Positions 1 through 64,000 of a stretch of DNA of 64,000 bases are shown here, in pieces. Position numbers and translations under genes: made by a program. The notes below the pieces were generated by a model that was not told the DNA's origin, ran no database searches, and worked only from the letters and a program-made list of their open reading frames with translations. The DNA is from Kordia aestuariivivens (GTDB lineage: Bacteria > Bacteroidota > Bacteroidia > Flavobacteriales > Flavobacteriaceae). How positions within the stretch are numbered: the stretch's first letter is position 1; each line of letters starts with the position of its first letter. The stretch spans positions 62,001-126,000 of the forward strand of contig NZ_JACGWS010000014.1 in the NCBI RefSeq assembly GCF_014397005.1. Reading direction: 5' to 3'.

Positions 1-3000
1 AGGTTTCTTTGTCTATTTTCCCTTCTATTGCATACGCTGCAAACATATTGTAGGCTATTGATTTTTCGGGAGCTAAGGATGCAATCCAAATAGCATACTG
101 AGGGCTCGTTATTGGGTAATAAGGTTTCTTCTCTTGTACAACTATTTTTCGATGGCTTTTTTGCGTATTTGTAGTAAGATACCTTGCTACTTCTTGAAGC
201 GTTGGTTTATCAAAGATTGTTTTTAATGATAATGTATTTTGAAACTCCTTTTCTATTTTATTTATAAGTTTTACTGCATTTAAAGAATGCCCGCCTAGTT
301 CAAAGAAATTTTCATTTAAGCCAATATTACGTTCTAATTTTAGAACGTCTTCATAGATTTTTGACAACCGTATTTCTAAATTAGACGAAGGCTGAATGAA
401 TAGTTCTGCATCATACGATTTCTCATTAAGTTTTTGTGTGGATAGTGCTTTTCTATCTACTTTTTTGTTAGGTGTTAAAGGAAATTCATCCACCAAAGTA
501 ATGGCATACGGAATCATGTACTTCGGGAGTTGACTCGATAGAGTATTAAGTACTTCTTTAGAATTAAATTCTTCATTTTCTTTTTGAACATAAGCGACTA
601 GAAATGCTTCTTGATCACCCCTTTTCTTAGCCACTACTACCGAAGATTTTACAGTTTCTATGGCGTTAAGTTTTGTTTCAATATCTCCTAGTTCAATTCG
701 ATAGCCTCTTATTTTTACTTGATTGTCGTTTCTCCCTAAAAAAATGATTTCTTTTTCTTCATTCCATTTTCCTAAATCGCCCGTGTTATAGATTATTTCT
801 CCTTTATTGAATGGATTTTTAATGAAACGCTCTTGCGTCATTTCTAAATTCCTGTAATAGCCTTTTGCCAAGCCTTTTCCTCCTATGTAAATGATTCCCG
901 GAGCATATTTAGGAACAAGTGACAACTCATTGTCAAGAATGTATATTTGAGTATTTTGAATGGGAGTTCCTATGTTTGACGATTGCTCTGCTTCCACTAC
1001 TCGTTTGCATGTAGACCAAATAGTCGTTTCTGTGGGCCCATACATATTCCAGACTTCGCTACAAGTTTTGATTAGTTTATCGGCTAATGTTTCACTTAGT
1101 AAATCGCCTCCACAGAGTATTTTTAATGTTTTATTTCCAGTCCAGCCTGCATTGAAAAGCATTTGGTAAAAACTTGGTGTAGCTTGCATTACAGTAGGCT
1201 GAACGCTGTTTATGGTTCGGATTACCTCAAACGGGTTTTCTAAAACATCATCGGTAACAATGTACGTTGTTCCTCCACAAATTAATGGTACGAAAAATTC
1301 AAGAATAGAAATGTCAAATGATTGTGTTGTCACAGATAATAATACATCTTCTTTATAAATTCCGGGAGATTTTTGCATTCCTATTAAAAAGTTTAATAAG
1401 GCATTGTGATTTATTTCTACACCTTTAGGATTGCCCGTAGAACCTGAAGTGTAAATGATGTACGCCGAATTATCTCCTTCAATTGCTACATTTGTTTGGT
1501 GCATTTCTGTATCATTCACAAATAAATCATCAAGAATACTATTGCTTTTACCTAAATAAGTAGCATGCGTTTTATCTGAGATGATGAGAGGTACTTTACT
1601 GTGTTCTACAATATGATTAAGCCTGTTTACAGGAAATTTTGGATCCAATGGAATATAAGGCCTCCCAGATTTCATAATTGCCAGGATTCCAATGATTAGT
1701 TTGGCAGAACGAGGCATTAACATAGCTACTGGTTCTCCAACACCGATCCCAGTTTTTAATATGTGTTGCATTGCACTATTAGAAAGTGCCTCTACTTCTT
1801 TATAGGTGTACGTATGTTCTTTATCTTTTAGTGCAATTGCATTTGGAGTCTTTTTTGCCTGTTTTTCAATATAACTTAGAACCGTTTCTTTTTCAGAATA
1901 CTGAAAGGCTGTGTTATTGAAATCGTATAAAAGTTCTTGCTTTTCTTGCGTTTTTATATAATGGTATTCACATAGTTTACGATTAGGCTCTTTTATGATT
2001 TGATGCATTAAGTTTTCAACACCTGTCACAAAAGAGTCAATTAGATGTTCTTCAAAGTAATTTATGTTGTAATCGAAATCAAGAATAACATCTTTAGTAC
2101 TATCAAATTCTCTTACATAAATGGCTAAAGCGACTCTTTCTGACTTATGACTTAAAGGAATGACTTGTGTTTTTGTGTTTAAGAAATTGGTTGCATAATC
2201 CTGCTTTTCGTAGGAGAGTGTTAGGTTAAATAACCTGTCTTTTTCTTGATATGCATCTAGTTCTTTGACGAGTTTACCAAGCGGGAAACGCTGATATCTA
2301 TAGTCTTGTCGTAATTGTTGTCGTATTTCCTGTAGTAATTCTATAAATGTGCTCTGAAAACCTAGCTGCATTCGTAAAGCAGTAACTCCCATGAATAAAC
2401 CAACTGTTCTTTTAAATGCTGCATTTGATCTATTTAAAACTGGTACTCCAATGGAGATATCTTGTTGATTGTACCTTTTACCTAGATATAGATATAAGAG
2501 CCCTAAAATTACATGAAATACGGAACTCCTGCTTTGTTTAGAGATTTCAATAAGTTCATCATACGCTTTTCTTGGAATTACTAATCTTTTTCTGTCGCTT
2601 TTATTTGAAGCATCCGTTTCTCGTATCGTTTGAAATAGCCGTTCTGGTAGGATTTTAAATTTTTCCTTCCAGTAGTTTTTGTCTTTTTCGTAAGCTTCAG
2701 ATTGATAGTATTCATCGTCATTTTCTGCAAAATCCGTGTATGTATAAGGATACTCTGTTGTTACTTTTCCATAAGAAATCAACTCGTTATAATTACTAAC
2801 CAATCGCTGAAACATAAGAGAAGTTCCCCATCCATCTGTAATGATATGATGGTACACAGAAAATAGATAGTGTTTTTCTTCGCTAACTTTTAGTAATATG
2901 AAATTATGCAATAACTTGTCTTTTAGAAATTCAAATGGTTTTTGAAATTCCTCTTGCATGAAGTTATTTGCTTTTTCATCGGCTTTTTCCTCATCGGAAA

Positions 3001-3244
3001 AATCAATTACCTTCAAACTTGTTTCATGAGTATCCGCAATGATAAATGAAATGTTTCCGGTTTCTTTAGAAATAGATCCTCTATAAGCATCGTGCTGATT
3101 TATAAGGATTTCATAGGCTTCTTTCATGCTATGTATTTCTATTTTTCCTTCAATCTTTATTTTTGCCCCAATGTTGTATATAGGCTCATTAGGATATAGC
3201 AATTGCTCAAAATAAACATCTTGTTGTGGCAGTGTAAGTTTCAT
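1..3244 (-). CDS. Nonribosomal peptide synthetase, C-A-T-C..., 3' end outside window
   Basis: The ATG is at 3244 and the frame stays open to base 1, so about 1081 residues are visible and the C-terminus is missing. Order: condensation domain (res 1-435, HHIITDG near res 133), adenylation domain (455-950, YTSGSTGNPKG near 603, YGPTETT, TGD motif), carrier domain (GGHSLNA, Ser near 986) and the first about 70 residues of another C domain. Residues read at the ten Stachelhaus positions are D-I-L-Q-C-G-M-I-W-K, very close to known glycine codes (DILQLG.IWK), so Gly is the likely substrate. Unlike six other NRPSs here it has no N-terminal TubC-type docking domain, and its first C domain (start MKLTLPQQDVYFEQ) is of a different subtype. 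It follows the ABC exporter by 97 nt. How many modules follow cannot be told. Confidence 0.93.
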   Translation of the reverse strand, partial: MKLTLPQQDVYFEQLLYPNEPIYNIGAKIKIEGKIEIHSMKEAYEILINQHDAYRGSISKETGNISFIIADTHETSLKVIDFSDEEKADEKANNFMQEEFQKPFEFLKDKLLHNFILLKVSEEKHYLFSVYHHIITDGWGTSLMFQRLVSNYNELISYGKVTTEYPYTYTDFAENDDEYYQSEAYEKDKNYWKEKFKILPERLFQTIRETDASNKSDRKRLVIPRKAYDELIEISKQSRSSVFHVILGLLYLYLGKRYNQQDISIGVPVLNRSNAAFKRTVGLFMGVTALRMQLGFQSTFIELLQEIRQQLRQDYRYQRFPLGKLVKELDAYQEKDRLFNLTLSYEKQDYATNFLNTKTQVIPLSHKSERVALAIYVREFDSTKDVILDFDYNINYFEEHLIDSFVTGVENLMHQIIKEPNRKLCEYHYIKTQEKQELLYDFNNTAFQYSEKETVLSYIEKQAKKTPNAIALKDKEHTYTYKEVEALSNSAMQHILKTGIGVGEPVAMLMPRSAKLIIGILAIMKSGRPYIPLDPKFPVNRLNHIVEHSKVPLIISDKTHATYLGKSNSILDDLFVNDTEMHQTNVAIEGDNSAYIIYTSGSTGNPKGVEINHNALLNFLIGMQKSPGIYKEDVLLSVTTQSFDISILEFFVPLICGGTTYIVTDDVLENPFEVIRTINSVQPTVMQATPSFYQMLFNAGWTGNKTLKILCGGDLLSETLADKLIKTCSEVWNMYGPTETTIWSTCKRVVEAEQSSNIGTPIQNTQIYILDNELSLVPKYAPGIIYIGGKGLAKGYYRNLEMTQERFIKNPFNKGEIIYNTGDLGKWNEEKEIIFLGRNDNQVKIRGYRIELGDIETKLNAIETVKSSVVVAKKRGDQEAFLVAYVQKENEEFNSKEVLNTLSSQLPKYMIPYAITLVDEFPLTPNKKVDRKALSTQKLNEKSYDAELFIQPSSNLEIRLSKIYEDVLKLERNIGLNENFFELGGHSLNAVKLINKIEKEFQNTLSLKTIFDKPTLQEVARYLTTNTQKSHRKIVVQEKKPYYPITSPQYAIWIASLAPEKSIAYNMFAAYAIEGKIDKET

Positions 3245-3341
3245 AGTTTTCAACATCCTATTGTAATGCGATTTTGTTTGAAATTATTAGCTTGAAAGAT
3301 TACCGTTTTGGTAACTTCTTTAAGCATTAAAAATTCATGGT

Positions 3342-4973
3342 TTATGACCAAATGTTTTGTGTAGATTTTGATGCAGCGGAAGATTTTACATTTGTTGCAA
3401 TTTTTCCGTAATCAAATTTTATAATTCTGTCTGCTTTATGGAAATAAGCATCATCATGAGTGACAGCAATGATAGTTTTTCCTTCTTTTTTAAATTTAGG
3501 AATAAGCACTTCGTAGAAATATTTTCTAAAATGTGGGTCTTGATCTGCCGCCCATTCGTCTAATACCAAAATTGGTTTTTCCTCTAAGAGAGCAAAAATT
3601 AGCGACATTCTTTTGCTTTGTCCTTTAGAGAACTTTCGTCGGGCACTTTCTTCTTGATCGTCAGAAACGATGTGATTCATTTCCATTAGTTTTAATAACT
3701 CCTTGTATGTTTCATTACCTTCTAGTGAGTATTGATCATAATTATGAGAAAATATATGATTGTCTGTAAATACAGAAGCTATTTCGTTTTGACTGTTTGT
3801 TGTTGGTTTTCCGTTGATTGTTATTGTACCTTCAATAGGTTTGTATAATCCTGTTAAAACATTTATAAAAGTACTTTTCCCTGATCCGTTTCCTCCAACG
3901 ACAAAAATGACTTCTCCCTTTTTTATATCAAGATTTATCGGGCCAAGCGTAAAAGAATTTGCTGATTCATTATTTTTTTCATAGTTAAAAACTATGTTAT
4001 TAAAAGATAGATTTTGAAACGCTACAGTTGTCGTTTTATCTTCAATTAGTATTTCTTCATCTATTTCAAAATCTTTCATGAAGGTTTTTATTCTATAATT
4101 TGCAACTTTAAAACGCGTATACATTTGCTGTAAGTTAATCAAGCTATTGATAGGTCCTGAGATGAAGAGAATTACCACAACATAAGCTATGACATCTGTT
4201 CTATCTAGTAAGCCCATTGCTGGAAATCCAAATAAGATTACTGCAATTACAAAGTATAGTCCGTATTGACTTATTAAGTTAATGGATAAAAACACAAAGT
4301 TTATTTTAAAGTCTAAGTCTTCTGATTCGTTTCTATTTGGGATTAAATAGCGATCTAGAATGTTTTTTCTTCGGATTTGACTTAATTTTAACTCCTTAAA
4401 TCCGTTAATAAGGTCATCTACATATCTATAGTAATGCTCGTTTAGTTTTCTAAGATCGCCTACTTGTTTGGTCATTGTATTTATTACTACAAAATAACAA
4501 ATAGCTACTAAAGCTATCAAAAACAACACAATAGCGGCTGCTTGCGATGATAATGTAAACATATATATGATTCCTAAAACTAACATGAGTATTGATGTAA
4601 CCGTATGCGTTACGGTATAGGGTAAGTTTGAAAATAATCTTAAGTCTTCCATTGCCGTGTAAAACCGTTGAGTTCCATGTTTTTCTAGAGCAATCAGCGG
4701 AGCTTTTAAGATTTGAGCAAATAATTTTTTTTCATTCTCGTATAAAATTTTAAAAGCATATTTATTTAACCCTTTTTGAAATATGATGTTTAACAAGTAT
4801 GTATAACAAACTATCGCTAAAAACACAATAATCATATAATCTTTAAGGAATCTCTCATTCCCCGATAATACATTATTAATTATGTATATAATTCCAAAAC
4901 TTAAGAAGGTATTTGGAATCGCGAATAGTAATAAATAGACAAAGTCTTTTATTTTTAATTTTAGCATGTTCAT
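3342..4973 (-). CDS. Cyclic-peptide ABC exporter (SyrD/PvdE type, fused membrane and ATPase domains)
   Basis: 543 aa, the usual length of the single-chain SyrD/PvdE/YojI family, which moves cyclic or siderophore peptides across the inner membrane. The N-terminal 300 residues hold about six hydrophobic segments. The ATPase half has Walker A GGNGSGKST near res 364, signature FSKGQSKRMSL near 449 and Walker B LVLDEWAADQDP near 471; the LDEWAADQDP string is characteristic of this subfamily. A switch His follows (VTHDD). It lies between a type II thioesterase and an NRPS on the same strand, so it most likely exports the peptide product or precursor from the cytoplasm. Start: ATG at 4973, with a second ATG six bases downstream as an alternative. 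Substrate identity is inference. Confidence 0.93.
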   Translation of the reverse strand: MNMLKLKIKDFVYLLLFAIPNTFLSFGIIYIINNVLSGNERFLKDYMIIVFLAIVCYTYLLNIIFQKGLNKYAFKILYENEKKLFAQILKAPLIALEKHGTQRFYTAMEDLRLFSNLPYTVTHTVTSILMLVLGIIYMFTLSSQAAAIVLFLIALVAICYFVVINTMTKQVGDLRKLNEHYYRYVDDLINGFKELKLSQIRRKNILDRYLIPNRNESEDLDFKINFVFLSINLISQYGLYFVIAVILFGFPAMGLLDRTDVIAYVVVILFISGPINSLINLQQMYTRFKVANYRIKTFMKDFEIDEEILIEDKTTTVAFQNLSFNNIVFNYEKNNESANSFTLGPINLDIKKGEVIFVVGGNGSGKSTFINVLTGLYKPIEGTITINGKPTTNSQNEIASVFTDNHIFSHNYDQYSLEGNETYKELLKLMEMNHIVSDDQEESARRKFSKGQSKRMSLIFALLEEKPILVLDEWAADQDPHFRKYFYEVLIPKFKKEGKTIIAVTHDDAYFHKADRIIKFDYGKIATNVKSSAASKSTQNIWS

Positions 4974-5173
4974 TTTAGTAAGTTTTACACGTAATTAGAT
5001 AGAATATTTGTTTAACGTGAGTTCGATATAACTTCTAGAAAATAAAAATTTAAGAATTTCTTGAAAATTTCCAGTTAAGCATTTTATTTTCAATTATTTA
5101 TTTTCGTTTTCTAGAGGTGTTTTTAGCGGAAAAAGAATCCGTTACGAATAATTTTATACCGAGCTCAGGTTGT

Positions 5174-5887
5174 TTAAGCTTTTTTATACGTACTTAAAAT
5201 TATAGTTGTTAGTGTTTCAGTGTGCTCATGAATGAAAAAATGATTTCCTGTTAGCACTTGCGCTTTAAAAGAAGTATTTGTGAATTTTTGCCAATTATTT
5301 ATGTGCTTAACACTTTTTTCTTGATCGCCCATTAAAGCATAGATTGGTGTATTGATAATTATAGATTGATCTGCATTTCCTCCTTCTTCCAAAATTTGAA
5401 AATCGGCTCTTAAGATTGATGAGAAAAAACTATATAGTTCTTCATTTTCTAAAATCTCGTCGGGAATGCCTCCTAATTTTCTGAGCGCTTTTTTAAATTT
5501 TTCGTCATTGAGCAAGTGTTTTTTAGTAGAAGGTTTATCTTCATTTTCCTCTTTTATTTTAGGTCCAGCGTTTCCTGTAGCAATGAATTGTAATGGAGCA
5601 TCATTTTTTTCTTCCATTCTTTTTATTATGGATAATCCTAAGGTAGCTCCCATACTATGTCCATAAATAATATATGGCGTTTTATCTCTCAGTTTTGTGA
5701 GTTGATGAAGGTAATCGTCTATCGCAAGCTTTTTATCACGTGCTAATTTTTCGCCAAATCGTCTTCCTCTTCCTGGAAGTTCTAATGGATAACATTTTAT
5801 ATTGGAGGTATTCGTTTTTAGTTTTTTAATTAAAAAATCATACGAAAAACGATTCCCTCCTGCAAAGGGTAATAGAAAAAGTTGCAA
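5174..5887 (-). CDS. Type II thioesterase (editing), first of two
   Basis: 237 aa alpha/beta hydrolase of the external (type II) thioesterase family, which frees mis-primed or stalled carrier domains of NRPSs. Nucleophile motif GHSMG (Ser78), probable Asp188 in LMGDQEKS and His216 in TGNHFFI form the expected triad; the N-terminal LLPFAGGN and LELPGRGRRF motifs are typical. It is cytoplasmic, with no signal peptide. It lies between the decayed carbamoyltransferase gene and the ABC exporter. A second, clearly diverged TEII is encoded at 55066-55782, which fits two assembly lines or two parental clusters; that link is inference. Confidence 0.93.
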   Translation of the reverse strand: MQLFLLPFAGGNRFSYDFLIKKLKTNTSNIKCYPLELPGRGRRFGEKLARDKKLAIDDYLHQLTKLRDKTPYIIYGHSMGATLGLSIIKRMEEKNDAPLQFIATGNAGPKIKEENEDKPSTKKHLLNDEKFKKALRKLGGIPDEILENEELYSFFSSILRADFQILEEGGNADQSIIINTPIYALMGDQEKSVKHINNWQKFTNTSFKAQVLTGNHFFIHEHTETLTTIILSTYKKA

Positions 5888-5978
5888 AATATATTTTGAT
5901 TAAAAAATTGTAGACTTGTTTGTGTTGTATTATATTTTTTTAATGTAAACTTCCATATTATAAAGCTTCATACATCTT

Positions 5979-6682
5979 TCATAGCGTACTATTTGATAGT
6001 TTATATTTTGTATATAAAATACCTTCAGACCAAATGTAATTTACTTTACCCCATTTAATCGCACTTTTTAGATTTGAAAAGAAACCTCTACCTCTAAAGT
6101 TTGCAGAAGTATTACATAGTAAGGGAATTCCTGAAATTTCTTTATAACATTTTAATAATTCATATACTTCTTTATTTTCGTATTTGAAATAAAATAGTTG
6201 TGGTGGCATTCCTCCATCCCAGACTAAGATATATGAATCTTTTTTCTCTTTAGCGAAATTACTAGTACAATACGCTCCAAAAAAATGCCTGCAATGTGTC
6301 GATAACTTTCATATTCCATATCTAAATCGGAAATGAAATGTTCTTTTTTCCCGAATATATCTTCTTCTTTTGATAGCAAATGACCGTATCCAGCAAGCTT
6401 TATATTTACTTTGAAATTCCCCAGAGAGACATCTTTAAGAGTTGCGTGATTGCTCTCGGGTTTTCCCATGCTTTGATCGAGTCAGTCCATCCATCAAAAG
6501 CAATTTTATCTAGTTGTTCAAACTCGTAACCATATTTTTTTAATTTCATTTATTGACAAATTGAATGATTGTATTCGAAAGTTGTTATTAATCTTTTCCA
6601 TTTCATACGAAAAAATAAATTTCCCATTGTCTATTAGAGCTAGTGCTCCATCGTGTGTAAATTTTATTCCTAAGATTATCAT
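5979..6682 (-). pseudogene. Decayed carbamoyltransferase (NodU/CmcH family), frameshifted and internally deleted
   Basis: From the ATG at 6682 the reading begins MIILGIKFTHDGALALIDNG, the usual N-terminus of O-carbamoyltransferases. The frame breaks at a run of seven A (6535-6541), resumes in another frame (YGYEFEQLDKIAFDGW), shifts back between about 6485 and 6455 (AGYGHLLSKEED, YESYRHIAG) and shifts again at about 6285-6290 (HFFGAYCTSNF, VWDGGMPPQLFYF). The text then jumps straight to the family's C-terminal motif (GIPLLCNTSANFRGRGFF, WGKVNYIWSEGILYTK), so roughly 300 central residues of a protein that normally has 550-600 are gone. Sequencing errors could explain single frameshifts but not the internal deletion. 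The intact gene would have carbamoylated a hydroxyl of the peptide. Confidence 0.87.
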
Positions 6683-6848
6683 TTTTCTATATTTTTTTTA
6701 TAATTCAATTCATACAAAACAGTCCTTCTTTATTTTTCATTATTGTTACGAAGGGAAGTCGCATGAATTCTCACATCACTTAAAAGTTAATAAGTGTATG
6801 TGTTTAGTTAATTATTAAAATAGTATTGATAAATAATTGTTTTATGTG

Positions 6849-9800
6849 TTATAAAATCAGTTCATCTTTTTCATGTTGCTCAACTATAGCTGTTTCTTCG
6901 GTATGATGAATAGAGAAATTTAATAGTTCTGCAACTTCTTTTATAGTTAAAGCTTCAAACAGGTCTGTTATGGAGAGTTTTGTATTGTATGTTTTGTTTA
7001 TGTTATTAATCAGTATAACCGCTTGTAAACTATTGCCGCCTAGTTCAAAGAAATTATCTTCTATCCCTAATGTATCTGCTTCAATTTTTAAATTTTTTGC
7101 CCAAACTTCGATAAGATTTTTTTCTATATCATTTTTAGGGGCTACATATTTAGTGTTTTTTATAGCTTCATCTTTTACGGATAATAATGCTTTTTTGTCT
7201 ATTTTTCCGTTAGGTGTTAAAGGCATTTTATCTAATATATGGTAATACGTAGGGATCATATAGTTAGGAAGCTTTTGGTGCAAATTGGCACGTATGTCTT
7301 GAAGTTTTAAATTATCTCCTTGTATGTAGGCTACAATGTGTTTTTCATCTAATTCCTCTTTGAGTAATACTGTGGCAGCTTTTACATTTTTTTCTTTTAA
7401 TACTGCTTTTTCTATTTCACCAAGTTCTATTCGGTATCCTCTAAGTTTTATTTGGGTGTCTTCTCTGCCAACAAAACCAATGTTACCATCTGGCATCCAA
7501 TACGCTAAATCTCCTGTTTTATACATTTTGGTATTAGGCATGTATGGATTTGGTATAAATTTTTTGCGCGTAAGTTTAGGCTTGTTTAGGTATCCTTTTG
7601 ATAATCCTGCTCCCGATATGTATAGTTCTCCCACAATACTTTCTCCTTGTAAAGAAAGGTCATTAGATAGTATATATATTTTGGTATTTGCAATAGGTTG
7701 TCCTATTGGAATTGTTTGTTCGTGCCTTTTATCAATTTTATAACAACTACTATAGGTAGTGGTTTCTGAAGGACCATATAAGTTTCTAAGTTCCACAGGA
7801 TATTTTTGTAACGCATTACTTAATACGGTAGAAAGCGGTTCTCCGGCAAGGTTGATTGCTTTTATGTTTTTGAGAGAAACATTTCTTTGCAACAAGTTTT
7901 GTATTGCAGAAGGAACTGAGTTTATTAAAATTTTCGTGTCCTTTTCTAGATAATCTACTATGGATAAACTATTAGTGAGTATCCTCATTTTTTTCCCTAT
8001 GCATAATGGATGGAACATCTCAAAAATAGATAGGTCAAAACTATGTGATGTTGCAGCGTAAAGCACATCAAAATCTGTTTTTGAAAACTCTCTGATACTC
8101 CAATTTAGAAAAGCAACAGCATTAGCATGCGTAATCATAACACCTTTGGGCTTTCCTGTAGATCCTGAAGTGTATATAAGATAGGCTAAATCATCTGGAT
8201 TTAGTATAATTTCTGGTAATTCACCTTCAAATTCATCGCCATTAGATTTTTCAAAATCTTGTAGTAATTCTTCAGTTATAACAATTTTACAAGCACTATC
8301 TTTTTCTATATACGCTATTCTTTCTTGAGGATAATTCATATCTATTGGGACATAGACCGCGCCTAGTTTTAGTATCGCTATTATAGTACTAACTAGTTTT
8401 TCGTCGCGTTTTAATTTTATACCCACAAAATCTCCTGGATTTATAGCATACTTTTTTAATAGGTAATATGCTAAATTAGTATAGGTATTATGTAAGGTAT
8501 TATATGTTATTGATTTTTCTTTATTAAGAATTGCAACAGCTTCTGGTGATTTTTTGATTTGGGTTTCAATAAGATTCAGAATTGTCGTATTGTTTGAATA
8601 GTTAGCTAGTGTTGTATTGTTTTTGTTTACTAATTTATCTTTTTCTTTAGGTGATAGGTATTCAATTTTTGAAATAGTATCTAAAGGATTTTCAATTCCT
8701 CTTGAAATAAAGTATTCCAAATGAACTGCCATTTTTTCAACAAAATCTAGCGTATATATGTCTGTATTATAGCTTATTTCGACAATAAGATTATTTTCTT
8801 TCTGTACAAAGGAAAAAGTTAAGTCAAACTGACTTGTCGTTTTTTGCAAGCCTCCATACGGAGTTACTTCTATGTTATGAAGATGTGGCGACTCTTTGAA
8901 GAGATCTGTTTGATTATGAAAGACCACCATAATGTCAAATAAAGGTGATCTCGTCACGTTTCTTTTTAAGTTTAATTGCTCAACCAAATCATTGAAAGGA
9001 TACGATTGGTGCGCATAACTTTTTAGAAGTACTTGTTTTTGTTTTTTTAGTAAGCTTTCATACGTATCCGCTGGTTCAAACTGCGTTCGTATTGCTAAAG
9101 TATTTAAGTAGAGTCCTATTTGATTTTCTAAACCTGAATGTTCTCTTTCTGAGATAGGTGTTCCCAATATTATATCACTTTGGTTGCTGTATCTATATAA
9201 TAAACCATTTAATCCTGCCATCAACCCCATAAATAAAGTAGCATTGTTTTGCTCTGTGGTTTTTTTCAAATTAGCAGTAAAGTCTTTAGAGAATAGATGT
9301 TTATACTGTGAACCGTTATACGTTTTTATTTTTGGCCTCGTTTTAGGTGTTAGAAATTCTAAAATGGGTACATCTCCTGATAAATGTTGCAACCAATATT
9401 CTTTTGATTTCACAAGTTTTTCCTGCTGAGATTTACTGTTTTTCCAATACGCGAAATCTTTGTATTGTATGGGCAAACTTGGCAACTTTTCAGAACTACC
9501 CTGATTTAATTGATTGTATAGTGTGATAACCTCTCTGGATACTAATTCCATAGACCAACCATCACCTATGATATGATGTAAGTTAAAAAGAAGTAAAGAA
9601 TGTTCTTCACTAATTGTTATAATTTCTACTTTGAGTAAAGGCGCTTCCGTTAAATTAAAAACATGATTTATATGTTTGTCTATTAATTTTGGAATATCAT
9701 TTTGTGTTGCTATCTGGTGTACTTTGATTGAACATTTAGCCTGTTTATTTTGTAAAATATATTGATTTAACATTCCGGATTCATCAGCTTTAAAGAATGT

Positions 9801-12800
9801 ACGAAGGCTCTCATGTCGATCTATTAGTAAGTCTATAGATTTTTGCAAGAGCGAAATGTTTAAAGTTCCTTTTAACGCTAATACATTAGAGATGTTGTAT
9901 GCTTTGCTACTGCCTTCAAATTGACTTAACACCCATATTCGTTGCTGTGTTGAAGTTACTGGGTACTGTTCTTGTTGAGGCGCTAATTTTATTTTTTTAT
10001 TGGAAATCGGAACGATTTTCTTTGCCATTTCTCTAATTGTAGGGTACATAAAAATGTCCTTTACTTTTAGAGAATATCCTGTATTTTTCAACTCATTTAT
10101 AAGTCGTAATGCTTTTAGGCTATGACCTCCTAATTCAAAAAAACTATCAGTTACTCCTATTTGTTCTATTCTTAGTATTTTTTCTAATATTTTAACTATT
10201 TGGAATTCTAGTTTATTTTTAGGCGTAATATATTCACGTCTTTTAGTACTTAAATTCTCTATAGATAGTAACGCTTTTTTATTAATCTTTCCGTTTACTG
10301 TTAGTGGTATTGTTTCTACTTCTACAAAAAAGTCAGGAATCATATAATTAGGAAGATGCTCTTGTAATATGCTTTTTAGGTCATCTATTTTTATGTTTCT
10401 CCCTTCTAAATAAGCAACGAGTATTTTTTCTTCTGCAAGTTCTTTACTTAGTACTACTGCATTCTTTATTGCTGTTTTTGTCTGTATAACGCTCGTTATT
10501 TCGTCGAGTTCTATTCTATATCCTCTAATTTTTACTTGGGTATCTTTTCGTCTTAAAAAAACGATTTCTCCATTAGGTTTCCAGTATCCCAAATCGCCTG
10601 TACGATACATAACTGTATGAGGGTTATGTGGATTTTCTACAAATTTTTCTTTGGTAAGTTTAGGATGGTTTAAGTATCCTATAGAAAGCCCTTTTCCAGA
10701 GATACATAATTCACCTACTATACCAATAGGCGTTAGCTCTGTAGAATCTGGATCTACTATAATAACGTGTCTATTCGCAATCGGTTTTCCAATAGAAATA
10801 TTATCTTCTAAAGCTGTTATTTTATGATATGTGGCACATACCGTGCTTTCAGTTGGTCCATACGTATTATATATAGGCATTTCCTTTAGTAAATTATCAA
10901 TGTAATGCGATAGTAATACATCTCCACCACTAATTAAAAGTCGTATTTTAAGATTGTATTGCTTGTATACTTGATTCAAATATTGTAATACATAAGGATT
11001 CGTACTTAACAATGTTATTTCATGATCTTCACAAAGCTGAATTAAAGTGTCTAAATTGAGTTTATCTTTGTGAATTGCTAGTGTTCCTCCACTAATTAGT
11101 ATAGGAAATATTTCCTCTATAGAAGTATCAAAAGAAATACTAGCTTGTTGCAATACCTTATCATCAGGTGTTAATTGGAAATAGGACTTAAATGTAAGTG
11201 CATAATCCACAAAGGATTCATGTGTTATTTGTACTCCTTTAGGTTTACCGGTAGTCCCAGAAGTATATATAACATACGCTAGATCTTTTGAACTTATTTT
11301 GTTTATAGGTTTTGTGCTATATTCATGGAGTTGTGCTTTTATTTTTTCAAGTTTATTTGTATCAATAGTTAGCTTAGATTTGCAATCTTTTTTGATATAC
11401 TCTTTTCTTACTTTTGGATAATTAGGATCAATAGGTACATATACAGCTCCAAGTTTTAATACGGCAATAATGGTGATTATTGTCCAAACGCTACTTTCCA
11501 ATTCTATGATGATAAAATCGCCTTTAGCAATTTTAAATTGATCCTCAAGAAGAGCTGCTAATGCATTGCTATGCGCTTCTAACATTTTGTAAGTTATGTG
11601 CTCATTTTGATCAATTAATGCATTTTGATTTGGGTTTTTTCTCGCCTCCAACTCAATAATACTTAGTATAGTACAACCTGGATCATAGTTTGTGTTTGGT
11701 TGATTGAACTTAGTTAGAACGCTACTTTTTTCTTGAGGCGTTATAATACTAAGATTTTTTATTTGTGCATTTGGATTCTCAAAACCAGCTGTTAAAAACG
11801 TTTCAAAATGACCTAACATATTTTGTATAAAGGTTTCTTGATAGATATCTGTATTATACTCAACGTTTAACGATATTCCTTCCTTTTTTTCAACAAAGGA
11901 AAAACTAAGATCTAACTGACTTACGCCTCTTTCTATTTCATTGTATTCTGAAACCTCAACATCATTGACGCCATCTAAGTCACTAATTCCTAAATCTTTG
12001 TGGTTTTGCAACAGCACCATAATATCAAATAATGGTGCTCTACTAAGGTCTTTTGGAATGGATAGATGACTTACTAATTTAGTAAAAGGATATTCTTTAT
12101 TCTCATAAGCATTTAGTAGTGTTTGCTTTTGTATTTGTATGAAATTAATGAATGTGTTTTCTTTATTGAACTGTGTTCTTACGGGTAATGCATTTGAATA
12201 TAACCCAATTTGATTTTCTAAATCCTGATGTTCTCTTCCTGCAACAGTTGTTCCAAGTGTAATGTCTGTTTGTCCCGTATATTTAGAGAAAATACCGTTT
12301 AGTCCTCCTAGCAATATCATAAATAATGTAGTATGATGTGCTTTACTGAATGCTTTTAGCTGATGGCTAAAATCTTCTGAAAATTCATGATAATACACAC
12401 GTCCATTATATGTTTTTATAGCTGGACGCTTTTGAGCTGTTAGTTCTAAAACTGGAGGCGGTATTTTAAATTGCTCTTTCCAGTACTTTAATTTTTTATC
12501 ATAACTAGAACTTTTAAGTTTTTTAGTTAACCACTCACCATAATCTTTATATTGGATCGGTAATTCTGCTAATTTTATTTCCTTATTTTGAATTAGGCTA
12601 TTGTAAACTAACATCACTTCTTTGGTTAGTATTTCTAACGACCAACCATCGCCTATAATATGATGAAGTACAAATAGTAATATATGTTCTTTTTCTTCGA
12701 GAGAAAATAAAGATGCTTTTATTAAAAGATCTTTTTTTAAACTAAAAGCCTCATCATATCTTTCTTTTATTTGCGCATGAACCTCCTTTTTAGAAAGGTT

Positions 12801-13253
12801 TTGCGATTTGACAACTTCAAGTTTAAACTTTAGAGAATCCTTATTCAAAATACTTTGGCGGACTTTCCCTTTGTTATTTTCTTTAAAAGCTGTTCTTAAT
12901 ATTTCATGCCTTTCTATAACTTTTTGAAACGCTTTTTCTAAAAGTTGCTTGTTAAGATTTCCTTTTAGCTTTAAAGAAGCAACTATATTATACGCTTTAT
13001 TCCCTCCAAGGTGTTCATGTGTAAACCACATAAAATATTGTGTTGGTGTTAAATTATAACCTTTTTTTATTTTGGTTTTTGGAATAGATTCACTTGATGT
13101 AATAAGATTCGTTAGATATGCTTTATTTTTTTTAATTTCTTCCAATAATTCATTGGTCAATACACCTTTAGGCGCATTAACCTTAAGGTTATTGTTAATT
13201 ATTTCAAACTGAACTCCTAATGAAAGAAGTTTTTGTAAAAATTCTTTTTTCAT
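6849..13253 (-). CDS. Bimodular NRPS, TubC-C-A-T-C-A-T
   Basis: 2134 aa. Domains by rough residue position: TubC-like docking domain 1-52; C1 60-495 (HHIIGDG near 198); A1 510-1000 (YTSGTTGKPKG near 666); T1 (GGHSLKA, Ser near 1043); C2 1115-1545 (HHIIGDG near 1226); A2 1560-2030 (YTSGSTGKPKG near 1698); T2 (GGNSLQA, Ser near 2074). There is no E, MT or TE domain. A1 code read as D-T-E-S-I-G-T-V-C-K, which I cannot match confidently (a Glu at position 239 suggests a basic substrate). A2 code is D-L-F-N-N-A-L-T-Y-K, the alanine-type code known from microcystin McyA. The C-terminus ends EKDELIL, an acidic-aliphatic tail like those of other non-terminal NRPSs here. It starts 36 nt after the upstream NRPS ends, so they are surely cotranscribed. 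Confidence 0.95.
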   Translation of the reverse strand: MKKEFLQKLLSLGVQFEIINNNLKVNAPKGVLTNELLEEIKKNKAYLTNLITSSESIPKTKIKKGYNLTPTQYFMWFTHEHLGGNKAYNIVASLKLKGNLNKQLLEKAFQKVIERHEILRTAFKENNKGKVRQSILNKDSLKFKLEVVKSQNLSKKEVHAQIKERYDEAFSLKKDLLIKASLFSLEEKEHILLFVLHHIIGDGWSLEILTKEVMLVYNSLIQNKEIKLAELPIQYKDYGEWLTKKLKSSSYDKKLKYWKEQFKIPPPVLELTAQKRPAIKTYNGRVYYHEFSEDFSHQLKAFSKAHHTTLFMILLGGLNGIFSKYTGQTDITLGTTVAGREHQDLENQIGLYSNALPVRTQFNKENTFINFIQIQKQTLLNAYENKEYPFTKLVSHLSIPKDLSRAPLFDIMVLLQNHKDLGISDLDGVNDVEVSEYNEIERGVSQLDLSFSFVEKKEGISLNVEYNTDIYQETFIQNMLGHFETFLTAGFENPNAQIKNLSIITPQEKSSVLTKFNQPNTNYDPGCTILSIIELEARKNPNQNALIDQNEHITYKMLEAHSNALAALLEDQFKIAKGDFIIIELESSVWTIITIIAVLKLGAVYVPIDPNYPKVRKEYIKKDCKSKLTIDTNKLEKIKAQLHEYSTKPINKISSKDLAYVIYTSGTTGKPKGVQITHESFVDYALTFKSYFQLTPDDKVLQQASISFDTSIEEIFPILISGGTLAIHKDKLNLDTLIQLCEDHEITLLSTNPYVLQYLNQVYKQYNLKIRLLISGGDVLLSHYIDNLLKEMPIYNTYGPTESTVCATYHKITALEDNISIGKPIANRHVIIVDPDSTELTPIGIVGELCISGKGLSIGYLNHPKLTKEKFVENPHNPHTVMYRTGDLGYWKPNGEIVFLRRKDTQVKIRGYRIELDEITSVIQTKTAIKNAVVLSKELAEEKILVAYLEGRNIKIDDLKSILQEHLPNYMIPDFFVEVETIPLTVNGKINKKALLSIENLSTKRREYITPKNKLEFQIVKILEKILRIEQIGVTDSFFELGGHSLKALRLINELKNTGYSLKVKDIFMYPTIREMAKKIVPISNKKIKLAPQQEQYPVTSTQQRIWVLSQFEGSSKAYNISNVLALKGTLNISLLQKSIDLLIDRHESLRTFFKADESGMLNQYILQNKQAKCSIKVHQIATQNDIPKLIDKHINHVFNLTEAPLLKVEIITISEEHSLLLFNLHHIIGDGWSMELVSREVITLYNQLNQGSSEKLPSLPIQYKDFAYWKNSKSQQEKLVKSKEYWLQHLSGDVPILEFLTPKTRPKIKTYNGSQYKHLFSKDFTANLKKTTEQNNATLFMGLMAGLNGLLYRYSNQSDIILGTPISEREHSGLENQIGLYLNTLAIRTQFEPADTYESLLKKQKQVLLKSYAHQSYPFNDLVEQLNLKRNVTRSPLFDIMVVFHNQTDLFKESPHLHNIEVTPYGGLQKTTSQFDLTFSFVQKENNLIVEISYNTDIYTLDFVEKMAVHLEYFISRGIENPLDTISKIEYLSPKEKDKLVNKNNTTLANYSNNTTILNLIETQIKKSPEAVAILNKEKSITYNTLHNTYTNLAYYLLKKYAINPGDFVGIKLKRDEKLVSTIIAILKLGAVYVPIDMNYPQERIAYIEKDSACKIVITEELLQDFEKSNGDEFEGELPEIILNPDDLAYLIYTSGSTGKPKGVMITHANAVAFLNWSIREFSKTDFDVLYAATSHSFDLSIFEMFHPLCIGKKMRILTNSLSIVDYLEKDTKILINSVPSAIQNLLQRNVSLKNIKAINLAGEPLSTVLSNALQKYPVELRNLYGPSETTTYSSCYKIDKRHEQTIPIGQPIANTKIYILSNDLSLQGESIVGELYISGAGLSKGYLNKPKLTRKKFIPNPYMPNTKMYKTGDLAYWMPDGNIGFVGREDTQIKLRGYRIELGEIEKAVLKEKNVKAATVLLKEELDEKHIVAYIQGDNLKLQDIRANLHQKLPNYMIPTYYHILDKMPLTPNGKIDKKALLSVKDEAIKNTKYVAPKNDIEKNLIEVWAKNLKIEADTLGIEDNFFELGGNSLQAVILINNINKTYNTKLSITDLFEALTIKEVAELLNFSIHHTEETAIVEQHEKDELIL

Positions 13254-13289
13254 GAAAATATCTTATCTATGCTTGGGTTATAAAAAGCG

Positions 13290-16200
13290 TTACAAAATCA
13301 CTTCATCTTGTTCTTGGTTTGCCGCACTCGTTTTTTTATTCTGAAGTATTGCAAAGTTTAGTAAAACGGCTAAGTCCTCTATATTTAATGTGTCGTATAG
13401 ATTTACTACTGAAAATGACGTATTATATATTTTGTTTATTTCATTGATTAAAATGACCGCTTGTATGCTGTTTCCTCCTAATTCGAAAAAATTATCTTTA
13501 ATTCCTATTTGTGCAGAATTGTCTGTTTTTAAAACACCTTTCCAAATAGTAATTAATTCCTTTTCTAAATCGGTACTTGGCGGTATATAAGGTGTCTTTT
13601 TAAGATCGGATACTGTTGGAGTAGGAAACGATTTTCGTTCAATTTTTCCTGTGCGTGTATGCGGGAAGTGCTCCATTACCATAAATATGTTGGGTATCAT
13701 ATATTTAGGTAAAGTTTTGCTTAGTAGTTCTTTTATTTCGGATGATTCTATTTGTTCCTTTGTTCGTAAGTATGCAACTATGTGTGGATTCTCTTCTATA
13801 TTTTTGATAAGAACAATAGCTTCCGCGATGTTTGTAATTTGTTCCAGATTGTATTCTATTTCTGAAAGTTCAATTCGCAATCCATTAAGTTTTACTTGTG
13901 TGTCTTTGCGATGTAAAAACTCTATTTCTCCTGTTGGGAGCATTTTTCCAATATCACCTGATTTGTATATTCTTCCAGTACCAGTGATTGGGTCTGTTAT
14001 GAATGCTTTTTCGGTTAGTTCTTTTTTGTTTAAATAACCTAAGGAAAGGTATTCGCTTTTAAAGGCAATTTCTCCTTCTTGATACACTCCTTTTTTGCAA
14101 TTATTCTCATCCAATAAAAACACTTCTGTTTCTATTACAGCACTTCCTAATGGAATATTATTTTTTATGATTTGGGATGTATGATTTAAAAACTTTTGAG
14201 AAACGATTGTCGATTCTGTAGGACCATAATCATTCACAAGAAAAGCATGTTTTGGAAAATGCGTTTTAAAAAGATCGAAATCAATTTTATGACAAGGTTC
14301 TCCACCTAAATCAACCAATCGTATATCTTTAAACATTTTTTTATCATTAAATTCCTTTAAAAAATATCTATAAATAGTAGGGATAATATGTAATACTGTA
14401 ATATGCTCAGTTCGCAACCAAGACGATAAATTATTGATCCCTTTTTTAGAGACATTATAGAAATTTACGGAAGCTCCATTCAAAATTGCCGCATAAATAT
14501 CTTTTACAGAAGCATCAAATGTGTAGGTTGAAAGAACACTTAATTTATCTTTTTGAGTAATTCTGATATTGTTAGTATATACGCTAATGTAATGCAGCAC
14601 ATTTCTATGGTTTTGCATCACTCCTTTTGGCATTCCCGAAGATCCAGAGGTGTATAAAACATACGCTTCGTTTAACACATTAGAGTTTCCTGTTGGGTTC
14701 GGTATTTCTTCAAGATTATCATTTTCAGATAACTGTATTAAAGCCACACCAGATACTTCTTCCAATACTTCTTGGGCTTTTTTTGCAGTTTCTTTAGTGC
14801 ATACAATTGACATACAATCTGCATCTTCAATAATGTACTTAACTCTTTTTATTGGAGTCCCAACATCAATAGGCACATACGAATATCCTGCTTTTAAGGT
14901 ACCCAACATACCTATTACTGAGCTTTCATCATGATTTAAAAATAAAGCGACTCTTCTTTTATTTGTGTCTTTAGTTACATTATGTATTTGGTTTGCCAAA
15001 TGATTAGCATGATTATTCAAGCTTTTATAGGTAATTTCATTTCCATCAGAAAATATCGCAATGTCATTTGGAAATTGTTTTACTTGTTTTTCAAATCGTT
15101 CTGTAATACACTGCTGAATTTCATCTCTTTCATATTTTACAAACTCATGTGTTGGTTTTAAATCTGTTTGATTGTAAAGGTTATTTTCAAAAAGTTTTAT
15201 ATTTTGAATAGGTTGCTTAAAATTATTTACTACCTGATCCATAACGCACATATATGCTTCTGCCCAATACGCTATCGTTTCTTTTTTGAAAAGAGTATTA
15301 TCGTACACAAAATTTAAAGCGTATCCGTTTTCATAACTTTTAATGTAACATTCTAAATCAAATTTTGGAGACGATTCTAATACGCCATGACTTGCGCTAA
15401 AATCACGTATTGCTTCTGAAGATTCCGATTCAAAATCTATCATATTTAAAAATACGGGGCTTATTGGAAAACTATGTTCTTCTTTGCTATAATTTAATTG
15501 ATTTAATAGCATTTCAAAAGGATATTCTTGATGCATCAATGCCGAAGTTAATGTTGCACTCACACTTTGCAACCATTCTTTAAAAGATCCTTTATCAGTT
15601 ATAACATCTCTCAACATTAAAGTATTTATAAAACACCCAACACTGTCTTTTAACTGAAAGTGGTTTCGATTTGCGACTGGAATTCCAATAATAATATCTT
15701 CTTCCGAAGTTAGTCTGTGCAATACGATTTTTAACGTTGCAACAAAAAATGCAAACGCACTTACCTTTTCTAAACCTGCTAAAGTTTCAATTTTTTGTTT
15801 CTGTTCTTCACTAATATATACCTTGTGAAATGAAGCATTTTTTTGAGTCGTTTTTAGTTTCGTAGCATAATCTGTTGGTAATTGTAAATATGGTAAGTCT
15901 CCTTTAAGATGATTTTTCCAATAATTTTCATGAGTTATCATCTCAGGCAATTGTAATGAACTGTGTTGCCATTGTGCGTAATCTTTGTATTGTATTGATA
16001 GTTTACAAAGCTTCGGTTTTCTTGCTGATATTGCGGAGTCATATAACTCCATTAAATCTCTGTGTATGATTTTCATTGACCATCCATCACTAATACTATG
16101 ATGTATGTTAAAAAACAAGGTATTGGTTTGTGCCTCTTGTACAATAGCTATTTTAAATAAAGGATAGGTATCAAGATCAAACTCATGATTAAAAACTTTA

Positions 16201-19200
16201 TCTACAGCTTCTTCTTTAGTGTTACAATATAAAATTTCTACAGGCGAAGGATGTTGTACATGCTGCTTTGGAACGCCTTTATCTTCTATAAATACAGTTC
16301 TCAGAATTTCATGACGTTTCATCAACTCATTAAAGGATTCCTCCATAATAGTTGTGTCTACATTCTCAGGTAGCTGTAAAGCACTATAGATGTTAAATAT
16401 TTTAGACTTGCCCTGTATCTTATACAGCAACCAATATCGCATTTGAGAAGAAGAAAGATTATAATATTCTTGCAATGGTGCTTTCTCAATCTTATAGCCT
16501 TGATGCCTAGTGTTATTTAGCAGTTTTGCATGACTCCTTAACGTAGTGTTTGTGTATAATTGCTCTAAAGTTATAGCTACTTTAAATGTTTTTTGATATT
16601 CATTTAGCAATTTCGTAAGAAGTAAACTGTGTCCTCCTAATTCAAAAAAGTCATCTAAAACTCCTATTTTTTGAATGCCTAAAATTGCTTTCCAAATCGT
16701 TGAAATTTCAATTTCAATCTTACTATTTGGTACTATATATTGTTTTTTCACAATATCTAATTCTGAAATAACTGGCAGTTTATCTCTATCTATCTTACCA
16801 TTGGACGTTAAAGGCACTTTTTCTAATTTACTATAATAATTGGGCACCATGTAAATTGGTAATCTGCCTGACAAGTAATTTCTTAGTTCTTCAATATCAA
16901 TGCTTTCAGAAGTTAAATAATATGCTACTAATACTTCATGGCTGTTAACTGTTTTTACAGATACAATAGCATGTGAAATTTCAGCATTAAATTTAAGAAT
17001 GCTAGCTTCTATTTCTCCTAGCTCTACTCTATTTCCTCGTATTTTTATTTGAGTATCTTTTCTGCCTATAAACTCAATATTACCATCAGGTAACCAACGT
17101 GCTAAGTCTCCTGTTTTGTATAATCGTTCTCCAGCTCTATATGGGTTTTCTACAAATTTTTCTGTTGTAAGTGTTGGACGATTCAGATATTCAGTTGCAA
17201 GTCCTGTACCCGAAATACACAATTCACCAACAACACCTATTGGAGTAAGTTGCAATGTTTCTGTTAAAATGTACACTTTTGTATTACTGATAGGTTTTCC
17301 GATTGGAATATTTTCTTTGGAAATAGAAGTACAATCAAAAAAAGTAGTCACTACAGTATTCTCTGTAGGTCCATAGTTATTATATATTTTTAAGTTTGTT
17401 TTTTTAGAATATGTTAATGCTTCTCCGCCTGTTACGATGATCGTTTCAAGGTCTGAAATATCTTTCGCTATAAAATCTTGGCAAATTTTAGATGGAAGGT
17501 ATGCATGCGTAATTTGATGATTTTTTAAAAAGGCGGACAATGCTTCCACATCAAAACGTATTGCATCACTTTGAATTGGAACTAACGATGCTCCAACAGT
17601 TAAATAAGGATAAATTTCCCAGACAGATGCATCAAAACCAATTCCTGAGAATAATGTTCCTTTGCTTTCCGCTGATACATGATATGCCTTTTGGTGCCAA
17701 AAACATAGATTAGTAAGACTTTTATGTTTTACAACAACGCCTTTAGGATTGCCTGTGGAGCCTGAAGTATAAATAACATACGCTACATCATCACTATGAG
17801 GTGAACTATCTAATTTTAATGGTTTTACATTTGAATCTTTCTTTCTAAATGTAGCTAAAAATGTTTCATCAATACATACGGATATACCTGCATCTTTTTT
17901 TATGTAGTTGATTCTTTCTTCAGGATATTTTAAATCGATTGGAACATACGCTGCACCTGCTTTTAAAACTGCTAGTATTGAAATTATCAAATCTGTGCTA
18001 CGCTCTAAAAGTATTCCTACTAATGTTCCATTTGTTACCGCATATTTTTGCTGTATAAAAACAGACAGCCTACTTGATTTTTCATCCAATGCTGCATACG
18101 TCAAGGTTTCATTTTCAAAGTTTACAGCAATGTTTTTTGGATTTTTTCGCACTTGCTCATAGAATAAGTCTATGACCGTTTTCTCCAGTGGGAAGAGTTC
18201 GGTAGTTGCATTAAATTCAGTAAAAAGTTGATTTTTTTCTTCTTTTGTAATAAGTGTTAGTTCGTTTAGTTTTATTTCTTGAGAAGAAGTGATTTGTTCA
18301 AATATCTTTTCTAAATGCCGAGTCATTCTTTTTATAAATAAATCACTATACAAGTCTGTGTTATATGACAATAATAGTGATAAAGAGTCATTCTCAACAA
18401 ATGAAAACGTTAAGTCAAACTGAGCTGTTTCTCTAACTGTTTCAAAATCACTTATAACTAATTCTCCTTCATTATAAAATGATGAACGCTCCTGTTGATT
18501 TTGCAAAACCACCATGACATCAAATAATGGTGAACGCGAAGTATCTCTTGATACTGCTAGGTTTTCTACAAGTTTATCAAACGGGAAATCTTGATGTGTA
18601 TATGCAGCCTGAAGCTGTTCTTTTTCTTTTGCTAATAGTGTCGAAAAACGATCATCAGTATTAAATTTTGTCCGAATTGCTAATGTATTTATATACAATC
18701 CTATTTGAGGTTCTAAATCTGGATGAGACCTTCCAGCAACAGGTGTTCCAATACTAATGTCTGTTTGATTACTATATCTAGATAGTAACATTCTAACACA
18801 AGACATTAAAGTCATAAATAATGTAGCTTGCTGTTCCTGAGAGACATGCTTTATTTTTTTGATTAATTTCTTTGAGAAATCGTGTTGAATTATTTTACCA
18901 GCGTATGTTTTAACCTGTGGTCTAGGTTGATACGTTGGTAAATTTAAAATAGGTATTGATTCGCTAAAGTTTTTATGCCAGTATTTTTCTGCTTCGGTAT
19001 GTGAAGGTGAATTCAAATTATTTGACAGCCAAACTGCATAATCTTTGTATTGTATTGAAAGTTGGGGAAGATTTATAACTTCTTCTTTATTTTGTAAAGA
19101 ATTATAGCTCGTTACGATTTCGTTCGTTAATACATTTAACGACCATCCATCACTAATAATATGATGCATCGCTAAGTAAAACACAAAGCTATTTTCATCT

Positions 19201-21962
19201 ATTTTTAATAAGGCAATTTTAAATAAAGGAGGAGTTGTTAGATTAAAAGCTTTTTTGTCTTGCTTTTGAATGTACGCTTTTACCGATTTTTCAGGGCGCT
19301 TTTTATTTGAAAAATCTATCGTTTTTAATTCAAATTTAAACGCATCTTCAGGAATTACGTATTGCTTAATCACGCCTTCTGCATCAGCCTTGAAGACGGT
19401 TCTCAAAATTTCATGACGCGCAAATACTTGTTTAAATGCATTCACAAAATTGGGTTGATTAATTTTACTTTTTAATCGTAATGCTCCTGAAATTTGATAC
19501 GCTATTCCACCTCCTTCAAACTGACTTAGTAACCACAATCGATGTTGCGAAGGTGTTAATGGATATCCATCTTTTAAAACTGTTTTAGGAATTGATGTGT
19601 ATTCTTGGCTTTTAAGTTCTTTTGCAAAATCTTTAATTGTTGGATTTTTAAAAAAGGTTTTATGCGTAATTCTTTGGTTTAAGTTTTTATAGGTAAGATT
19701 GATAACTTGTGAAACCATCAAACTATGCCCGCCTAATTCAAAAAAATGGTCATTTATTCCAATAGGGGAAATCCCTAATACTGACTCCCAAATTTTAACT
19801 ACTTCTTTTTCGATCTGAGACGAAGGCGCGATATACTTTGCTTTATCATCTAGGTTTTTTACTTGTGAAAGCTTGTTTTTGTCTACTTTTCCATTAGGTG
19901 TTAAAGGAATTTCATCTACTTTTATGAGTTGGTTAGGAATCATATAAGAAGGAAGTCTCTTTTCTATATATGAAAAAAGGTGTGTTTTATTGATTGGCCT
20001 ATTTTCTAAGTAATAACCAATTAATATATCGCCTTTTAAAATGACAGATGCTTGCAGAATGTTTTCTGAAGACGAGAAAATTTCATTCTCTATCTCTCCT
20101 AGTTCAATTCTATATCCTCTTAACTTTATTTGATCATCTTTTCTTCCTAAAAATTTTAGTATGCCATTGGGCATCCATGTAGCCAAATCTCCAGTGTCAT
20201 ACATTCGTTGCCCTTTGTTAAAAGGGTTCTCTATAAATTTTTCTTGGGTTAACTCTGCATTATTCAAATAACCTTTTGCAACGCCTTCACCAGCTAAATA
20301 TAATTTCCCAACAACTCCTACAGGAACTAACTGCAATTCATCATCTAAGATATAGGCTTCTGTATGCGCTATAGGCTTTCCGATAGGAATGAAAGTATAT
20401 TTTTTTAAAGAAGATAGTTTATAACACGTACTATACGTAGTATCTTCAGAAGGACCATATAGGTTTCTAACCTCAGCATTAGTTTCTAGTAGTTTTTTAG
20501 CTATTTCTACAGGGAATATTTCTCCTGCTAAATTAATTACAGTAACGTTTTTTAAACTATTTTCATTATTTATGATGGTTCTTATACTTGAAGGAACAGT
20601 ATTTAATAGTACTTTTTCATCATTTTTCAATGCTGATTCTATATCAAGAGCATTGGTTAATATTTTTACTTTTTTCCCAATAGATAATGTATAGAACATC
20701 TCAAAAACAGAAAGGTCAAAACAGTGAGATGTTGCGGCATAAACCACCTCAAACTTTGAAGAGTCAAATTCTTTACAAGCCCAAAATATTAAAGCTGCCA
20801 CATTTTTATGAGTAATTACAACTCCTTTCGGCTTTCCTGTGGTTCCAGAGGTATATATGACATAAGCAGTATGACTACCATCCATACGAACCTGACTATT
20901 TTCTTTTGAATATTTGTATTGGTCTTTGTAAAATAATTTTAATTTTTTAGCAGTAATAACAAGGCTACTTTTACTATGATTTTCTATATATTTAATTCTC
21001 TCTTTTGGATAATTAATGTCTATCGGAATATAGGCTGCGCCCGCTTTTAAGATCCCCAATAGAGTGATTAATAACTTCTCCGTTCGTTCAAGTTTAACAG
21101 CAACAAAATCTCCAGCAGCTATATCATATTCAACTCTAAGATAGTTTGCAAATTGATTGGCGGTATCGTTTAATTCTTTATACGTTAGTGTCGATGATTT
21201 ATAAACTGCAGCAATCTGATTAGGCGTTTCAGCTGCCTGTTTTTCAAATAAGCTTACAATGGTTTCATCACTATTAAAGTTTGTGCTTGTACCATTATCT
21301 GTATGTACTAGTAAATGTCTTTCTTTTTCAGAAAGAATAGAAATCGTATTTACATCATTATTTATATAGCTTTTAAGGTTAATAAGCCATCTTTTTATGC
21401 TCTGAATAAAGTGACTCGAAACATGCTTATCAATGAATTTTTCTGAATACGAAAGCGAAATTATGAGCTCGTTATCATTTTTATTAATATTTAGACAAAA
21501 AGGAAATGATGAAGAAGACTCCAGTGTTGTTCTGTAACAAAACGCATAGGGCGTATATTGCTCAAAAGAATAATTTTCTTTTACTTCTTCTGCGTAGTTA
21601 CCATTTGTATAGACGTCTTGGATTTCTTTTTTCGATTCTTGAATATATTGCTTGAGCGTTTTTCCTTTTATAGCGCTGAATTTATACAGTAACGGAGCTT
21701 TATTTTCGTCCATTCCTAGTGAAAAAATAAGCTCATTACTTGCAAAATACCGTTGTAAAAGTATATTGAAAATGATAATTAAAATGCTGTGTTCGGCTAA
21801 TTTATTACGACCAGTTATTTGATTAAAATAAGAGAGGTCTTCGTCTTTAATTAACGTTTTTTCTATACAGATTGACTTAGAAAAATCATTTGTTATTACA
21901 GGAGTACCTCCTAATTTTCTTCTCCAATAGTTGTATATTTTTTTTTGTTCTATATTATTCAT
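13290..21962 (-). CDS. Trimodular NRPS beginning with a half C domain, (C')-A-T-C-A-T-C-A-T
   Basis: 2890 aa. Residues 1-225 resemble only the C-terminal lobe of a condensation domain (YWRRKLGGTPVI at the start) with no HHxxxDG motif, so it cannot condense normally. Then A1 (TSGTTGKPKG near 374), T1 (GGHSLMV near 745), C2 (HHIISDG near 934), A2 (TSGSTGNPKG near 1402), T2 (GGHSLLL near 1777), C3 (HHSISDG near 1956), A3 (TSGSSGMPKG near 2441), T3 (GGNSIQA near 2831). Codes by eye: A1 D-L-F-N-N-A-L-T-Y-K (Ala type), A2 D-A-W-Y-V-G-N-V-V-K (Leu-like), A3 D-A-K-H-D-G-D-I-V-K (not recognised). It ends EQDEVIL. It lacks a TubC docking domain and its first C is incomplete, so it probably starts a chain with alanine. 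It is 33 nt after the acetyltransferase gene. Confidence 0.95.
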   Translation of the reverse strand: MNNIEQKKIYNYWRRKLGGTPVITNDFSKSICIEKTLIKDEDLSYFNQITGRNKLAEHSILIIIFNILLQRYFASNELIFSLGMDENKAPLLYKFSAIKGKTLKQYIQESKKEIQDVYTNGNYAEEVKENYSFEQYTPYAFCYRTTLESSSSFPFCLNINKNDNELIISLSYSEKFIDKHVSSHFIQSIKRWLINLKSYINNDVNTISILSEKERHLLVHTDNGTSTNFNSDETIVSLFEKQAAETPNQIAAVYKSSTLTYKELNDTANQFANYLRVEYDIAAGDFVAVKLERTEKLLITLLGILKAGAAYIPIDINYPKERIKYIENHSKSSLVITAKKLKLFYKDQYKYSKENSQVRMDGSHTAYVIYTSGTTGKPKGVVITHKNVAALIFWACKEFDSSKFEVVYAATSHCFDLSVFEMFYTLSIGKKVKILTNALDIESALKNDEKVLLNTVPSSIRTIINNENSLKNVTVINLAGEIFPVEIAKKLLETNAEVRNLYGPSEDTTYSTCYKLSSLKKYTFIPIGKPIAHTEAYILDDELQLVPVGVVGKLYLAGEGVAKGYLNNAELTQEKFIENPFNKGQRMYDTGDLATWMPNGILKFLGRKDDQIKLRGYRIELGEIENEIFSSSENILQASVILKGDILIGYYLENRPINKTHLFSYIEKRLPSYMIPNQLIKVDEIPLTPNGKVDKNKLSQVKNLDDKAKYIAPSSQIEKEVVKIWESVLGISPIGINDHFFELGGHSLMVSQVINLTYKNLNQRITHKTFFKNPTIKDFAKELKSQEYTSIPKTVLKDGYPLTPSQHRLWLLSQFEGGGIAYQISGALRLKSKINQPNFVNAFKQVFARHEILRTVFKADAEGVIKQYVIPEDAFKFELKTIDFSNKKRPEKSVKAYIQKQDKKAFNLTTPPLFKIALLKIDENSFVFYLAMHHIISDGWSLNVLTNEIVTSYNSLQNKEEVINLPQLSIQYKDYAVWLSNNLNSPSHTEAEKYWHKNFSESIPILNLPTYQPRPQVKTYAGKIIQHDFSKKLIKKIKHVSQEQQATLFMTLMSCVRMLLSRYSNQTDISIGTPVAGRSHPDLEPQIGLYINTLAIRTKFNTDDRFSTLLAKEKEQLQAAYTHQDFPFDKLVENLAVSRDTSRSPLFDVMVVLQNQQERSSFYNEGELVISDFETVRETAQFDLTFSFVENDSLSLLLSYNTDLYSDLFIKRMTRHLEKIFEQITSSQEIKLNELTLITKEEKNQLFTEFNATTELFPLEKTVIDLFYEQVRKNPKNIAVNFENETLTYAALDEKSSRLSVFIQQKYAVTNGTLVGILLERSTDLIISILAVLKAGAAYVPIDLKYPEERINYIKKDAGISVCIDETFLATFRKKDSNVKPLKLDSSPHSDDVAYVIYTSGSTGNPKGVVVKHKSLTNLCFWHQKAYHVSAESKGTLFSGIGFDASVWEIYPYLTVGASLVPIQSDAIRFDVEALSAFLKNHQITHAYLPSKICQDFIAKDISDLETIIVTGGEALTYSKKTNLKIYNNYGPTENTVVTTFFDCTSISKENIPIGKPISNTKVYILTETLQLTPIGVVGELCISGTGLATEYLNRPTLTTEKFVENPYRAGERLYKTGDLARWLPDGNIEFIGRKDTQIKIRGNRVELGEIEASILKFNAEISHAIVSVKTVNSHEVLVAYYLTSESIDIEELRNYLSGRLPIYMVPNYYSKLEKVPLTSNGKIDRDKLPVISELDIVKKQYIVPNSKIEIEISTIWKAILGIQKIGVLDDFFELGGHSLLLTKLLNEYQKTFKVAITLEQLYTNTTLRSHAKLLNNTRHQGYKIEKAPLQEYYNLSSSQMRYWLLYKIQGKSKIFNIYSALQLPENVDTTIMEESFNELMKRHEILRTVFIEDKGVPKQHVQHPSPVEILYCNTKEEAVDKVFNHEFDLDTYPLFKIAIVQEAQTNTLFFNIHHSISDGWSMKIIHRDLMELYDSAISARKPKLCKLSIQYKDYAQWQHSSLQLPEMITHENYWKNHLKGDLPYLQLPTDYATKLKTTQKNASFHKVYISEEQKQKIETLAGLEKVSAFAFFVATLKIVLHRLTSEEDIIIGIPVANRNHFQLKDSVGCFINTLMLRDVITDKGSFKEWLQSVSATLTSALMHQEYPFEMLLNQLNYSKEEHSFPISPVFLNMIDFESESSEAIRDFSASHGVLESSPKFDLECYIKSYENGYALNFVYDNTLFKKETIAYWAEAYMCVMDQVVNNFKQPIQNIKLFENNLYNQTDLKPTHEFVKYERDEIQQCITERFEKQVKQFPNDIAIFSDGNEITYKSLNNHANHLANQIHNVTKDTNKRRVALFLNHDESSVIGMLGTLKAGYSYVPIDVGTPIKRVKYIIEDADCMSIVCTKETAKKAQEVLEEVSGVALIQLSENDNLEEIPNPTGNSNVLNEAYVLYTSGSSGMPKGVMQNHRNVLHYISVYTNNIRITQKDKLSVLSTYTFDASVKDIYAAILNGASVNFYNVSKKGINNLSSWLRTEHITVLHIIPTIYRYFLKEFNDKKMFKDIRLVDLGGEPCHKIDFDLFKTHFPKHAFLVNDYGPTESTIVSQKFLNHTSQIIKNNIPLGSAVIETEVFLLDENNCKKGVYQEGEIAFKSEYLSLGYLNKKELTEKAFITDPITGTGRIYKSGDIGKMLPTGEIEFLHRKDTQVKLNGLRIELSEIEYNLEQITNIAEAIVLIKNIEENPHIVAYLRTKEQIESSEIKELLSKTLPKYMIPNIFMVMEHFPHTRTGKIERKSFPTPTVSDLKKTPYIPPSTDLEKELITIWKGVLKTDNSAQIGIKDNFFELGGNSIQAVILINEINKIYNTSFSVVNLYDTLNIEDLAVLLNFAILQNKKTSAANQEQDEVIL

Positions 21963-21995
21963 AATGCATCATGAGTGGTTTTACATATACATGTC

Positions 21996-22733
21996 TTACA
22001 ATAGGTTTCTTTTGATAATTTGACAAGATGATTCTTTCCTAACAGTTGAATTGCTTGGTATGTTATTTATAATCATACAATCGGGGCCAATTTGCGTATT
22101 ATCGCCAATACTAACGGCTCCTAATATGCGTACACCACCTGCAATATTTACATTATTACCAATGGTAGGATGTCTTTTGCCTTTTGGATTGCATGTGATT
22201 TTTTTAGCACCTAGTAGGACATTATTTAAAATTGTACAATCATTCCCTATAATTGATGTTGCGCCAATCACAGTATTTACTCCATGATCTATCACAAATC
22301 TTTCTCCTATGATCGCTTCTGGATGTATTTCTATTTTTGTGTCCTTCGCAGCTACTTCAGAAAGCAAATAAGAATAGTATTTGCAAATTTTACTAGTTTC
22401 AAAATCTTCATGATTAAAATAAGAAACCGCATTAGCGATTCTGTAATAAAAAATGACTTTAAAAGATTTTGATATCGTATAGATTAAAAAAGGCGTTATG
22501 GCTATCGGATCTTGCTTTACTCTTGCATATAAATCATCATATATTAAAGCAGCCGTTTTATTTAAAATATCTTCAGTAAAAAGAACGTTTAACGCAACTA
22601 GTTCTGCACATAGTTTGTTATATAGAATGTTGATATCAGATTTTATTTGTTCTAAAGAAACATGATCATCAGAACCTTTAAAAGTATTTACAATTTCTTC
22701 TGAAGAAAGTAAATTAGATTTATTGCTATTCAT
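21996..22733 (-). CDS. Serine O-acetyltransferase homologue (CysE-like, left-handed beta-helix)
   Basis: 245 aa. An N-terminal helical part carries a DP motif at Asp75 (DPI rather than the usual DPA). The C-terminal hexapeptide-repeat part has IHPEAIIGERFVIDHGVNT with the catalytic-type His150, then RHPTIGNNVNIAGGVRILGA, as in CysE. CysE makes O-acetylserine from serine and acetyl-CoA. No cysteine synthase or Dap synthase lies beside it, so its role here is open: supply of O-acetylserine for a special amino acid, or O-acetylation of an intermediate. It sits 33 nt upstream of an NRPS and 147 nt after the CmlA-like gene, so it is embedded in the cluster rather than in a cysteine operon. Confidence 0.85.
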   Translation of the reverse strand: MNSNKSNLLSSEEIVNTFKGSDDHVSLEQIKSDINILYNKLCAELVALNVLFTEDILNKTAALIYDDLYARVKQDPIAITPFLIYTISKSFKVIFYYRIANAVSYFNHEDFETSKICKYYSYLLSEVAAKDTKIEIHPEAIIGERFVIDHGVNTVIGATSIIGNDCTILNNVLLGAKKITCNPKGKRHPTIGNNVNIAGGVRILGAVSIGDNTQIGPDCMIINNIPSNSTVRKESSCQIIKRNLL

Positions 22734-22880
22734 AATTTTTGTGTTGTCAATTCAATACTGTTCAACTTTATAGTTACAGTAAAAAGATAGTTGTCATTTT
22801 GGGATAAAACGTTCGGTTTTAAAGAAGTAACATGAATTTAAAATCACATGTATTGCTATATATATACTGATTCTAAAGAC

Positions 22881-24485
22881 TTAATTGTATGTGATTACTT
22901 TTTCGCCAAATAGCCTTTCAGCTTCTATTCCGTTGGCTTCACAATATTCTAATAGTTTATTGGATTCTATAATAGGGCGTGATTCTTCTGTGTATTTTAC
23001 AGAGGTTATATATTTAAGCCAAGGTTCCATTCCCATAGCATATACAAAGACATCTTTTGGGTTAAAAATTTCAATGAGACTTTTTGCTTGTTCAAAATCG
23101 GATCCTGAGAGTCTTCTTGATCGATCTTCTTCCCTTTTTACTGGCTTTGGCAATAAAGGTCCATATAACCAAGATAAAGGAGCGCCATCACATTCCATTC
23201 CTAGAAAAATTGCTTCTATATCTCCAGTTACTTTACTAACTTTTTTATAAACCTCAGGCTCAAGATTACTGGAATCTGCAACAAAAAGAATTTGATGTCC
23301 TTTGTTGAATTTTACCAAATGGCATAATTTACTTTTGATGTTTAAATCGCAATGTTCTCCTAAAAATGGTAGTCCCATAATTGAACAATCTGAAAGCTCC
23401 AATTTTTCCAAAACCCCAAGTTCAATTACATTCGTAAATCCAATTTTGTTAAGCATCGTTTTAACGTTAGGGTCTTGCAACTCTCCTCCATTTGCTTTAG
23501 GAACAATAATATTTTTGATTTTATGTCGAATTCTCAGTAAGGTTTCAAATAAAATATGATCTTGATGATTGTGTGTAAAAAGTACATAATCTATCGTTTC
23601 TGGCAGGTCGGAAAACGTAAATCGCGATATATCAGATTCGTAGCCATAACTAATTACAGGATCAACTAATATGGATATGTCTTTTGTTTCTACTAATATG
23701 GAAGCATGACCAAAGTATCTTGTCAACATTCCTTCTCCGTCATATTTCGTATATTTTTTTGGTGTTTCTGTGGTGAAAAAAGTGCTGAATAATTCTACAT
23801 CATCAGCATGTACTTCCATCATTTTTGTGATTTCACCAAATGTTAGAGGAGTTTGAGTCATTCCAAACAAGGTATCTATTCGTGAATCTTTGAATGGAAT
23901 GTTAAATCGTATGGTTTTTGGTGTACTTAATCGTGGCGTACTTAATACAAAGTTTCTGGAATCATCATCTTGAACTAAAAACAAATTGAATGATTGTAAG
24001 TTTTCTTTGTAAAATTCACTCTCATATAAGAGTTCTTCATAAAAACGGTATGACGCATTATTATTAAGATCGTAATAAAGTTCTACGTATCCTTTTAAAA
24101 CATCTGGAACTTTTTCATAGATAGGTTCTAAAGACATTCCACTCATTGGCGCCAAGAGTTCATTTAATTCAGAAATTGCATTGCATAGTGTTAAGAGATC
24201 ATCACATTCGTCTAAGGTTTCGTCATGCAATTGCTGTATTTCAGAAACTCGTTGACCATTATAATCTATGAATGGGCCTCCTAACATTCTTGGATCTTTA
24301 ACCGCAGCTGCATGAATTTGTGGCGTATCAATATAGGATGCCATTATTTTTAAGTGCCTTTCTTTTAAATTTAAAGCTGTGGTTGCTGGAGGAATTAAGT
24401 GAGGCCAAGCATACCAGTTATTGACTAAAGGCTCAATGACTAAATTTTCTTTTATATAAACTAAATCGTCATTTTTGATTTTCAT
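22881..24485 (-). CDS. CmlA-type diiron beta-hydroxylase of carrier-bound amino acids (MBL fold)
   Basis: 534 aa, about the length of CmlA (chloramphenicol pathway), which beta-hydroxylates an aminoacyl group held on an NRPS carrier domain with a non-heme diiron centre in a metallo-beta-lactamase fold. The N-terminal domain has NWYAWPHLIPPAT and DPRMLGGPFID; the C-terminal half has HNHQDH (His305, His307, Asp309, His310), then Glu377 in LGEHCD where ordinary MBL hydrolases have His, then Asp404 in VADSSN and Glu431 in GMECDG. The Glu-for-His change is the CmlA hallmark and argues against a hydrolase. It lies 222 nt downstream of the TE-type terminal NRPS module. A scrap of a second copy survives at 28971-29065. 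The amino acid hydroxylated is unknown. Confidence 0.88.
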   Translation of the reverse strand: MKIKNDDLVYIKENLVIEPLVNNWYAWPHLIPPATTALNLKERHLKIMASYIDTPQIHAAAVKDPRMLGGPFIDYNGQRVSEIQQLHDETLDECDDLLTLCNAISELNELLAPMSGMSLEPIYEKVPDVLKGYVELYYDLNNNASYRFYEELLYESEFYKENLQSFNLFLVQDDDSRNFVLSTPRLSTPKTIRFNIPFKDSRIDTLFGMTQTPLTFGEITKMMEVHADDVELFSTFFTTETPKKYTKYDGEGMLTRYFGHASILVETKDISILVDPVISYGYESDISRFTFSDLPETIDYVLFTHNHQDHILFETLLRIRHKIKNIIVPKANGGELQDPNVKTMLNKIGFTNVIELGVLEKLELSDCSIMGLPFLGEHCDLNIKSKLCHLVKFNKGHQILFVADSSNLEPEVYKKVSKVTGDIEAIFLGMECDGAPLSWLYGPLLPKPVKREEDRSRRLSGSDFEQAKSLIEIFNPKDVFVYAMGMEPWLKYITSVKYTEESRPIIESNKLLEYCEANGIEAERLFGEKVITYN

Positions 24486-24707
24486 TTTGTTGTATTTTAT
24501 TGTTTCTAAAATAGATTTCTACGCGTTTTTGTGTGTTACGAGTAGTAATCGTAAAGCGAGTAACGTGATTTTATAGTTTTTGGATAAGAAGCGTGTACGA
24601 ATTTTTCCGAAAATAGCGCTCTTTTAGCACAGGGAGGTTTTGAGAGAAACTCAGTTTAGTAGCCTAAATTATTTTCTCCAAAAAAGGTTTTCGCTATGCG
24701 TGTTTTT

Positions 24708-27700
24708 TTAATTGTATCCTAAGTGTTTATTTATTTCTTCAGCTATTTCAGCAATGTGTGGAAGTCCTATCATATCAATATGAGAACAATCTACATCGAA
24801 GGCTTTAACTGCTGTACTTGTAAAATCGTTCCAACCTAAATCGTCTTGATCTACTATTTCTCCAAAGAATTTCTTTCTTTCTTCTAGTTGATCTATTGAA
24901 AAAGCGGATTCCACTTTTAGTGCCTTAAATAATATTATAGAAAGGTTTGGAATGTCTTTAATTTCAGGAAGATATTTTATTTGAGAGTTTGATATATAGA
25001 CATTGATAAAAGATTTTATTTGCTCAAATGTAAAAGGTTCACCGAGTTCAATTAACTTATCATGAAATACTTTTAATTGTGCATTTTCAGATTTGTTTAT
25101 AAGATCTGAGTAACTCAAATCCATTTTTAAGTTTTGATCATTTAATTTTAAATTGTACAAGTCTTTGAAATATAATACCCATTTCATATAACTTGAAGGA
25201 AGCACGCTTTTATAGTCTTTTACAACTTTATCTGGAGCTAATGCATCCAGAATAATCAGGTTGTTAACTTTAAATCCTTCACGTATTAATTGCAGAGCCA
25301 TTTCATAAATGATTTTTCCACCAAATGAATATCCAAGAAGAGTGTATGGTCCTTCAGCATCAATTTTTTGCATTTCTTTGATGAATAATGTTGCCATTTC
25401 TTCTATGGATTCTAAAATTTCAGATTTCATATCTATTCCAGAAGATTGGAAAGCATATAAAGGTTGTTCTGAGCCCAATTCTTTTGATAAGTCATTATAA
25501 ATTAAAACATTTCCACCACCTGGAGGAGCACAAAATATAGGAGTTTTAGTTCCTTCTGTATGTATTGGCACTAATATTTTGGCTTCATTACTTTCATTTT
25601 TTGATCGGATAACATCTGCTATTTTTTTTATCGATGGATGTTCAAAAAGTATTGAAATAGGTAATTGAAAATCAAATTCACGTTCAATGAGTGCTATCAT
25701 TTTAGTTGCTGTAAGCGAATGTCCTCCTAAGTCAAAAAAGTCATCATTTATTCCAATTTTTTCTACGCCAAGCAATTTCTCCCAAATTTCAGTTACACCT
25801 TTCTCTATTTGGTTTTTAGGAGTTGTATAATTTTCTTTTACGGTATTGTTGTTTTCAATATCTAGTAATTTTTTGAAATCAATTTTTCCGTTTTCATTAA
25901 GAGGCATTGTATCTATTTTAACAATGGAACCAGGAATCATATACTTAGGAACTTTCGCCGTCATATATTTAATGATTTCTTTTTTATCAAAATCACCTTC
26001 TATTACAAGATACGCGACTAATTGTACATCTTCATTTTTAACTTTGTCAATAACAATTGCATTAGAAACCGCTTCAATTTCCATTAAAACACTTTCTATT
26101 TCACTTAGTTCTATTCTATATCCTCTGATTTTAACCTGCCTATCAACACGACCTTTGAATTCAAAATTTCCATCATTTCCTAGCCTTACTAAATCGCCTG
26201 TTTTATACATTTTACTTCCCCTATTCAAAAAATCATCGTCAAGGAATACTTTATTTGTAAGCTCTTCTTTTCCAAGATACCCTCTGGCGATTCCGTTTCC
26301 TCCTATGTATAACTCTCCAATGCAACCTTGTGGTAGTAGTTGTTTATTTTTGTTTAAGACGTATGCAGATACTCCTCCTATTGGTTTACCTATTGGAATA
26401 CTTCCTAAGTCATAAGGACTTACTTTATAATCCGTAGAAACAACGGTTCCTTCCGTAGGCCCGTAGTTATTATAAATTTTTAATGAATTGGCTTTTGGAA
26501 TTTTTAAAGCTTCTCCACCAGTCATTACGATTGTGTTTTTAAGACTAATGTCTTGGTCTATTAAATTCAGTACTATCTGGGTAGGAACATGTATGTGGGT
26601 GATTTCATTTTCTTCAATAAATTCAGCCAATTTCCTCATATCAAATCGGATATCATTACTTTCTATCGGATACAAACGAGCTCCAGCTATTAAGTATGGA
26701 AAAAGTTCCCAAACAGATCCATCGAATGATGTTCCATGATATAATGCAACTCTGGAATCATTTGTTACTTTATAAAATTCCTTATGGTACAGACAAAGGT
26801 TTACTAATGATTTATGTTCAATCATAACTCCTTTGGGCATCCCGGAAGTTCCTGAAGTATAGATCGTATATGCTAGACTGTCATGATGACTATTGTTTAA
26901 ACTTTTATCACCTGAGTATTCAGAAATAGCATCTAATTTAGAATCAATTGTAAAAACATTAATATTTGCCGCTAAAATTTCATCAAAAATATCTTTAGAA
27001 GAAATGATTAGACTTTTTATTTTAGAATTTTCAATCATGAACATTTTCCTATCTACTGGATATTCTAAGTCAATTGGAAGATATCCTGCACCAGATTTCA
27101 AAATTCCTAAAATAGCTACAATCATAAGTGAAGAACGCTCAAGCATTATACCCACTAAATCATCTTGTTGAATGTTGTATGATTCTTTTAAATAGTGAGC
27201 TAGTTTGTTTGCTTTGTCATTCAGCTCTTTATATGTTAACTTTTCATTTTTTTCAGATGATATAACCGCAATAGCGTTTGGGTTTGATGCAACTTGCTGA
27301 TCGAAATAGTCTAAAATGGTTTCCGTATCGTTTTTGATAAAATGATCATCAATCGTATTTACATCATAAATAAGTTTTTGTTTATCAGCAGTAGTGATTA
27401 GGTCTAAATCGTTTATGCTTTGCTCAGGTGCATTTAATAATAGTTTAATTAAGTGAATAAAATACTTGCTTATTCTTTCTATGGCTTCTTTTTCAAATAA
27501 ATCAGTACAATACTCAATATCTAAAACGATTGAATCTACCGTATTAACTATCGTAAACGTTAAATCAAATTTTGTAAATACACCTTCAGAAGTTTGAATT
27601 TCTATCTGAATTTCATTAAAATCATTATTCGCTGATTTTTTATTGGTCTGATCATTTTGAACAGATAACATGATTTGAAATATAGGGCTTTTACTTAAGT

Positions 27701-28949
27701 CTCTTTTTTGAATTACAGTATCTACAATTTTTTCAAATGGAACTTCTTTATATTTTAATGCTTGAATAATATTTTCTTTAACATTCTCTATAATTTGAAA
27801 AAAGTTAGCTTTCTCATCTAGTTTTGTACGTAAAGGAAGTGTATTTACAAAATAGCCTATTAGCCCTTGTATTTCTTTAAAGTCTCTATTGGCAACTGGT
27901 GTGCCAATACATATATCGTTTTCATCAGTGTATTTGTATAATAGAATATTCAAAACACTCGTCATAAACATAAAGGTTGTGATTTGCTTTTCTTTCAAAA
28001 ATTTATCTATCCTTGTTTTTAGTTCACCATCAATGCTATTAGAATATAATGCGCCTTTAATACTTTGTATCGACTTTCGAGGATAATCAAGCGGGAATTC
28101 TAAGGTTTTGTAATTGTGCAGTTGTTTTTTCCAAAAATTTAAAGATTCTTGTAAAAAGGCCTCATCATACAATTTTCGTAGCCATATCGCATAATCCGCA
28201 TATTGAATTGGCAACTCTTCTAGGTTAGGCATAATTCCGTGAGAAAGTGCGTGATAAATTTCGCCCAATTCAGCAAAGAAAATTGGCATTGACCATCCGT
28301 CATACACCAAATGGTGCATCACGATATGAAGCATATATTCCTTTTCTTCAAGTTTTACTAAATGAATTCTTATTAAGAAATCGTCTTTTAGTATGAAAGG
28401 AATTGCTGTATCATTTTTGAAAATTTCATTTAGGCCGCCTTTTTCAGTGATTTCTGTAAATTTCATTTTCCACAAATCACTTTTAAGAACGTATTGGTAA
28501 GCATCTAAGTTTTCATCTTGTTTTATCACTGTTCTTAAAACTTCGTGACGTTCAATGATTGCTCGGATGGTTTTTTCTAAGATTGTTATATTCAAATTTC
28601 CTTTTATACTGAATACATTGCTGGAGTGATAGTTTACGCTTCCTTGCATTTGATCAACCAACCATAGTTGTTCTTGTGCAAACGACAGTGGAATTTTACC
28701 TATTTCATCTTTATTGTATTTTGGTATTTTTTGTACTCCTTTATTTATTTCTTGAAAGTTTTTGTTTTCTGCCTTCAAAAAATCTACAATACGTGTTTTA
28801 TTGGTTTTTAAATTATTTATTAAATCTTGATCGACAGTTTTATTTTTATCAATTTTTACTTTCAGATCATTTTCGTTGAGAAAAACATCAACACCTTGTT
28901 TTTTGGCGTTGGTTAGTAATTCTAAAACGGTATCATTTGCAGAAGTCAT
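24708..28949 (-). CDS. Terminal NRPS module, TubC-C-A-T-TE
   Basis: 1413 aa. TubC-like docking domain 1-60 (start MTSANDTVLELLTNAKK), C (HHLVYDG near 213), A (YTSGTSGMPKG near 701), T (GGHSLTA near 1078) and a type I thioesterase (FCAPPGGG; nucleophile motif GYSFGG near 1208; Asp near 1234; His near 1390). The TE would release the finished peptide by hydrolysis or cyclisation. A code: D-G-W-H-M-G-N-V-V-K, substrate not recognised. The C-A-T part is a close paralogue of the next NRPS upstream (29133-33728), which has the same ten code residues but a reductase instead of the TE. It has no acidic-aliphatic tail, as expected for a last protein. Confidence 0.95.
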   Translation of the reverse strand: MTSANDTVLELLTNAKKQGVDVFLNENDLKVKIDKNKTVDQDLINNLKTNKTRIVDFLKAENKNFQEINKGVQKIPKYNKDEIGKIPLSFAQEQLWLVDQMQGSVNYHSSNVFSIKGNLNITILEKTIRAIIERHEVLRTVIKQDENLDAYQYVLKSDLWKMKFTEITEKGGLNEIFKNDTAIPFILKDDFLIRIHLVKLEEKEYMLHIVMHHLVYDGWSMPIFFAELGEIYHALSHGIMPNLEELPIQYADYAIWLRKLYDEAFLQESLNFWKKQLHNYKTLEFPLDYPRKSIQSIKGALYSNSIDGELKTRIDKFLKEKQITTFMFMTSVLNILLYKYTDENDICIGTPVANRDFKEIQGLIGYFVNTLPLRTKLDEKANFFQIIENVKENIIQALKYKEVPFEKIVDTVIQKRDLSKSPIFQIMLSVQNDQTNKKSANNDFNEIQIEIQTSEGVFTKFDLTFTIVNTVDSIVLDIEYCTDLFEKEAIERISKYFIHLIKLLLNAPEQSINDLDLITTADKQKLIYDVNTIDDHFIKNDTETILDYFDQQVASNPNAIAVISSEKNEKLTYKELNDKANKLAHYLKESYNIQQDDLVGIMLERSSLMIVAILGILKSGAGYLPIDLEYPVDRKMFMIENSKIKSLIISSKDIFDEILAANINVFTIDSKLDAISEYSGDKSLNNSHHDSLAYTIYTSGTSGMPKGVMIEHKSLVNLCLYHKEFYKVTNDSRVALYHGTSFDGSVWELFPYLIAGARLYPIESNDIRFDMRKLAEFIEENEITHIHVPTQIVLNLIDQDISLKNTIVMTGGEALKIPKANSLKIYNNYGPTEGTVVSTDYKVSPYDLGSIPIGKPIGGVSAYVLNKNKQLLPQGCIGELYIGGNGIARGYLGKEELTNKVFLDDDFLNRGSKMYKTGDLVRLGNDGNFEFKGRVDRQVKIRGYRIELSEIESVLMEIEAVSNAIVIDKVKNEDVQLVAYLVIEGDFDKKEIIKYMTAKVPKYMIPGSIVKIDTMPLNENGKIDFKKLLDIENNNTVKENYTTPKNQIEKGVTEIWEKLLGVEKIGINDDFFDLGGHSLTATKMIALIEREFDFQLPISILFEHPSIKKIADVIRSKNESNEAKILVPIHTEGTKTPIFCAPPGGGNVLIYNDLSKELGSEQPLYAFQSSGIDMKSEILESIEEMATLFIKEMQKIDAEGPYTLLGYSFGGKIIYEMALQLIREGFKVNNLIILDALAPDKVVKDYKSVLPSSYMKWVLYFKDLYNLKLNDQNLKMDLSYSDLINKSENAQLKVFHDKLIELGEPFTFEQIKSFINVYISNSQIKYLPEIKDIPNLSIILFKALKVESAFSIDQLEERKKFFGEIVDQDDLGWNDFTSTAVKAFDVDCSHIDMIGLPHIAEIAEEINKHLGYN

Positions 28950-28970
28950 AAGGTAGTATTTTTAAATTTT

Positions 28971-29065
28971 GGCAATTATTTTTTCACTCGATAGCCTTTC
29001 AGCTTCAATTCCTTTAACCTTACAATAGCTAATAATTTATCAGGAAGTGATTCTTCGGTATGTTT
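28971..29065 (-). pseudogene. Remnant of the 3' end of a second cmlA-like gene
   Basis: This stretch between two NRPS genes matches the last 100 bases or so of the intact CmlA-like gene at 22881-24485. Both share the 20-mer TAGCCTTTCAGCTTC plus flanking TTCTTCG/TTCTTCT, TTTAT and ACAATA blocks in the same order; a 1-nt gap and one gap of about 12 nt align the rest. In the corresponding frame the pieces EES.P, KLL and the final K-rich end are still readable, but the frame is broken. No other part of the gene is left: upstream comes the reductase-type NRPS directly. I take it as the footprint of a duplicated NRPS+cmlA unit. Confidence 0.8.
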
Positions 29066-29132
29066 TCAACGAATATGCTGAAAACCAGCATTTACTGTGG
29101 CTTTTTTGGTAGTTATAACAGTTATATTATTT

Positions 29133-32100
29133 TTAGTTGTAGTCGTTAACTGCGCTACGTACATAGTGCTTCACATAGTCTTTCATATCAGGGAATTCTA
29201 GCCCTAATTTTTCTTTAACAATCCTCATCGTCAATTCGTTTGAATTGTGAGTCATATCATCTTCGATTCCATCTTCTCTTACAGGGTGATTTCCTTCTAA
29301 TGCATTTATTAATTCGGGAGAGTTAAAGTCGATAAATGATAAGATTGGTAAATGTAGTTTGTCAGAATCTTCTAAAAATTTCATTAACAGCTGTTGTAAG
29401 GTTAGGTTTTCAATTTTTTTATCTAATCCAACAGAATTATCAAAAATTCGCTTTAATGACACCAAACGATTGTTGTTTAAATGAAATATGTTTTGTTCCA
29501 AATCATTTTGAAGAGATAATTTAGTAATAACCTCACTTACAAAGTCTATAGGCGTTATTGGCGCCATATATTCGGATGTATACGCACCTAGTTCATAACA
29601 CGATTTGAGAAGTTTTGTGAACCATTGAGATTTTGGTATTTTACCTGTAATTAAATCTCCTGTGGTTAGTCCAATTCTATAGATTTGAATTGGCATTCCC
29701 GCATCTAGCGATTTTTTCATCATTATTTCTCCTACACATTTACTAGCTCCATATCCATTAAATTCATGATGAATTTCATATTCTCTAGAGCTCCATTCGA
29801 AAAATTTATTTTCATGATGTGGAGGAATGAATCTTCCAAGATTTGATAGGTGGATGATTTTTTTTAATTTGTTTTTTAGAGAAAAATTCAATAATTCGAT
29901 AGTTCCATACACATTGGTGTTTTTGAGTTTGCTATATGGAGAATGATGATCCATATAGGTTGCGCTATTGTATACATAATCAATTTTCTTGCTTAATTGA
30001 TTGTACATTTTAAGTTCTATGCCAAGATATGCTTTAGAAAGATCTCCTTTTACAGCTACAATTCTATCATCAAATGAAGCATCATAGAGATTATAATCTT
30101 TCAATGAGTTAAGTATTCTCTCCTTGCAGACTAATCCTTCTTTTTCTCTTACTAAACAGTATATCGTTGCCTGTGTATTAATGAGTAAATCTTTTAATAA
30201 ATAGGTTCCTATAAAACCTGTTGCGCCTGTTATTAGTATATGTTCAGGAACTAATTTGAATTTTTCTAAAGAATCAATCATTGAGAAATCAATATCTAAT
30301 TTGCTTTCTTTTTCTAAATCAAGAACTTTAAATAATTTATCTTTTAGCGTTTCTTTATTCGTAATATAATCTGCAAGTTTCGCAATTGTTGAAAAGTTGA
30401 ATAGTGTTTTTACCTCAACATCTTCTTTAAATTTCTTCTTGAATAGGGGAATCATTTTAGTGATTAGTAAAGAATATCCTCCAAGTTCAAAGAAGTCATC
30501 ATTTATTCCAATCTTTTTTAACCCAAGCAATTGCTCCCAAATTTCAGTTATGTCCTTTTCTACCTGGTTTCTAGGAGCTATGTAGTTTTCTCGTAATGTA
30601 TTATTGCCTTCAACATCTGGTAATTTTTTGATATCAATTTTTCCATTTTCATTGAGAGGTAATGCATCTATTTTGACAATGAAACTAGGGATCATATAAC
30701 CCGGAACTTTAGTCGTTAGGTATCTAATAATTTCTTTTTTATTAAAGTCTCCATCTATCACAAGGTATGCGACTAAAGATATGTTTTGATTTTCAACTTT
30801 GTCAATAACTATTGCATTAGAAATCGCTTCAATTTCCATTAAAACATTTTCTATTTCACTTAGTTCTATTCTGTATCCTCTGATTTTAACTTGCCTGTCC
30901 ACACGTCCTTTGAACTCCAAATTTCCATCATTACGTAACCTAACCAAATCTCCTGTTTTATACATTTTGCTTCCCCTATTCAGAAAATTATCCTTTAGGA
31001 ATACTGTATTTGTCAGTTCTTCTTTTCCAAGATAGCCTCTGGCAATTCCGTTTCCTCCTATGTATAATTCTCCTATACAACCTTGTGGTAGTAGTTGTTT
31101 GTTTTTATTTAAGACGTATGTAGACACGCCAGATATCGGTTTACCAATTGGAATACTTCCTAAATCGTAAGGGCTTACTTTATAATCCGTAGAAACAACT
31201 GTTCCTTCCGTGGGTCCGTAGTTATTGTAAATTTTTAATGAATTCGTTGTTGGTATTTTTAGCGCTTCCCCACCAGTCATTACGATTGTGTTTTTAAGAC
31301 TAATGTTTTGATCTATTAAATTCAATACTATTTGAGTAGGAACGTGTATGTGTGTGATTTCATTTTCTTCAATGAATTCAACTAATTTCCGCATATCAAA
31401 TCGGATTTCATTACTTTCTATCGGATATAAACGTGCTCCCGCTATTAGGTATGGAAAAAGTTCCCAAACCGATCCGTCGAATGATGTTCCTTGATAGAGT
31501 GCTACTCTAGCATCTTTTGTTATGTTATGAAGATTTGTGTGATACGTACAAAGGTTTAGTAATGATTTGTGTTCAATCATTACTCCTTTGGGCACTCCAG
31601 AAGTTCCTGACGTATAGATTGTATACGCTAAACCATCATCACTACTGCTGTTTAGACTTTTACCTGGATATGCTGGAATGAAACCTAGTTTACTATCAAT
31701 TATGAATACATTTAGGTCTGCCGCTAAAATTTCATCAAAGATATCTACCGAAGAAATTATTAAACTTTTTATTTTCGAGTTTTCAATCATGAACATTTTC
31801 CTATCTACTGGATAATCTAGATCAATTGGAAGATATCCCGCGCCCGATTTCAAAACTCCAAGAATAGATATAATCATCGACGGAGAACGCTCCAACATGA
31901 TCCCAACTAAGTCATCTTTTTGAATGTTGTATGATTCTTGTAAATAATAGGCAATTTTATCAGCCTTATCATTCAGTTCTTTATATGTTAATTCTTCGTT
32001 TTTTTCAGGTGAAATAACTGCAAGCGCATTTGGGTTTTGTGCTACTTGTCGATCAAAATAATCTAAAATCGTCTCTGTATCATTTTTGATAAAATCGTCA

Positions 32101-33728
32101 TCAATCGTATTTACATCATGGATAAGTTTTTGTTTATCGTCAGCAGTGATTAATTCTATATTGCGTATGGGTTGTTCGGGTGTTTCTAGCAATAATTTAG
32201 TTAGATGACTAAAATACTTGCCTATTCTTTCTACAGTTTCCCTTTCAAATAAATCAGTACAGTATTCAATATCTAAAACTATTGAATCTGCCCTGCTTTC
32301 AATAGTAAATGTCAAATCGAATTTTGCAAATACACCTTCTGAAGGTTTTATTTCTATCTGAATTTCATTGGCATTCCCATTAGCGTTTGCGTTCGCTGCT
32401 TCAGTTTTAGCTAATTCCCCAGTGATCTGATCATTTTGAACAGATAGCATAATTTGAAATATAGGCGTTTTACTTAAATCTCTTTTTTGGATTACGGTAT
32501 CTACAATTTTTTCAAACGGAACTTCTTTGTATTTTAATGACTGCACAATGTTCTCTTTGACACTTTCTATGATTTGAAAGAAATTAGAGTTTTCATCTAG
32601 CTTTGTACGTAAAGGAAGTGTGTTTACAAAATAACCTATTAAACTTTGTGTTTCTTTATGGTCTCTATTGGCAACAGGTGTTCCAATACAGATGTCACTT
32701 TCATCCGTGTATTTGTATAATAGAATGTTTAGAACACTCGTCATAAACATAAAGGTTGTCAGTTGTTTTTCTTTCACAAATTCATCAATACTTGTCTTTA
32801 GTTCAGTATCAATGTTACTTGTATGTACTGCTCCATTTATGCTTTGTATAGACTTTCTAGGGTAATCAAATGGGAAGTCTAAGGTTTTGTAATTATGTAG
32901 TTGTTTTTTCCAAAAGTTTAAAGATTCTTTTAAGAAGGTTTCATCATATCGTTTTCTTAGCCATATGGAGTAATCCGCATATTGAATTGGGAGTTCTTCT
33001 AAATTAGGAACAAGTCCGTGAGAAAGCGCGTGATATATTTGTACCAATTCAGTAAATAGAATTGGCATGGACCATCCATCATATACCAAATGATGCATTA
33101 CTATATGAAGCATATATTCCTTTTCTTCAAGTTTTACTAAATGAACTCGTATTAAGAAATCATCTTTTAGTGTAAAAGGAGCTGCTGTATCATTTTTAAA
33201 GATTTCATTTAGGCTGCCTTTTTCCGTGACTTTGGTAAATTTCATTTTCCACAAGTCACTGTTAAGAACATATTGGTAGGTGTCTAAGTTTTCGTCTTGT
33301 CGTATGACAGTTCTTAAAACTTCGTGACGTTCAATGATTGCTCGGATGGTTTTTTCCAAAAGCGAGATATCCAAACCTCCTTTTATATTAAATACGTTGC
33401 TCGAATGATAGTTTGCGCTTCCTTGCAATTGATCAACAAACCATAGCTGTTCTTGCGCAAAAGTCAGTGGAATTTTACCAATTTCATCCCTATTGTATTT
33501 TGTTATTTTTTGTATGCCTTTGCTTATTTCTTGAAAATTTTTGCTTTCTGCCTTCAAAAAATCCACAATGAGGCTTTTATTGCTTTTTAAAATATTTATT
33601 AAATCCTGATCGACAGTTTTGCTTTTGTCTATTTTCACTTTCAAACCATCTTCTTCAAGAAAGACATCAACACCTAGCTTTTTGGCATTGGTTAATATTT
33701 CTAAAACGGTATCATTTGCAGAATTCAT
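29133..33728 (-). CDS. Terminal NRPS module with reductive release, TubC-C-A-T-R
   Basis: 1531 aa. TubC-like docking domain 1-60 (start MNSANDTVLEILTNAKK), C (HHLVYDG near 213), A (YTSGTSGVPKG near 709), T (GGYSLLI near 1084, Tyr in place of the usual His) and a Lys2/CAR-type thioester reductase domain: nucleotide-binding GATGFIGTYLL near 1171, later YGASKCVGE (Tyr/Lys pair, near 1326). R domains release the chain as an aldehyde or, after a second reduction, an alcohol, using NAD(P)H. The A code D-G-W-H-M-G-N-V-V-K is identical to that of the neighbouring TE-type module, and the first about 1080 residues are strongly alike. The two genes are therefore tandem duplicates with different chain-release ends. 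Confidence 0.95.
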   Translation of the reverse strand: MNSANDTVLEILTNAKKLGVDVFLEEDGLKVKIDKSKTVDQDLINILKSNKSLIVDFLKAESKNFQEISKGIQKITKYNRDEIGKIPLTFAQEQLWFVDQLQGSANYHSSNVFNIKGGLDISLLEKTIRAIIERHEVLRTVIRQDENLDTYQYVLNSDLWKMKFTKVTEKGSLNEIFKNDTAAPFTLKDDFLIRVHLVKLEEKEYMLHIVMHHLVYDGWSMPILFTELVQIYHALSHGLVPNLEELPIQYADYSIWLRKRYDETFLKESLNFWKKQLHNYKTLDFPFDYPRKSIQSINGAVHTSNIDTELKTSIDEFVKEKQLTTFMFMTSVLNILLYKYTDESDICIGTPVANRDHKETQSLIGYFVNTLPLRTKLDENSNFFQIIESVKENIVQSLKYKEVPFEKIVDTVIQKRDLSKTPIFQIMLSVQNDQITGELAKTEAANANANGNANEIQIEIKPSEGVFAKFDLTFTIESRADSIVLDIEYCTDLFERETVERIGKYFSHLTKLLLETPEQPIRNIELITADDKQKLIHDVNTIDDDFIKNDTETILDYFDRQVAQNPNALAVISPEKNEELTYKELNDKADKIAYYLQESYNIQKDDLVGIMLERSPSMIISILGVLKSGAGYLPIDLDYPVDRKMFMIENSKIKSLIISSVDIFDEILAADLNVFIIDSKLGFIPAYPGKSLNSSSDDGLAYTIYTSGTSGVPKGVMIEHKSLLNLCTYHTNLHNITKDARVALYQGTSFDGSVWELFPYLIAGARLYPIESNEIRFDMRKLVEFIEENEITHIHVPTQIVLNLIDQNISLKNTIVMTGGEALKIPTTNSLKIYNNYGPTEGTVVSTDYKVSPYDLGSIPIGKPISGVSTYVLNKNKQLLPQGCIGELYIGGNGIARGYLGKEELTNTVFLKDNFLNRGSKMYKTGDLVRLRNDGNLEFKGRVDRQVKIRGYRIELSEIENVLMEIEAISNAIVIDKVENQNISLVAYLVIDGDFNKKEIIRYLTTKVPGYMIPSFIVKIDALPLNENGKIDIKKLPDVEGNNTLRENYIAPRNQVEKDITEIWEQLLGLKKIGINDDFFELGGYSLLITKMIPLFKKKFKEDVEVKTLFNFSTIAKLADYITNKETLKDKLFKVLDLEKESKLDIDFSMIDSLEKFKLVPEHILITGATGFIGTYLLKDLLINTQATIYCLVREKEGLVCKERILNSLKDYNLYDASFDDRIVAVKGDLSKAYLGIELKMYNQLSKKIDYVYNSATYMDHHSPYSKLKNTNVYGTIELLNFSLKNKLKKIIHLSNLGRFIPPHHENKFFEWSSREYEIHHEFNGYGASKCVGEIMMKKSLDAGMPIQIYRIGLTTGDLITGKIPKSQWFTKLLKSCYELGAYTSEYMAPITPIDFVSEVITKLSLQNDLEQNIFHLNNNRLVSLKRIFDNSVGLDKKIENLTLQQLLMKFLEDSDKLHLPILSFIDFNSPELINALEGNHPVREDGIEDDMTHNSNELTMRIVKEKLGLEFPDMKDYVKHYVRSAVNDYN

Positions 33729-33806
33729 AAGGTTGTATTTTAAATTTTGATAGTTATCTTTTATTAAGATTTTATTGGAGTATTGCTAGCTTTCTAAAGC
33801 TATGAT

Positions 33807-36800
33807 CTAAATGTCCAGAATTTCATATTCTGATTCTGCGTCTTCAGGCTCAGAGCTTGATAACTGAATATAATTCGCTAAACTTTTAATAGTTGTATAG
33901 TTGAATAGCGTTAAGAAAGGAAGTTGAATGTTAAGTTTTTCTTCTATTTTAGATATTACACTAATAACTAAAAGAGAACGACCTCCCAAATCAAAAAAGT
34001 CGTCTGTAATTCCTACCTGCTCTACTTCTAGTAATTCTTCCCATATAGCAACAAGTGTTTTTTCCAAAGTGGTGCTCGGTGCTATATATTCTTTATTTAA
34101 CACATAATTATTCACTCTTTGTTGTAATACTTTCCTGTGTACGTTTCCATTAGTATCCATTGGGAATTCTTCTACTTCCACAAATGAAGTAGGTATCATA
34201 TATGCTGGCATAATATCGTTTAGATATGACTTTATGCTTTCCTCATCAAAAGTTTCTTTTGCCAATATACATGCCATTAAGCTATCAGAGTTTTTCTCAT
34301 CCTTTTTTATAAATACAGAAGCATCTGCTATTGAATTGTGGTTTTTTAAAGCGAATGCGATATCGTCTAAATCGATTCTATAATCTCTATATTTTACTTT
34401 TAAATCTTCTCTTCCAACGAGTTCTATGGCATCAGACGCAGACCAACGAGCTAAATCGCCTGTTTTGTATAAAAGTTTATGATTTTCATCTCCATAAGGA
34501 TTCGTAATAAACTTTTCTGAAGTAAACTCAGAATTATTCAAGTATCCGTCTGTCAATTGTGTCCCTGAAGTATATAAATAGCCTACTGTTCCATCGGGAA
34601 CCAATGCTAAATTAGAATCTAAAATATAGAAATTGTTTCCCTGAAATGGCTTTCCTATTGAATTACTTTTTACAGATTCATTTGAAAAATCATGCAAATT
34701 ATGACTTGAGTGCATCAATGTTTCAGTATGTCCATATAGCGAAATTAGTTTCGCTTTTAAACCTAGTTGTTTGTATAGTTTGATAAAATCAGGTGCTAAG
34801 TTAGTGTCTGATAGTACAACATGTTTTAGTTTTGACAGATGCGAATCTTCAATGATTGTTCTTAAATACGACATTAGAAAAGATAGATACCATGTCGAAA
34901 CATGCAAATGTGTGATATTAGTATCTCTTACAAGGTTTAAAAATGAAGGCACATCCAGATCTTTTTGAGATGCTGGAATCACTAAACTCGATCCTGGTAA
35001 TATCCATCCAAATAGTTCATAAACTGTTGTATCTACCGCAGGATCACCTTTTAAAAGCATTCTATCCGATGACTCTAAAGGATAGTTATCGTGCATGGTG
35101 TTTAGCAATGAATATAATGCCTTGTGTGTTGATATGACACCATGAGGTTTGCCTTTTTTCCAATTGTACATAATGTGAGATGCATCTTCTGGAAGAATAG
35201 AAACAGAGGTATTAGCAATAGGAAATGTGCTTAGTTTCTCAGCATCTGAATCTATAAAAATGATCTTATACGCAGCATTTTGTTCAAAAAGATCATCGAA
35301 TTTTGTTTCACTAATTACTAGATTAGAATTTGCATTTTCTAAGATAGCTACTGTAAGGTGTTTTGAATTGGATATGCTCAACGGAATATATACAGCACCT
35401 AATTTTAGAATACCAATAATTCCAACCATCATACTAAAGGAGTTTTCTAATAATAGTGGAATCATGTCTCCCTTTTTAACACCTTTATGAGCTAAATAAT
35501 GTGCGAATTGATTAGATTTTTCATCTAGTTCTTTATAGGTAATTAGTTGTTTGTCTAAAACAATAATAGCTGCCTGATTTGGATTTAATTTAGCTTGATT
35601 TCTAAATATATCCAATATCGTTTCGTTTTTATCAAGGTTTATTTCTAACGTATTGTATCGGGAAAGGATTTCATTTTTATCAGATGCTTCTAGGATAGAA
35701 CTATTGCCAATTAGCTTATTTGGATCAGCAGTAAATATAGATAACAACGCTTTAAAGTGATTCGCCATTTTTTTGATTGTCTCTTCATTAAATAAATCAG
35801 AACAATATTCAAAATCTACATTTAATTCTTTACCTACTCGTATGACTCCTACAGTTAAGTCAACTTTTGCACTGTCATGTTCATAGTCTTCTTCTAACAA
35901 GGAAAGATCCGTTAGTTCAGTATTTTTTGCAACCGGATTATTTTGCAATGTAAACCCTACATCAAATAATGGATTTCTGTTTGTTACTTGTTTATCAGCA
36001 ACTTCGCTAACTATTTTTTCAAAAGGAACATCTTGATTTTCATAAGCTTCTAAAGTAGTTTCTTTTACATTTTTCAGGAATTCAGCAAATGGTATATTTA
36101 AGTCAAGGTTGTTTCTTAAAACGATGGTATTCGCAAAAAAGCCTATTAAAGGTTCTACTTCTTTAGCCGTTCTATTAGCAATTGCTGTACCAATGGATAT
36201 ATCTGTTTGTCCGCTATATTTATAAAGTAATATTTTAAAGATCGCTATTAGCAACATAAATAATGATGCATCATGTTTCTTAGCTTGTTCTTCCAGTTTT
36301 TCGCTTAAAGTTTCATCTAAATAAAATTGATATAGTTTTCCTTTTTGACTCTGAGTTTCCCCTCTTGGGTAGTCTAAAAAGAGGTCTAATGATGCTGCAC
36401 TTTCTAATTTCCTCTTCCAATATTCTAGTCTTTCTGCTAGTTTTCCATTTTCAAACTGCTCATTTTCCCATATACTAAAATCTGCATATTGAATAGGTAA
36501 TGCTTCAAAATTAAGTTGTTCTCCTTTTTTAAGCGTGTTAAATATTTGAACCAATTCATTAATGAAAATTGATCTAGACCAACCATCAAAGGCAATATGA
36601 TGAATAATTATACTTAAAACATATTCATCTGAAGGAGTATGAATTAAAAGACCTCTTAATGGATGTTCTTCAGCTAATTTAAAAGGCGTGTTTACTTGAT
36701 TTTGAATCAGTTCTGTCATAGAACTGCTACTATTTGATAAACGAGTATGTGCTAATTTCCAAGTATCTTTTTCTAAAACTTTTTGATATGGCAGTCCATC

Positions 36801-39800
36801 TTTATCTTTGTAAACGGTTCTTAATACCTCATGGCGATTTAGTATTGCATTAATTGATTTTTCTAAAAGCAATTTGTCTACTTTACCTTTTAACCTAATG
36901 ATAATTGGAATGTGATAATTTATACTACCGGCCACTTTATCTAAAAACCATAAACGTTTTTGTGTAAATGATAGTGGGATAAAATCGGGTCTTTCGTATT
37001 TTTTTATCGGACTTAATGTTGATTTATTTAATGTTTTTATTTTAGAAGATAATTCGGCTATTGTAGGAAGATAGAATATATCTTTTACTTGAATTTCACA
37101 ATTAAATTTTAGTTTTATTGCAGAAATTAATTGCATAGCCAATAATGAATGTCCTCCTATTTCAAAGAAATTTTGATGTATTCCAATGTGTTGGTTCCCT
37201 AAAATTTCTGTCCATATATTCATTACATGAGTTTCTGTAATATCTCTTGGCGCAGTTTTTATATTTTCAGCGGTTTCTTTTTTGAGAGGAAGTGGTAATT
37301 TTTGCCTATTTATTTTACCGTTTGGAGTCAGTGGAATTGCTGGAATTTCGCAGATAAATGAAGGAATCATATAATCTGGTAGTTTACTTTTTAGATAGGT
37401 ATAAATTAAGTTTTTAGCAAATCCTTCATTCGGAACAATGTATGCTACTATTTGAGGTGTTGCATTTTGATCTTTTTTAACATCTAAAAATACTTCATCA
37501 ACAAAGTCTGATTGAAGTAATACTGCTTCAATTTCTTTTAACTCAACACGATTTCCTCTAATTTTTATTTGGTGGTCAACTCTACCCACGAACTCAATAT
37601 TTCCATCTGGTAAATAGCGTGCAAGGTCACCTGTTTTATAAAGGATTTTATTTTTATCAAAAGGGCTTGGAACAAATTTTTCTTTACTCTGTTCTATGTT
37701 ATTCAAATAACCAGAAGATACTCCGTAACCACCAATATTTAGTTCTCCAGGCATTCCAATGCCTGCATTATTATTGGACTTGTCTAGAATATATATATCG
37801 GAATTTGTGAAGGGTTTTCCTATTGGAACTTTATGATATGTTTTGTTAATATCTACCAAGTACAATGTTTTACCAATTGTTGTTTCGGAAGGTCCGTAAT
37901 GGTTAATAATAGCTACTTGAGTTGTTTGAGATTTAATTTTATCAATTTCGTTTCCTGTTAATTCTTCACCACCAAAAATTATTAGTTTTTTGGGTATCAA
38001 TGGTTTGTCTGTTTCTAGACTTTTCCAATGAGATGGTGTCATTTTAATACAGTCTATACTATTCTTACTTAAGTAATTGTGTATTGCTATAGGATTCAGT
38101 AGATCATCATACGAGAATAAATGCAGCGTTCCTCCAGATACTAAAGCACCATAAACAATTGTATAAGATAAATCTCCTGCAAATGTTGATAATAAACCAA
38201 ATGTCTCGCAGTTTTTTGTAGTGGTGTTTAAGAAAAATCCTTGGAAATAATCAACTAAATTTTCATGAGATATTTTAACGCCTTTAGGAGTTCCTGTAGA
38301 TCCTGAAGTGTAAATTACATACGCTAACGATTTTCTGGAGATTGTTACATTTAATTCTTGATCATCATATTTACTAGTTGCCTCTATTTTTTTTAGTGAT
38401 ACACATTTAACGGATTCTGTTTTTTCCGATAGCTTTATATTTTTATCTGCAATAATTAGTTTAACATCACTGTTTTGAATAATAAAATTGGTTCTTTCTT
38501 CTGGATATCTTCTGTCTAAAGGCAAATATGCTGCACCACTTTTTAATATACCAATAATAGTCAGCATCATTTCAAGTGGATTGTCTAAGCTAATCGCAAC
38601 AATATCATTTTCTTTAACTCCTTGTTTTGATATGTAATTTGCAATCTGATTCGATTTTAAATCTAATTGATGATAGCTTAGGCTTTCTGTTTGATATACT
38701 AAAGCTTGTTTTGAAGGATGTTTTAAGGTTTTCTCTTTTATTGCTTCTAAAATGGTTTCCTGTGTTGGTACCTGATAAGGATACTTTTTAGGTATAGATA
38801 ATTTGTCTTTATTTAAAGAAGAAATACTAATACTATCTATTTTTTCATCTACATTATCAACAATACTTGCTAAAAGTAATTCGTAATTTTCAAGAAGTTG
38901 TTTTATGGTTTCACGTTTGAATAAATCTGTATTATAAGTTGCTTCAATAAGCATTTCTCCATTAGTTTCAGTAACGCTTAATGTAATATCGTATTTAGTT
39001 GTTTTTTGATTGAAGGATAAAGTATCTATTTGAAGTTCATTCACTTCTTTTAATTCAGCTTGAACATTATTTTGTAAAATAAATACGGTTTGAAACAACG
39101 GTGTTTTTGTAAGGTCTCGGTTTTTAACCACTTTTTGTACAATTTGTTCGAAAGGAACTTTTTGATGTGCTATTGCGCGCAACGTAGTTGTTTTTACTTC
39201 AGAGAGTAATGCTTTAAAAGACAAGTCTCCATCAACATAATTTCTCAGCGGAAGCGTATTTAAAAAGAATCCGATCAGCGGTTCTATTTCTACTTGATCT
39301 CTATTGGCTACCGGGCTACCTACACAGATATCAGGTTGTCCCGAATATTTATATAGTAGAATATTATATGCCGTTAATAACGTTATAAATGGAGTTACTC
39401 CTTCTTTTTTTGAAACTGCATTGATTTTTTTAGTAAGATCAGATGCTATGCTATGATCTATACTTTCTCCCTGTAAACTCTGAGTGGAAGGTCGAGGAAA
39501 ATCTGATGGAAAATTTAAAAAAGAAAGAGCGGACAGTTTATCTTTCCAATACTCAATTTCATTTGCTAGAATGTTTCCATTAATGTACTTCTTTTGCCAT
39601 ATTGCATAATCCACATATTGAACGGGTAGTTTTGGCAAACTAGCCTCTTCATTTTTGATAATAGATTCATAATTTAATACGAGTTCATTCACAAAAATAG
39701 GCATGGACCAACCGTCAAAAGCAATATGATGACCCACAATAATAAGTATGTTTTCATTAGCAGCTTTTTTAAGTAAGGTAGCACGTAATGGATAGTCGCT

Positions 39801-42800
39801 GGATAAATCGAAAGCAGTCCATATTTCTTCATCAATTACATCGCTAAGGTTTTGGTTTTGAGTTGTAATCGTTTTTAATTTCCAATGTTCTTGAGATTCA
39901 ACTTTTTGATAAACAGCTCCTTCTTGTTCATAAAATAAAGTTCTTAACACTTCATGACGTTGCATTATTTTCTTGAAACTGTTTTCCAAGTCAGCCTCAT
40001 TGTAAGTGCCGTTAAGTTTTAAAATAATAGGAATATGATAATTTATACTTCCTTGCAGTTTATCTATAAACCATAAACGTTCTTGAGAGAATGATAATGG
40101 TATATTTTCAGGTCTCTTTTCGGATACAATTTGAGGCAATAAAACTCCTTCTTCTTTTGCATCGATACACTTCGATAATTCTTCTATTGTCGGATGTTCA
40201 AAAATATCATCGATCACTAATTCTGTTTTCAGGTCTTTCCTAACTAAAGAAATGACTCTAACAGCAAGTAAAGAGTGCCCGCCTAGATCAAAGAAATTAG
40301 TGCTAATTCCAACTTTTTCAATGGCTAATACACTTCCCCAAATGTTAGCTAAGACTTTTTGTGTTTTAGTTTTAGGAGCAATGTATTCATTTGCGTTATT
40401 TAAGTGCTCTTCTGTTACTATTGGTAATTTCGTTTTGTCAGTTTTTCCATTTCGAGTTAAAGGAAGCGCTGGAATTTCTATAAAAATCTCAGGAATCATG
40501 TGAATTGGCAACTCCTTTTTTAAAGTTTCTTTTATTTTTTTAACATCAAAAGATTCATTAACAGCTACGTAAGCAATGATTCTCTTTTCATTTTTTAAAA
40601 CTTTAACTTCAACAACAGATTGATTAATTTGATCCTGTTTAGTAAGCGTATTTTCAATGTCTTTGGTATCAATGATTTTCCCTCTTATTTTAACTTGTCT
40701 ATCAATTCTACCTATAAAAATAATATCACCTTCTTCTGTCCATTTTGCATAATCTCCAGTATTATAAAGTGTTTCTTCTTTGTTTAAAGGATTTTTTATA
40801 AATCGTTGGTTTGTTAATTCTTCATTTTTATAATACCCTTTACTTACTCCTATTCCGCCTAAGTATAGAATTCCTGGAATTCCAACAGGTTGTAACTGCA
40901 TGTACTCGTTTAGAATATATGAACGAGAATTGTCCATAGGTTTCCCAATAGGGATTCTGTCTAAGTGTGTTTTAGTAACTTTATAAGTCGTAGAAAAAGT
41001 AGTGTCTTCACAAGGTCCATAACCATGAATTATCTGCATATCAGGGTATTGAGACCTCAACAAATTGAAATGCCTAACCGATTCTATGTCTCCGCCAGAT
41101 AGAAATTGTGTGATTCCTTCAAAAATACTAATATCAGTATCTATTAAATTTTCAAACCAAGAGCTCGTTAAGAACATGGTATTCACCTTATTACTTCTTA
41201 CTATATGTTTAAAAACCTGAGGAGAAAGTAAATCGTTCTTTTTAACTAGAATGATTTTGGATTGATTTAATAAAGCAGCCCAAAACTCCATATTTGTAGT
41301 GTCAAAAGCAACAGACACCGTTGACAAAATTGTTGTGTTGCTATTTAATTCCATATAAGAACATGGTTTAGAAAAACCAACTATGTTTTTATGGGTAAGC
41401 ATTACTCCTTTGGGCATTCCAGTTGATCCAGAAGTAAACATAACATGAACTAATTGATCTGGTGTAATTTCAATAGCAGGATTGCTCTTTTTATAATTGC
41501 CAGTGGTTGTTATAAAATCCTCCAGAATAGCATCGTTAATTGTTATTCGACAATTTGTAAAAGATGTTAAGTACTGTACTTTTTCTTCCGGATAATTAGG
41601 ATCAATTGGAACATACGCAGCGCCAATTTTTAAAGTTCCTAATAATACAGGAATTAACCATTCCGATTTTTCTAACAAAATACCAACCAATTCATTTTTT
41701 TTAATTTTATACTTTGAAAGTAAAAAGTCTGAGAATTGATTTGCCCTAATATTTAGTTCATTATAAGAAACATTTATTGGAGTAAAACTTTTTTCTAATG
41801 AGTTTGAATATGGTGTCTTTAAGTTAAAAACAAACGCTATTTCGTTTGGAGTAGCTTTGCTTTGTTTTTCAAATAAAGAGACAACGGTTTCGTCTTTAGG
41901 ATACGCTACAGTACTATTATTATATTCATGTAATAATAGATTTTTTTCGTTTTCTGAAATAAATACAATCGCGCCTAGCTCTTTTTCTGGTTCATTGATT
42001 GCAGCAGTCAGAAACATTTCTAAGTGATTCATTAAGTTATGGATAACACTTTCTTTAAAAATATCAGTGTTATACTCAATGTCAAGCAATAAAGTATCTT
42101 CTTGTTCAATAAACGAGAAGGTAAGATCAAATTTACTTACTTTAGAATCTATAGTATCATAGCTGTTAACACTTGTATCTTCGGTTTTTGTAGTATCCAT
42201 AACCGTCTCTTGATTATGTATAACTGCCATGATATCAAATAATGGAGATCTACTCGTATCGCGATCAACATTAATTTTATTTACTAAACGATCAAACGGA
42301 TAATTTTGATTTGAATAGGCATCAAATAATTCTTTTTCTTGAATTTTTAATAATTGATTAAACGTTATGTCTTTTTCAAATTTTGTTCTTATTGCTAATG
42401 TATTTATATAAAGACCTATTTGATTTTTTAAATCGGGATGCTCTCTTCCTGAAGATGGAATCCCGATAATAATGTCATTTTGGTTAGTATATCTATAAAG
42501 CAATCCATTAATCCCTGCCATTAAAGTTGTAAAGAGTGTGGTAGCATTCTCTTTAGAAAAGGACTTTATTTTTTTGGTGGTTTCAACAGAGAAAAAATCC
42601 ACGATACTTTTTCCATTAAATGTTTTCTTAATAGGCCTTTTTTGACTTGTTGGGATGTTTATAATAGGAAGTTCTCCTGAGAATTTGTGCAACCAAAAAG
42701 ATTCTTCATCCTTCAGATCCGTTATTTTTTTATGAATCCAATCCGTATAATCTTTATATTGAATTGTTAAAGGTTGAAGGTCAATAGCAGCATTATTTAG

Positions 42801-43463
42801 AAGGCAACTATAGACATACGTTATTTCTTTAATTAGTATTTCCATAGACCATCCATCACTTATAATATGATGCATGCTAAAAGATAAAATATGTGTTTCT
42901 TTAGAAACTTTTAGCAGACTTGCTCTTAAAAGTGGGCCTTCCGTTAGTTCAAACGGTGTATTTATTTCTGTAGTAAGAATTTGTGCCTTTTCCGATTCAA
43001 CATCCTTAACATCAGATATATTGTATGTATTAATGTTAAAGTTAATTTCACTAAAAGGGATGATGTGCTGCCTTACTTCATTATTTTTATCTTCTTTAAA
43101 GAAAGTTCGTAAACTCTCATGCCTTTCTATAATTATATTGAATGCTTTGGTTAAAAGATCTATTCGTAGTTTTCCATTAAATTCAAGTAAGGAGTTAATT
43201 GTGTATGCTGTATTTCCTCCTTCAAATTTTGACAATACCCAAAATCGTTCTTGAGCAGGAGTTAATGCATAAGATTCTTTAACTTCTGTATTGTCAATAC
43301 TAGCTTGATGCATTGCTAATATTGCTTCTTTATGCTTTTTTATGTCATTTAATATCTCCTCATTAAGTACACCTTTAGATGCAGAAATATGTAGATTATT
43401 ATCTACAATGTCAATGGTTATACCCTTTGAGTTAATTTCTTTAATAAATTTAAAAGTATCCAT
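33807..43463 (-). CDS. Trimodular NRPS with a degenerate third A domain, TubC-C-A-T-C-A-T-C-A*-T
   Basis: 3218 aa. TubC docking 1-52; C1 (HHIISDG near 201), A1 (TSGSTGMPKG near 679), T1 (GGHSLLA near 1063); C2 (HHIAFDG near 1248), A2 (TSGSTGTPKG near 1721), T2 (GGHSLLA near 2104); C3 (HHIAFDG near 2291), A3, T3 (GGRSLLV near 3161). Codes: A1 D-T-M-F-L-G-G-T-F-K (aliphatic, Val/Ile-like); A2 D-L-T-K-I-G-H-I-G-K (aspartate type). A3 has lost its ATP-binding loop (YNWKKGKPHG where YTSGSTGKPKG is expected, near 2769), has YGHTE for YGPTE, and has NGNVHRK for NGKxDRK near 3106, so the catalytic A10 lysine is gone. The A3 domain should not adenylate. C-terminus YEILDI is an acidic-aliphatic tail. 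Confidence 0.95.
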   Translation of the reverse strand: MDTFKFIKEINSKGITIDIVDNNLHISASKGVLNEEILNDIKKHKEAILAMHQASIDNTEVKESYALTPAQERFWVLSKFEGGNTAYTINSLLEFNGKLRIDLLTKAFNIIIERHESLRTFFKEDKNNEVRQHIIPFSEINFNINTYNISDVKDVESEKAQILTTEINTPFELTEGPLLRASLLKVSKETHILSFSMHHIISDGWSMEILIKEITYVYSCLLNNAAIDLQPLTIQYKDYTDWIHKKITDLKDEESFWLHKFSGELPIINIPTSQKRPIKKTFNGKSIVDFFSVETTKKIKSFSKENATTLFTTLMAGINGLLYRYTNQNDIIIGIPSSGREHPDLKNQIGLYINTLAIRTKFEKDITFNQLLKIQEKELFDAYSNQNYPFDRLVNKINVDRDTSRSPLFDIMAVIHNQETVMDTTKTEDTSVNSYDTIDSKVSKFDLTFSFIEQEDTLLLDIEYNTDIFKESVIHNLMNHLEMFLTAAINEPEKELGAIVFISENEKNLLLHEYNNSTVAYPKDETVVSLFEKQSKATPNEIAFVFNLKTPYSNSLEKSFTPINVSYNELNIRANQFSDFLLSKYKIKKNELVGILLEKSEWLIPVLLGTLKIGAAYVPIDPNYPEEKVQYLTSFTNCRITINDAILEDFITTTGNYKKSNPAIEITPDQLVHVMFTSGSTGMPKGVMLTHKNIVGFSKPCSYMELNSNTTILSTVSVAFDTTNMEFWAALLNQSKIILVKKNDLLSPQVFKHIVRSNKVNTMFLTSSWFENLIDTDISIFEGITQFLSGGDIESVRHFNLLRSQYPDMQIIHGYGPCEDTTFSTTYKVTKTHLDRIPIGKPMDNSRSYILNEYMQLQPVGIPGILYLGGIGVSKGYYKNEELTNQRFIKNPLNKEETLYNTGDYAKWTEEGDIIFIGRIDRQVKIRGKIIDTKDIENTLTKQDQINQSVVEVKVLKNEKRIIAYVAVNESFDVKKIKETLKKELPIHMIPEIFIEIPALPLTRNGKTDKTKLPIVTEEHLNNANEYIAPKTKTQKVLANIWGSVLAIEKVGISTNFFDLGGHSLLAVRVISLVRKDLKTELVIDDIFEHPTIEELSKCIDAKEEGVLLPQIVSEKRPENIPLSFSQERLWFIDKLQGSINYHIPIILKLNGTYNEADLENSFKKIMQRHEVLRTLFYEQEGAVYQKVESQEHWKLKTITTQNQNLSDVIDEEIWTAFDLSSDYPLRATLLKKAANENILIIVGHHIAFDGWSMPIFVNELVLNYESIIKNEEASLPKLPVQYVDYAIWQKKYINGNILANEIEYWKDKLSALSFLNFPSDFPRPSTQSLQGESIDHSIASDLTKKINAVSKKEGVTPFITLLTAYNILLYKYSGQPDICVGSPVANRDQVEIEPLIGFFLNTLPLRNYVDGDLSFKALLSEVKTTTLRAIAHQKVPFEQIVQKVVKNRDLTKTPLFQTVFILQNNVQAELKEVNELQIDTLSFNQKTTKYDITLSVTETNGEMLIEATYNTDLFKRETIKQLLENYELLLASIVDNVDEKIDSISISSLNKDKLSIPKKYPYQVPTQETILEAIKEKTLKHPSKQALVYQTESLSYHQLDLKSNQIANYISKQGVKENDIVAISLDNPLEMMLTIIGILKSGAAYLPLDRRYPEERTNFIIQNSDVKLIIADKNIKLSEKTESVKCVSLKKIEATSKYDDQELNVTISRKSLAYVIYTSGSTGTPKGVKISHENLVDYFQGFFLNTTTKNCETFGLLSTFAGDLSYTIVYGALVSGGTLHLFSYDDLLNPIAIHNYLSKNSIDCIKMTPSHWKSLETDKPLIPKKLIIFGGEELTGNEIDKIKSQTTQVAIINHYGPSETTIGKTLYLVDINKTYHKVPIGKPFTNSDIYILDKSNNNAGIGMPGELNIGGYGVSSGYLNNIEQSKEKFVPSPFDKNKILYKTGDLARYLPDGNIEFVGRVDHQIKIRGNRVELKEIEAVLLQSDFVDEVFLDVKKDQNATPQIVAYIVPNEGFAKNLIYTYLKSKLPDYMIPSFICEIPAIPLTPNGKINRQKLPLPLKKETAENIKTAPRDITETHVMNIWTEILGNQHIGIHQNFFEIGGHSLLAMQLISAIKLKFNCEIQVKDIFYLPTIAELSSKIKTLNKSTLSPIKKYERPDFIPLSFTQKRLWFLDKVAGSINYHIPIIIRLKGKVDKLLLEKSINAILNRHEVLRTVYKDKDGLPYQKVLEKDTWKLAHTRLSNSSSSMTELIQNQVNTPFKLAEEHPLRGLLIHTPSDEYVLSIIIHHIAFDGWSRSIFINELVQIFNTLKKGEQLNFEALPIQYADFSIWENEQFENGKLAERLEYWKRKLESAASLDLFLDYPRGETQSQKGKLYQFYLDETLSEKLEEQAKKHDASLFMLLIAIFKILLYKYSGQTDISIGTAIANRTAKEVEPLIGFFANTIVLRNNLDLNIPFAEFLKNVKETTLEAYENQDVPFEKIVSEVADKQVTNRNPLFDVGFTLQNNPVAKNTELTDLSLLEEDYEHDSAKVDLTVGVIRVGKELNVDFEYCSDLFNEETIKKMANHFKALLSIFTADPNKLIGNSSILEASDKNEILSRYNTLEINLDKNETILDIFRNQAKLNPNQAAIIVLDKQLITYKELDEKSNQFAHYLAHKGVKKGDMIPLLLENSFSMMVGIIGILKLGAVYIPLSISNSKHLTVAILENANSNLVISETKFDDLFEQNAAYKIIFIDSDAEKLSTFPIANTSVSILPEDASHIMYNWKKGKPHGVISTHKALYSLLNTMHDNYPLESSDRMLLKGDPAVDTTVYELFGWILPGSSLVIPASQKDLDVPSFLNLVRDTNITHLHVSTWYLSFLMSYLRTIIEDSHLSKLKHVVLSDTNLAPDFIKLYKQLGLKAKLISLYGHTETLMHSSHNLHDFSNESVKSNSIGKPFQGNNFYILDSNLALVPDGTVGYLYTSGTQLTDGYLNNSEFTSEKFITNPYGDENHKLLYKTGDLARWSASDAIELVGREDLKVKYRDYRIDLDDIAFALKNHNSIADASVFIKKDEKNSDSLMACILAKETFDEESIKSYLNDIMPAYMIPTSFVEVEEFPMDTNGNVHRKVLQQRVNNYVLNKEYIAPSTTLEKTLVAIWEELLEVEQVGITDDFFDLGGRSLLVISVISKIEEKLNIQLPFLTLFNYTTIKSLANYIQLSSSEPEDAESEYEILDI

Positions 43464-43551
43464 AGAATAATTTTGTATTAATTTTTGTCGTTTTATTGGA
43501 AGTAGGAAAAACTAGATATGTTGGAGTTTGGTATCTAAAAAGTATGATATA

Positions 43552-44418
43552 TTATGTCCAATAGACAACTCTATTTTGAGAAGAACGTCCCAAAAAACGT
43601 CCTATGGTAATTCTACTATCTTTTTGTTTTTTTTCTACTGCGTGAATGTAATTTGCATTGATAAAATACAAATCTCCTGGTTGCGTTTCTAGATGCAAAC
43701 AATCGATGTCTTTTATTGCTGAAAACGGATAAGGATAGCCCGTAAGCTCTATACCTAGTTCTTTTTTACAAGCTTCATCGGGGAAAAGATTCCACAGTAA
43801 TAAATTTGCGTTTTCAGTATTTTCTACACATAAGTTACAAGCTACTACATGCTTAACAGTGCTTATTTCAAAATTATCTCTTTTCGCAAAATGCAATTGT
43901 GCTAAATCTTCATGTGCATTTAATGCAAATTTTTCTTCTTTCTTATCTTTCCACAACCTCGCAGTAAACATATTACAATAGTTTCCTTTATGATATGCGG
44001 GACCAAAGTGTGTATCTTTTTGCAATAAATATTCTCTGAAAGAAGTTTCTAACATGAAGTCATTTAAGTCATCATAATCATAAATACTATCTACAAGATT
44101 ATTAACAGCTTCTTTTGTCTGAATACATTCATCAAAAAATGCTCTCGTTTCTTTGTGGAATTGGGTTGCACCAATTTGAGAAACTTCAACAAAATCATCT
44201 GAAGCCCTGTTTCCGCCGTTGGTTTTCTCTATAATTTCATGAAATTTGTTCTTGAGTTTTTCGCAACTATCATGACCTATATAGTTTCTCACAATGTATA
44301 CTGGGGCACTATCTTCTTTCCCGAGAAACATATCATTGATGATATCTAAATTTGGGATATGTGTATCTTCAAAAATTTTGAAGTTATCTTTTGGATATGA
44401 TTTTCCTATTAATTTCAT
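43552..44418 (-). CDS. 2-oxoglutarate/Fe(II) oxygenase (PHD-like)
   Basis: 288 aa. The facial triad is visible as His169-x-Asp171 (NAHEDLAQ) and His259 (NANYIHAVE), with Arg269 or Arg274 available for the 2-oxoglutarate carboxylate (SRITIGRF). The intact Asp means a hydroxylase/desaturase rather than a halogenase, which has Gly or Ala there. No signal peptide. The gene starts 6 nt after the end of the Val-type NRPS and ends 88 nt before the trimodular NRPS, so it is inside the NRPS operon and probably oxidises a carrier-bound residue or free amino acid. I do not recognise a characterised close relative, so the substrate is unknown. Confidence 0.8.
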   Translation of the reverse strand: MKLIGKSYPKDNFKIFEDTHIPNLDIINDMFLGKEDSAPVYIVRNYIGHDSCEKLKNKFHEIIEKTNGGNRASDDFVEVSQIGATQFHKETRAFFDECIQTKEAVNNLVDSIYDYDDLNDFMLETSFREYLLQKDTHFGPAYHKGNYCNMFTARLWKDKKEEKFALNAHEDLAQLHFAKRDNFEISTVKHVVACNLCVENTENANLLLWNLFPDEACKKELGIELTGYPYPFSAIKDIDCLHLETQPGDLYFINANYIHAVEKKQKDSRITIGRFLGRSSQNRVVYWT

Positions 44419-44424
44419 TTTGAA

Positions 44425-47400
44425 CTATATTATTACATTTTCAATGTTATTATCCTTTTCTGTGCTTTTAAAAAAACTCACATATTGCCCTATGTCAATA
44501 ATTGTAGGAGTTTGATAGAGGTAATCCACTTTAATGTCAACATTAAAATGTTCCTTTATTTTGTTCATTAATACAATCATTTTCAAGCTATGTCCTCCTA
44601 GTTGAAAAAAGTTATCGTTTATGCTTATTTTTTCTTTGCCTAATATTTCCTGCCATATTTGAACCAATTTTTCTTCTACTTCGTTTGTTGGTTTTGTATA
44701 TTCTTTTTTACTGTTTAAATCTTCAATGTTAACGACTGGTAAGGCTTGTTTATCTACTTTTCCATTAGGAGTTAATGGTATATTTTCTAGTTGCACATAG
44801 TATTGCGGAACCATATAATAAGGAAGTATTTTTTGTAGAAATATTTTTAACTCGTCATTATTAACAACCTCATTAGCAATAAAATAAGAAATTAAAGCAT
44901 CTTCACCTTCCAATTTATCAACAACTACAATAGCTTGCTGTATACCAGTATATTTTAATAAAGTTTGTTCTATTTCTTCAAGTTCAATTCTATATCCTCT
45001 AAGCTTTACTTGATGATCTTTTCTACCTTTGAATTCAATATTTCCGCTAGGCAGCCATCTTCCAAAATCACCTGATTTATACATTTTTTCGCCTTCTGTA
45101 AAAGGATTCGGTACAAACTTTTCTTTCGTTAGTTTTTCTTTGTTTAAATACCCTTTTGCGACACCTGCTCCAGATAAATATATTTCCCCAATAACTCCAA
45201 TTGGAACGGGATTTTGAGAAGCGTCTAAAATGCATGCAGACGAATTAGGTATAGGCTTTCCAATTGGAATGCTCGTATACGACTTTGATGTTATAGTATA
45301 CGTGGTAGAAAACGTCGTGTTTTCAGTAGGACCATAACCATTAATTACTTTTATATTCGGGGCTTTCTCATAGAGTTTCTTTACATGATTTGCCGATACA
45401 ATATCACCACCAACAATTACTTGAGTAATATTTTCAAATATTTCAAAATGATTGTTATTGATTAAAGTATTGAACCAAGGTGATGTCATCCAAAAACAAT
45501 TGACAGCATTTTTTGAGATCATTTCATGCAACATCTTAGGGTTCAGTAAATTGTTGGTTTTTTCAATAACTAAGGTCGCTCCATTAAGTAGCGCTCCATA
45601 AATTTCTATGATTGAAGCATCAAAAGAGACCGAAGAAGTACTTAGTAGAATATCGTCATTTTTTAATTTAAAAAAATCGCCAGGCTTTATAAGACTTACT
45701 ATATTTCTGTGTGTTACCATGATTCCTTTAGGGTTCCCTGTTGATCCTGATGTATATAATACACACGCCAAATTAGTAGGCGCTACCGAAATTATTACTG
45801 GTGTAATAGGCAATGAGATTCCTTCTGTGCTCTTTAAAAAATCTTCATCAATCGTAACTAAGCAATTGGTATCTTTTTCTATATATTCAATTCTTGTCTC
45901 AGGGTAATTCACATCTATGGGAACATAACTTGCACCTGTTTTAAGCACAGCCAATAAGGATACAATTAATCTTTTATCACGCGCTAGCTTCACTCCTATT
46001 AAATCATCATTTTTTATGGTGTATGTATTATATAGATAGTGTGCTAGTTGATTAGATTGTTCATCCAGTTCTTTATACGTTATTTTTTCATCACCAGATA
46101 TTAGTGCAATACTATTTGGTGTATTTTTTACTTGTTCATTGAACAAATCGATAACAGTTTTATCTTTTGGATATGAGCATTTTGTATCATTAAACGTATA
46201 TAAGACTCTGTTCCTTTCTTGGTCCTCTAAATAATCTATTGCATTGATTTTTTCGTCAGGAGAAGCGATTACTTTTTTTAGCAATTGTTTGTAATGTGTA
46301 ATAAGCCTTTTTATAAAACTCTCATCATATATGTCTGTATTGTATACAAAATCTAAATAAAGAAGTCCTCCAATTTCTTCAAACTTAATTTCTAAATCAA
46401 ACTTTGAAAAACACGTCCCTTGATCTGTGATTATATGCTCTAAATTGTCGGTTGATTCAATGCTACTTTTATTAGTTCCAATATTTTGAAAAGCTAAGAT
46501 CACATCAAAAAGCATATTTCTTCCTGGGTTATGGGGAAGGTTTAGGTCTTCAACTAATTTGTCAAAAGGATACGCTTGGTTGTCATAAGCTTTCAATGTT
46601 GTTGTTTTTACATTTTCATAGAAATCTAAAAAACGATCATTCGGATCAATTTTGCTTCTTAATGCTAACGTGTTTACATAAAAACCTATCTGATTTTCTA
46701 AATCTGGATGATCTCTACCAGCTATAGGAGCACCTATTATGATATCTTCTTGCAACGTATATTTATAAAACAATACATACCATATAGATAACAAGCTCAT
46801 AAATACACTTCCACCATTTTCTTTACTAAAAGCAACTAAATTGCTTGTTGTTTCTTTTGAAAAAGAAGTATGCAACCGATGTCCTTGATATGATTTTATT
46901 TTAGGTCTTAACTTAGAAGTAGGAAGTGATAATGTTGGAGTTTCATCTGAAAGCGTATTCAACCAATAGGCTTTAGATTGTTTTAATTCTTCTGTTTGTA
47001 ATCTATATAATTGCCAAGCAGCATAGTCTTTATATTGAATTTTAAGTTTTGGCAACTCAACGTCAGTATTCAGTTTAAAAGCGTTGTAAAAGGCTTGCAC
47101 GTCTTGGTGTATGATATTCATTGACCAACCATCACTAATGATATGATGCATGTTGTAGTAAAAAATAAGTGTGTTTTTTGCCGTATGTAACAATGCTCCT
47201 CTTAGTAATGGGCCTTTTTCTAAGTCAAAAGGTTGGTACGAATCGTTTTCGATGTACGATTGTGCCAACGCTTCTGGATTTGATTTATTTCTAAAATCGT
47301 AATATTCTAAATTAAAATCTAATCCCTCTTTTGATAAAATATATTGTCGTACCTCGCCTGCACTGTTGGTTTTAAAAACTGTTCGCAAAATTTCATGTCT

Positions 47401-47754
47401 GCTTATTACAGCTTCTACTGCTTTTTTAAAACAGGAAATATCATTTATTTCATTTAGCGCAATTTGCGAAGGTATATTGTAAGCCACATTTCCATCTTGA
47501 AACTGACTTAACACCCATAATCGATATTGCGATGAAGAAAGATCATAACTTTCTTTCGTAGAAATAATAGGTATTTCTTTAAATGTCGCATCTTTAGATT
47601 TGAGGTAATCGATCAATAACTCTTTATGCAGTTTCATCTTAGAGAGAAGTTCTTTAAGGTTTTTGTCTCTTGGAACTTTTACAATTAGTTTCTCTTTTTT
47701 AGATAATTTTATAAATAAATTATTGTCTTTTATTTCTTTTAATAGCTTATGCAT
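44425..47754 (-). CDS. Single-module NRPS, TubC-C-A-T, Val-like
   Basis: 1109 aa. TubC-like docking domain 1-50, C (HHIISDG near 205), A (YTSGSTGNPKG near 671), T (GGHSLKM near 1055); tail ends NNIENVII. The code read is D-A-I-W-I-G-G-T-F-K, one change from the classical valine code DAFWIGGTFK, so Val (or Ile) is likely. No E, MT or TE domain. It follows the FkbH-type protein and precedes the 2OG oxygenase and the trimodular NRPS, so it would be the second module of assembly line 1. A TATTTTTG box lies about 43 nt upstream of its start (47797-47804), a possible internal promoter. Confidence 0.95.
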   Translation of the reverse strand: MHKLLKEIKDNNLFIKLSKKEKLIVKVPRDKNLKELLSKMKLHKELLIDYLKSKDATFKEIPIISTKESYDLSSSQYRLWVLSQFQDGNVAYNIPSQIALNEINDISCFKKAVEAVISRHEILRTVFKTNSAGEVRQYILSKEGLDFNLEYYDFRNKSNPEALAQSYIENDSYQPFDLEKGPLLRGALLHTAKNTLIFYYNMHHIISDGWSMNIIHQDVQAFYNAFKLNTDVELPKLKIQYKDYAAWQLYRLQTEELKQSKAYWLNTLSDETPTLSLPTSKLRPKIKSYQGHRLHTSFSKETTSNLVAFSKENGGSVFMSLLSIWYVLFYKYTLQEDIIIGAPIAGRDHPDLENQIGFYVNTLALRSKIDPNDRFLDFYENVKTTTLKAYDNQAYPFDKLVEDLNLPHNPGRNMLFDVILAFQNIGTNKSSIESTDNLEHIITDQGTCFSKFDLEIKFEEIGGLLYLDFVYNTDIYDESFIKRLITHYKQLLKKVIASPDEKINAIDYLEDQERNRVLYTFNDTKCSYPKDKTVIDLFNEQVKNTPNSIALISGDEKITYKELDEQSNQLAHYLYNTYTIKNDDLIGVKLARDKRLIVSLLAVLKTGASYVPIDVNYPETRIEYIEKDTNCLVTIDEDFLKSTEGISLPITPVIISVAPTNLACVLYTSGSTGNPKGIMVTHRNIVSLIKPGDFFKLKNDDILLSTSSVSFDASIIEIYGALLNGATLVIEKTNNLLNPKMLHEMISKNAVNCFWMTSPWFNTLINNNHFEIFENITQVIVGGDIVSANHVKKLYEKAPNIKVINGYGPTENTTFSTTYTITSKSYTSIPIGKPIPNSSACILDASQNPVPIGVIGEIYLSGAGVAKGYLNKEKLTKEKFVPNPFTEGEKMYKSGDFGRWLPSGNIEFKGRKDHQVKLRGYRIELEEIEQTLLKYTGIQQAIVVVDKLEGEDALISYFIANEVVNNDELKIFLQKILPYYMVPQYYVQLENIPLTPNGKVDKQALPVVNIEDLNSKKEYTKPTNEVEEKLVQIWQEILGKEKISINDNFFQLGGHSLKMIVLMNKIKEHFNVDIKVDYLYQTPTIIDIGQYVSFFKSTEKDNNIENVII

Positions 47755-47796
47755 TAGTGTTTATTTTTTTGTGGAAAAAACGCGCAAGTTGAATTT

Positions 47797-47804
47797 CAAA
47801 AATA
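47797..47804 (-). promoter_or_regulatory. Possible internal -7 box (TATTTTTG) before the Val-type NRPS
   Basis: Read on the minus strand the bases fit the Bacteroidota -7 consensus TAnnTTTG and lie 43 nt before the ATG. The best upstream TTG is at 15 nt spacing, shorter than the usual 17-23, so support is weak. The 172-nt gap before this gene is otherwise featureless. Confidence 0.3.
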
Positions 47805-47926
47805 ATGGCGTCTTCAAATCAATGAGTTAAGAAATTGAGTATTCTAAAATCAAAAGGTTTCGTAATTTTTAGTGTATTGAAAATAATAGGTATTAGGAAT
47901 CTCGTCTCTTTATCCTAATTTTTTGG

Positions 47927-50900
47927 CTAGAATTCTATTTCTTTATAAGAATCCATATCGTCTATAAATTCTTCTTGTGTTATAGACGCTATTTCTTTTT
48001 GTTCTTTAATGTGTTCCGACATTTCTTGTATCGTGTTATTATTAAAGATGTAAACAAGATCAAGTTTTACATCGAACTCCTGATATATTTTAGAAACCAA
48101 TTGTGTTGCATTTATTGAATTTCCTCCTAAATCAAAAAAGCGATCTGTGATAGTGACTTCTCGAACATTTAAAAGTATTTTGAAAAAAGAAATGAGTTTG
48201 TTTTCGAACTCATTGTATTGGTCAGAATCTAGTTCAAAAGCATATGCTTCAAGCTTCTTTAAAAACCCAAGATTTGCGTATTCGAGTGCTTTATAAGTTT
48301 GCTTGTGAAACAATTCAGATTCGTTAATCAAGTTTTTCTCCCACAACCAAGTTTCTTTTTTGTTTTCTTGTATTGCTTCTGTAACAGAATGGTTATTTAC
48401 AGTATCTTTTTCAATCGTAATCGTGCTTTTTTTAGTTGCAAGCAGCGGAAGTTCTTGATCTAAATAAGAGGTAATATAATCTGTATGTTCAGAAACATCT
48501 TTCATTGCTATTTTGTAACCACTAGTGTTATCTTGATCAAATGGCATCCATGTATTCTTGATTAAAAAATCATGAATAGGAACATTCTTTTTAGTATCAA
48601 TATATTTGGCAACAATTAGTTTACAGTTACTTTGAGCATATTTTTGTTTCAGAATAGTGATAATCGTTTCTTCAACTGCGCGTCCTAAAACTCTACAACT
48701 CAACATGAAATTTTCAATAAACAAAGTTTCACCTTTCAAGCTAACTAAAATAGCACCTACCAAACCGTAGGTTCCAAATTTGTCTCGTACGTTAATAACA
48801 AAGCATGCATTGTCTTTTTCTTTGATAAAGTCAATGACTTCTTTATTGTTTTTTCTAATTCCGTTAAGAGAAAACTGATTTGTTCTATGTGTTAATTGGG
48901 CAACTCTGTCTATTTGAGCGTCGTTCACATGATTGAAACTTAGCTCTAGCTTCAAGCTTTTCAGAAAGTCTTCTAAATTTAATTTTTTACGAGATGCTAT
49001 TCGTGTTTTTTCAGTTTTGTACATTTCAGTTCTTAAAGTATCTTCTTTAGATACCTTCTGTTTATCAAAACTAATTACGTGCTGGAGAAATTCATCAAAA
49101 TGCTCCGGTTTTTTAGGCAATTCTAGCGTAAGTACTTCTGGATTTTCTTCCATCATTAAATGACATTCTAAAGGATTGTCATCAACAAAAGCAAAGCTTT
49201 CTAAACCTAAGTTTAACTCTTCTGCTAATTGTTGAATGTTTCCTGCTTTTGAATCCCAGTTAATTTTCCATCCGACAAGATGCTCTTTGGTAAGAAGCAT
49301 ATCTGGATGATTTTCAAAAACATCCCATACGGCACTTTCGTTATTCTTGCTTAGAAGCACAAGTAAAAATCCTTCTTTATATTTTTGAATCATAAACTGT
49401 TGTAATAGTTTATGTCCTTCTGAAATCACTAAATCATTCACATTACTTTCTCCACATACACCTTCCCATAAAGTATGATCACAGTCCAAAGCAATTACTT
49501 TACAGTTTTTGCTTTTAAGTCCCCATAAAACTCTGTTTATTCGTTGTGCAATGGTGTAAAAAAATGTTTCCGTAAAAGGAATGTGCCCCATTTCTTCGGT
49601 GAGATCGTCAAAAACTTGAAGAGAAGGAAGTTCGTTTTTTGGGTTTTCTAAATGAATGCAGTGAATGTTTCCTAACTCCGCTAATGCTTTAATACTTTTC
49701 TTGTTTAAAAGATGTATATAATCAACAATTTTTTGGTCATATAGATTTTCATTAGCATGAGAAAAAACCATGATAATGGTACTCGTTTGCGACTGATGCG
49801 TGATCACTTTTAGTAAGTCTTCATACACCTGATCTAGTTTTGCTTGAAAGTTTTCAGCGTGTTTTTCTTCACCAACTAAATAATCTTCAAAACGATTTAG
49901 TACAACTAGTATAGATTTCGCATTCTCGGCATTGTTATCGTTTAAAGCGATAAACTCTTGAAATACTTGATTGTATTTTCCTAATTTAATAGGATGCGGT
50001 TGCGCAAATTCATCTAAAAACCATTCAAGTTTTCCAGCTAATGGAGCAACAGTATACGAGGATATAATATGAAGCGTATCTAATGATTTTGAAACAGGTT
50101 GAGGCTCCGAGATTTTTTCTTCGAGGTATTCTATTGTTCCATCTGGCAACCATCTTCCTTTTTTTCCGCTGTCAATTAAAAAAGTACCTTCTTGTATTGG
50201 GTTTTCGATGAACGCAAGATCATTTTCTGAATCTGATACAGCTGTTTGTATATATACTTTTCCATATACACCTATGGATTGTTCCATAAATTTATCGGAT
50301 AATATCATTGTTTTTGGGTTTGAAACCGTCGTTTCAGCGAATTCGCTAACGGTTGTCTTTTTTCCAAAATTTGATAGTTCTTCTTTTTCTTCTAAAGAAA
50401 GAAAATCGATATTTGAAATTAATTGATTTGGAAAATCTAGTACATTTTCAAGACAATTTTGCAAATGTTGAACTAATTTTTGAATAAATGATGCATCATA
50501 CACATCGGTATTGTATTCAATTCTTAAACGCAATTCGCCATTATCTTCTAGAAAATCAAATTTAAGATCAACTTGGCTGCTAGCCGTTTTTAATTTTTCA
50601 TAAGCAGCTATTTTTAAACTTTCATTTTCAAGTTCCGTTGTTCCTGTAACAGAATCCTGATTTTGAAAAATTGCAACAACATCAAACAACGCAGATCTGC
50701 TCAAATCCCTTTTGATACTTAGGTCACTTAATAACTTATTAAAAGGATAGTTTTGATTTTCAAAATCATTAAGTAATGATTCTTTCTGTATTTCTACTAA
50801 TTCTAAAAAGCTATTCTCATTTTTAAAAGCTGTTCGTAAAGCCAGCATATTGGCGTACATTCCAATCTGATTTTCTAAATCTGGATGTTCTCTACCTGCA

Positions 50901-51928
50901 ACTAGCGTTCCTATAATAATATCTTCATCACCAGTATATCTGTTAAATAAAGCATTTAATACAGCTATTAACACTGTAAACACAGTTGTGTTTTGTTGTG
51001 CCGAAAAGGTATTAATCTTTTTAAGCAGTCCTTTTTTAAAAAAACTCGTCGTAGTACTGCCATTATAGGTTTTCACCTTTGGACGTTCCTTAAAAGAAGG
51101 TAGATTTAATACAGGAATTGTTTCTCCTAATTTTTTCTTCCAATATTCTTTTTGAAACACTCCTTTTTCGGTTTCCAATCTATTTTTTTGCCAAACCGCG
51201 TAATCTTTATATTGAACTTCTAACGGAGTTAAATTTGTTTCAGTTTGAGCTTCTATTTCATCGTAAAACTTTAGCGTTTCTTTCATGATAAGAAACATAG
51301 ACCAACCATCAACAATAATATGATTAAACACGCAACACAAAATAGTTTCTGATGTGTTTATAGATATTGTACTTACTCTAAATAATGGTCCAGTTGATAG
51401 GTTGAATTTACTTGTGATTTCCGTATGTAAAGTATCGTGAATTTCCTTCTCGGTATGATTAGAGTTTTCAATGTTGTGGTGTATTATTTTAAAAGAGGTC
51501 TCATCTTTTGGCAGAATAAACTGCGCTGGAATTCCTTTTTGATTTTCTTTAAAAATGGTTCTCAGTACTTCATGCCGCACTATCATTTTTTTAAATGCCA
51601 TTTCTAGAGATGAAATATTCAGAACACCTTCACATCTAAAAACACTAGTGATATTGTGAGTTGTATCTTTGTGCCCCAATTGGTTTAAAATCCAAAAAAC
51701 AGACTGAGAATAAGATAATGGATAACTTTCGCTTGATTTTGCAACCGGAATAGGTTCATAGTTTGATTGAGATAATAGCCTGATAAGTGCTTCTTTATTT
51801 TTTTTTATATCCTCTATAATCTCATCACTAAAAACTCCTTTAGCAGCACTAATTTTTAGTTTTCCATTTTCAATTGAAAGATGAATGCCTTTCTCTTTAA
51901 CTTTTTTAATAATTTGATATACACTCAT
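47927..51928 (-). CDS. Hybrid NRPS TubC-C-(A relic)-FkbH-T, glyceryl-type loading
   Basis: 1333 aa, first biosynthetic protein of assembly line 1. TubC-like docking 1-52; C domain with NHIIVDG near 203 (first His replaced, catalytic second His kept); a scrap of an A domain at about 545-605 (IGVYGKVYIQ, then GRWLPDGTIEYLEE, with SGK where TGD is expected); an FkbH-type HAD domain (DCDHTLWEGVCGE near 814, FVDDNPLE) followed by its GNAT-like part (LTHRTNQFSLNG); T domain (GGNSINA near 1269). FkbH domains load a glyceryl unit from 1,3-bisphosphoglycerate onto a carrier. Here the HAD domain replaces most of an A domain. Tail ends YKEIEF. What the C domain joins to the glyceryl unit is unknown. Confidence 0.9.
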   Translation of the reverse strand: MSVYQIIKKVKEKGIHLSIENGKLKISAAKGVFSDEIIEDIKKNKEALIRLLSQSNYEPIPVAKSSESYPLSYSQSVFWILNQLGHKDTTHNITSVFRCEGVLNISSLEMAFKKMIVRHEVLRTIFKENQKGIPAQFILPKDETSFKIIHHNIENSNHTEKEIHDTLHTEITSKFNLSTGPLFRVSTISINTSETILCCVFNHIIVDGWSMFLIMKETLKFYDEIEAQTETNLTPLEVQYKDYAVWQKNRLETEKGVFQKEYWKKKLGETIPVLNLPSFKERPKVKTYNGSTTTSFFKKGLLKKINTFSAQQNTTVFTVLIAVLNALFNRYTGDEDIIIGTLVAGREHPDLENQIGMYANMLALRTAFKNENSFLELVEIQKESLLNDFENQNYPFNKLLSDLSIKRDLSRSALFDVVAIFQNQDSVTGTTELENESLKIAAYEKLKTASSQVDLKFDFLEDNGELRLRIEYNTDVYDASFIQKLVQHLQNCLENVLDFPNQLISNIDFLSLEEKEELSNFGKKTTVSEFAETTVSNPKTMILSDKFMEQSIGVYGKVYIQTAVSDSENDLAFIENPIQEGTFLIDSGKKGRWLPDGTIEYLEEKISEPQPVSKSLDTLHIISSYTVAPLAGKLEWFLDEFAQPHPIKLGKYNQVFQEFIALNDNNAENAKSILVVLNRFEDYLVGEEKHAENFQAKLDQVYEDLLKVITHQSQTSTIIMVFSHANENLYDQKIVDYIHLLNKKSIKALAELGNIHCIHLENPKNELPSLQVFDDLTEEMGHIPFTETFFYTIAQRINRVLWGLKSKNCKVIALDCDHTLWEGVCGESNVNDLVISEGHKLLQQFMIQKYKEGFLLVLLSKNNESAVWDVFENHPDMLLTKEHLVGWKINWDSKAGNIQQLAEELNLGLESFAFVDDNPLECHLMMEENPEVLTLELPKKPEHFDEFLQHVISFDKQKVSKEDTLRTEMYKTEKTRIASRKKLNLEDFLKSLKLELSFNHVNDAQIDRVAQLTHRTNQFSLNGIRKNNKEVIDFIKEKDNACFVINVRDKFGTYGLVGAILVSLKGETLFIENFMLSCRVLGRAVEETIITILKQKYAQSNCKLIVAKYIDTKKNVPIHDFLIKNTWMPFDQDNTSGYKIAMKDVSEHTDYITSYLDQELPLLATKKSTITIEKDTVNNHSVTEAIQENKKETWLWEKNLINESELFHKQTYKALEYANLGFLKKLEAYAFELDSDQYNEFENKLISFFKILLNVREVTITDRFFDLGGNSINATQLVSKIYQEFDVKLDLVYIFNNNTIQEMSEHIKEQKEIASITQEEFIDDMDSYKEIEF

Positions 51929-52451
51929 GGTGTTTATTATAAGTTTAAAACGTTCTATTCTGTGAATTAAATGATATTGAGCCCAAATTATGTAATAGAA
52001 AATCTATTGCATTTTTGAAAGTATAGTATAAAAGCTCTTACGGGATTATAATACGTGATCCCAGTAATTGATTGATAAAAATAATATTCGTGTACGTGTG
52101 TGTTCCTTGCTATTTTTAGACAAAAATAACAAGAACAACGTTTTTTAAACGATTAGCGTATTAGAAGAAATTCAATTGGTAATGATTCCTTTAATTTTAA
52201 TGCTGGCAACGTTTATTAATTGATTGACAAAAAGATATGTCCACCAAGTTTAAAATGTTGAGATTCGTTTTTTTCTAATTTATATTGATTGAGGTTGCGC
52301 TATTGAACACCGTATAATACATGTCACAAAGCAATTTCCTTATAATTCTTTTACAAAATTATATGTCTTAATGCGTTACTGAAATTAGTAAAAATTTAAT
52401 AATTAAAAACGTTTCATACCAGTTTATAAAATGACTGCTATTTTTCCAATC
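51929..52451. other. 523-nt non-coding gap between the first NRPS and the outer-membrane transporter gene
   Basis: No ORF with recognisable content on either strand. AT-rich. It holds one TATTTTTG box (minus strand, 52121-52128). This is the longest gap in the window and the obvious place for the promoter of the NRPS operon and the end of the upstream transcript. I found no convincing hairpin-plus-U terminator. Confidence 0.6.
52121..52128 (-). promoter_or_regulatory. Candidate -7 promoter box for the NRPS operon
   Basis: TATTTTTG on the minus strand fits TAnnTTTG, the -7 element used by the Bacteroidota housekeeping sigma factor. It lies 193 nt upstream of the first NRPS start. No TTG was found at exactly the preferred spacing, so the -33 part is unsupported. 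Confidence 0.35.
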
Positions 52452-54794
52452 TTAACGAATTCGATTATCGTCCTCATTAACTTTTTTATTTCTGTAAGAA
52501 GATTTTTTAATATTTCCAAAAGAGTATTTTAATGATATATAAAATTCTCTGGCATCCACAATAAAGTTATTTCTAGTTTGTACCGAGTTTATGGTAGCAA
52601 CATCTTCAAAGTTCATTCCTTTAAAGATATCATTATACCCAATTGTACAAGATATTTCTTTAAAGATCGTTTTGGAAAGCGATGCGTTCATAACAAAAAG
52701 AGAGTTTCTTTGAATTGCACCTTCGTTTCTATCAGTATATCCCCATCCTGTGAGCGATAATGAAGTATCACCAGGAATCTTAAATCGATGATTAGAGTAA
52801 TAATATAAGTAAGGAGATGGATCTGATGTTGCTCGCGGATCTTGGATGTTACTGTAGTTAAAATTTAACACGTTCACACTGCTCCAAAAATTAGTTATTT
52901 TTTGAGGATAATAAAGACTCAGGTTGATTCCTGTTTCTTTTTCAAAGTTTATCCATGTGTTGCTAAAAATGTCGTCCGTTTCGTTATACAAAGTCGTTAG
53001 ATTTACAGGATCTTTATAATGGTAGTAAGTAAATGTTAAAGATTTTCCTTTACGGCTAAAACTAGCTGACACTTCATTCATTAAAGTTGGTAATAAATTT
53101 ATATTTCTACTAAACGTTATAAAAGGAGATACAAATACCACCACTTGAGATAAGCTTGTAAAATTAGGTCGTGTTATGCTTCTTGAAAAATTCAATCGTA
53201 ATGTGCTGGTATTTGTAGTATCTAAGGCAAATGTTAAATCTGCTTTAGGGAAAAAATTAGTCTGGTTTCTATTAATTAGCAAATTACCATCTGAGAAAGC
53301 ACCTTCTGCATCATAGTTTTCTACTCTCAATCCAACAGAATAATCTATACTTTTTGATAGTTTTCCTGTTAACTGAGAATATACTGCATATATTTTTTCA
53401 TCGTAATTATAGTCAGTATTTGACGAATTAGCACTCGTGACAACATCTTCTATATTTTGTTGTGTATCAGAACTAGAAATAGATGTATTAACACCTAATT
53501 CAAGTGTGGCTCCTTTTTTAAAGGTCGTTTCATAATCCAATCTTCCTGACAAAGATTGAATATTAAAATCCTGAAATCTGCTCTGAGTTGAAACAAAACC
53601 TGTATCATTTTCATTGATGTCAATAAAACTATCGGTATTCTGATCAAAGGTTGTATACTGAAGCCCAAAAAATAAGTTAGAGGCATCATTGATCTTGTTA
53701 TTATAGTTAAAGTTACTATTTAGATAAGTTCTATTATCACCTGTATCATTTAAGGTAGTTACATTATCCGTATCTACATCTTCTTGTACAAAACCGCGAG
53801 ACATGATATCGGTTTTGGCATTGAAAAAGTTAGAGTTTACATTTAGTGAAACATAATCTCCGCTATTTATTTCGTAGTAAACTCCTCCACCCAAAACAAA
53901 TTCTGGTTTTTCAGCATCTGACAATGTATAATTTTCTACAGATAAATCTCTATCTATAATATTGAAATCTGATTCCACTTCTTCTCTACGCATCACAGCA
54001 TTATAACCAAAGTTGGCTTTAAACTCAAATTTATCTTTTTTGAAACTAGCATTCACCGCAGCATAATTATTGAAGAATTGTTTAAAAGAAGCTGTTTCCG
54101 ATAAGGTTACTTTAGTTCCATTAGATTCATTTTTTTTCGTTTCAACTAAAATGACACTTCTACCATCTGCTTCATATTTGGCTGATGGATTATTGATCAC
54201 CTCTATACTCTTTATATTATCTACTGCTAAAGTGCTTAATTGATTAGCCGTAATTCTTTGTTTGTTAAGGTAAATTAAAGCGTTACCGCGCCCTACAACA
54301 CTTATGCTTTCTCTATTAGGACTCACCTGAACTGTAGGTATATTTGAGAGAATATCTACAGGACTTGGTAATGCGCTTAGTTCTGTGTTTGCTATATTCG
54401 CTTTTATATTCCCTGACTTATTTTCAAAGAGTCTCTTTTCTGCTTTTATAACAACTTCATCTAAGCCTTGTGCTTGTTCTTCTAAAATAACATTAACACT
54501 TTGATCGCTATACATAGCAATTTTAACAATTTCCTCTTTATATCCTAAAGAAGAAATTTTTAGTAAATATTCTCCTTCTTTAATTTCATTTATAGTAAAC
54601 GCACCTTTATAAACATACGAATATGTTACAACAGTTGAATCAGCTACACGTAGTATCAATGCATCTGCTATTTCGATAGGATTATTAGCGGTGTCTTGTA
54701 CTATTCCTGATAGTTTATAAGAGTTTTGCCCGTGTGTAAATTGGATGATAAAAAAAAGACTTGTTATTAAAATCGCCTTAATATTATTTTTCAT
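52452..54794 (-). CDS. Outer-membrane beta-barrel transporter (TonB-dependent-receptor-like, OMP_b-brl_3 type)
   Basis: 780 aa. A signal peptide is plain (MKNNIKAILITSLFFIIQF, cleavage near res 22). Residues about 25-110 form a CarboxypepD_reg-like domain, followed by a plug-like domain (LPSPVDILSNIPTVQV, GRGNALIYLN, IKSIEVINNPSAKYE) and a long beta-barrel rich in aromatic/polar strands. Proteins of this family sit in the outer membrane and import large ligands or act in export; a siderophore-type product could be taken up through it, but the family is also common with unrelated roles. It lies between the type II thioesterase and the first NRPS gene, all on one strand, which supports a link to the product. 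It has its own likely promoters upstream (54892-54997). Confidence 0.85.
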   Translation of the reverse strand: MKNNIKAILITSLFFIIQFTHGQNSYKLSGIVQDTANNPIEIADALILRVADSTVVTYSYVYKGAFTINEIKEGEYLLKISSLGYKEEIVKIAMYSDQSVNVILEEQAQGLDEVVIKAEKRLFENKSGNIKANIANTELSALPSPVDILSNIPTVQVSPNRESISVVGRGNALIYLNKQRITANQLSTLAVDNIKSIEVINNPSAKYEADGRSVILVETKKNESNGTKVTLSETASFKQFFNNYAAVNASFKKDKFEFKANFGYNAVMRREEVESDFNIIDRDLSVENYTLSDAEKPEFVLGGGVYYEINSGDYVSLNVNSNFFNAKTDIMSRGFVQEDVDTDNVTTLNDTGDNRTYLNSNFNYNNKINDASNLFFGLQYTTFDQNTDSFIDINENDTGFVSTQSRFQDFNIQSLSGRLDYETTFKKGATLELGVNTSISSSDTQQNIEDVVTSANSSNTDYNYDEKIYAVYSQLTGKLSKSIDYSVGLRVENYDAEGAFSDGNLLINRNQTNFFPKADLTFALDTTNTSTLRLNFSRSITRPNFTSLSQVVVFVSPFITFSRNINLLPTLMNEVSASFSRKGKSLTFTYYHYKDPVNLTTLYNETDDIFSNTWINFEKETGINLSLYYPQKITNFWSSVNVLNFNYSNIQDPRATSDPSPYLYYYSNHRFKIPGDTSLSLTGWGYTDRNEGAIQRNSLFVMNASLSKTIFKEISCTIGYNDIFKGMNFEDVATINSVQTRNNFIVDAREFYISLKYSFGNIKKSSYRNKKVNEDDNRIR

Positions 54795-54891
54795 GTATGT
54801 GTGTTTTTTAATTTACTTAATTTGAATACTTACAGATATAATAATCTTAATTTTCTGTATTTTTTTCATGTAATTTTGTTCAATACCGAAT

Positions 54892-54899
54892 CAAAAATA
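54892..54899 (-). promoter_or_regulatory. Candidate -7 box upstream of the outer-membrane transporter
   Basis: TATTTTTG on the minus strand (TAnnTTTG consensus), 98 nt before the start codon. A TTG at 54916-54918 is 16 nt further upstream, slightly short of the usual spacing. Confidence 0.45.
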
Positions 54900-54963
54900 G
54901 TACATCAATAAGTTTCAATCGTAAGGTTGATAGCTGGTTAAGCACAATGATGGATCGAAAATA

Positions 54964-54997
54964 CAAAAATAGTTTTAAATTGTGTGAGAAAAATCAA
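54964..54997 (-). promoter_or_regulatory. Candidate promoter (TTG, 23 nt, TATTTTTG) upstream of the outer-membrane transporter
   Basis: A second TATTTTTG (54964-54971) with TTG at 54995-54997, spacing 23 nt, inside the range reported for flavobacteria. It is 170 nt before the start codon. Two such boxes in one 271-nt gap support separate transcription of the transporter gene. Confidence 0.45.
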
Positions 54998-55065
54998 TTG
55001 ATAGATTGCCTATTTATATTAGGATTTACCGTAATACTTGTGTATGTATCTCTGTTAAACTTTAC

Positions 55066-55782
55066 TTATTTACTTATAATCAAGCTATTAAAATAGCTTT
55101 TAAAAAATTCTAGGTGTTCTAAAATAAAAAAGTGTCCACCTTTAAATTCTGTAATTAAAACTTCTGAAGATGTTTCTTTTTTCCACATAGACATCTCATC
55201 GTATGAAGTTGGTTCTTCTGATCCATAAAAAACATCAATAGGAATTGAGAGTTGATTACTATTAGTATAGTTATAACTCTCCCAAAGTTTAATATCAGAT
55301 CGTAAAACTGGCTCAAAAAACTTTTGAAGTAGTGGCTGCACTATAAATTCATTTGGTACGCCTCCAAAGCTAATTAACCTATCCCAAAATTCCTTTTCTG
55401 GCAAATGCGAAAACCTATCCCGTGTAGCAGATGGTGGTCTAAAACCAGACACAACGAGTTTTGTTGGTTTTACTACTTCGGGATCTTTTTCAATTCGTTT
55501 TGCAATTAAAAAAGCGACCATCGCTCCAAGGCTATGTCCATAAATAAAATAATTTTCTACATCACGTAACTCCTTGATTAGTATCGGATACAAATCGTCT
55601 ACAAGTTGATAAATATCAACTATAAAGTCTTCTTTAATTCTATCATTTCTACCTGGATAATTATAAACAACAATATTTTTGAAGCCTTGAAAAATTTTAT
55701 CGTAAGAAGATTCATTTCCTCCAGCAAATGGAAAAGCAAAAACTTTTACAGTATCTTCTAAAGTGTTGCATATTTTCTTCAT
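55066..55782 (-). CDS. Type II thioesterase (editing), second copy
   Basis: 238 aa alpha/beta hydrolase. FAFPFAGGNESSYD near the N-terminus, VYNYPGRNDRI, nucleophile GHSLG (Ser84) and GGHFFILEH (His217) are all typical of external thioesterases that clear blocked carrier domains. The acid position reads GSEEP, with Glu where many relatives have Asp; a nearby Asp (YDEM) may serve instead. It is only distantly similar to the TEII at 5174-5887, so the two are not a recent duplication. It ends the run of tailoring genes and lies before the transporter gene. Confidence 0.92.
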   Translation of the reverse strand: MKKICNTLEDTVKVFAFPFAGGNESSYDKIFQGFKNIVVYNYPGRNDRIKEDFIVDIYQLVDDLYPILIKELRDVENYFIYGHSLGAMVAFLIAKRIEKDPEVVKPTKLVVSGFRPPSATRDRFSHLPEKEFWDRLISFGGVPNEFIVQPLLQKFFEPVLRSDIKLWESYNYTNSNQLSIPIDVFYGSEEPTSYDEMSMWKKETSSEVLITEFKGGHFFILEHLEFFKSYFNSLIISK

Positions 55783-55799
55783 TTTTTATGTTTAAATAA

Positions 55800-55818
55800 T
55801 GAGTTTATGACAAACTCA
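55800..55818. repeat. 7-bp inverted repeat before the type II thioesterase gene
   Basis: TGAGTTT-ATGAC-AAACTCA is a perfect palindrome with a 5-nt loop, ending 17 nt before the thioesterase start codon. There is no U-run, so a terminator is unlikely. It could be an operator or an RNA hairpin affecting translation. Confidence 0.4.
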
Positions 55819-55889
55819 TGTGAATATTTGAGAGAAAACTACCTTATCTTATCAATAGATAGAAAAGTAAACAGGAATACGCTAAAAGT

Positions 55890-56771
55890 TTAACTTACGT
55901 AACTCATATACGATTTTAATCTAGGATAAATATACTTTTCTGGAATCCCAAGTCCAAGTCCTAAATAAAGCATAAAATTATAATATCCGTTTTTAATGGG
56001 CGCTCCTTTTAGTATACTAAATACACCTTTTCTAGCAGAAGAGGAAGTGTGCCAATCAATATTAAATGAAATAGAATCACTCAAGGAACGAACATGATGA
56101 AGTGTGTATGGAGGAATATACAAAACATCTCCTGATTGGACATGAACAGATATTGGTGTTACTTTTTTTGTCAATGGAAATGTATCAAAATCCGGTTTGT
56201 TAGGGTCAAATTTAGACCATCGCCAAGAATTCATATAACAGAATTTTTTCTGCTCTGGTGGAACCAGCGTAAACTCTTTTTCTCCATCAACCTGAAAAAA
56301 AAGATTGTGTGTTCCTAGCGTATCAAAATGTAAGGGTGTAATGCTATTTTTGGGACCAATAAAGAATTGGGCATAATTTGGCCAATTTGACCAATACCAG
56401 TTAGGAATGAGTTCTTTTGGGAACGGATTTACTTCTTCTATCAGTTTAGGAATAAAATAGAAAAGTGGTACATCATGTAAATAGCCAATATCAGATGTAT
56501 TGTTTTTACTTGTTCCTTTAGCTTTATTTAAGGAGTTTAAGTAATCTTTCAATGCTACGGGTTTCAATACACCTTCTGAGACATCTCCTTGTTTTACACC
56601 TAGGCTAATATTACTTGCCATAGATTTTAAATAATCGTTATCCCAGTTCAACGCCTTCCATTTGGACATGAGTCCTTTAATTACGACTGGCTTCCCTTTT
56701 TTCACGTAGTTGTCATGAAATTCTTTTGCTGTAATAGAATTTACATAATCGATGTTTATTTTATTATCCAT
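55890..56771 (-). CDS. JmjC/cupin_8 Fe(II)/2OG hydroxylase (FIH-like)
   Basis: 293 aa. His148-Phe-Asp150 in TPLHFDTLGTHN and a distal His at 225/226 (PYTLHHVRSL) give the metal triad; Lys165 in GEKEFTLVPP is placed like the 2-oxoglutarate-binding Lys of FIH. No signal peptide. FIH-type enzymes beta-hydroxylate Asn, Asp, His or similar residues, and members occur in peptide clusters acting on free or carrier-bound amino acids. It sits between the N-hydroxylase and a type II thioesterase. The trimodular NRPS has an Asp-type A domain, so beta-hydroxy-Asp is one idea, but nothing in the sequence proves it. Confidence 0.83.
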   Translation of the reverse strand: MDNKINIDYVNSITAKEFHDNYVKKGKPVVIKGLMSKWKALNWDNDYLKSMASNISLGVKQGDVSEGVLKPVALKDYLNSLNKAKGTSKNNTSDIGYLHDVPLFYFIPKLIEEVNPFPKELIPNWYWSNWPNYAQFFIGPKNSITPLHFDTLGTHNLFFQVDGEKEFTLVPPEQKKFCYMNSWRWSKFDPNKPDFDTFPLTKKVTPISVHVQSGDVLYIPPYTLHHVRSLSDSISFNIDWHTSSSARKGVFSILKGAPIKNGYYNFMLYLGLGLGIPEKYIYPRLKSYMSYVS

Positions 56772-56919
56772 ACTAACTAACAGTTAAATTTCTAAAAAAT
56801 ACAAACAAATGCATTTTGTTCTTTTAAGTTTTTTTGATGTAATTTTTGACCATGAGACAACCGATATGGTGAACTCATTTTGCTTAGTCTTCGGTATTGG
56901 TATAGTTTATAGCAAGCTA

Positions 56920-58257
56920 TTATTCGCAAATAGTTTGTGGTGATTTTTCTTGTAAGTTTTCAACCATAGATTTTTCTATGAGCGCTGCACGAAGTGAAAG
57001 GTGACTGAAAGAACCTGCGTCTGCCAAACCATGAGTTGATTCACACAATCCATTAAGGTAGATTTTAGGAAAATTACTTTTTCCATCAACAGGTATCAAT
57101 TGGTAATCACGAGTAACACTAAATGTTCCATCTTCTTCTCGTTTATAAAACTTTTTAATGTTTTCAAGAAGTGGATGAATTAATTCTTCATTTTCTCTTG
57201 CCCCAAAATTTCTAAATCCAGTTCCTAAAATAACTGCATCGACAGATTGATTTTGCAAAGCACCTGTATGCAAATCTTTTATTTTTAATTGCACTTGATT
57301 ATCCAGCTCGTAAGCTTCTATAACTTCTTGATTTTTATATATTTGAATTGTATTATTGTTATGCAAACGATTTTCATACAACGTAAAATACAATTCCTTG
57401 AGAATGTCTTCGTCAACCGAACCGTAGTTACTTCTAATTATTTGAGCACTCAATTCGTTCTTTGATTTTTTTGAAGAATTATAAAAATAATCAATGTTTT
57501 CTGGCAATAATAAATCTTCGGTAAACGGACTAGTGTCTTTCAGTACAAAGCTAAATTTACGATGAATACAGATAATTTCAGTTTCTGGAAATTTAGCATG
57601 TAAATCAAGAATAATCTCTACAGCACTTTGACTACCTCCTATGATCGCAATTCTTTTAGGTTTTGTCTGCGAAAATTGTTGAAGTAGTAGATTGTATTTA
57701 GTAAAATGAGCTACTTTTTTGCTTAAAATAGACTTAAATACTTTAGGAATATTATGCGACCTTCCAGGTGCAAAGGATATACTACGTGCTTTATAGGTTT
57801 CTGAACTCGTTTTTATTTCAAGAAATACGTTCTCTTCAAAATCAGATTCAACAATAGAAATATCTTTTACCTTTGAATCATAAGAAACCAAATTATCAAA
57901 TCTTTTAGCTACCCATTCTACATATTTAGAATATTCACTTCTTGGAGGATAAGGCGCATCCAAATTCAAATAATCTAAAAGTCTGCCTACATCTTGAAGG
58001 TAACTTAAATAACCAAACTGACTGCGAGGATTTCGTGGTGTAGCGAAGTCTCTAAGCGGATTGTGTTGTATATCGCTCCCAGGAATTGTAACACCTAATT
58101 GCCAACCGGGAGTTGTACTTGCATCAAGGAATTTAATTGTTCGCTCCGACTCCATTTCTTGATGAGCTACTGCTAATGCGATATTAGAAGGACCGAATCC
58201 TACACCAATCGTATCATAAAAATTATTTTTATGAAAATCCTTGTTATTATTATTCAT
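56920..58257 (-). CDS. L-ornithine N5 / L-lysine N6 monooxygenase (PvdA/IucD/Spb38 family)
   Basis: 445 aa flavoprotein. FAD-binding GVGFGPSN (res 18-25), the family string NPLRDFATPRNPRSQFGYLS, NADPH-binding GGSQSAVE and the later DTSPFTEDLLLPENIDYFY plus the C-terminal GLCESTHGLADAGSFSHL are all as in N-hydroxylating monooxygenases of ornithine or lysine. They use NADPH and O2 to make N-OH diamines, for hydroxamate siderophores or as the first step toward an N-N bond. Ornithine and lysine cannot be told apart by eye. No formyl- or acyltransferase for a hydroxamate is present in the window, while a cupin and a MetRS-like protein are, which favours the N-N-bond use. Its gap from the gene upstream is 168 nt. 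Confidence 0.9.
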   Translation of the reverse strand: MNNNNKDFHKNNFYDTIGVGFGPSNIALAVAHQEMESERTIKFLDASTTPGWQLGVTIPGSDIQHNPLRDFATPRNPRSQFGYLSYLQDVGRLLDYLNLDAPYPPRSEYSKYVEWVAKRFDNLVSYDSKVKDISIVESDFEENVFLEIKTSSETYKARSISFAPGRSHNIPKVFKSILSKKVAHFTKYNLLLQQFSQTKPKRIAIIGGSQSAVEIILDLHAKFPETEIICIHRKFSFVLKDTSPFTEDLLLPENIDYFYNSSKKSKNELSAQIIRSNYGSVDEDILKELYFTLYENRLHNNNTIQIYKNQEVIEAYELDNQVQLKIKDLHTGALQNQSVDAVILGTGFRNFGARENEELIHPLLENIKKFYKREEDGTFSVTRDYQLIPVDGKSNFPKIYLNGLCESTHGLADAGSFSHLSLRAALIEKSMVENLQEKSPQTICE

Positions 58258-58370
58258 TTTGATAAATATTAAATATGATTTATGTTTAAGTACGTCTTAA
58301 AATGTTGAGAATAAATTTTTAGTTTTTATACTAATACTCAACAGATACTTTTGTTGCTTGTCTGTATAAT

Positions 58371-58386
58371 CTACTTTAGAAAGTAG
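58371..58386 (+). terminator. Hairpin followed by a T-run, facing the opposite strand
   Basis: CTACTT-TAGA-AAGTAG, then TTGG and a run of about ten T on the plus strand, as in an intrinsic terminator for rightward transcripts. All genes here run leftward, so it would block antisense transcription into the operon or be chance. On the minus strand the hairpin is not followed by U. Confidence 0.3.
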
Positions 58387-58425
58387 TTGGCTTTTTTTTT
58401 TGGAATAGGCCCTGTACTTATCGTT

Positions 58426-59397
58426 CTATATAAATTCATGAGCAATTTCAAACTTGGCATTTTCCAATTGCCAAAGTGCATATTTTTGAAGCATTGATTC
58501 TCTTAAAAATCCAAAACGTATGTTTCCAACAACTGTTTCCCATTTATTTTGTTTCAAGAGTTGCATCCATTCATTAGATGAATTTTCTAATGATAAAAGC
58601 TTATTAATTATTTCCAATGCTGCGTATGTTTCTAGAAAAAATGTGAATGGATATTTTTGATTTGAATTGTAATATTGATCATTAATTTGCTTAGCTTCTA
58701 TATACTTGCTTGCATGTGTATACCCAAAGACAAAGATTTTTGGCTTCCTAAAGCCAATCGAATTTATCAATTCAGGATGAACAAGATCATCTGTAAAATA
58801 CAACTCATCTGTGTGTTGAAGTTCGGAATAGTTTTTCTTTGCAAAATCTATAGAATTCTTAAAATTCCCAATAAATAATACATTCTTGGCTTCAGATAAT
58901 TTATCAACAATTGTTACAGTTGGTACTTTAGAAAGTCGCTCTAATACTAAAGATGAGAGTTCAACACCGTGAATACTTTGGTCATACCCAACATATAATG
59001 TATGTGCTTTTTTCTCAGAAATTTCATTGGTTATTAAATCTGCCAAATCACTATCCTTACCACAAATACGAAAAGCACAATCGAATTTTTCGGTTAAAAT
59101 ATCAGAAGTAGCTGCAGGAAGAAAAACAGGGATATTCTTTTTCACATAAAAAGGCAAAGCATGTTTTGCTGCCGTTGAAGAATAATGACCTATTACAAAA
59201 TGAGCACCTCTTTTAATAAGATTAGTTGCTGCTTGCACGCCTCCTGCTTCCGAAGCAAAGTCGTTTTCCCAAATTAATTCTACCTTTTTTTCATCAAACG
59301 CTAAGTTTGACCAAGCTAATTTAATAGCGTCAACAAAAGTGTCTTGATGAATAGAACCATTTAGTGAAAGGTCTGCTGTAGCTCCAATTCGTATCAT
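58426..59397 (-). CDS. Periplasmic-binding-protein-like protein (LIVBP/AmiC fold) without signal peptide
   Basis: 323 aa, type 1 periplasmic-binding fold of the branched-chain amino acid/amide family (IRIGATADLSLNGS, QAATNLIKRGAHFVIGHYSS, IPVFLPAATSD, ETYAALEIINKLL). It starts directly with the first beta strand: there is no signal peptide, no lipobox and no ABC permease or ATPase gene beside it. Its ATG overlaps the stop of the DAO-type gene by 4 nt (59394-59397), so the two are translationally coupled. It is therefore probably cytoplasmic, either a ligand sensor (as AmiC) or a binding/chaperone protein for a pathway intermediate. Function is not known. Confidence 0.75.
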   Translation of the reverse strand: MIRIGATADLSLNGSIHQDTFVDAIKLAWSNLAFDEKKVELIWENDFASEAGGVQAATNLIKRGAHFVIGHYSSTAAKHALPFYVKKNIPVFLPAATSDILTEKFDCAFRICGKDSDLADLITNEISEKKAHTLYVGYDQSIHGVELSSLVLERLSKVPTVTIVDKLSEAKNVLFIGNFKNSIDFAKKNYSELQHTDELYFTDDLVHPELINSIGFRKPKIFVFGYTHASKYIEAKQINDQYYNSNQKYPFTFFLETYAALEIINKLLSLENSSNEWMQLLKQNKWETVVGNIRFGFLRESMLQKYALWQLENAKFEIAHEFI

Positions 59398-60536
59398 AGT
59401 ATCGTAGTATTAAAAGCAAAGTGATCTGAAGGTAACTTATATCTCCATTGAACAGTATTAGGCATCTCTTTTCCATCAATATAGCCGTTGATTTCTTCTG
59501 CTACACTTTTAGAAATAGAAATACAACATTTATATCCTCTACCAGAAAAACCAGTCGCTACATAGAGACCATTATTATTAGGTAAAAACTGAACAATGGG
59601 TTTTTTAAATTCGGTATATGAATCATATCCATAAATACAATTAATAGGGTTTTTGTTTATTTCTGGTTTTAAAAACCGGTTTAATCGTTCCATAGAATTA
59701 TCAATAATTTTTACTGAATCCTTACTGAGTTCTTCTGGAAACTTTGTTTTTTCAAATTTTTGACTTCCTGTATAAAAAGATAAACCAGATCCCGGTGCTA
59801 CATATACTTCTATTTCTTCATCCACAACTGGTATATCAATTTTGTGTTTGTTAGTTGCAACATGAGTCAGTGAAATAGACCGTGTATGAATAGGCAAATT
59901 CTCCACTATTTTATTCGTTAAAGCTCCAGCTGTCATTAAAACTACTTTTGCCTTAACGACTCCTTCTGATAGCTGAACTTCCCAGTTATCAGCACTCGTT
60001 GAACGGATGCTTTGAACAGTACAATTATCATAAAGTTCTCCTCCTTTTGATAGAAAGCCCTCAACAAAGTTAGCGGCAGTTAAAGCTGGATTCCCATAGC
60101 CTCCATGTTTCTCGTAGATACCTACTTTGTTTTTAGAATTTTTGATCCAAGGTGCTTTTTCGAGCAATTTTGATTGAGACAAAATTTCCATTGGGTATAA
60201 GTTGCGGTCTACGAAACTGAACGTATTTTTTAAATCTGGTAATTTTTGTTCATCTAGAAGGTATAGAAATCCCGATTTATTAAAGGGGCTAATTCCTGGA
60301 TAGTTGTTTTCTTTCCAATTTAATAAATCAATGATAGAAGTATACGATTGAAAACTATGTTCTATATCCGGATCATACACTCTAGTAATACCTCTAGAAT
60401 AGCTCGTAGCTCCACAACTTCCTGCTTTTCCTTTTTCAATAAGAAGTACTTTGTTCTTTGTGTTTTTTAAGAAAAATGAACAGGAGCTTCCATAAATACC
60501 GGCTCCGATTACGATGATGTCAAATACATTATTCAT
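59394..60536 (-). CDS. FAD-dependent oxidoreductase, DAO/glycine-oxidase family
   Basis: 380 aa. Dinucleotide-binding IIVIGAGIYGSSCS (res 8-21), then SYSRGITRVYDPDIEHSFQS, a mid-protein GGYGNPALTAANFVEGFL and a C-terminal YVATGFSGRGYKCCIS, as in the D-amino-acid/glycine/sarcosine oxidase superfamily. Such enzymes oxidise C-N bonds of amines. In hydrazine pathways an FAD enzyme cleaves the lysine-glycine N-N adduct to free hydrazinoacetate (S56-p1, Spb39, from memory), and this gene or the next flavoprotein gene could do that step. It is 22 nt after the group A flavoprotein gene and overlaps the binding-protein gene by 4 nt, so it belongs to the same operon. Confidence 0.8.
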   Translation of the reverse strand: MNNVFDIIVIGAGIYGSSCSFFLKNTKNKVLLIEKGKAGSCGATSYSRGITRVYDPDIEHSFQSYTSIIDLLNWKENNYPGISPFNKSGFLYLLDEQKLPDLKNTFSFVDRNLYPMEILSQSKLLEKAPWIKNSKNKVGIYEKHGGYGNPALTAANFVEGFLSKGGELYDNCTVQSIRSTSADNWEVQLSEGVVKAKVVLMTAGALTNKIVENLPIHTRSISLTHVATNKHKIDIPVVDEEIEVYVAPGSGLSFYTGSQKFEKTKFPEELSKDSVKIIDNSMERLNRFLKPEINKNPINCIYGYDSYTEFKKPIVQFLPNNNGLYVATGFSGRGYKCCISISKSVAEEINGYIDGKEMPNTVQWRYKLPSDHFAFNTTIL

Positions 60537-60558
60537 TAATATGTTGGGTACTATATAA

Positions 60559-61764
60559 CTATGAAGAAAGTAACAAATTACTCAATAGTTGTTTTTGAAA
60601 TTCTTCAGGAGTTATTATTCGATAAATTAGTTTTAGATATTGTCGCGAAATTTCATCATTTGTAATGATAAGGTCATAAAAGTCTTTTTCGGAGGCAGAC
60701 AAAGCTTCTGATGCTGAAAGTGTAGAAATTCCCTCAAAATGTGGTGTTAATCTATCTTTGTGAGACTTACTGTATTCCGAAAGTGCTTCTTCCTTTGTTT
60801 TTTTATTGTCGAAAAACTCCATTGTATGCTTGTATAACCATTCGGCAGTATTTAAAGCAAAAGCGCAGCCTGTACCTGATACTGGGTTAGTTTTCATTGC
60901 AGCATCACCTATAAATGCAATTCCATTTTTTACTGGACTTCTGTACAGGTTATCTATATTTAGCATCCAAATAAAATCGTCAATTCTCTCGGCATTATCT
61001 AAACTTGGGATTTCTTTTAATTTGGCTATAAATTGTAATACTTTAGTATCCATATCCTCACAATTCTTCCAGTCATCATAGTCAGCATTATTAAAAAATA
61101 AACCAAACAGAACAACTCCATCTCCAAGTGCCCCAGCATACACAGAAGCATCATCAAGAACCCAATGAGCAGATGTTTTAATATCAATACCCTTGTAGTA
61201 TGTGAAAAAAGTGAATTTATTACTTGGATTGAGCTTTGCTTCGTTTTTGGTGAGTTTCGCAATTTTTGAATGCGCACCATCTGCAGCAACTACTAAATTG
61301 GCAGTAATTTCTATACGACCATTTGACCCAGATACCACAATTCCATCTGCTATATCATTAGTATAAGTAATCGATTTCAGCACATGTTGTTCCAAAAATG
61401 TTACATTAGATTCTTCCTCTAATACTTTTATCAAGTATGGATCTAATAATTCACGCTGTATATTAAATCCGTATATATCTGAATCTGTACCAAATAATTC
61501 TTCATGATTTATAGTTCCTGAAGGTAGATGCATGTTTAGTCCATGTTTTGCACCTCCTATTTTCTTGATATCCTCAAAGAGGTTAAGACGTTTTAAAATA
61601 AGAACTCCCACAGGTTGGATAAAGTGTGTGCAATTTACTTTGTATTGATCCTTTTTTTTTCGATCAACGATGACAACTTTAAGGTTTTTCCTAGCATAGA
61701 AAAGTGCTGCAGCACATCCTGCTATTCCTGCACCAACTATAACAACATCTGTTTTTAATTCCAT
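60559..61764 (-). CDS. Group A FAD-dependent monooxygenase/oxidoreductase (PHBH fold)
   Basis: 401 aa. VVIVGAGIAGCAAALFYARK at the N-terminus binds the FAD ADP part; VAADGAHSKIAKL mid-protein and FIGDAAMKTNPVSGTGCAFA near res 288 are the DG and GD motifs of the p-hydroxybenzoate-hydroxylase-type family. It starts 3 nt after the MetRS-like gene ends, so it is tightly coupled to the N-N bond genes. Flavoenzymes of this kind hydroxylate or dehydrogenate; oxidation of a hydrazine to a hydrazone or diazo precursor is plausible but inferred. It is not a tryptophan halogenase: the diagnostic WxWxIP string is not seen. Confidence 0.8.
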   Translation of the reverse strand: MELKTDVVIVGAGIAGCAAALFYARKNLKVVIVDRKKKDQYKVNCTHFIQPVGVLILKRLNLFEDIKKIGGAKHGLNMHLPSGTINHEELFGTDSDIYGFNIQRELLDPYLIKVLEEESNVTFLEQHVLKSITYTNDIADGIVVSGSNGRIEITANLVVAADGAHSKIAKLTKNEAKLNPSNKFTFFTYYKGIDIKTSAHWVLDDASVYAGALGDGVVLFGLFFNNADYDDWKNCEDMDTKVLQFIAKLKEIPSLDNAERIDDFIWMLNIDNLYRSPVKNGIAFIGDAAMKTNPVSGTGCAFALNTAEWLYKHTMEFFDNKKTKEEALSEYSKSHKDRLTPHFEGISTLSASEALSASEKDFYDLIITNDEISRQYLKLIYRIITPEEFQKQLLSNLLLSS

Positions 61765-61767
61765 ACT

Positions 61768-63294
61768 TTATTTCTTAACTGTTGCTTGGGAATACTTTCT
61801 TGAATTAAGCCAGTCCATAATTTCATTTTCATTGATTAAAAGTTTATCTATTAATCTTTCGGAAAATGAAGGGTGAATTGGTTTACTAAGCACTACATAT
61901 ATAAAAGAAGCTCTCATAGCCTTTTCATTTTGTCCAGAACTAAATAACTCTGCAATGTATTGTAGAAAATCTTCAAGCCTTTTCGCAATATTTTGAATAG
62001 AGAATGCCTGTAGTTCCGAGAAAAAATCCCATTTAGAAAAAATTTCATCAATCTTGTTTAATTCTAACTCATCATATTCATCTTTAGAAAATCGCAAACA
62101 TGTTTTAGTAGTATTAATTTTCTCTTCAATTAAATTGATTGTGGGAGAAAATACATTTTGATACCAATCAGTGAATGCCTTCATTTCAAAGTTTGTTACT
62201 TCTTCTTCAGGAGATATTAATGCCATGTAAAAACGAACACCATCGGAAGAGTAATCCTCCAAAATGTCATCTACCCAGATAGCATGACTTCTACTTGTAG
62301 AAAAATCATCTCCATTCAATTTCAAGAATTTATTAGTAATCTGAGTGAAATTTTGTGTAAATCCATCAATATTAGATGCTAAAGACGGATACACAATGGC
62401 ATGACTAAACGAACAATCGAACCCAAGAAAATTCACGACTTTCGTGTTTTTGTCTTTCCAAAATTCCTCATGACGTTGCGGTTGCTTTACACTTTCCCAG
62501 TATTCTTTAGAAGCAGCTAGATAGCCCGCCAATCCAGAAAACCACGTGTGTAAGGTTATTTTTTTTCCTTGAAAAGTTAAATCTATTCCATTTCCGTCTG
62601 GGCGATCTATAAACCATTCTATGTTTTCATTTGATAAAACCTCATCAATGAATGTTCTTAAATGTTCTCTTATAGGGTTTTGCTTGTATAATTCTTTCAG
62701 ATGATCTTTGTACTTAGAAATTTTCAGGAACATTCGTTCCTTATTAACAAATCCCATAGGTTTTTTAGAAATTATTGAGATAAAATCGCCCATTTCTTCT
62801 AAAACAGGATAATTAGCACAAGATTCGCATTGACTGGCATCTGATTCTGATCCACAATAATTACAAGTTCCTTTTGCAAATGCCTCATATCCATACTGAT
62901 TGTCTTCAAAAGAATATGGTACTCTAATTTGCTTTTCACCAATTCCATTTTTTTCTATAGCATTTTGCAAAAGAAATAGTATGGCTTCTTTGTAATATTT
63001 GTTTTCACAAGATTTTAAAAACCAATCCACCTTAATATTTGCTTTTTTCAGCGAATTTTCAATTCTAGAACCATACTTTAAAGCCCACTCAAATCTGATT
63101 TCTTTATTTTCTAATGCTTTACTAGCTACATAATCCTGATGATCATCAGAATAGCTGGTAAAAAACACATCATCATTCTTTAACCTACGCATCCTAGTAA
63201 AAACATCAGCCGCAAGAAACGGTCCTGATAAATGCCCTAAGTGCATATCTCCGTTTGGAGTTGGCGGTGCAATGGTTACAATATATTTGTCCAT
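61768..63294 (-). CDS. MetRS-like protein of hydrazine-synthetase type
   Basis: 508 aa class I aminoacyl-tRNA synthetase core: TPNGDMHLGHLSG (HIGH-type motif HLGH, res 18-21), a zinc knuckle CNYCGSESDASQCESC near 143-160, and FSTSRSHAIW near 331 in place of KMSKS. It is shorter than housekeeping MetRS and the C-terminal part does not show a normal continuation to an EMAP-like tRNA-binding domain. MetRS-like domains joined to a cupin form the hydrazine synthetases (Spb40 in S56-p1, Tri28 in triacsin), where the MetRS part activates an amino acid such as Gly that is attached to the hydroxylated nitrogen of N6-OH-Lys or N5-OH-Orn. Here the cupin is a separate gene ending 6 nt upstream. The amino acid used cannot be deduced. 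Confidence 0.85.
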   Translation of the reverse strand: MDKYIVTIAPPTPNGDMHLGHLSGPFLAADVFTRMRRLKNDDVFFTSYSDDHQDYVASKALENKEIRFEWALKYGSRIENSLKKANIKVDWFLKSCENKYYKEAILFLLQNAIEKNGIGEKQIRVPYSFEDNQYGYEAFAKGTCNYCGSESDASQCESCANYPVLEEMGDFISIISKKPMGFVNKERMFLKISKYKDHLKELYKQNPIREHLRTFIDEVLSNENIEWFIDRPDGNGIDLTFQGKKITLHTWFSGLAGYLAASKEYWESVKQPQRHEEFWKDKNTKVVNFLGFDCSFSHAIVYPSLASNIDGFTQNFTQITNKFLKLNGDDFSTSRSHAIWVDDILEDYSSDGVRFYMALISPEEEVTNFEMKAFTDWYQNVFSPTINLIEEKINTTKTCLRFSKDEYDELELNKIDEIFSKWDFFSELQAFSIQNIAKRLEDFLQYIAELFSSGQNEKAMRASFIYVVLSKPIHPSFSERLIDKLLINENEIMDWLNSRKYSQATVKK

Positions 63295-63300
63295 ATTAGT

Positions 63301-63678
63301 TTAGTTTGAATTTGAATTGATATACCCTGAAATTATTTCGGCATTCCACCATAATGCGTAAAAATGACAATCTTCTTTATAAGGGTTTTCTAAAAAGTGT
63401 GATACTCCTTTGGGAATATAAACGATATCTCCAGTCTCAACTTCACGGATTGTTTCATCTAAATAAACCTTAGCTTTACCACTAGTTACAATGAACATTT
63501 CTTTTTCATCTGATGGTTCATTTACATGTTCTAAGGAGATTGTATCTGCTCTTAGAACACAATATGCTCCTCCAAAAGGAAAAGGATGTTTTTCTTCTCC
63601 CCAAGGTAAAAGGCGTTGACCGTCAAGTCCATATTCATGTTTTAAATTTTCCCAGTCTATTTTTTTAAATTGTTCCAT
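63301..63678 (-). CDS. Small cupin, partner of the MetRS-like protein
   Basis: 125 aa single-domain cupin: EHVNEPSDEKEMFIVTSGKA (first cupin motif with His and Glu residues) and GDIVYIPKGVSHFLENP (second motif with His). In fused hydrazine synthetases a cupin domain performs the rearrangement that makes the N-N bond from an O-acylated hydroxylamine; here a free cupin lies 2 nt after the aminotransferase gene and 6 nt before the MetRS-like gene, so the fusion is split into two coupled genes. Alone, the sequence would only be called a cupin; the call rests on its neighbour and the N-hydroxylase. Confidence 0.78.
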   Translation of the reverse strand: MEQFKKIDWENLKHEYGLDGQRLLPWGEEKHPFPFGGAYCVLRADTISLEHVNEPSDEKEMFIVTSGKAKVYLDETIREVETGDIVYIPKGVSHFLENPYKEDCHFYALWWNAEIISGYINSNSN

Positions 63679-63680
63679 AG

Positions 63681-64000
63681 TTAATTAATTGATATTAATG
63701 CGTTTTCAAAAGCATATAAAATGTCGTCTGCGTTTTTCTCGCTAATGTTTAAAGGTGTTAGTAATCTTAAAACACTGTTTTCTCTTCCACCCGATTCTAT
63801 GATGAGTCCATTGTGCAGGCATGAGCGTTGGATTTGGGCAGCTAGTTTAGTATTTGGAGGATAAGAACCTAAAGCGTTAGGAGATTCATTTGTATCTACA
63901 ATTTCTACCCCAATCATTAAGCCTCTTCCTCTTATTTCTCCTATGAATGGATATTTTTGTTGAAGTTTTAAAAGCTCATTTCTTAGATAATTTCCTTTCT
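63681..64000 (-). CDS. Diaminobutyrate-type class III aminotransferase, C-terminal part
   Basis: The frame is open to the window edge, so only the last about 106 residues are seen. PFIGEIRGRGLMIGVEIVD and later NGLIIESGGRENSVLRLLTP are diagnostic of 2,4-diaminobutyrate:2-oxoglutarate aminotransferases (EctB/Dat/PvdH group), PLP enzymes that make 2,4-diaminobutyrate from aspartate semialdehyde. The PLP lysine lies outside the window. It is 2 nt before the cupin gene and likely heads or continues the operon. It could supply Dab to an NRPS or to the N-N-bond pathway. Confidence 0.85.
   Translation of the reverse strand, partial: KGNYLRNELLKLQQKYPFIGEIRGRGLMIGVEIVDTNESPNALGSYPPNTKLAAQIQRSCLHNGLIIESGGRENSVLRLLTPLNISEKNADDILYAFENALISIN

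Follow-up and report, generated by a model that had tools for sequence, protein, structure and literature searches.

An adjacent pair of genes in Kordia aestuariivivens, encoding a stand-alone cupin and a protein resembling methionyl-tRNA synthetase (MetRS), probably specifies a hydrazine synthetase split into two subunits, which likely acts on N4-hydroxy-2,4-diaminobutyrate (N4-hydroxy-Dab). The pair lies in the 64,000-nucleotide stretch of DNA that was analysed (termed the window) and would place hydrazine-type chemistry, putative and judged from the genes, in a flavobacterial nonribosomal peptide synthetase (NRPS) locus. Two-gene hydrazine synthetases are already known (2010, 2021). Judged from sequence, the window pair belongs to a branch in which cupin and MetRS-like protein are all separate, and what distinguishes this branch is an altered metal site together with a KMSKS-type change. 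The basis of our reading is the gene set, its conservation, family placement and motifs, all established here. Ester formation and rearrangement are taken from published work on relatives; for the Dab substrate, C–N cleavage, loading and the NRPS link, the roles are ones that we infer.

Layout and conservation of the gene set

A single minus-strand run encodes an N-hydroxylase, a solute-binding-like protein, two flavoproteins, the MetRS-like protein, the cupin and a Dab aminotransferase (Table 1). Successive gaps from the aminotransferase gene to the solute-binding-like gene are 2, 6, 3, 22 and -4 bases, and 168 bases separate the latter from the N-hydroxylase gene. Coordinates, Pfam matches and gaps confirm the proposal of the initial annotation that N-hydroxylase, stand-alone cupin, MetRS-like protein and two flavoproteins share one operon, and the neighbourhood of Dab aminotransferase and NRPS that it described is real. 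The C-terminal 105 residues of the aminotransferase, which were used for searching, match diaminobutyrate--2-oxoglutarate transaminase models. The initial annotation had left unnamed the Peripla_BP_6 gene that separates the flavoprotein genes from that of the N-hydroxylase.

Table 1. Features at the end of the window that carries the putative hydrazine synthetase genes.
Feature	Position	Strand	Remarks
Dab aminotransferase, 3' end	63681..64000	-	whole gene L003:1681-3096, 471 aa, extends past window end
Stand-alone cupin, putative N-N-forming subunit	63301..63678	-	125 aa; Pfam Cupin_2, E 1e-11
MetRS-like protein, putative aminoacyl-adenylating and ester-forming subunit	61768..63294	-	508 aa; tRNA-synt_1g, E 2e-61
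FAD_binding_3 flavoprotein (PHBH/geranylgeranyl-reductase type)	60559..61764	-	Pfam; occurs in some Dab-type clusters
DAO-family FAD oxidase, putative hydrazine-adduct C-N cleavage	59394..60536	-	Pfam DAO; Spb39/Apy10 role inferred
Peripla_BP_6 protein, LivJ-type amino-acid-binding-protein fold	58426..59397	-	no room for a signal peptide
Flavin N-hydroxylase, clade found with Dab aminotransferases	56920..58257	-	Lys_Orn_oxgnase, E 2e-80
JmjC/Cupin_8 putative hydroxylase	55890..56771	-	at junction to NRPS part
Thioesterase-domain protein	55066..55782	-	type II thioesterase judged by size and place

The same genes recur in the 74 loci assigned to the MetRS branch of the window, a sample that is heavy in Pseudomonas and includes one species twice (L007 and L072). 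A cupin lies nearby in 72 loci, a DAO-family oxidase in 73, a solute-binding-like gene in 72 and an N-hydroxylase in 69. Because the set is kept across these loci, the association is not due to chance. Missing genes are confined to five loci, namely three cut contigs (L008, L070, L075), one locus whose genes are broken (L078), and L011, whose complete 21-kb locus has a match to neither the N-hydroxylase nor the solute-binding-like protein. Adjacent N-hydroxylase, DAO and solute-binding-like genes are also carried by the fused-enzyme loci L079, L082 and L083. Among the remaining fused-enzyme or other-group loci, the solute-binding-like gene is absent from the seen DNA of L081, L085 and L086 and from the annotated L090, L127 and L130. 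The window branch looks rare in Bacteroidota, and no hydrazine synthetase from this phylum turned up among the open-licence papers screened, a result that does not prove absence.

The initial annotation took the cupin and MetRS-like parts to be known only as fusions, mostly from actinobacteria. This view is not borne out by three papers, which describe MetRS paralogues with a cupin as neighbouring gene (PMC2922099, 2010), assays of a stand-alone cupin and of pairs (PMC8664883, 2021) and several cupin/MetRS pairs listed in a review (PMC11705231). The systems in the passages of PMC2922099 resemble the window in having a MetRS paralogue, a fused or adjacent cupin, an N-hydroxylase without exception and periplasmic-binding-type proteins; they are distributed over actinobacteria, proteobacteria and firmicutes, and metal-site and KMSKS variants go unmentioned in those passages. 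The two proteins are likewise separate in RHS1 and its MetRS partner of Rhodococcus jostii, in D5UDN8-D5UDN9 and in Afn8/Afn9, and an N-hydroxylase is present in the RHS1 and Afn clusters, as in the window. Spb40, Tri28, AzsN and PyrN comprise the same two domains in the company of an N-hydroxylase and DAO, but with cupin and MetRS fused.

The MetRS-like protein and its cupin partner

On phylogenetic grounds the MetRS-like protein cannot be counted as a tRNA synthetase. The initial annotation implied that it is distinct from housekeeping MetRS, and this distinction holds in a tree of 49 rows, where 37 MetRS-like proteins are separated from 12 ordinary MetRS by a branch with 100/100 support. 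A cupin accompanies 35 of the 37. The window branch has 100/100 support; the other MetRS-like group (97/87) contains fused enzymes and an azaserine-type enzyme, the AzsN-like L092. The methionine pocket is also altered: its motif reads PP[TS] in 71 of 74 window-branch loci (three are unreadable) and in 15/15 of the other group, and [LW]PY in 12/12 ordinary MetRS. A second or antibiotic-resistant methionyl-tRNA synthetase is thus scarcely credible, even though a class I catalytic domain is present and the NCBIfam family bears the name methionine--tRNA ligase. The tree split, the altered pocket and the linkage to cupin and N-hydroxylase all argue against it, and the genome holds another MetRS (28% identity). 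The model concerned, NF008859, fits the window branch and not ordinary MetRS.

The KMSKS-type lysine is replaced by Asp or Asn in 73 of the 74 window-branch loci (Asp in the window protein). Proteins of the other group differ, all 15 keeping the Lys of KFSTSR, which presumably corresponds to PyrN K458. Since two haloarchaeal MetRS in the comparison set likewise lack this lysine, its loss need not stop adenylation.

The cupin, too, departs from characterised relatives. The zinc ligands of RHS1 are Asp63, His65, Glu69 and His103; the aligned positions in the window cupin, whose sequence similarity to RHS1 is weak, are His51, Asn53, Glu60 and His94, with three extra residues. The Glu and the last His therefore align with RHS1 ligands, and N53 aligns with RHS1 H65 and PyrN H52, so that the full metal-ligand set is absent. 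This second His is required for zinc or activity, and the Glu is essential, in RHS1 and PyrN, the two enzymes on which the choice of the second His as a defining feature is based. Within the window branch it is Asn, with the three-residue insert, in 16 of 72 cupins (that of the window included) and Gln in 51, and it is retained in 13/13 cupins of the other group; the Spb40, Tri28 and PyrN sequences lie outside this comparison. The catalytic Glu (E60; RHS1 E69, PyrN E56) is invariant in 72/72 window-branch and 13/13 other cupins, and the last His in 72/72 of the window branch. These features suggest that the window cupin is not a standard member but a variant that probably works like the standard hydrazine-synthetase cupins. 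Most of this branch of putative hydrazine synthetases lacks residues essential in the two studied enzymes, which makes possible a direct test of metal-site needs.

The same substitutions, affecting the second metal His in 67/72 cupins and the KMSKS-type Lys in 73/74 loci, would suit a pair that ligates an amino acid to the hydroxylamine and stops at the ester or hydroxamate (amide), with the altered cupin doing some other job and forming no N–N bond. Passages of PMC8664883 report that the PyrN ester turns into an N-acyl hydroxylamine when a working cupin is lacking. We consider this outcome unlikely, however, given that the Glu thought to carry N–O cleavage and the last His are both invariant, and that 73 of 74 loci retain the DAO, a protein with published relatives that cleave hydrazine adducts.

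A profile search of the PDB does not place RHS1 (8e-6) any nearer to the cupin than oxalate decarboxylase (4e-8). By sequence (E 3e-26) and profile (2e-53) the cupin is akin to Plu4264 of Photorhabdus (PDB 4mv2, 4q29), and the two belong to one cupin subfamily, although Plu4264 has HxH and no insert where the window cupin has Asn and the insert. A near-copy of Plu4264 in P. bodei (108/110 residues) lies directly upstream of a window-branch MetRS-like gene, in the same kind of operon; this solved orphan cupin thereby gains a likely function. The separation from unrelated cupins that the initial annotation implied stands in part. In a tree with 25 background cupins, drawn mostly from its own and two other genomes, the window cupin does not sit within their groups, but the tree of this short protein has many long branches and weak resolution, and seven long background rows share one large set with the hydrazine-synthetase cupins. 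Window-branch cupins do not form one clade (two changes), and two other-group cupins fall among them.

The Dab link and the proposed pathway

Thirteen of the 16 Asn-site cupins occur with both a Dab aminotransferase and a type-1 N-hydroxylase, one occurs with that hydroxylase alone and two are on short contigs. No Dab aminotransferase lies near any of the 51 Gln-site cupins (about 10 kb searched on each side, less on cut contigs). Type-1 N-hydroxylases, defined by a phmmer score cut-off of 280 that was chosen after the scores were seen, form one side of a 100/100 branch in which 14 of 15 are accompanied by a Dab aminotransferase. The Asn site and the type-1 hydroxylase are not the sole setting of Dab: four of five His-site loci of the window branch carry the aminotransferase, as do L080 and L084, two other-group loci with N-hydroxylases from outside the type-1 clade. 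According to passages of the review PMC11705231, Apy11 of the actinopyridazinone pathway acts on Dab; Apy9/Apy10/Apy11 would share with the window Dab N-hydroxylation, a hydrazine synthetase and oxidative C–N cleavage, a relation drawn from gene roles.

A synthetase compatible with N–N formation might instead use N-hydroxy-ornithine or N-hydroxy-lysine, with the Dab aminotransferase serving the NRPS only. Lys is the substrate of most characterised hydrazine-pathway N-hydroxylases named in passages of the same review, and the Dab gene could supply the assembly line. This seems to us unlikely: the aminotransferase keeps company with the type-1 N-hydroxylase in the tree, and does so even on a 29-kb Xenorhabdus plasmid with no large NRPS gene annotated beside them.

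In the pathway that we favour, with N4-hydroxy-Dab as substrate, the aminotransferase would provide L-2,4-diaminobutyrate, which the N-hydroxylase would convert to N4-hydroxy-Dab. The MetRS-like protein would adenylate a second amino acid and transfer it to the hydroxylamine oxygen, giving an unstable ester that the cupin would rearrange by breaking the N–O bond and forming the N–N bond. The DAO-type flavoprotein may then oxidise one C–N bond of the adduct to release a free hydrazino acid. An upstream stand-alone adenylation (A) domain and a carrier-like protein probably load the hydrazino or a related amino acid, which could proceed to ring closure (e.g. to a pyridazinone) or to the NRPS. To our knowledge, the window branch includes no enzyme that has been assayed.

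Azaserine-like neighbours and a possible carrier-bound route

The cluster also carries GNAT, A-domain, carrier-like, KAS-III-like and P450 genes, a set reminiscent of azaserine. For comparison, L130 was taken as an azaserine-type cluster, its gene order following the azs table; AzsN-like L092 is in the same record. An azaserine-like route is not supported, as significant similarity to AzsS, AzsQ and AzsD of L130 is lacking for the GNAT, carrier and KAS-III proteins. The A domain resembles the NRPS AzsO (26%, 2e-40) more than AzsP, to which its similarity is weak (22%, 1e-12), and the P450 weakly matches an unnamed protein at the AzsG place (28% over 120 aa, 3e-12). The hydrazone module of azaserine and triacsin (GNAT, AMP ligase, carrier, ACAD, KAS-III) was likewise set aside: clear relatives of AzsS, AzsP, AzsQ, AzsD and AzsF were not found, and the cluster proteins scanned with Pfam contain no acyl-CoA dehydrogenase domain. 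The window and azaserine DAO proteins, though both Pfam DAO, have no significant match to each other (best E 0.1).

The Asn-site form is usually accompanied by an A domain and a carrier-like protein, the latter fused to the cupin in four loci. The label 'carrier-like' is based mostly on a G-[IVL]-D-S motif and on how large the proteins are and where they lie; the window protein (79 residues) has no Pfam match at 0.001, and its PP-binding match, at 0.018, is below cut-off. Against the PP-binding cut-off of 20.8 bits, the small protein of L009 (23.8) and the fusion of L066 (21.8) are above, and the carrier-cupin fusions of L006 and L076 (18.2 and 20.2 bits) just below. Asn-site cupins could conceivably be a distinct N–N-forming class, with another metal or ligand geometry, substrate held on the carrier (provided by the A domain, the carrier-like protein and the four carrier-cupin fusions) and a leaderless LivJ-type protein that protects the reactive hydrazine or passes it on. 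We regard this as quite improbable; if true, a His/Asn/Glu/His cupin would form the N–N bond on carrier-bound substrate, which would make the mechanism a new one.

With code positions that we assume to follow the GrsA scheme and motifs read by eye, the A-domain code (D-V-Q, M-G, G, S-L) is identical in the window, L010 and L009. Seven proteobacterial loci have D-V-E, M-G, then A or V, and I-V, and L077 is intermediate.

Gene order of the cassette

The initial annotation had placed an N-hydroxylase, a stand-alone cupin, a MetRS-like protein and two flavoproteins in one operon; all five genes were confirmed at the stated positions and share the minus strand, and a further, solute-binding-like gene lies among them (see table; L numbers denote DNA loci fetched for comparison). 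A diaminobutyrate (Dab) aminotransferase gene, whose end lies inside the window, precedes the cassette. From this gene to the solute-binding-like gene the successive gaps are 2, 6, 3, 22 and -4 bases, and the next, to the N-hydroxylase, is 168. Downstream lie genes for a JmjC-type protein, a thioesterase and an outer-membrane protein, then NRPS genes as far as the opposite window end.

The FkbH-containing NRPS protein may load a glycerate-type unit, and the reductase and thioesterase ends on neighbouring NRPS genes may indicate two release points or two products. The radical SAM protein of the Kordia jejudonensis cluster had no counterpart among the window proteins scanned.

Coordinates of features in the window and in loci fetched for comparison
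Feature	Position	Strand	Remark
Cupin	63301-63678	minus	
MetRS-like	61768-63294	minus	
FAD_binding_3 flavoprotein	60559-61764	minus	
DAO flavoprotein	59394-60536	minus	
Solute-binding-like	58426-59397	minus	overlaps preceding gene
N-hydroxylase	56920-58257	minus	
NRPS protein	47927-51928		condensation, FkbH (TIGR01686, 284 bits) and carrier domains; no A-domain match
L-isoleucine-dioxygenase-like	43552-44418		amid NRPS genes; under NF041274 cut-off
NRPS gene	29133-33728		ends in reductase (NAD_binding_4)
NRPS gene	24708-28949		adjacent to previous; ends in thioesterase
CmlA-type beta-hydroxylase	22881-24485		amid NRPS genes
CysE-like (serine O-acetyltransferase type)	21996-22733		in NRPS part
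Upstream genes, outside window	L003:3392-8707		GNAT acetyltransferase, stand-alone adenylation domain, P450, 79-residue carrier-like protein, KAS-III-like protein, NusG-like protein
CysE-like, annotated	L006:874-1635		Xenorhabdus plasmid
Carrier-like/cupin fusion	L006:19033-19689		Xenorhabdus
Radical SAM protein	L010:5076-6764		K. jejudonensis
Gene after cassette	L010:13669-14400		K. jejudonensis; resembles CysE-like gene by eye
Near-copy of solved orphan cupin Plu4264 (4mv2, 4q29)	L029:9630-9998		hydrazine-synthetase-type operon with two N-hydroxylases

The MetRS-like protein and the cupin metal site

The MetRS-like protein stood apart from housekeeping MetRS. In a 49-row tree, 12 MetRS taken as ordinary on the basis of annotation or absent gene company (plasmid records supplied six, including two unannotated haloarchaeal frames) were split from 37 others at 100/100. 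A cupin was found with 35 of the 37, but not with L070 (a cut contig) nor, by profile, with L127. The 23 rows of the window branch formed a single group (100/100), as did the other 14 (97/87), where fused members, split members and azaserine-type enzymes occur; the four Bacteroidota rows came together at 100/99. With members assigned by similarity and motifs added to these 23, the window branch is taken to comprise 74 loci (the window, L006, L007 and L008-L078).

Window-branch proteins carry PP[TS] instead of [LW]PY in 71 of 74 loci (three unreadable), and the lysine of KFSTSR is replaced in 73 (Asp in 22, Asn in 51; one unreadable). This lysine is kept in 15/15 other-group proteins and in 10/12 ordinary MetRS, a comparison set in which L099 replaces L101. 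The NCBIfam equivalog model NF008859, named "methionine--tRNA ligase" (cut-off 553), gave 814, 672, 613 and 686 bits for Photorhabdus, Xenorhabdus, Pseudomonas and Burkholderia proteins, and scores below the cut-off for the window protein (501), L010 (507), L069 (526) and L043 (484). Three ordinary MetRS reached 128-180 bits on this model and 860-1004 on NF001100. The model thus fits the split MetRS-like branch rather than ordinary MetRS, and its name misleads.

The closest solved structures to the window cupin are Plu4264 (3e-26) and a further Cupin_2 protein, 4rd7 from Salinispora (9e-18); for the assayed zinc cupin RHS1 (5uqp) the sequence comparison gave 0.064 and the profile comparison 8e-6, behind oxalate decarboxylase. 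A Photorhabdus bodei cupin encoded immediately upstream of its MetRS-like gene matches Plu4264 at 108 of 110 compared residues. In a weak cupin tree, the window-branch rows and the Pantoea and Deinococcus cupins form a 19-row set (85/82) that holds no background cupin; ten Asn-site rows come together at 85/86.

The metal-site residues of the window cupin align as H51, N53, E60 and H94. The second His is present in 13/13 other-group cupins; among 72 window-branch cupins the position holds Gln in 51, Asn with three extra residues in 16 and His in five, and neither the Glu nor the last His varies. According to PMC8664883, RHS1 requires the His matching Asn53 for zinc, and its loss leaves <3% activity in the fused enzyme PyrN.

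Split cupin/MetRS-like pairs are already on record in PMC2922099, PMC8664883 and PMC11705231. The observation of the initial annotation is confirmed, its reading as a split hydrazine synthetase is partly supported, and the novelty lies in a variant rather than in the arrangement: every member of the branch is split, the metal site is altered and the KMSKS-type lysine has been lost, and the form in the window is linked to Dab and a carrier-like protein.

Companion genes

Across the 74 window-branch loci, a cupin accompanies 72, DAO 73, the solute-binding-like gene 72 and an N-hydroxylase 69; L011 is the only complete locus with intact genes in which two companions are missing. The N-hydroxylase, DAO and solute-binding-like genes also adjoin fused cupin-MetRS proteins (669-679 residues) in L079, L082 and L083 and accompany the separately encoded pairs in L088 and L089 (Pantoea and Deinococcus). 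No solute-binding-like gene was found in the DNA seen of the other-group loci L081, L085, L086, L090, L127 and L130; in L087 one lies on the opposite strand, about 9 kb off.

By profile, the solute-binding-like protein is closest to the amino-acid ABC-transporter binding protein 3ip5 (1e-36), followed by Leu/Ile/Val-binding protein (1e-30), and it retains the Ser and Ala-Ala-Thr stretch of LivJ that binds the ligand carboxylate. In 15 of the 21 loci listed, the mechanical start and the start of the conserved part are at most about 13 residues apart; the other six have longer mechanical frames, which may not begin at the true start. A cytosolic, amino-acid-binding role seems likely. Solute-binding-type proteins beside MetRS paralogues were recorded in 2010 (PMC2922099).

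Thirteen of the 16 Asn-site loci have both a Dab aminotransferase and a type-1 N-hydroxylase; L009 has the hydroxylase alone, and two are short contigs. The aminotransferase occurs in 0/51 Gln-site loci within the fetched DNA and in 4/5 His-site loci. Because the rows are related, these counts are not independent events. A 100/100 branch sets off the type-1 N-hydroxylases, of which 14/15 adjoin a Dab aminotransferase; beyond it, also with the aminotransferase nearby, are the L080 and L084 enzymes and the second N-hydroxylases of L012 and L029.

A stand-alone adenylation domain is present in 14/16 Asn-site loci, including the window (exceptions: L008, a short contig, and L043), and a carrier-like frame in at least 11/16. 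Pfam scores for the carrier fold are borderline. In L006, L066, L075 and L076 (Xenorhabdus, Enterobacteriaceae LSJC7 and two MAGs) the carrier-like domain is fused to the cupin N-terminus, whereas in AzsN, according to PMC10445470, a carrier used in a late step is fused at the opposite end.

Relatives and distribution

The window's N-hydroxylase clusters with Roseobacter ones (98/95) rather than with the remaining Bacteroidota enzymes, and matches to its FAD_binding_3 gene occur in 5/24 compared loci, all proteobacterial; the locus therefore looks like a mosaic.

Comparison of the MetRS-like protein with plasmid records gave 312 matching records, 60 of them listed. A three-row alignment searched against species genomes gave 364 confirmed stretches, the best 80 being L008-L087; Bacteroidota among these 80 were K. 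jejudonensis (55%), a Chitinophagales MAG (52%) and a Saprospirales MAG (51%), and the remaining window-branch members were Pseudomonadota, chiefly Pseudomonas. The short branches of ordinary MetRS in the tree suggest that the window's genome is close to K. jejudonensis; two same-genus genomes searched gave no match to the MetRS-like protein.

A 2025 preprint describes 129 mined hydrazone clusters from Actinobacteria and Proteobacteria (PMC12154687), and PMC13274452 concerns the route to hydrazinoacetic acid. An overview of natural products from Bacteroidetes published in 2022 describes Kordia as gene-cluster-rich and contains no words starting hydrazin or cupin (PMC9248904). In searches at E 1e-60 to 1e-70, no genome other than the window's own carried the MetRS-like gene in overlapping samples of its class (1/149), family (1/397) and phylum (1/395), with three candidates scored per genome in the latter two. 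The hydrazine-synthetase-type branch is rare in the Bacteroidota searched.
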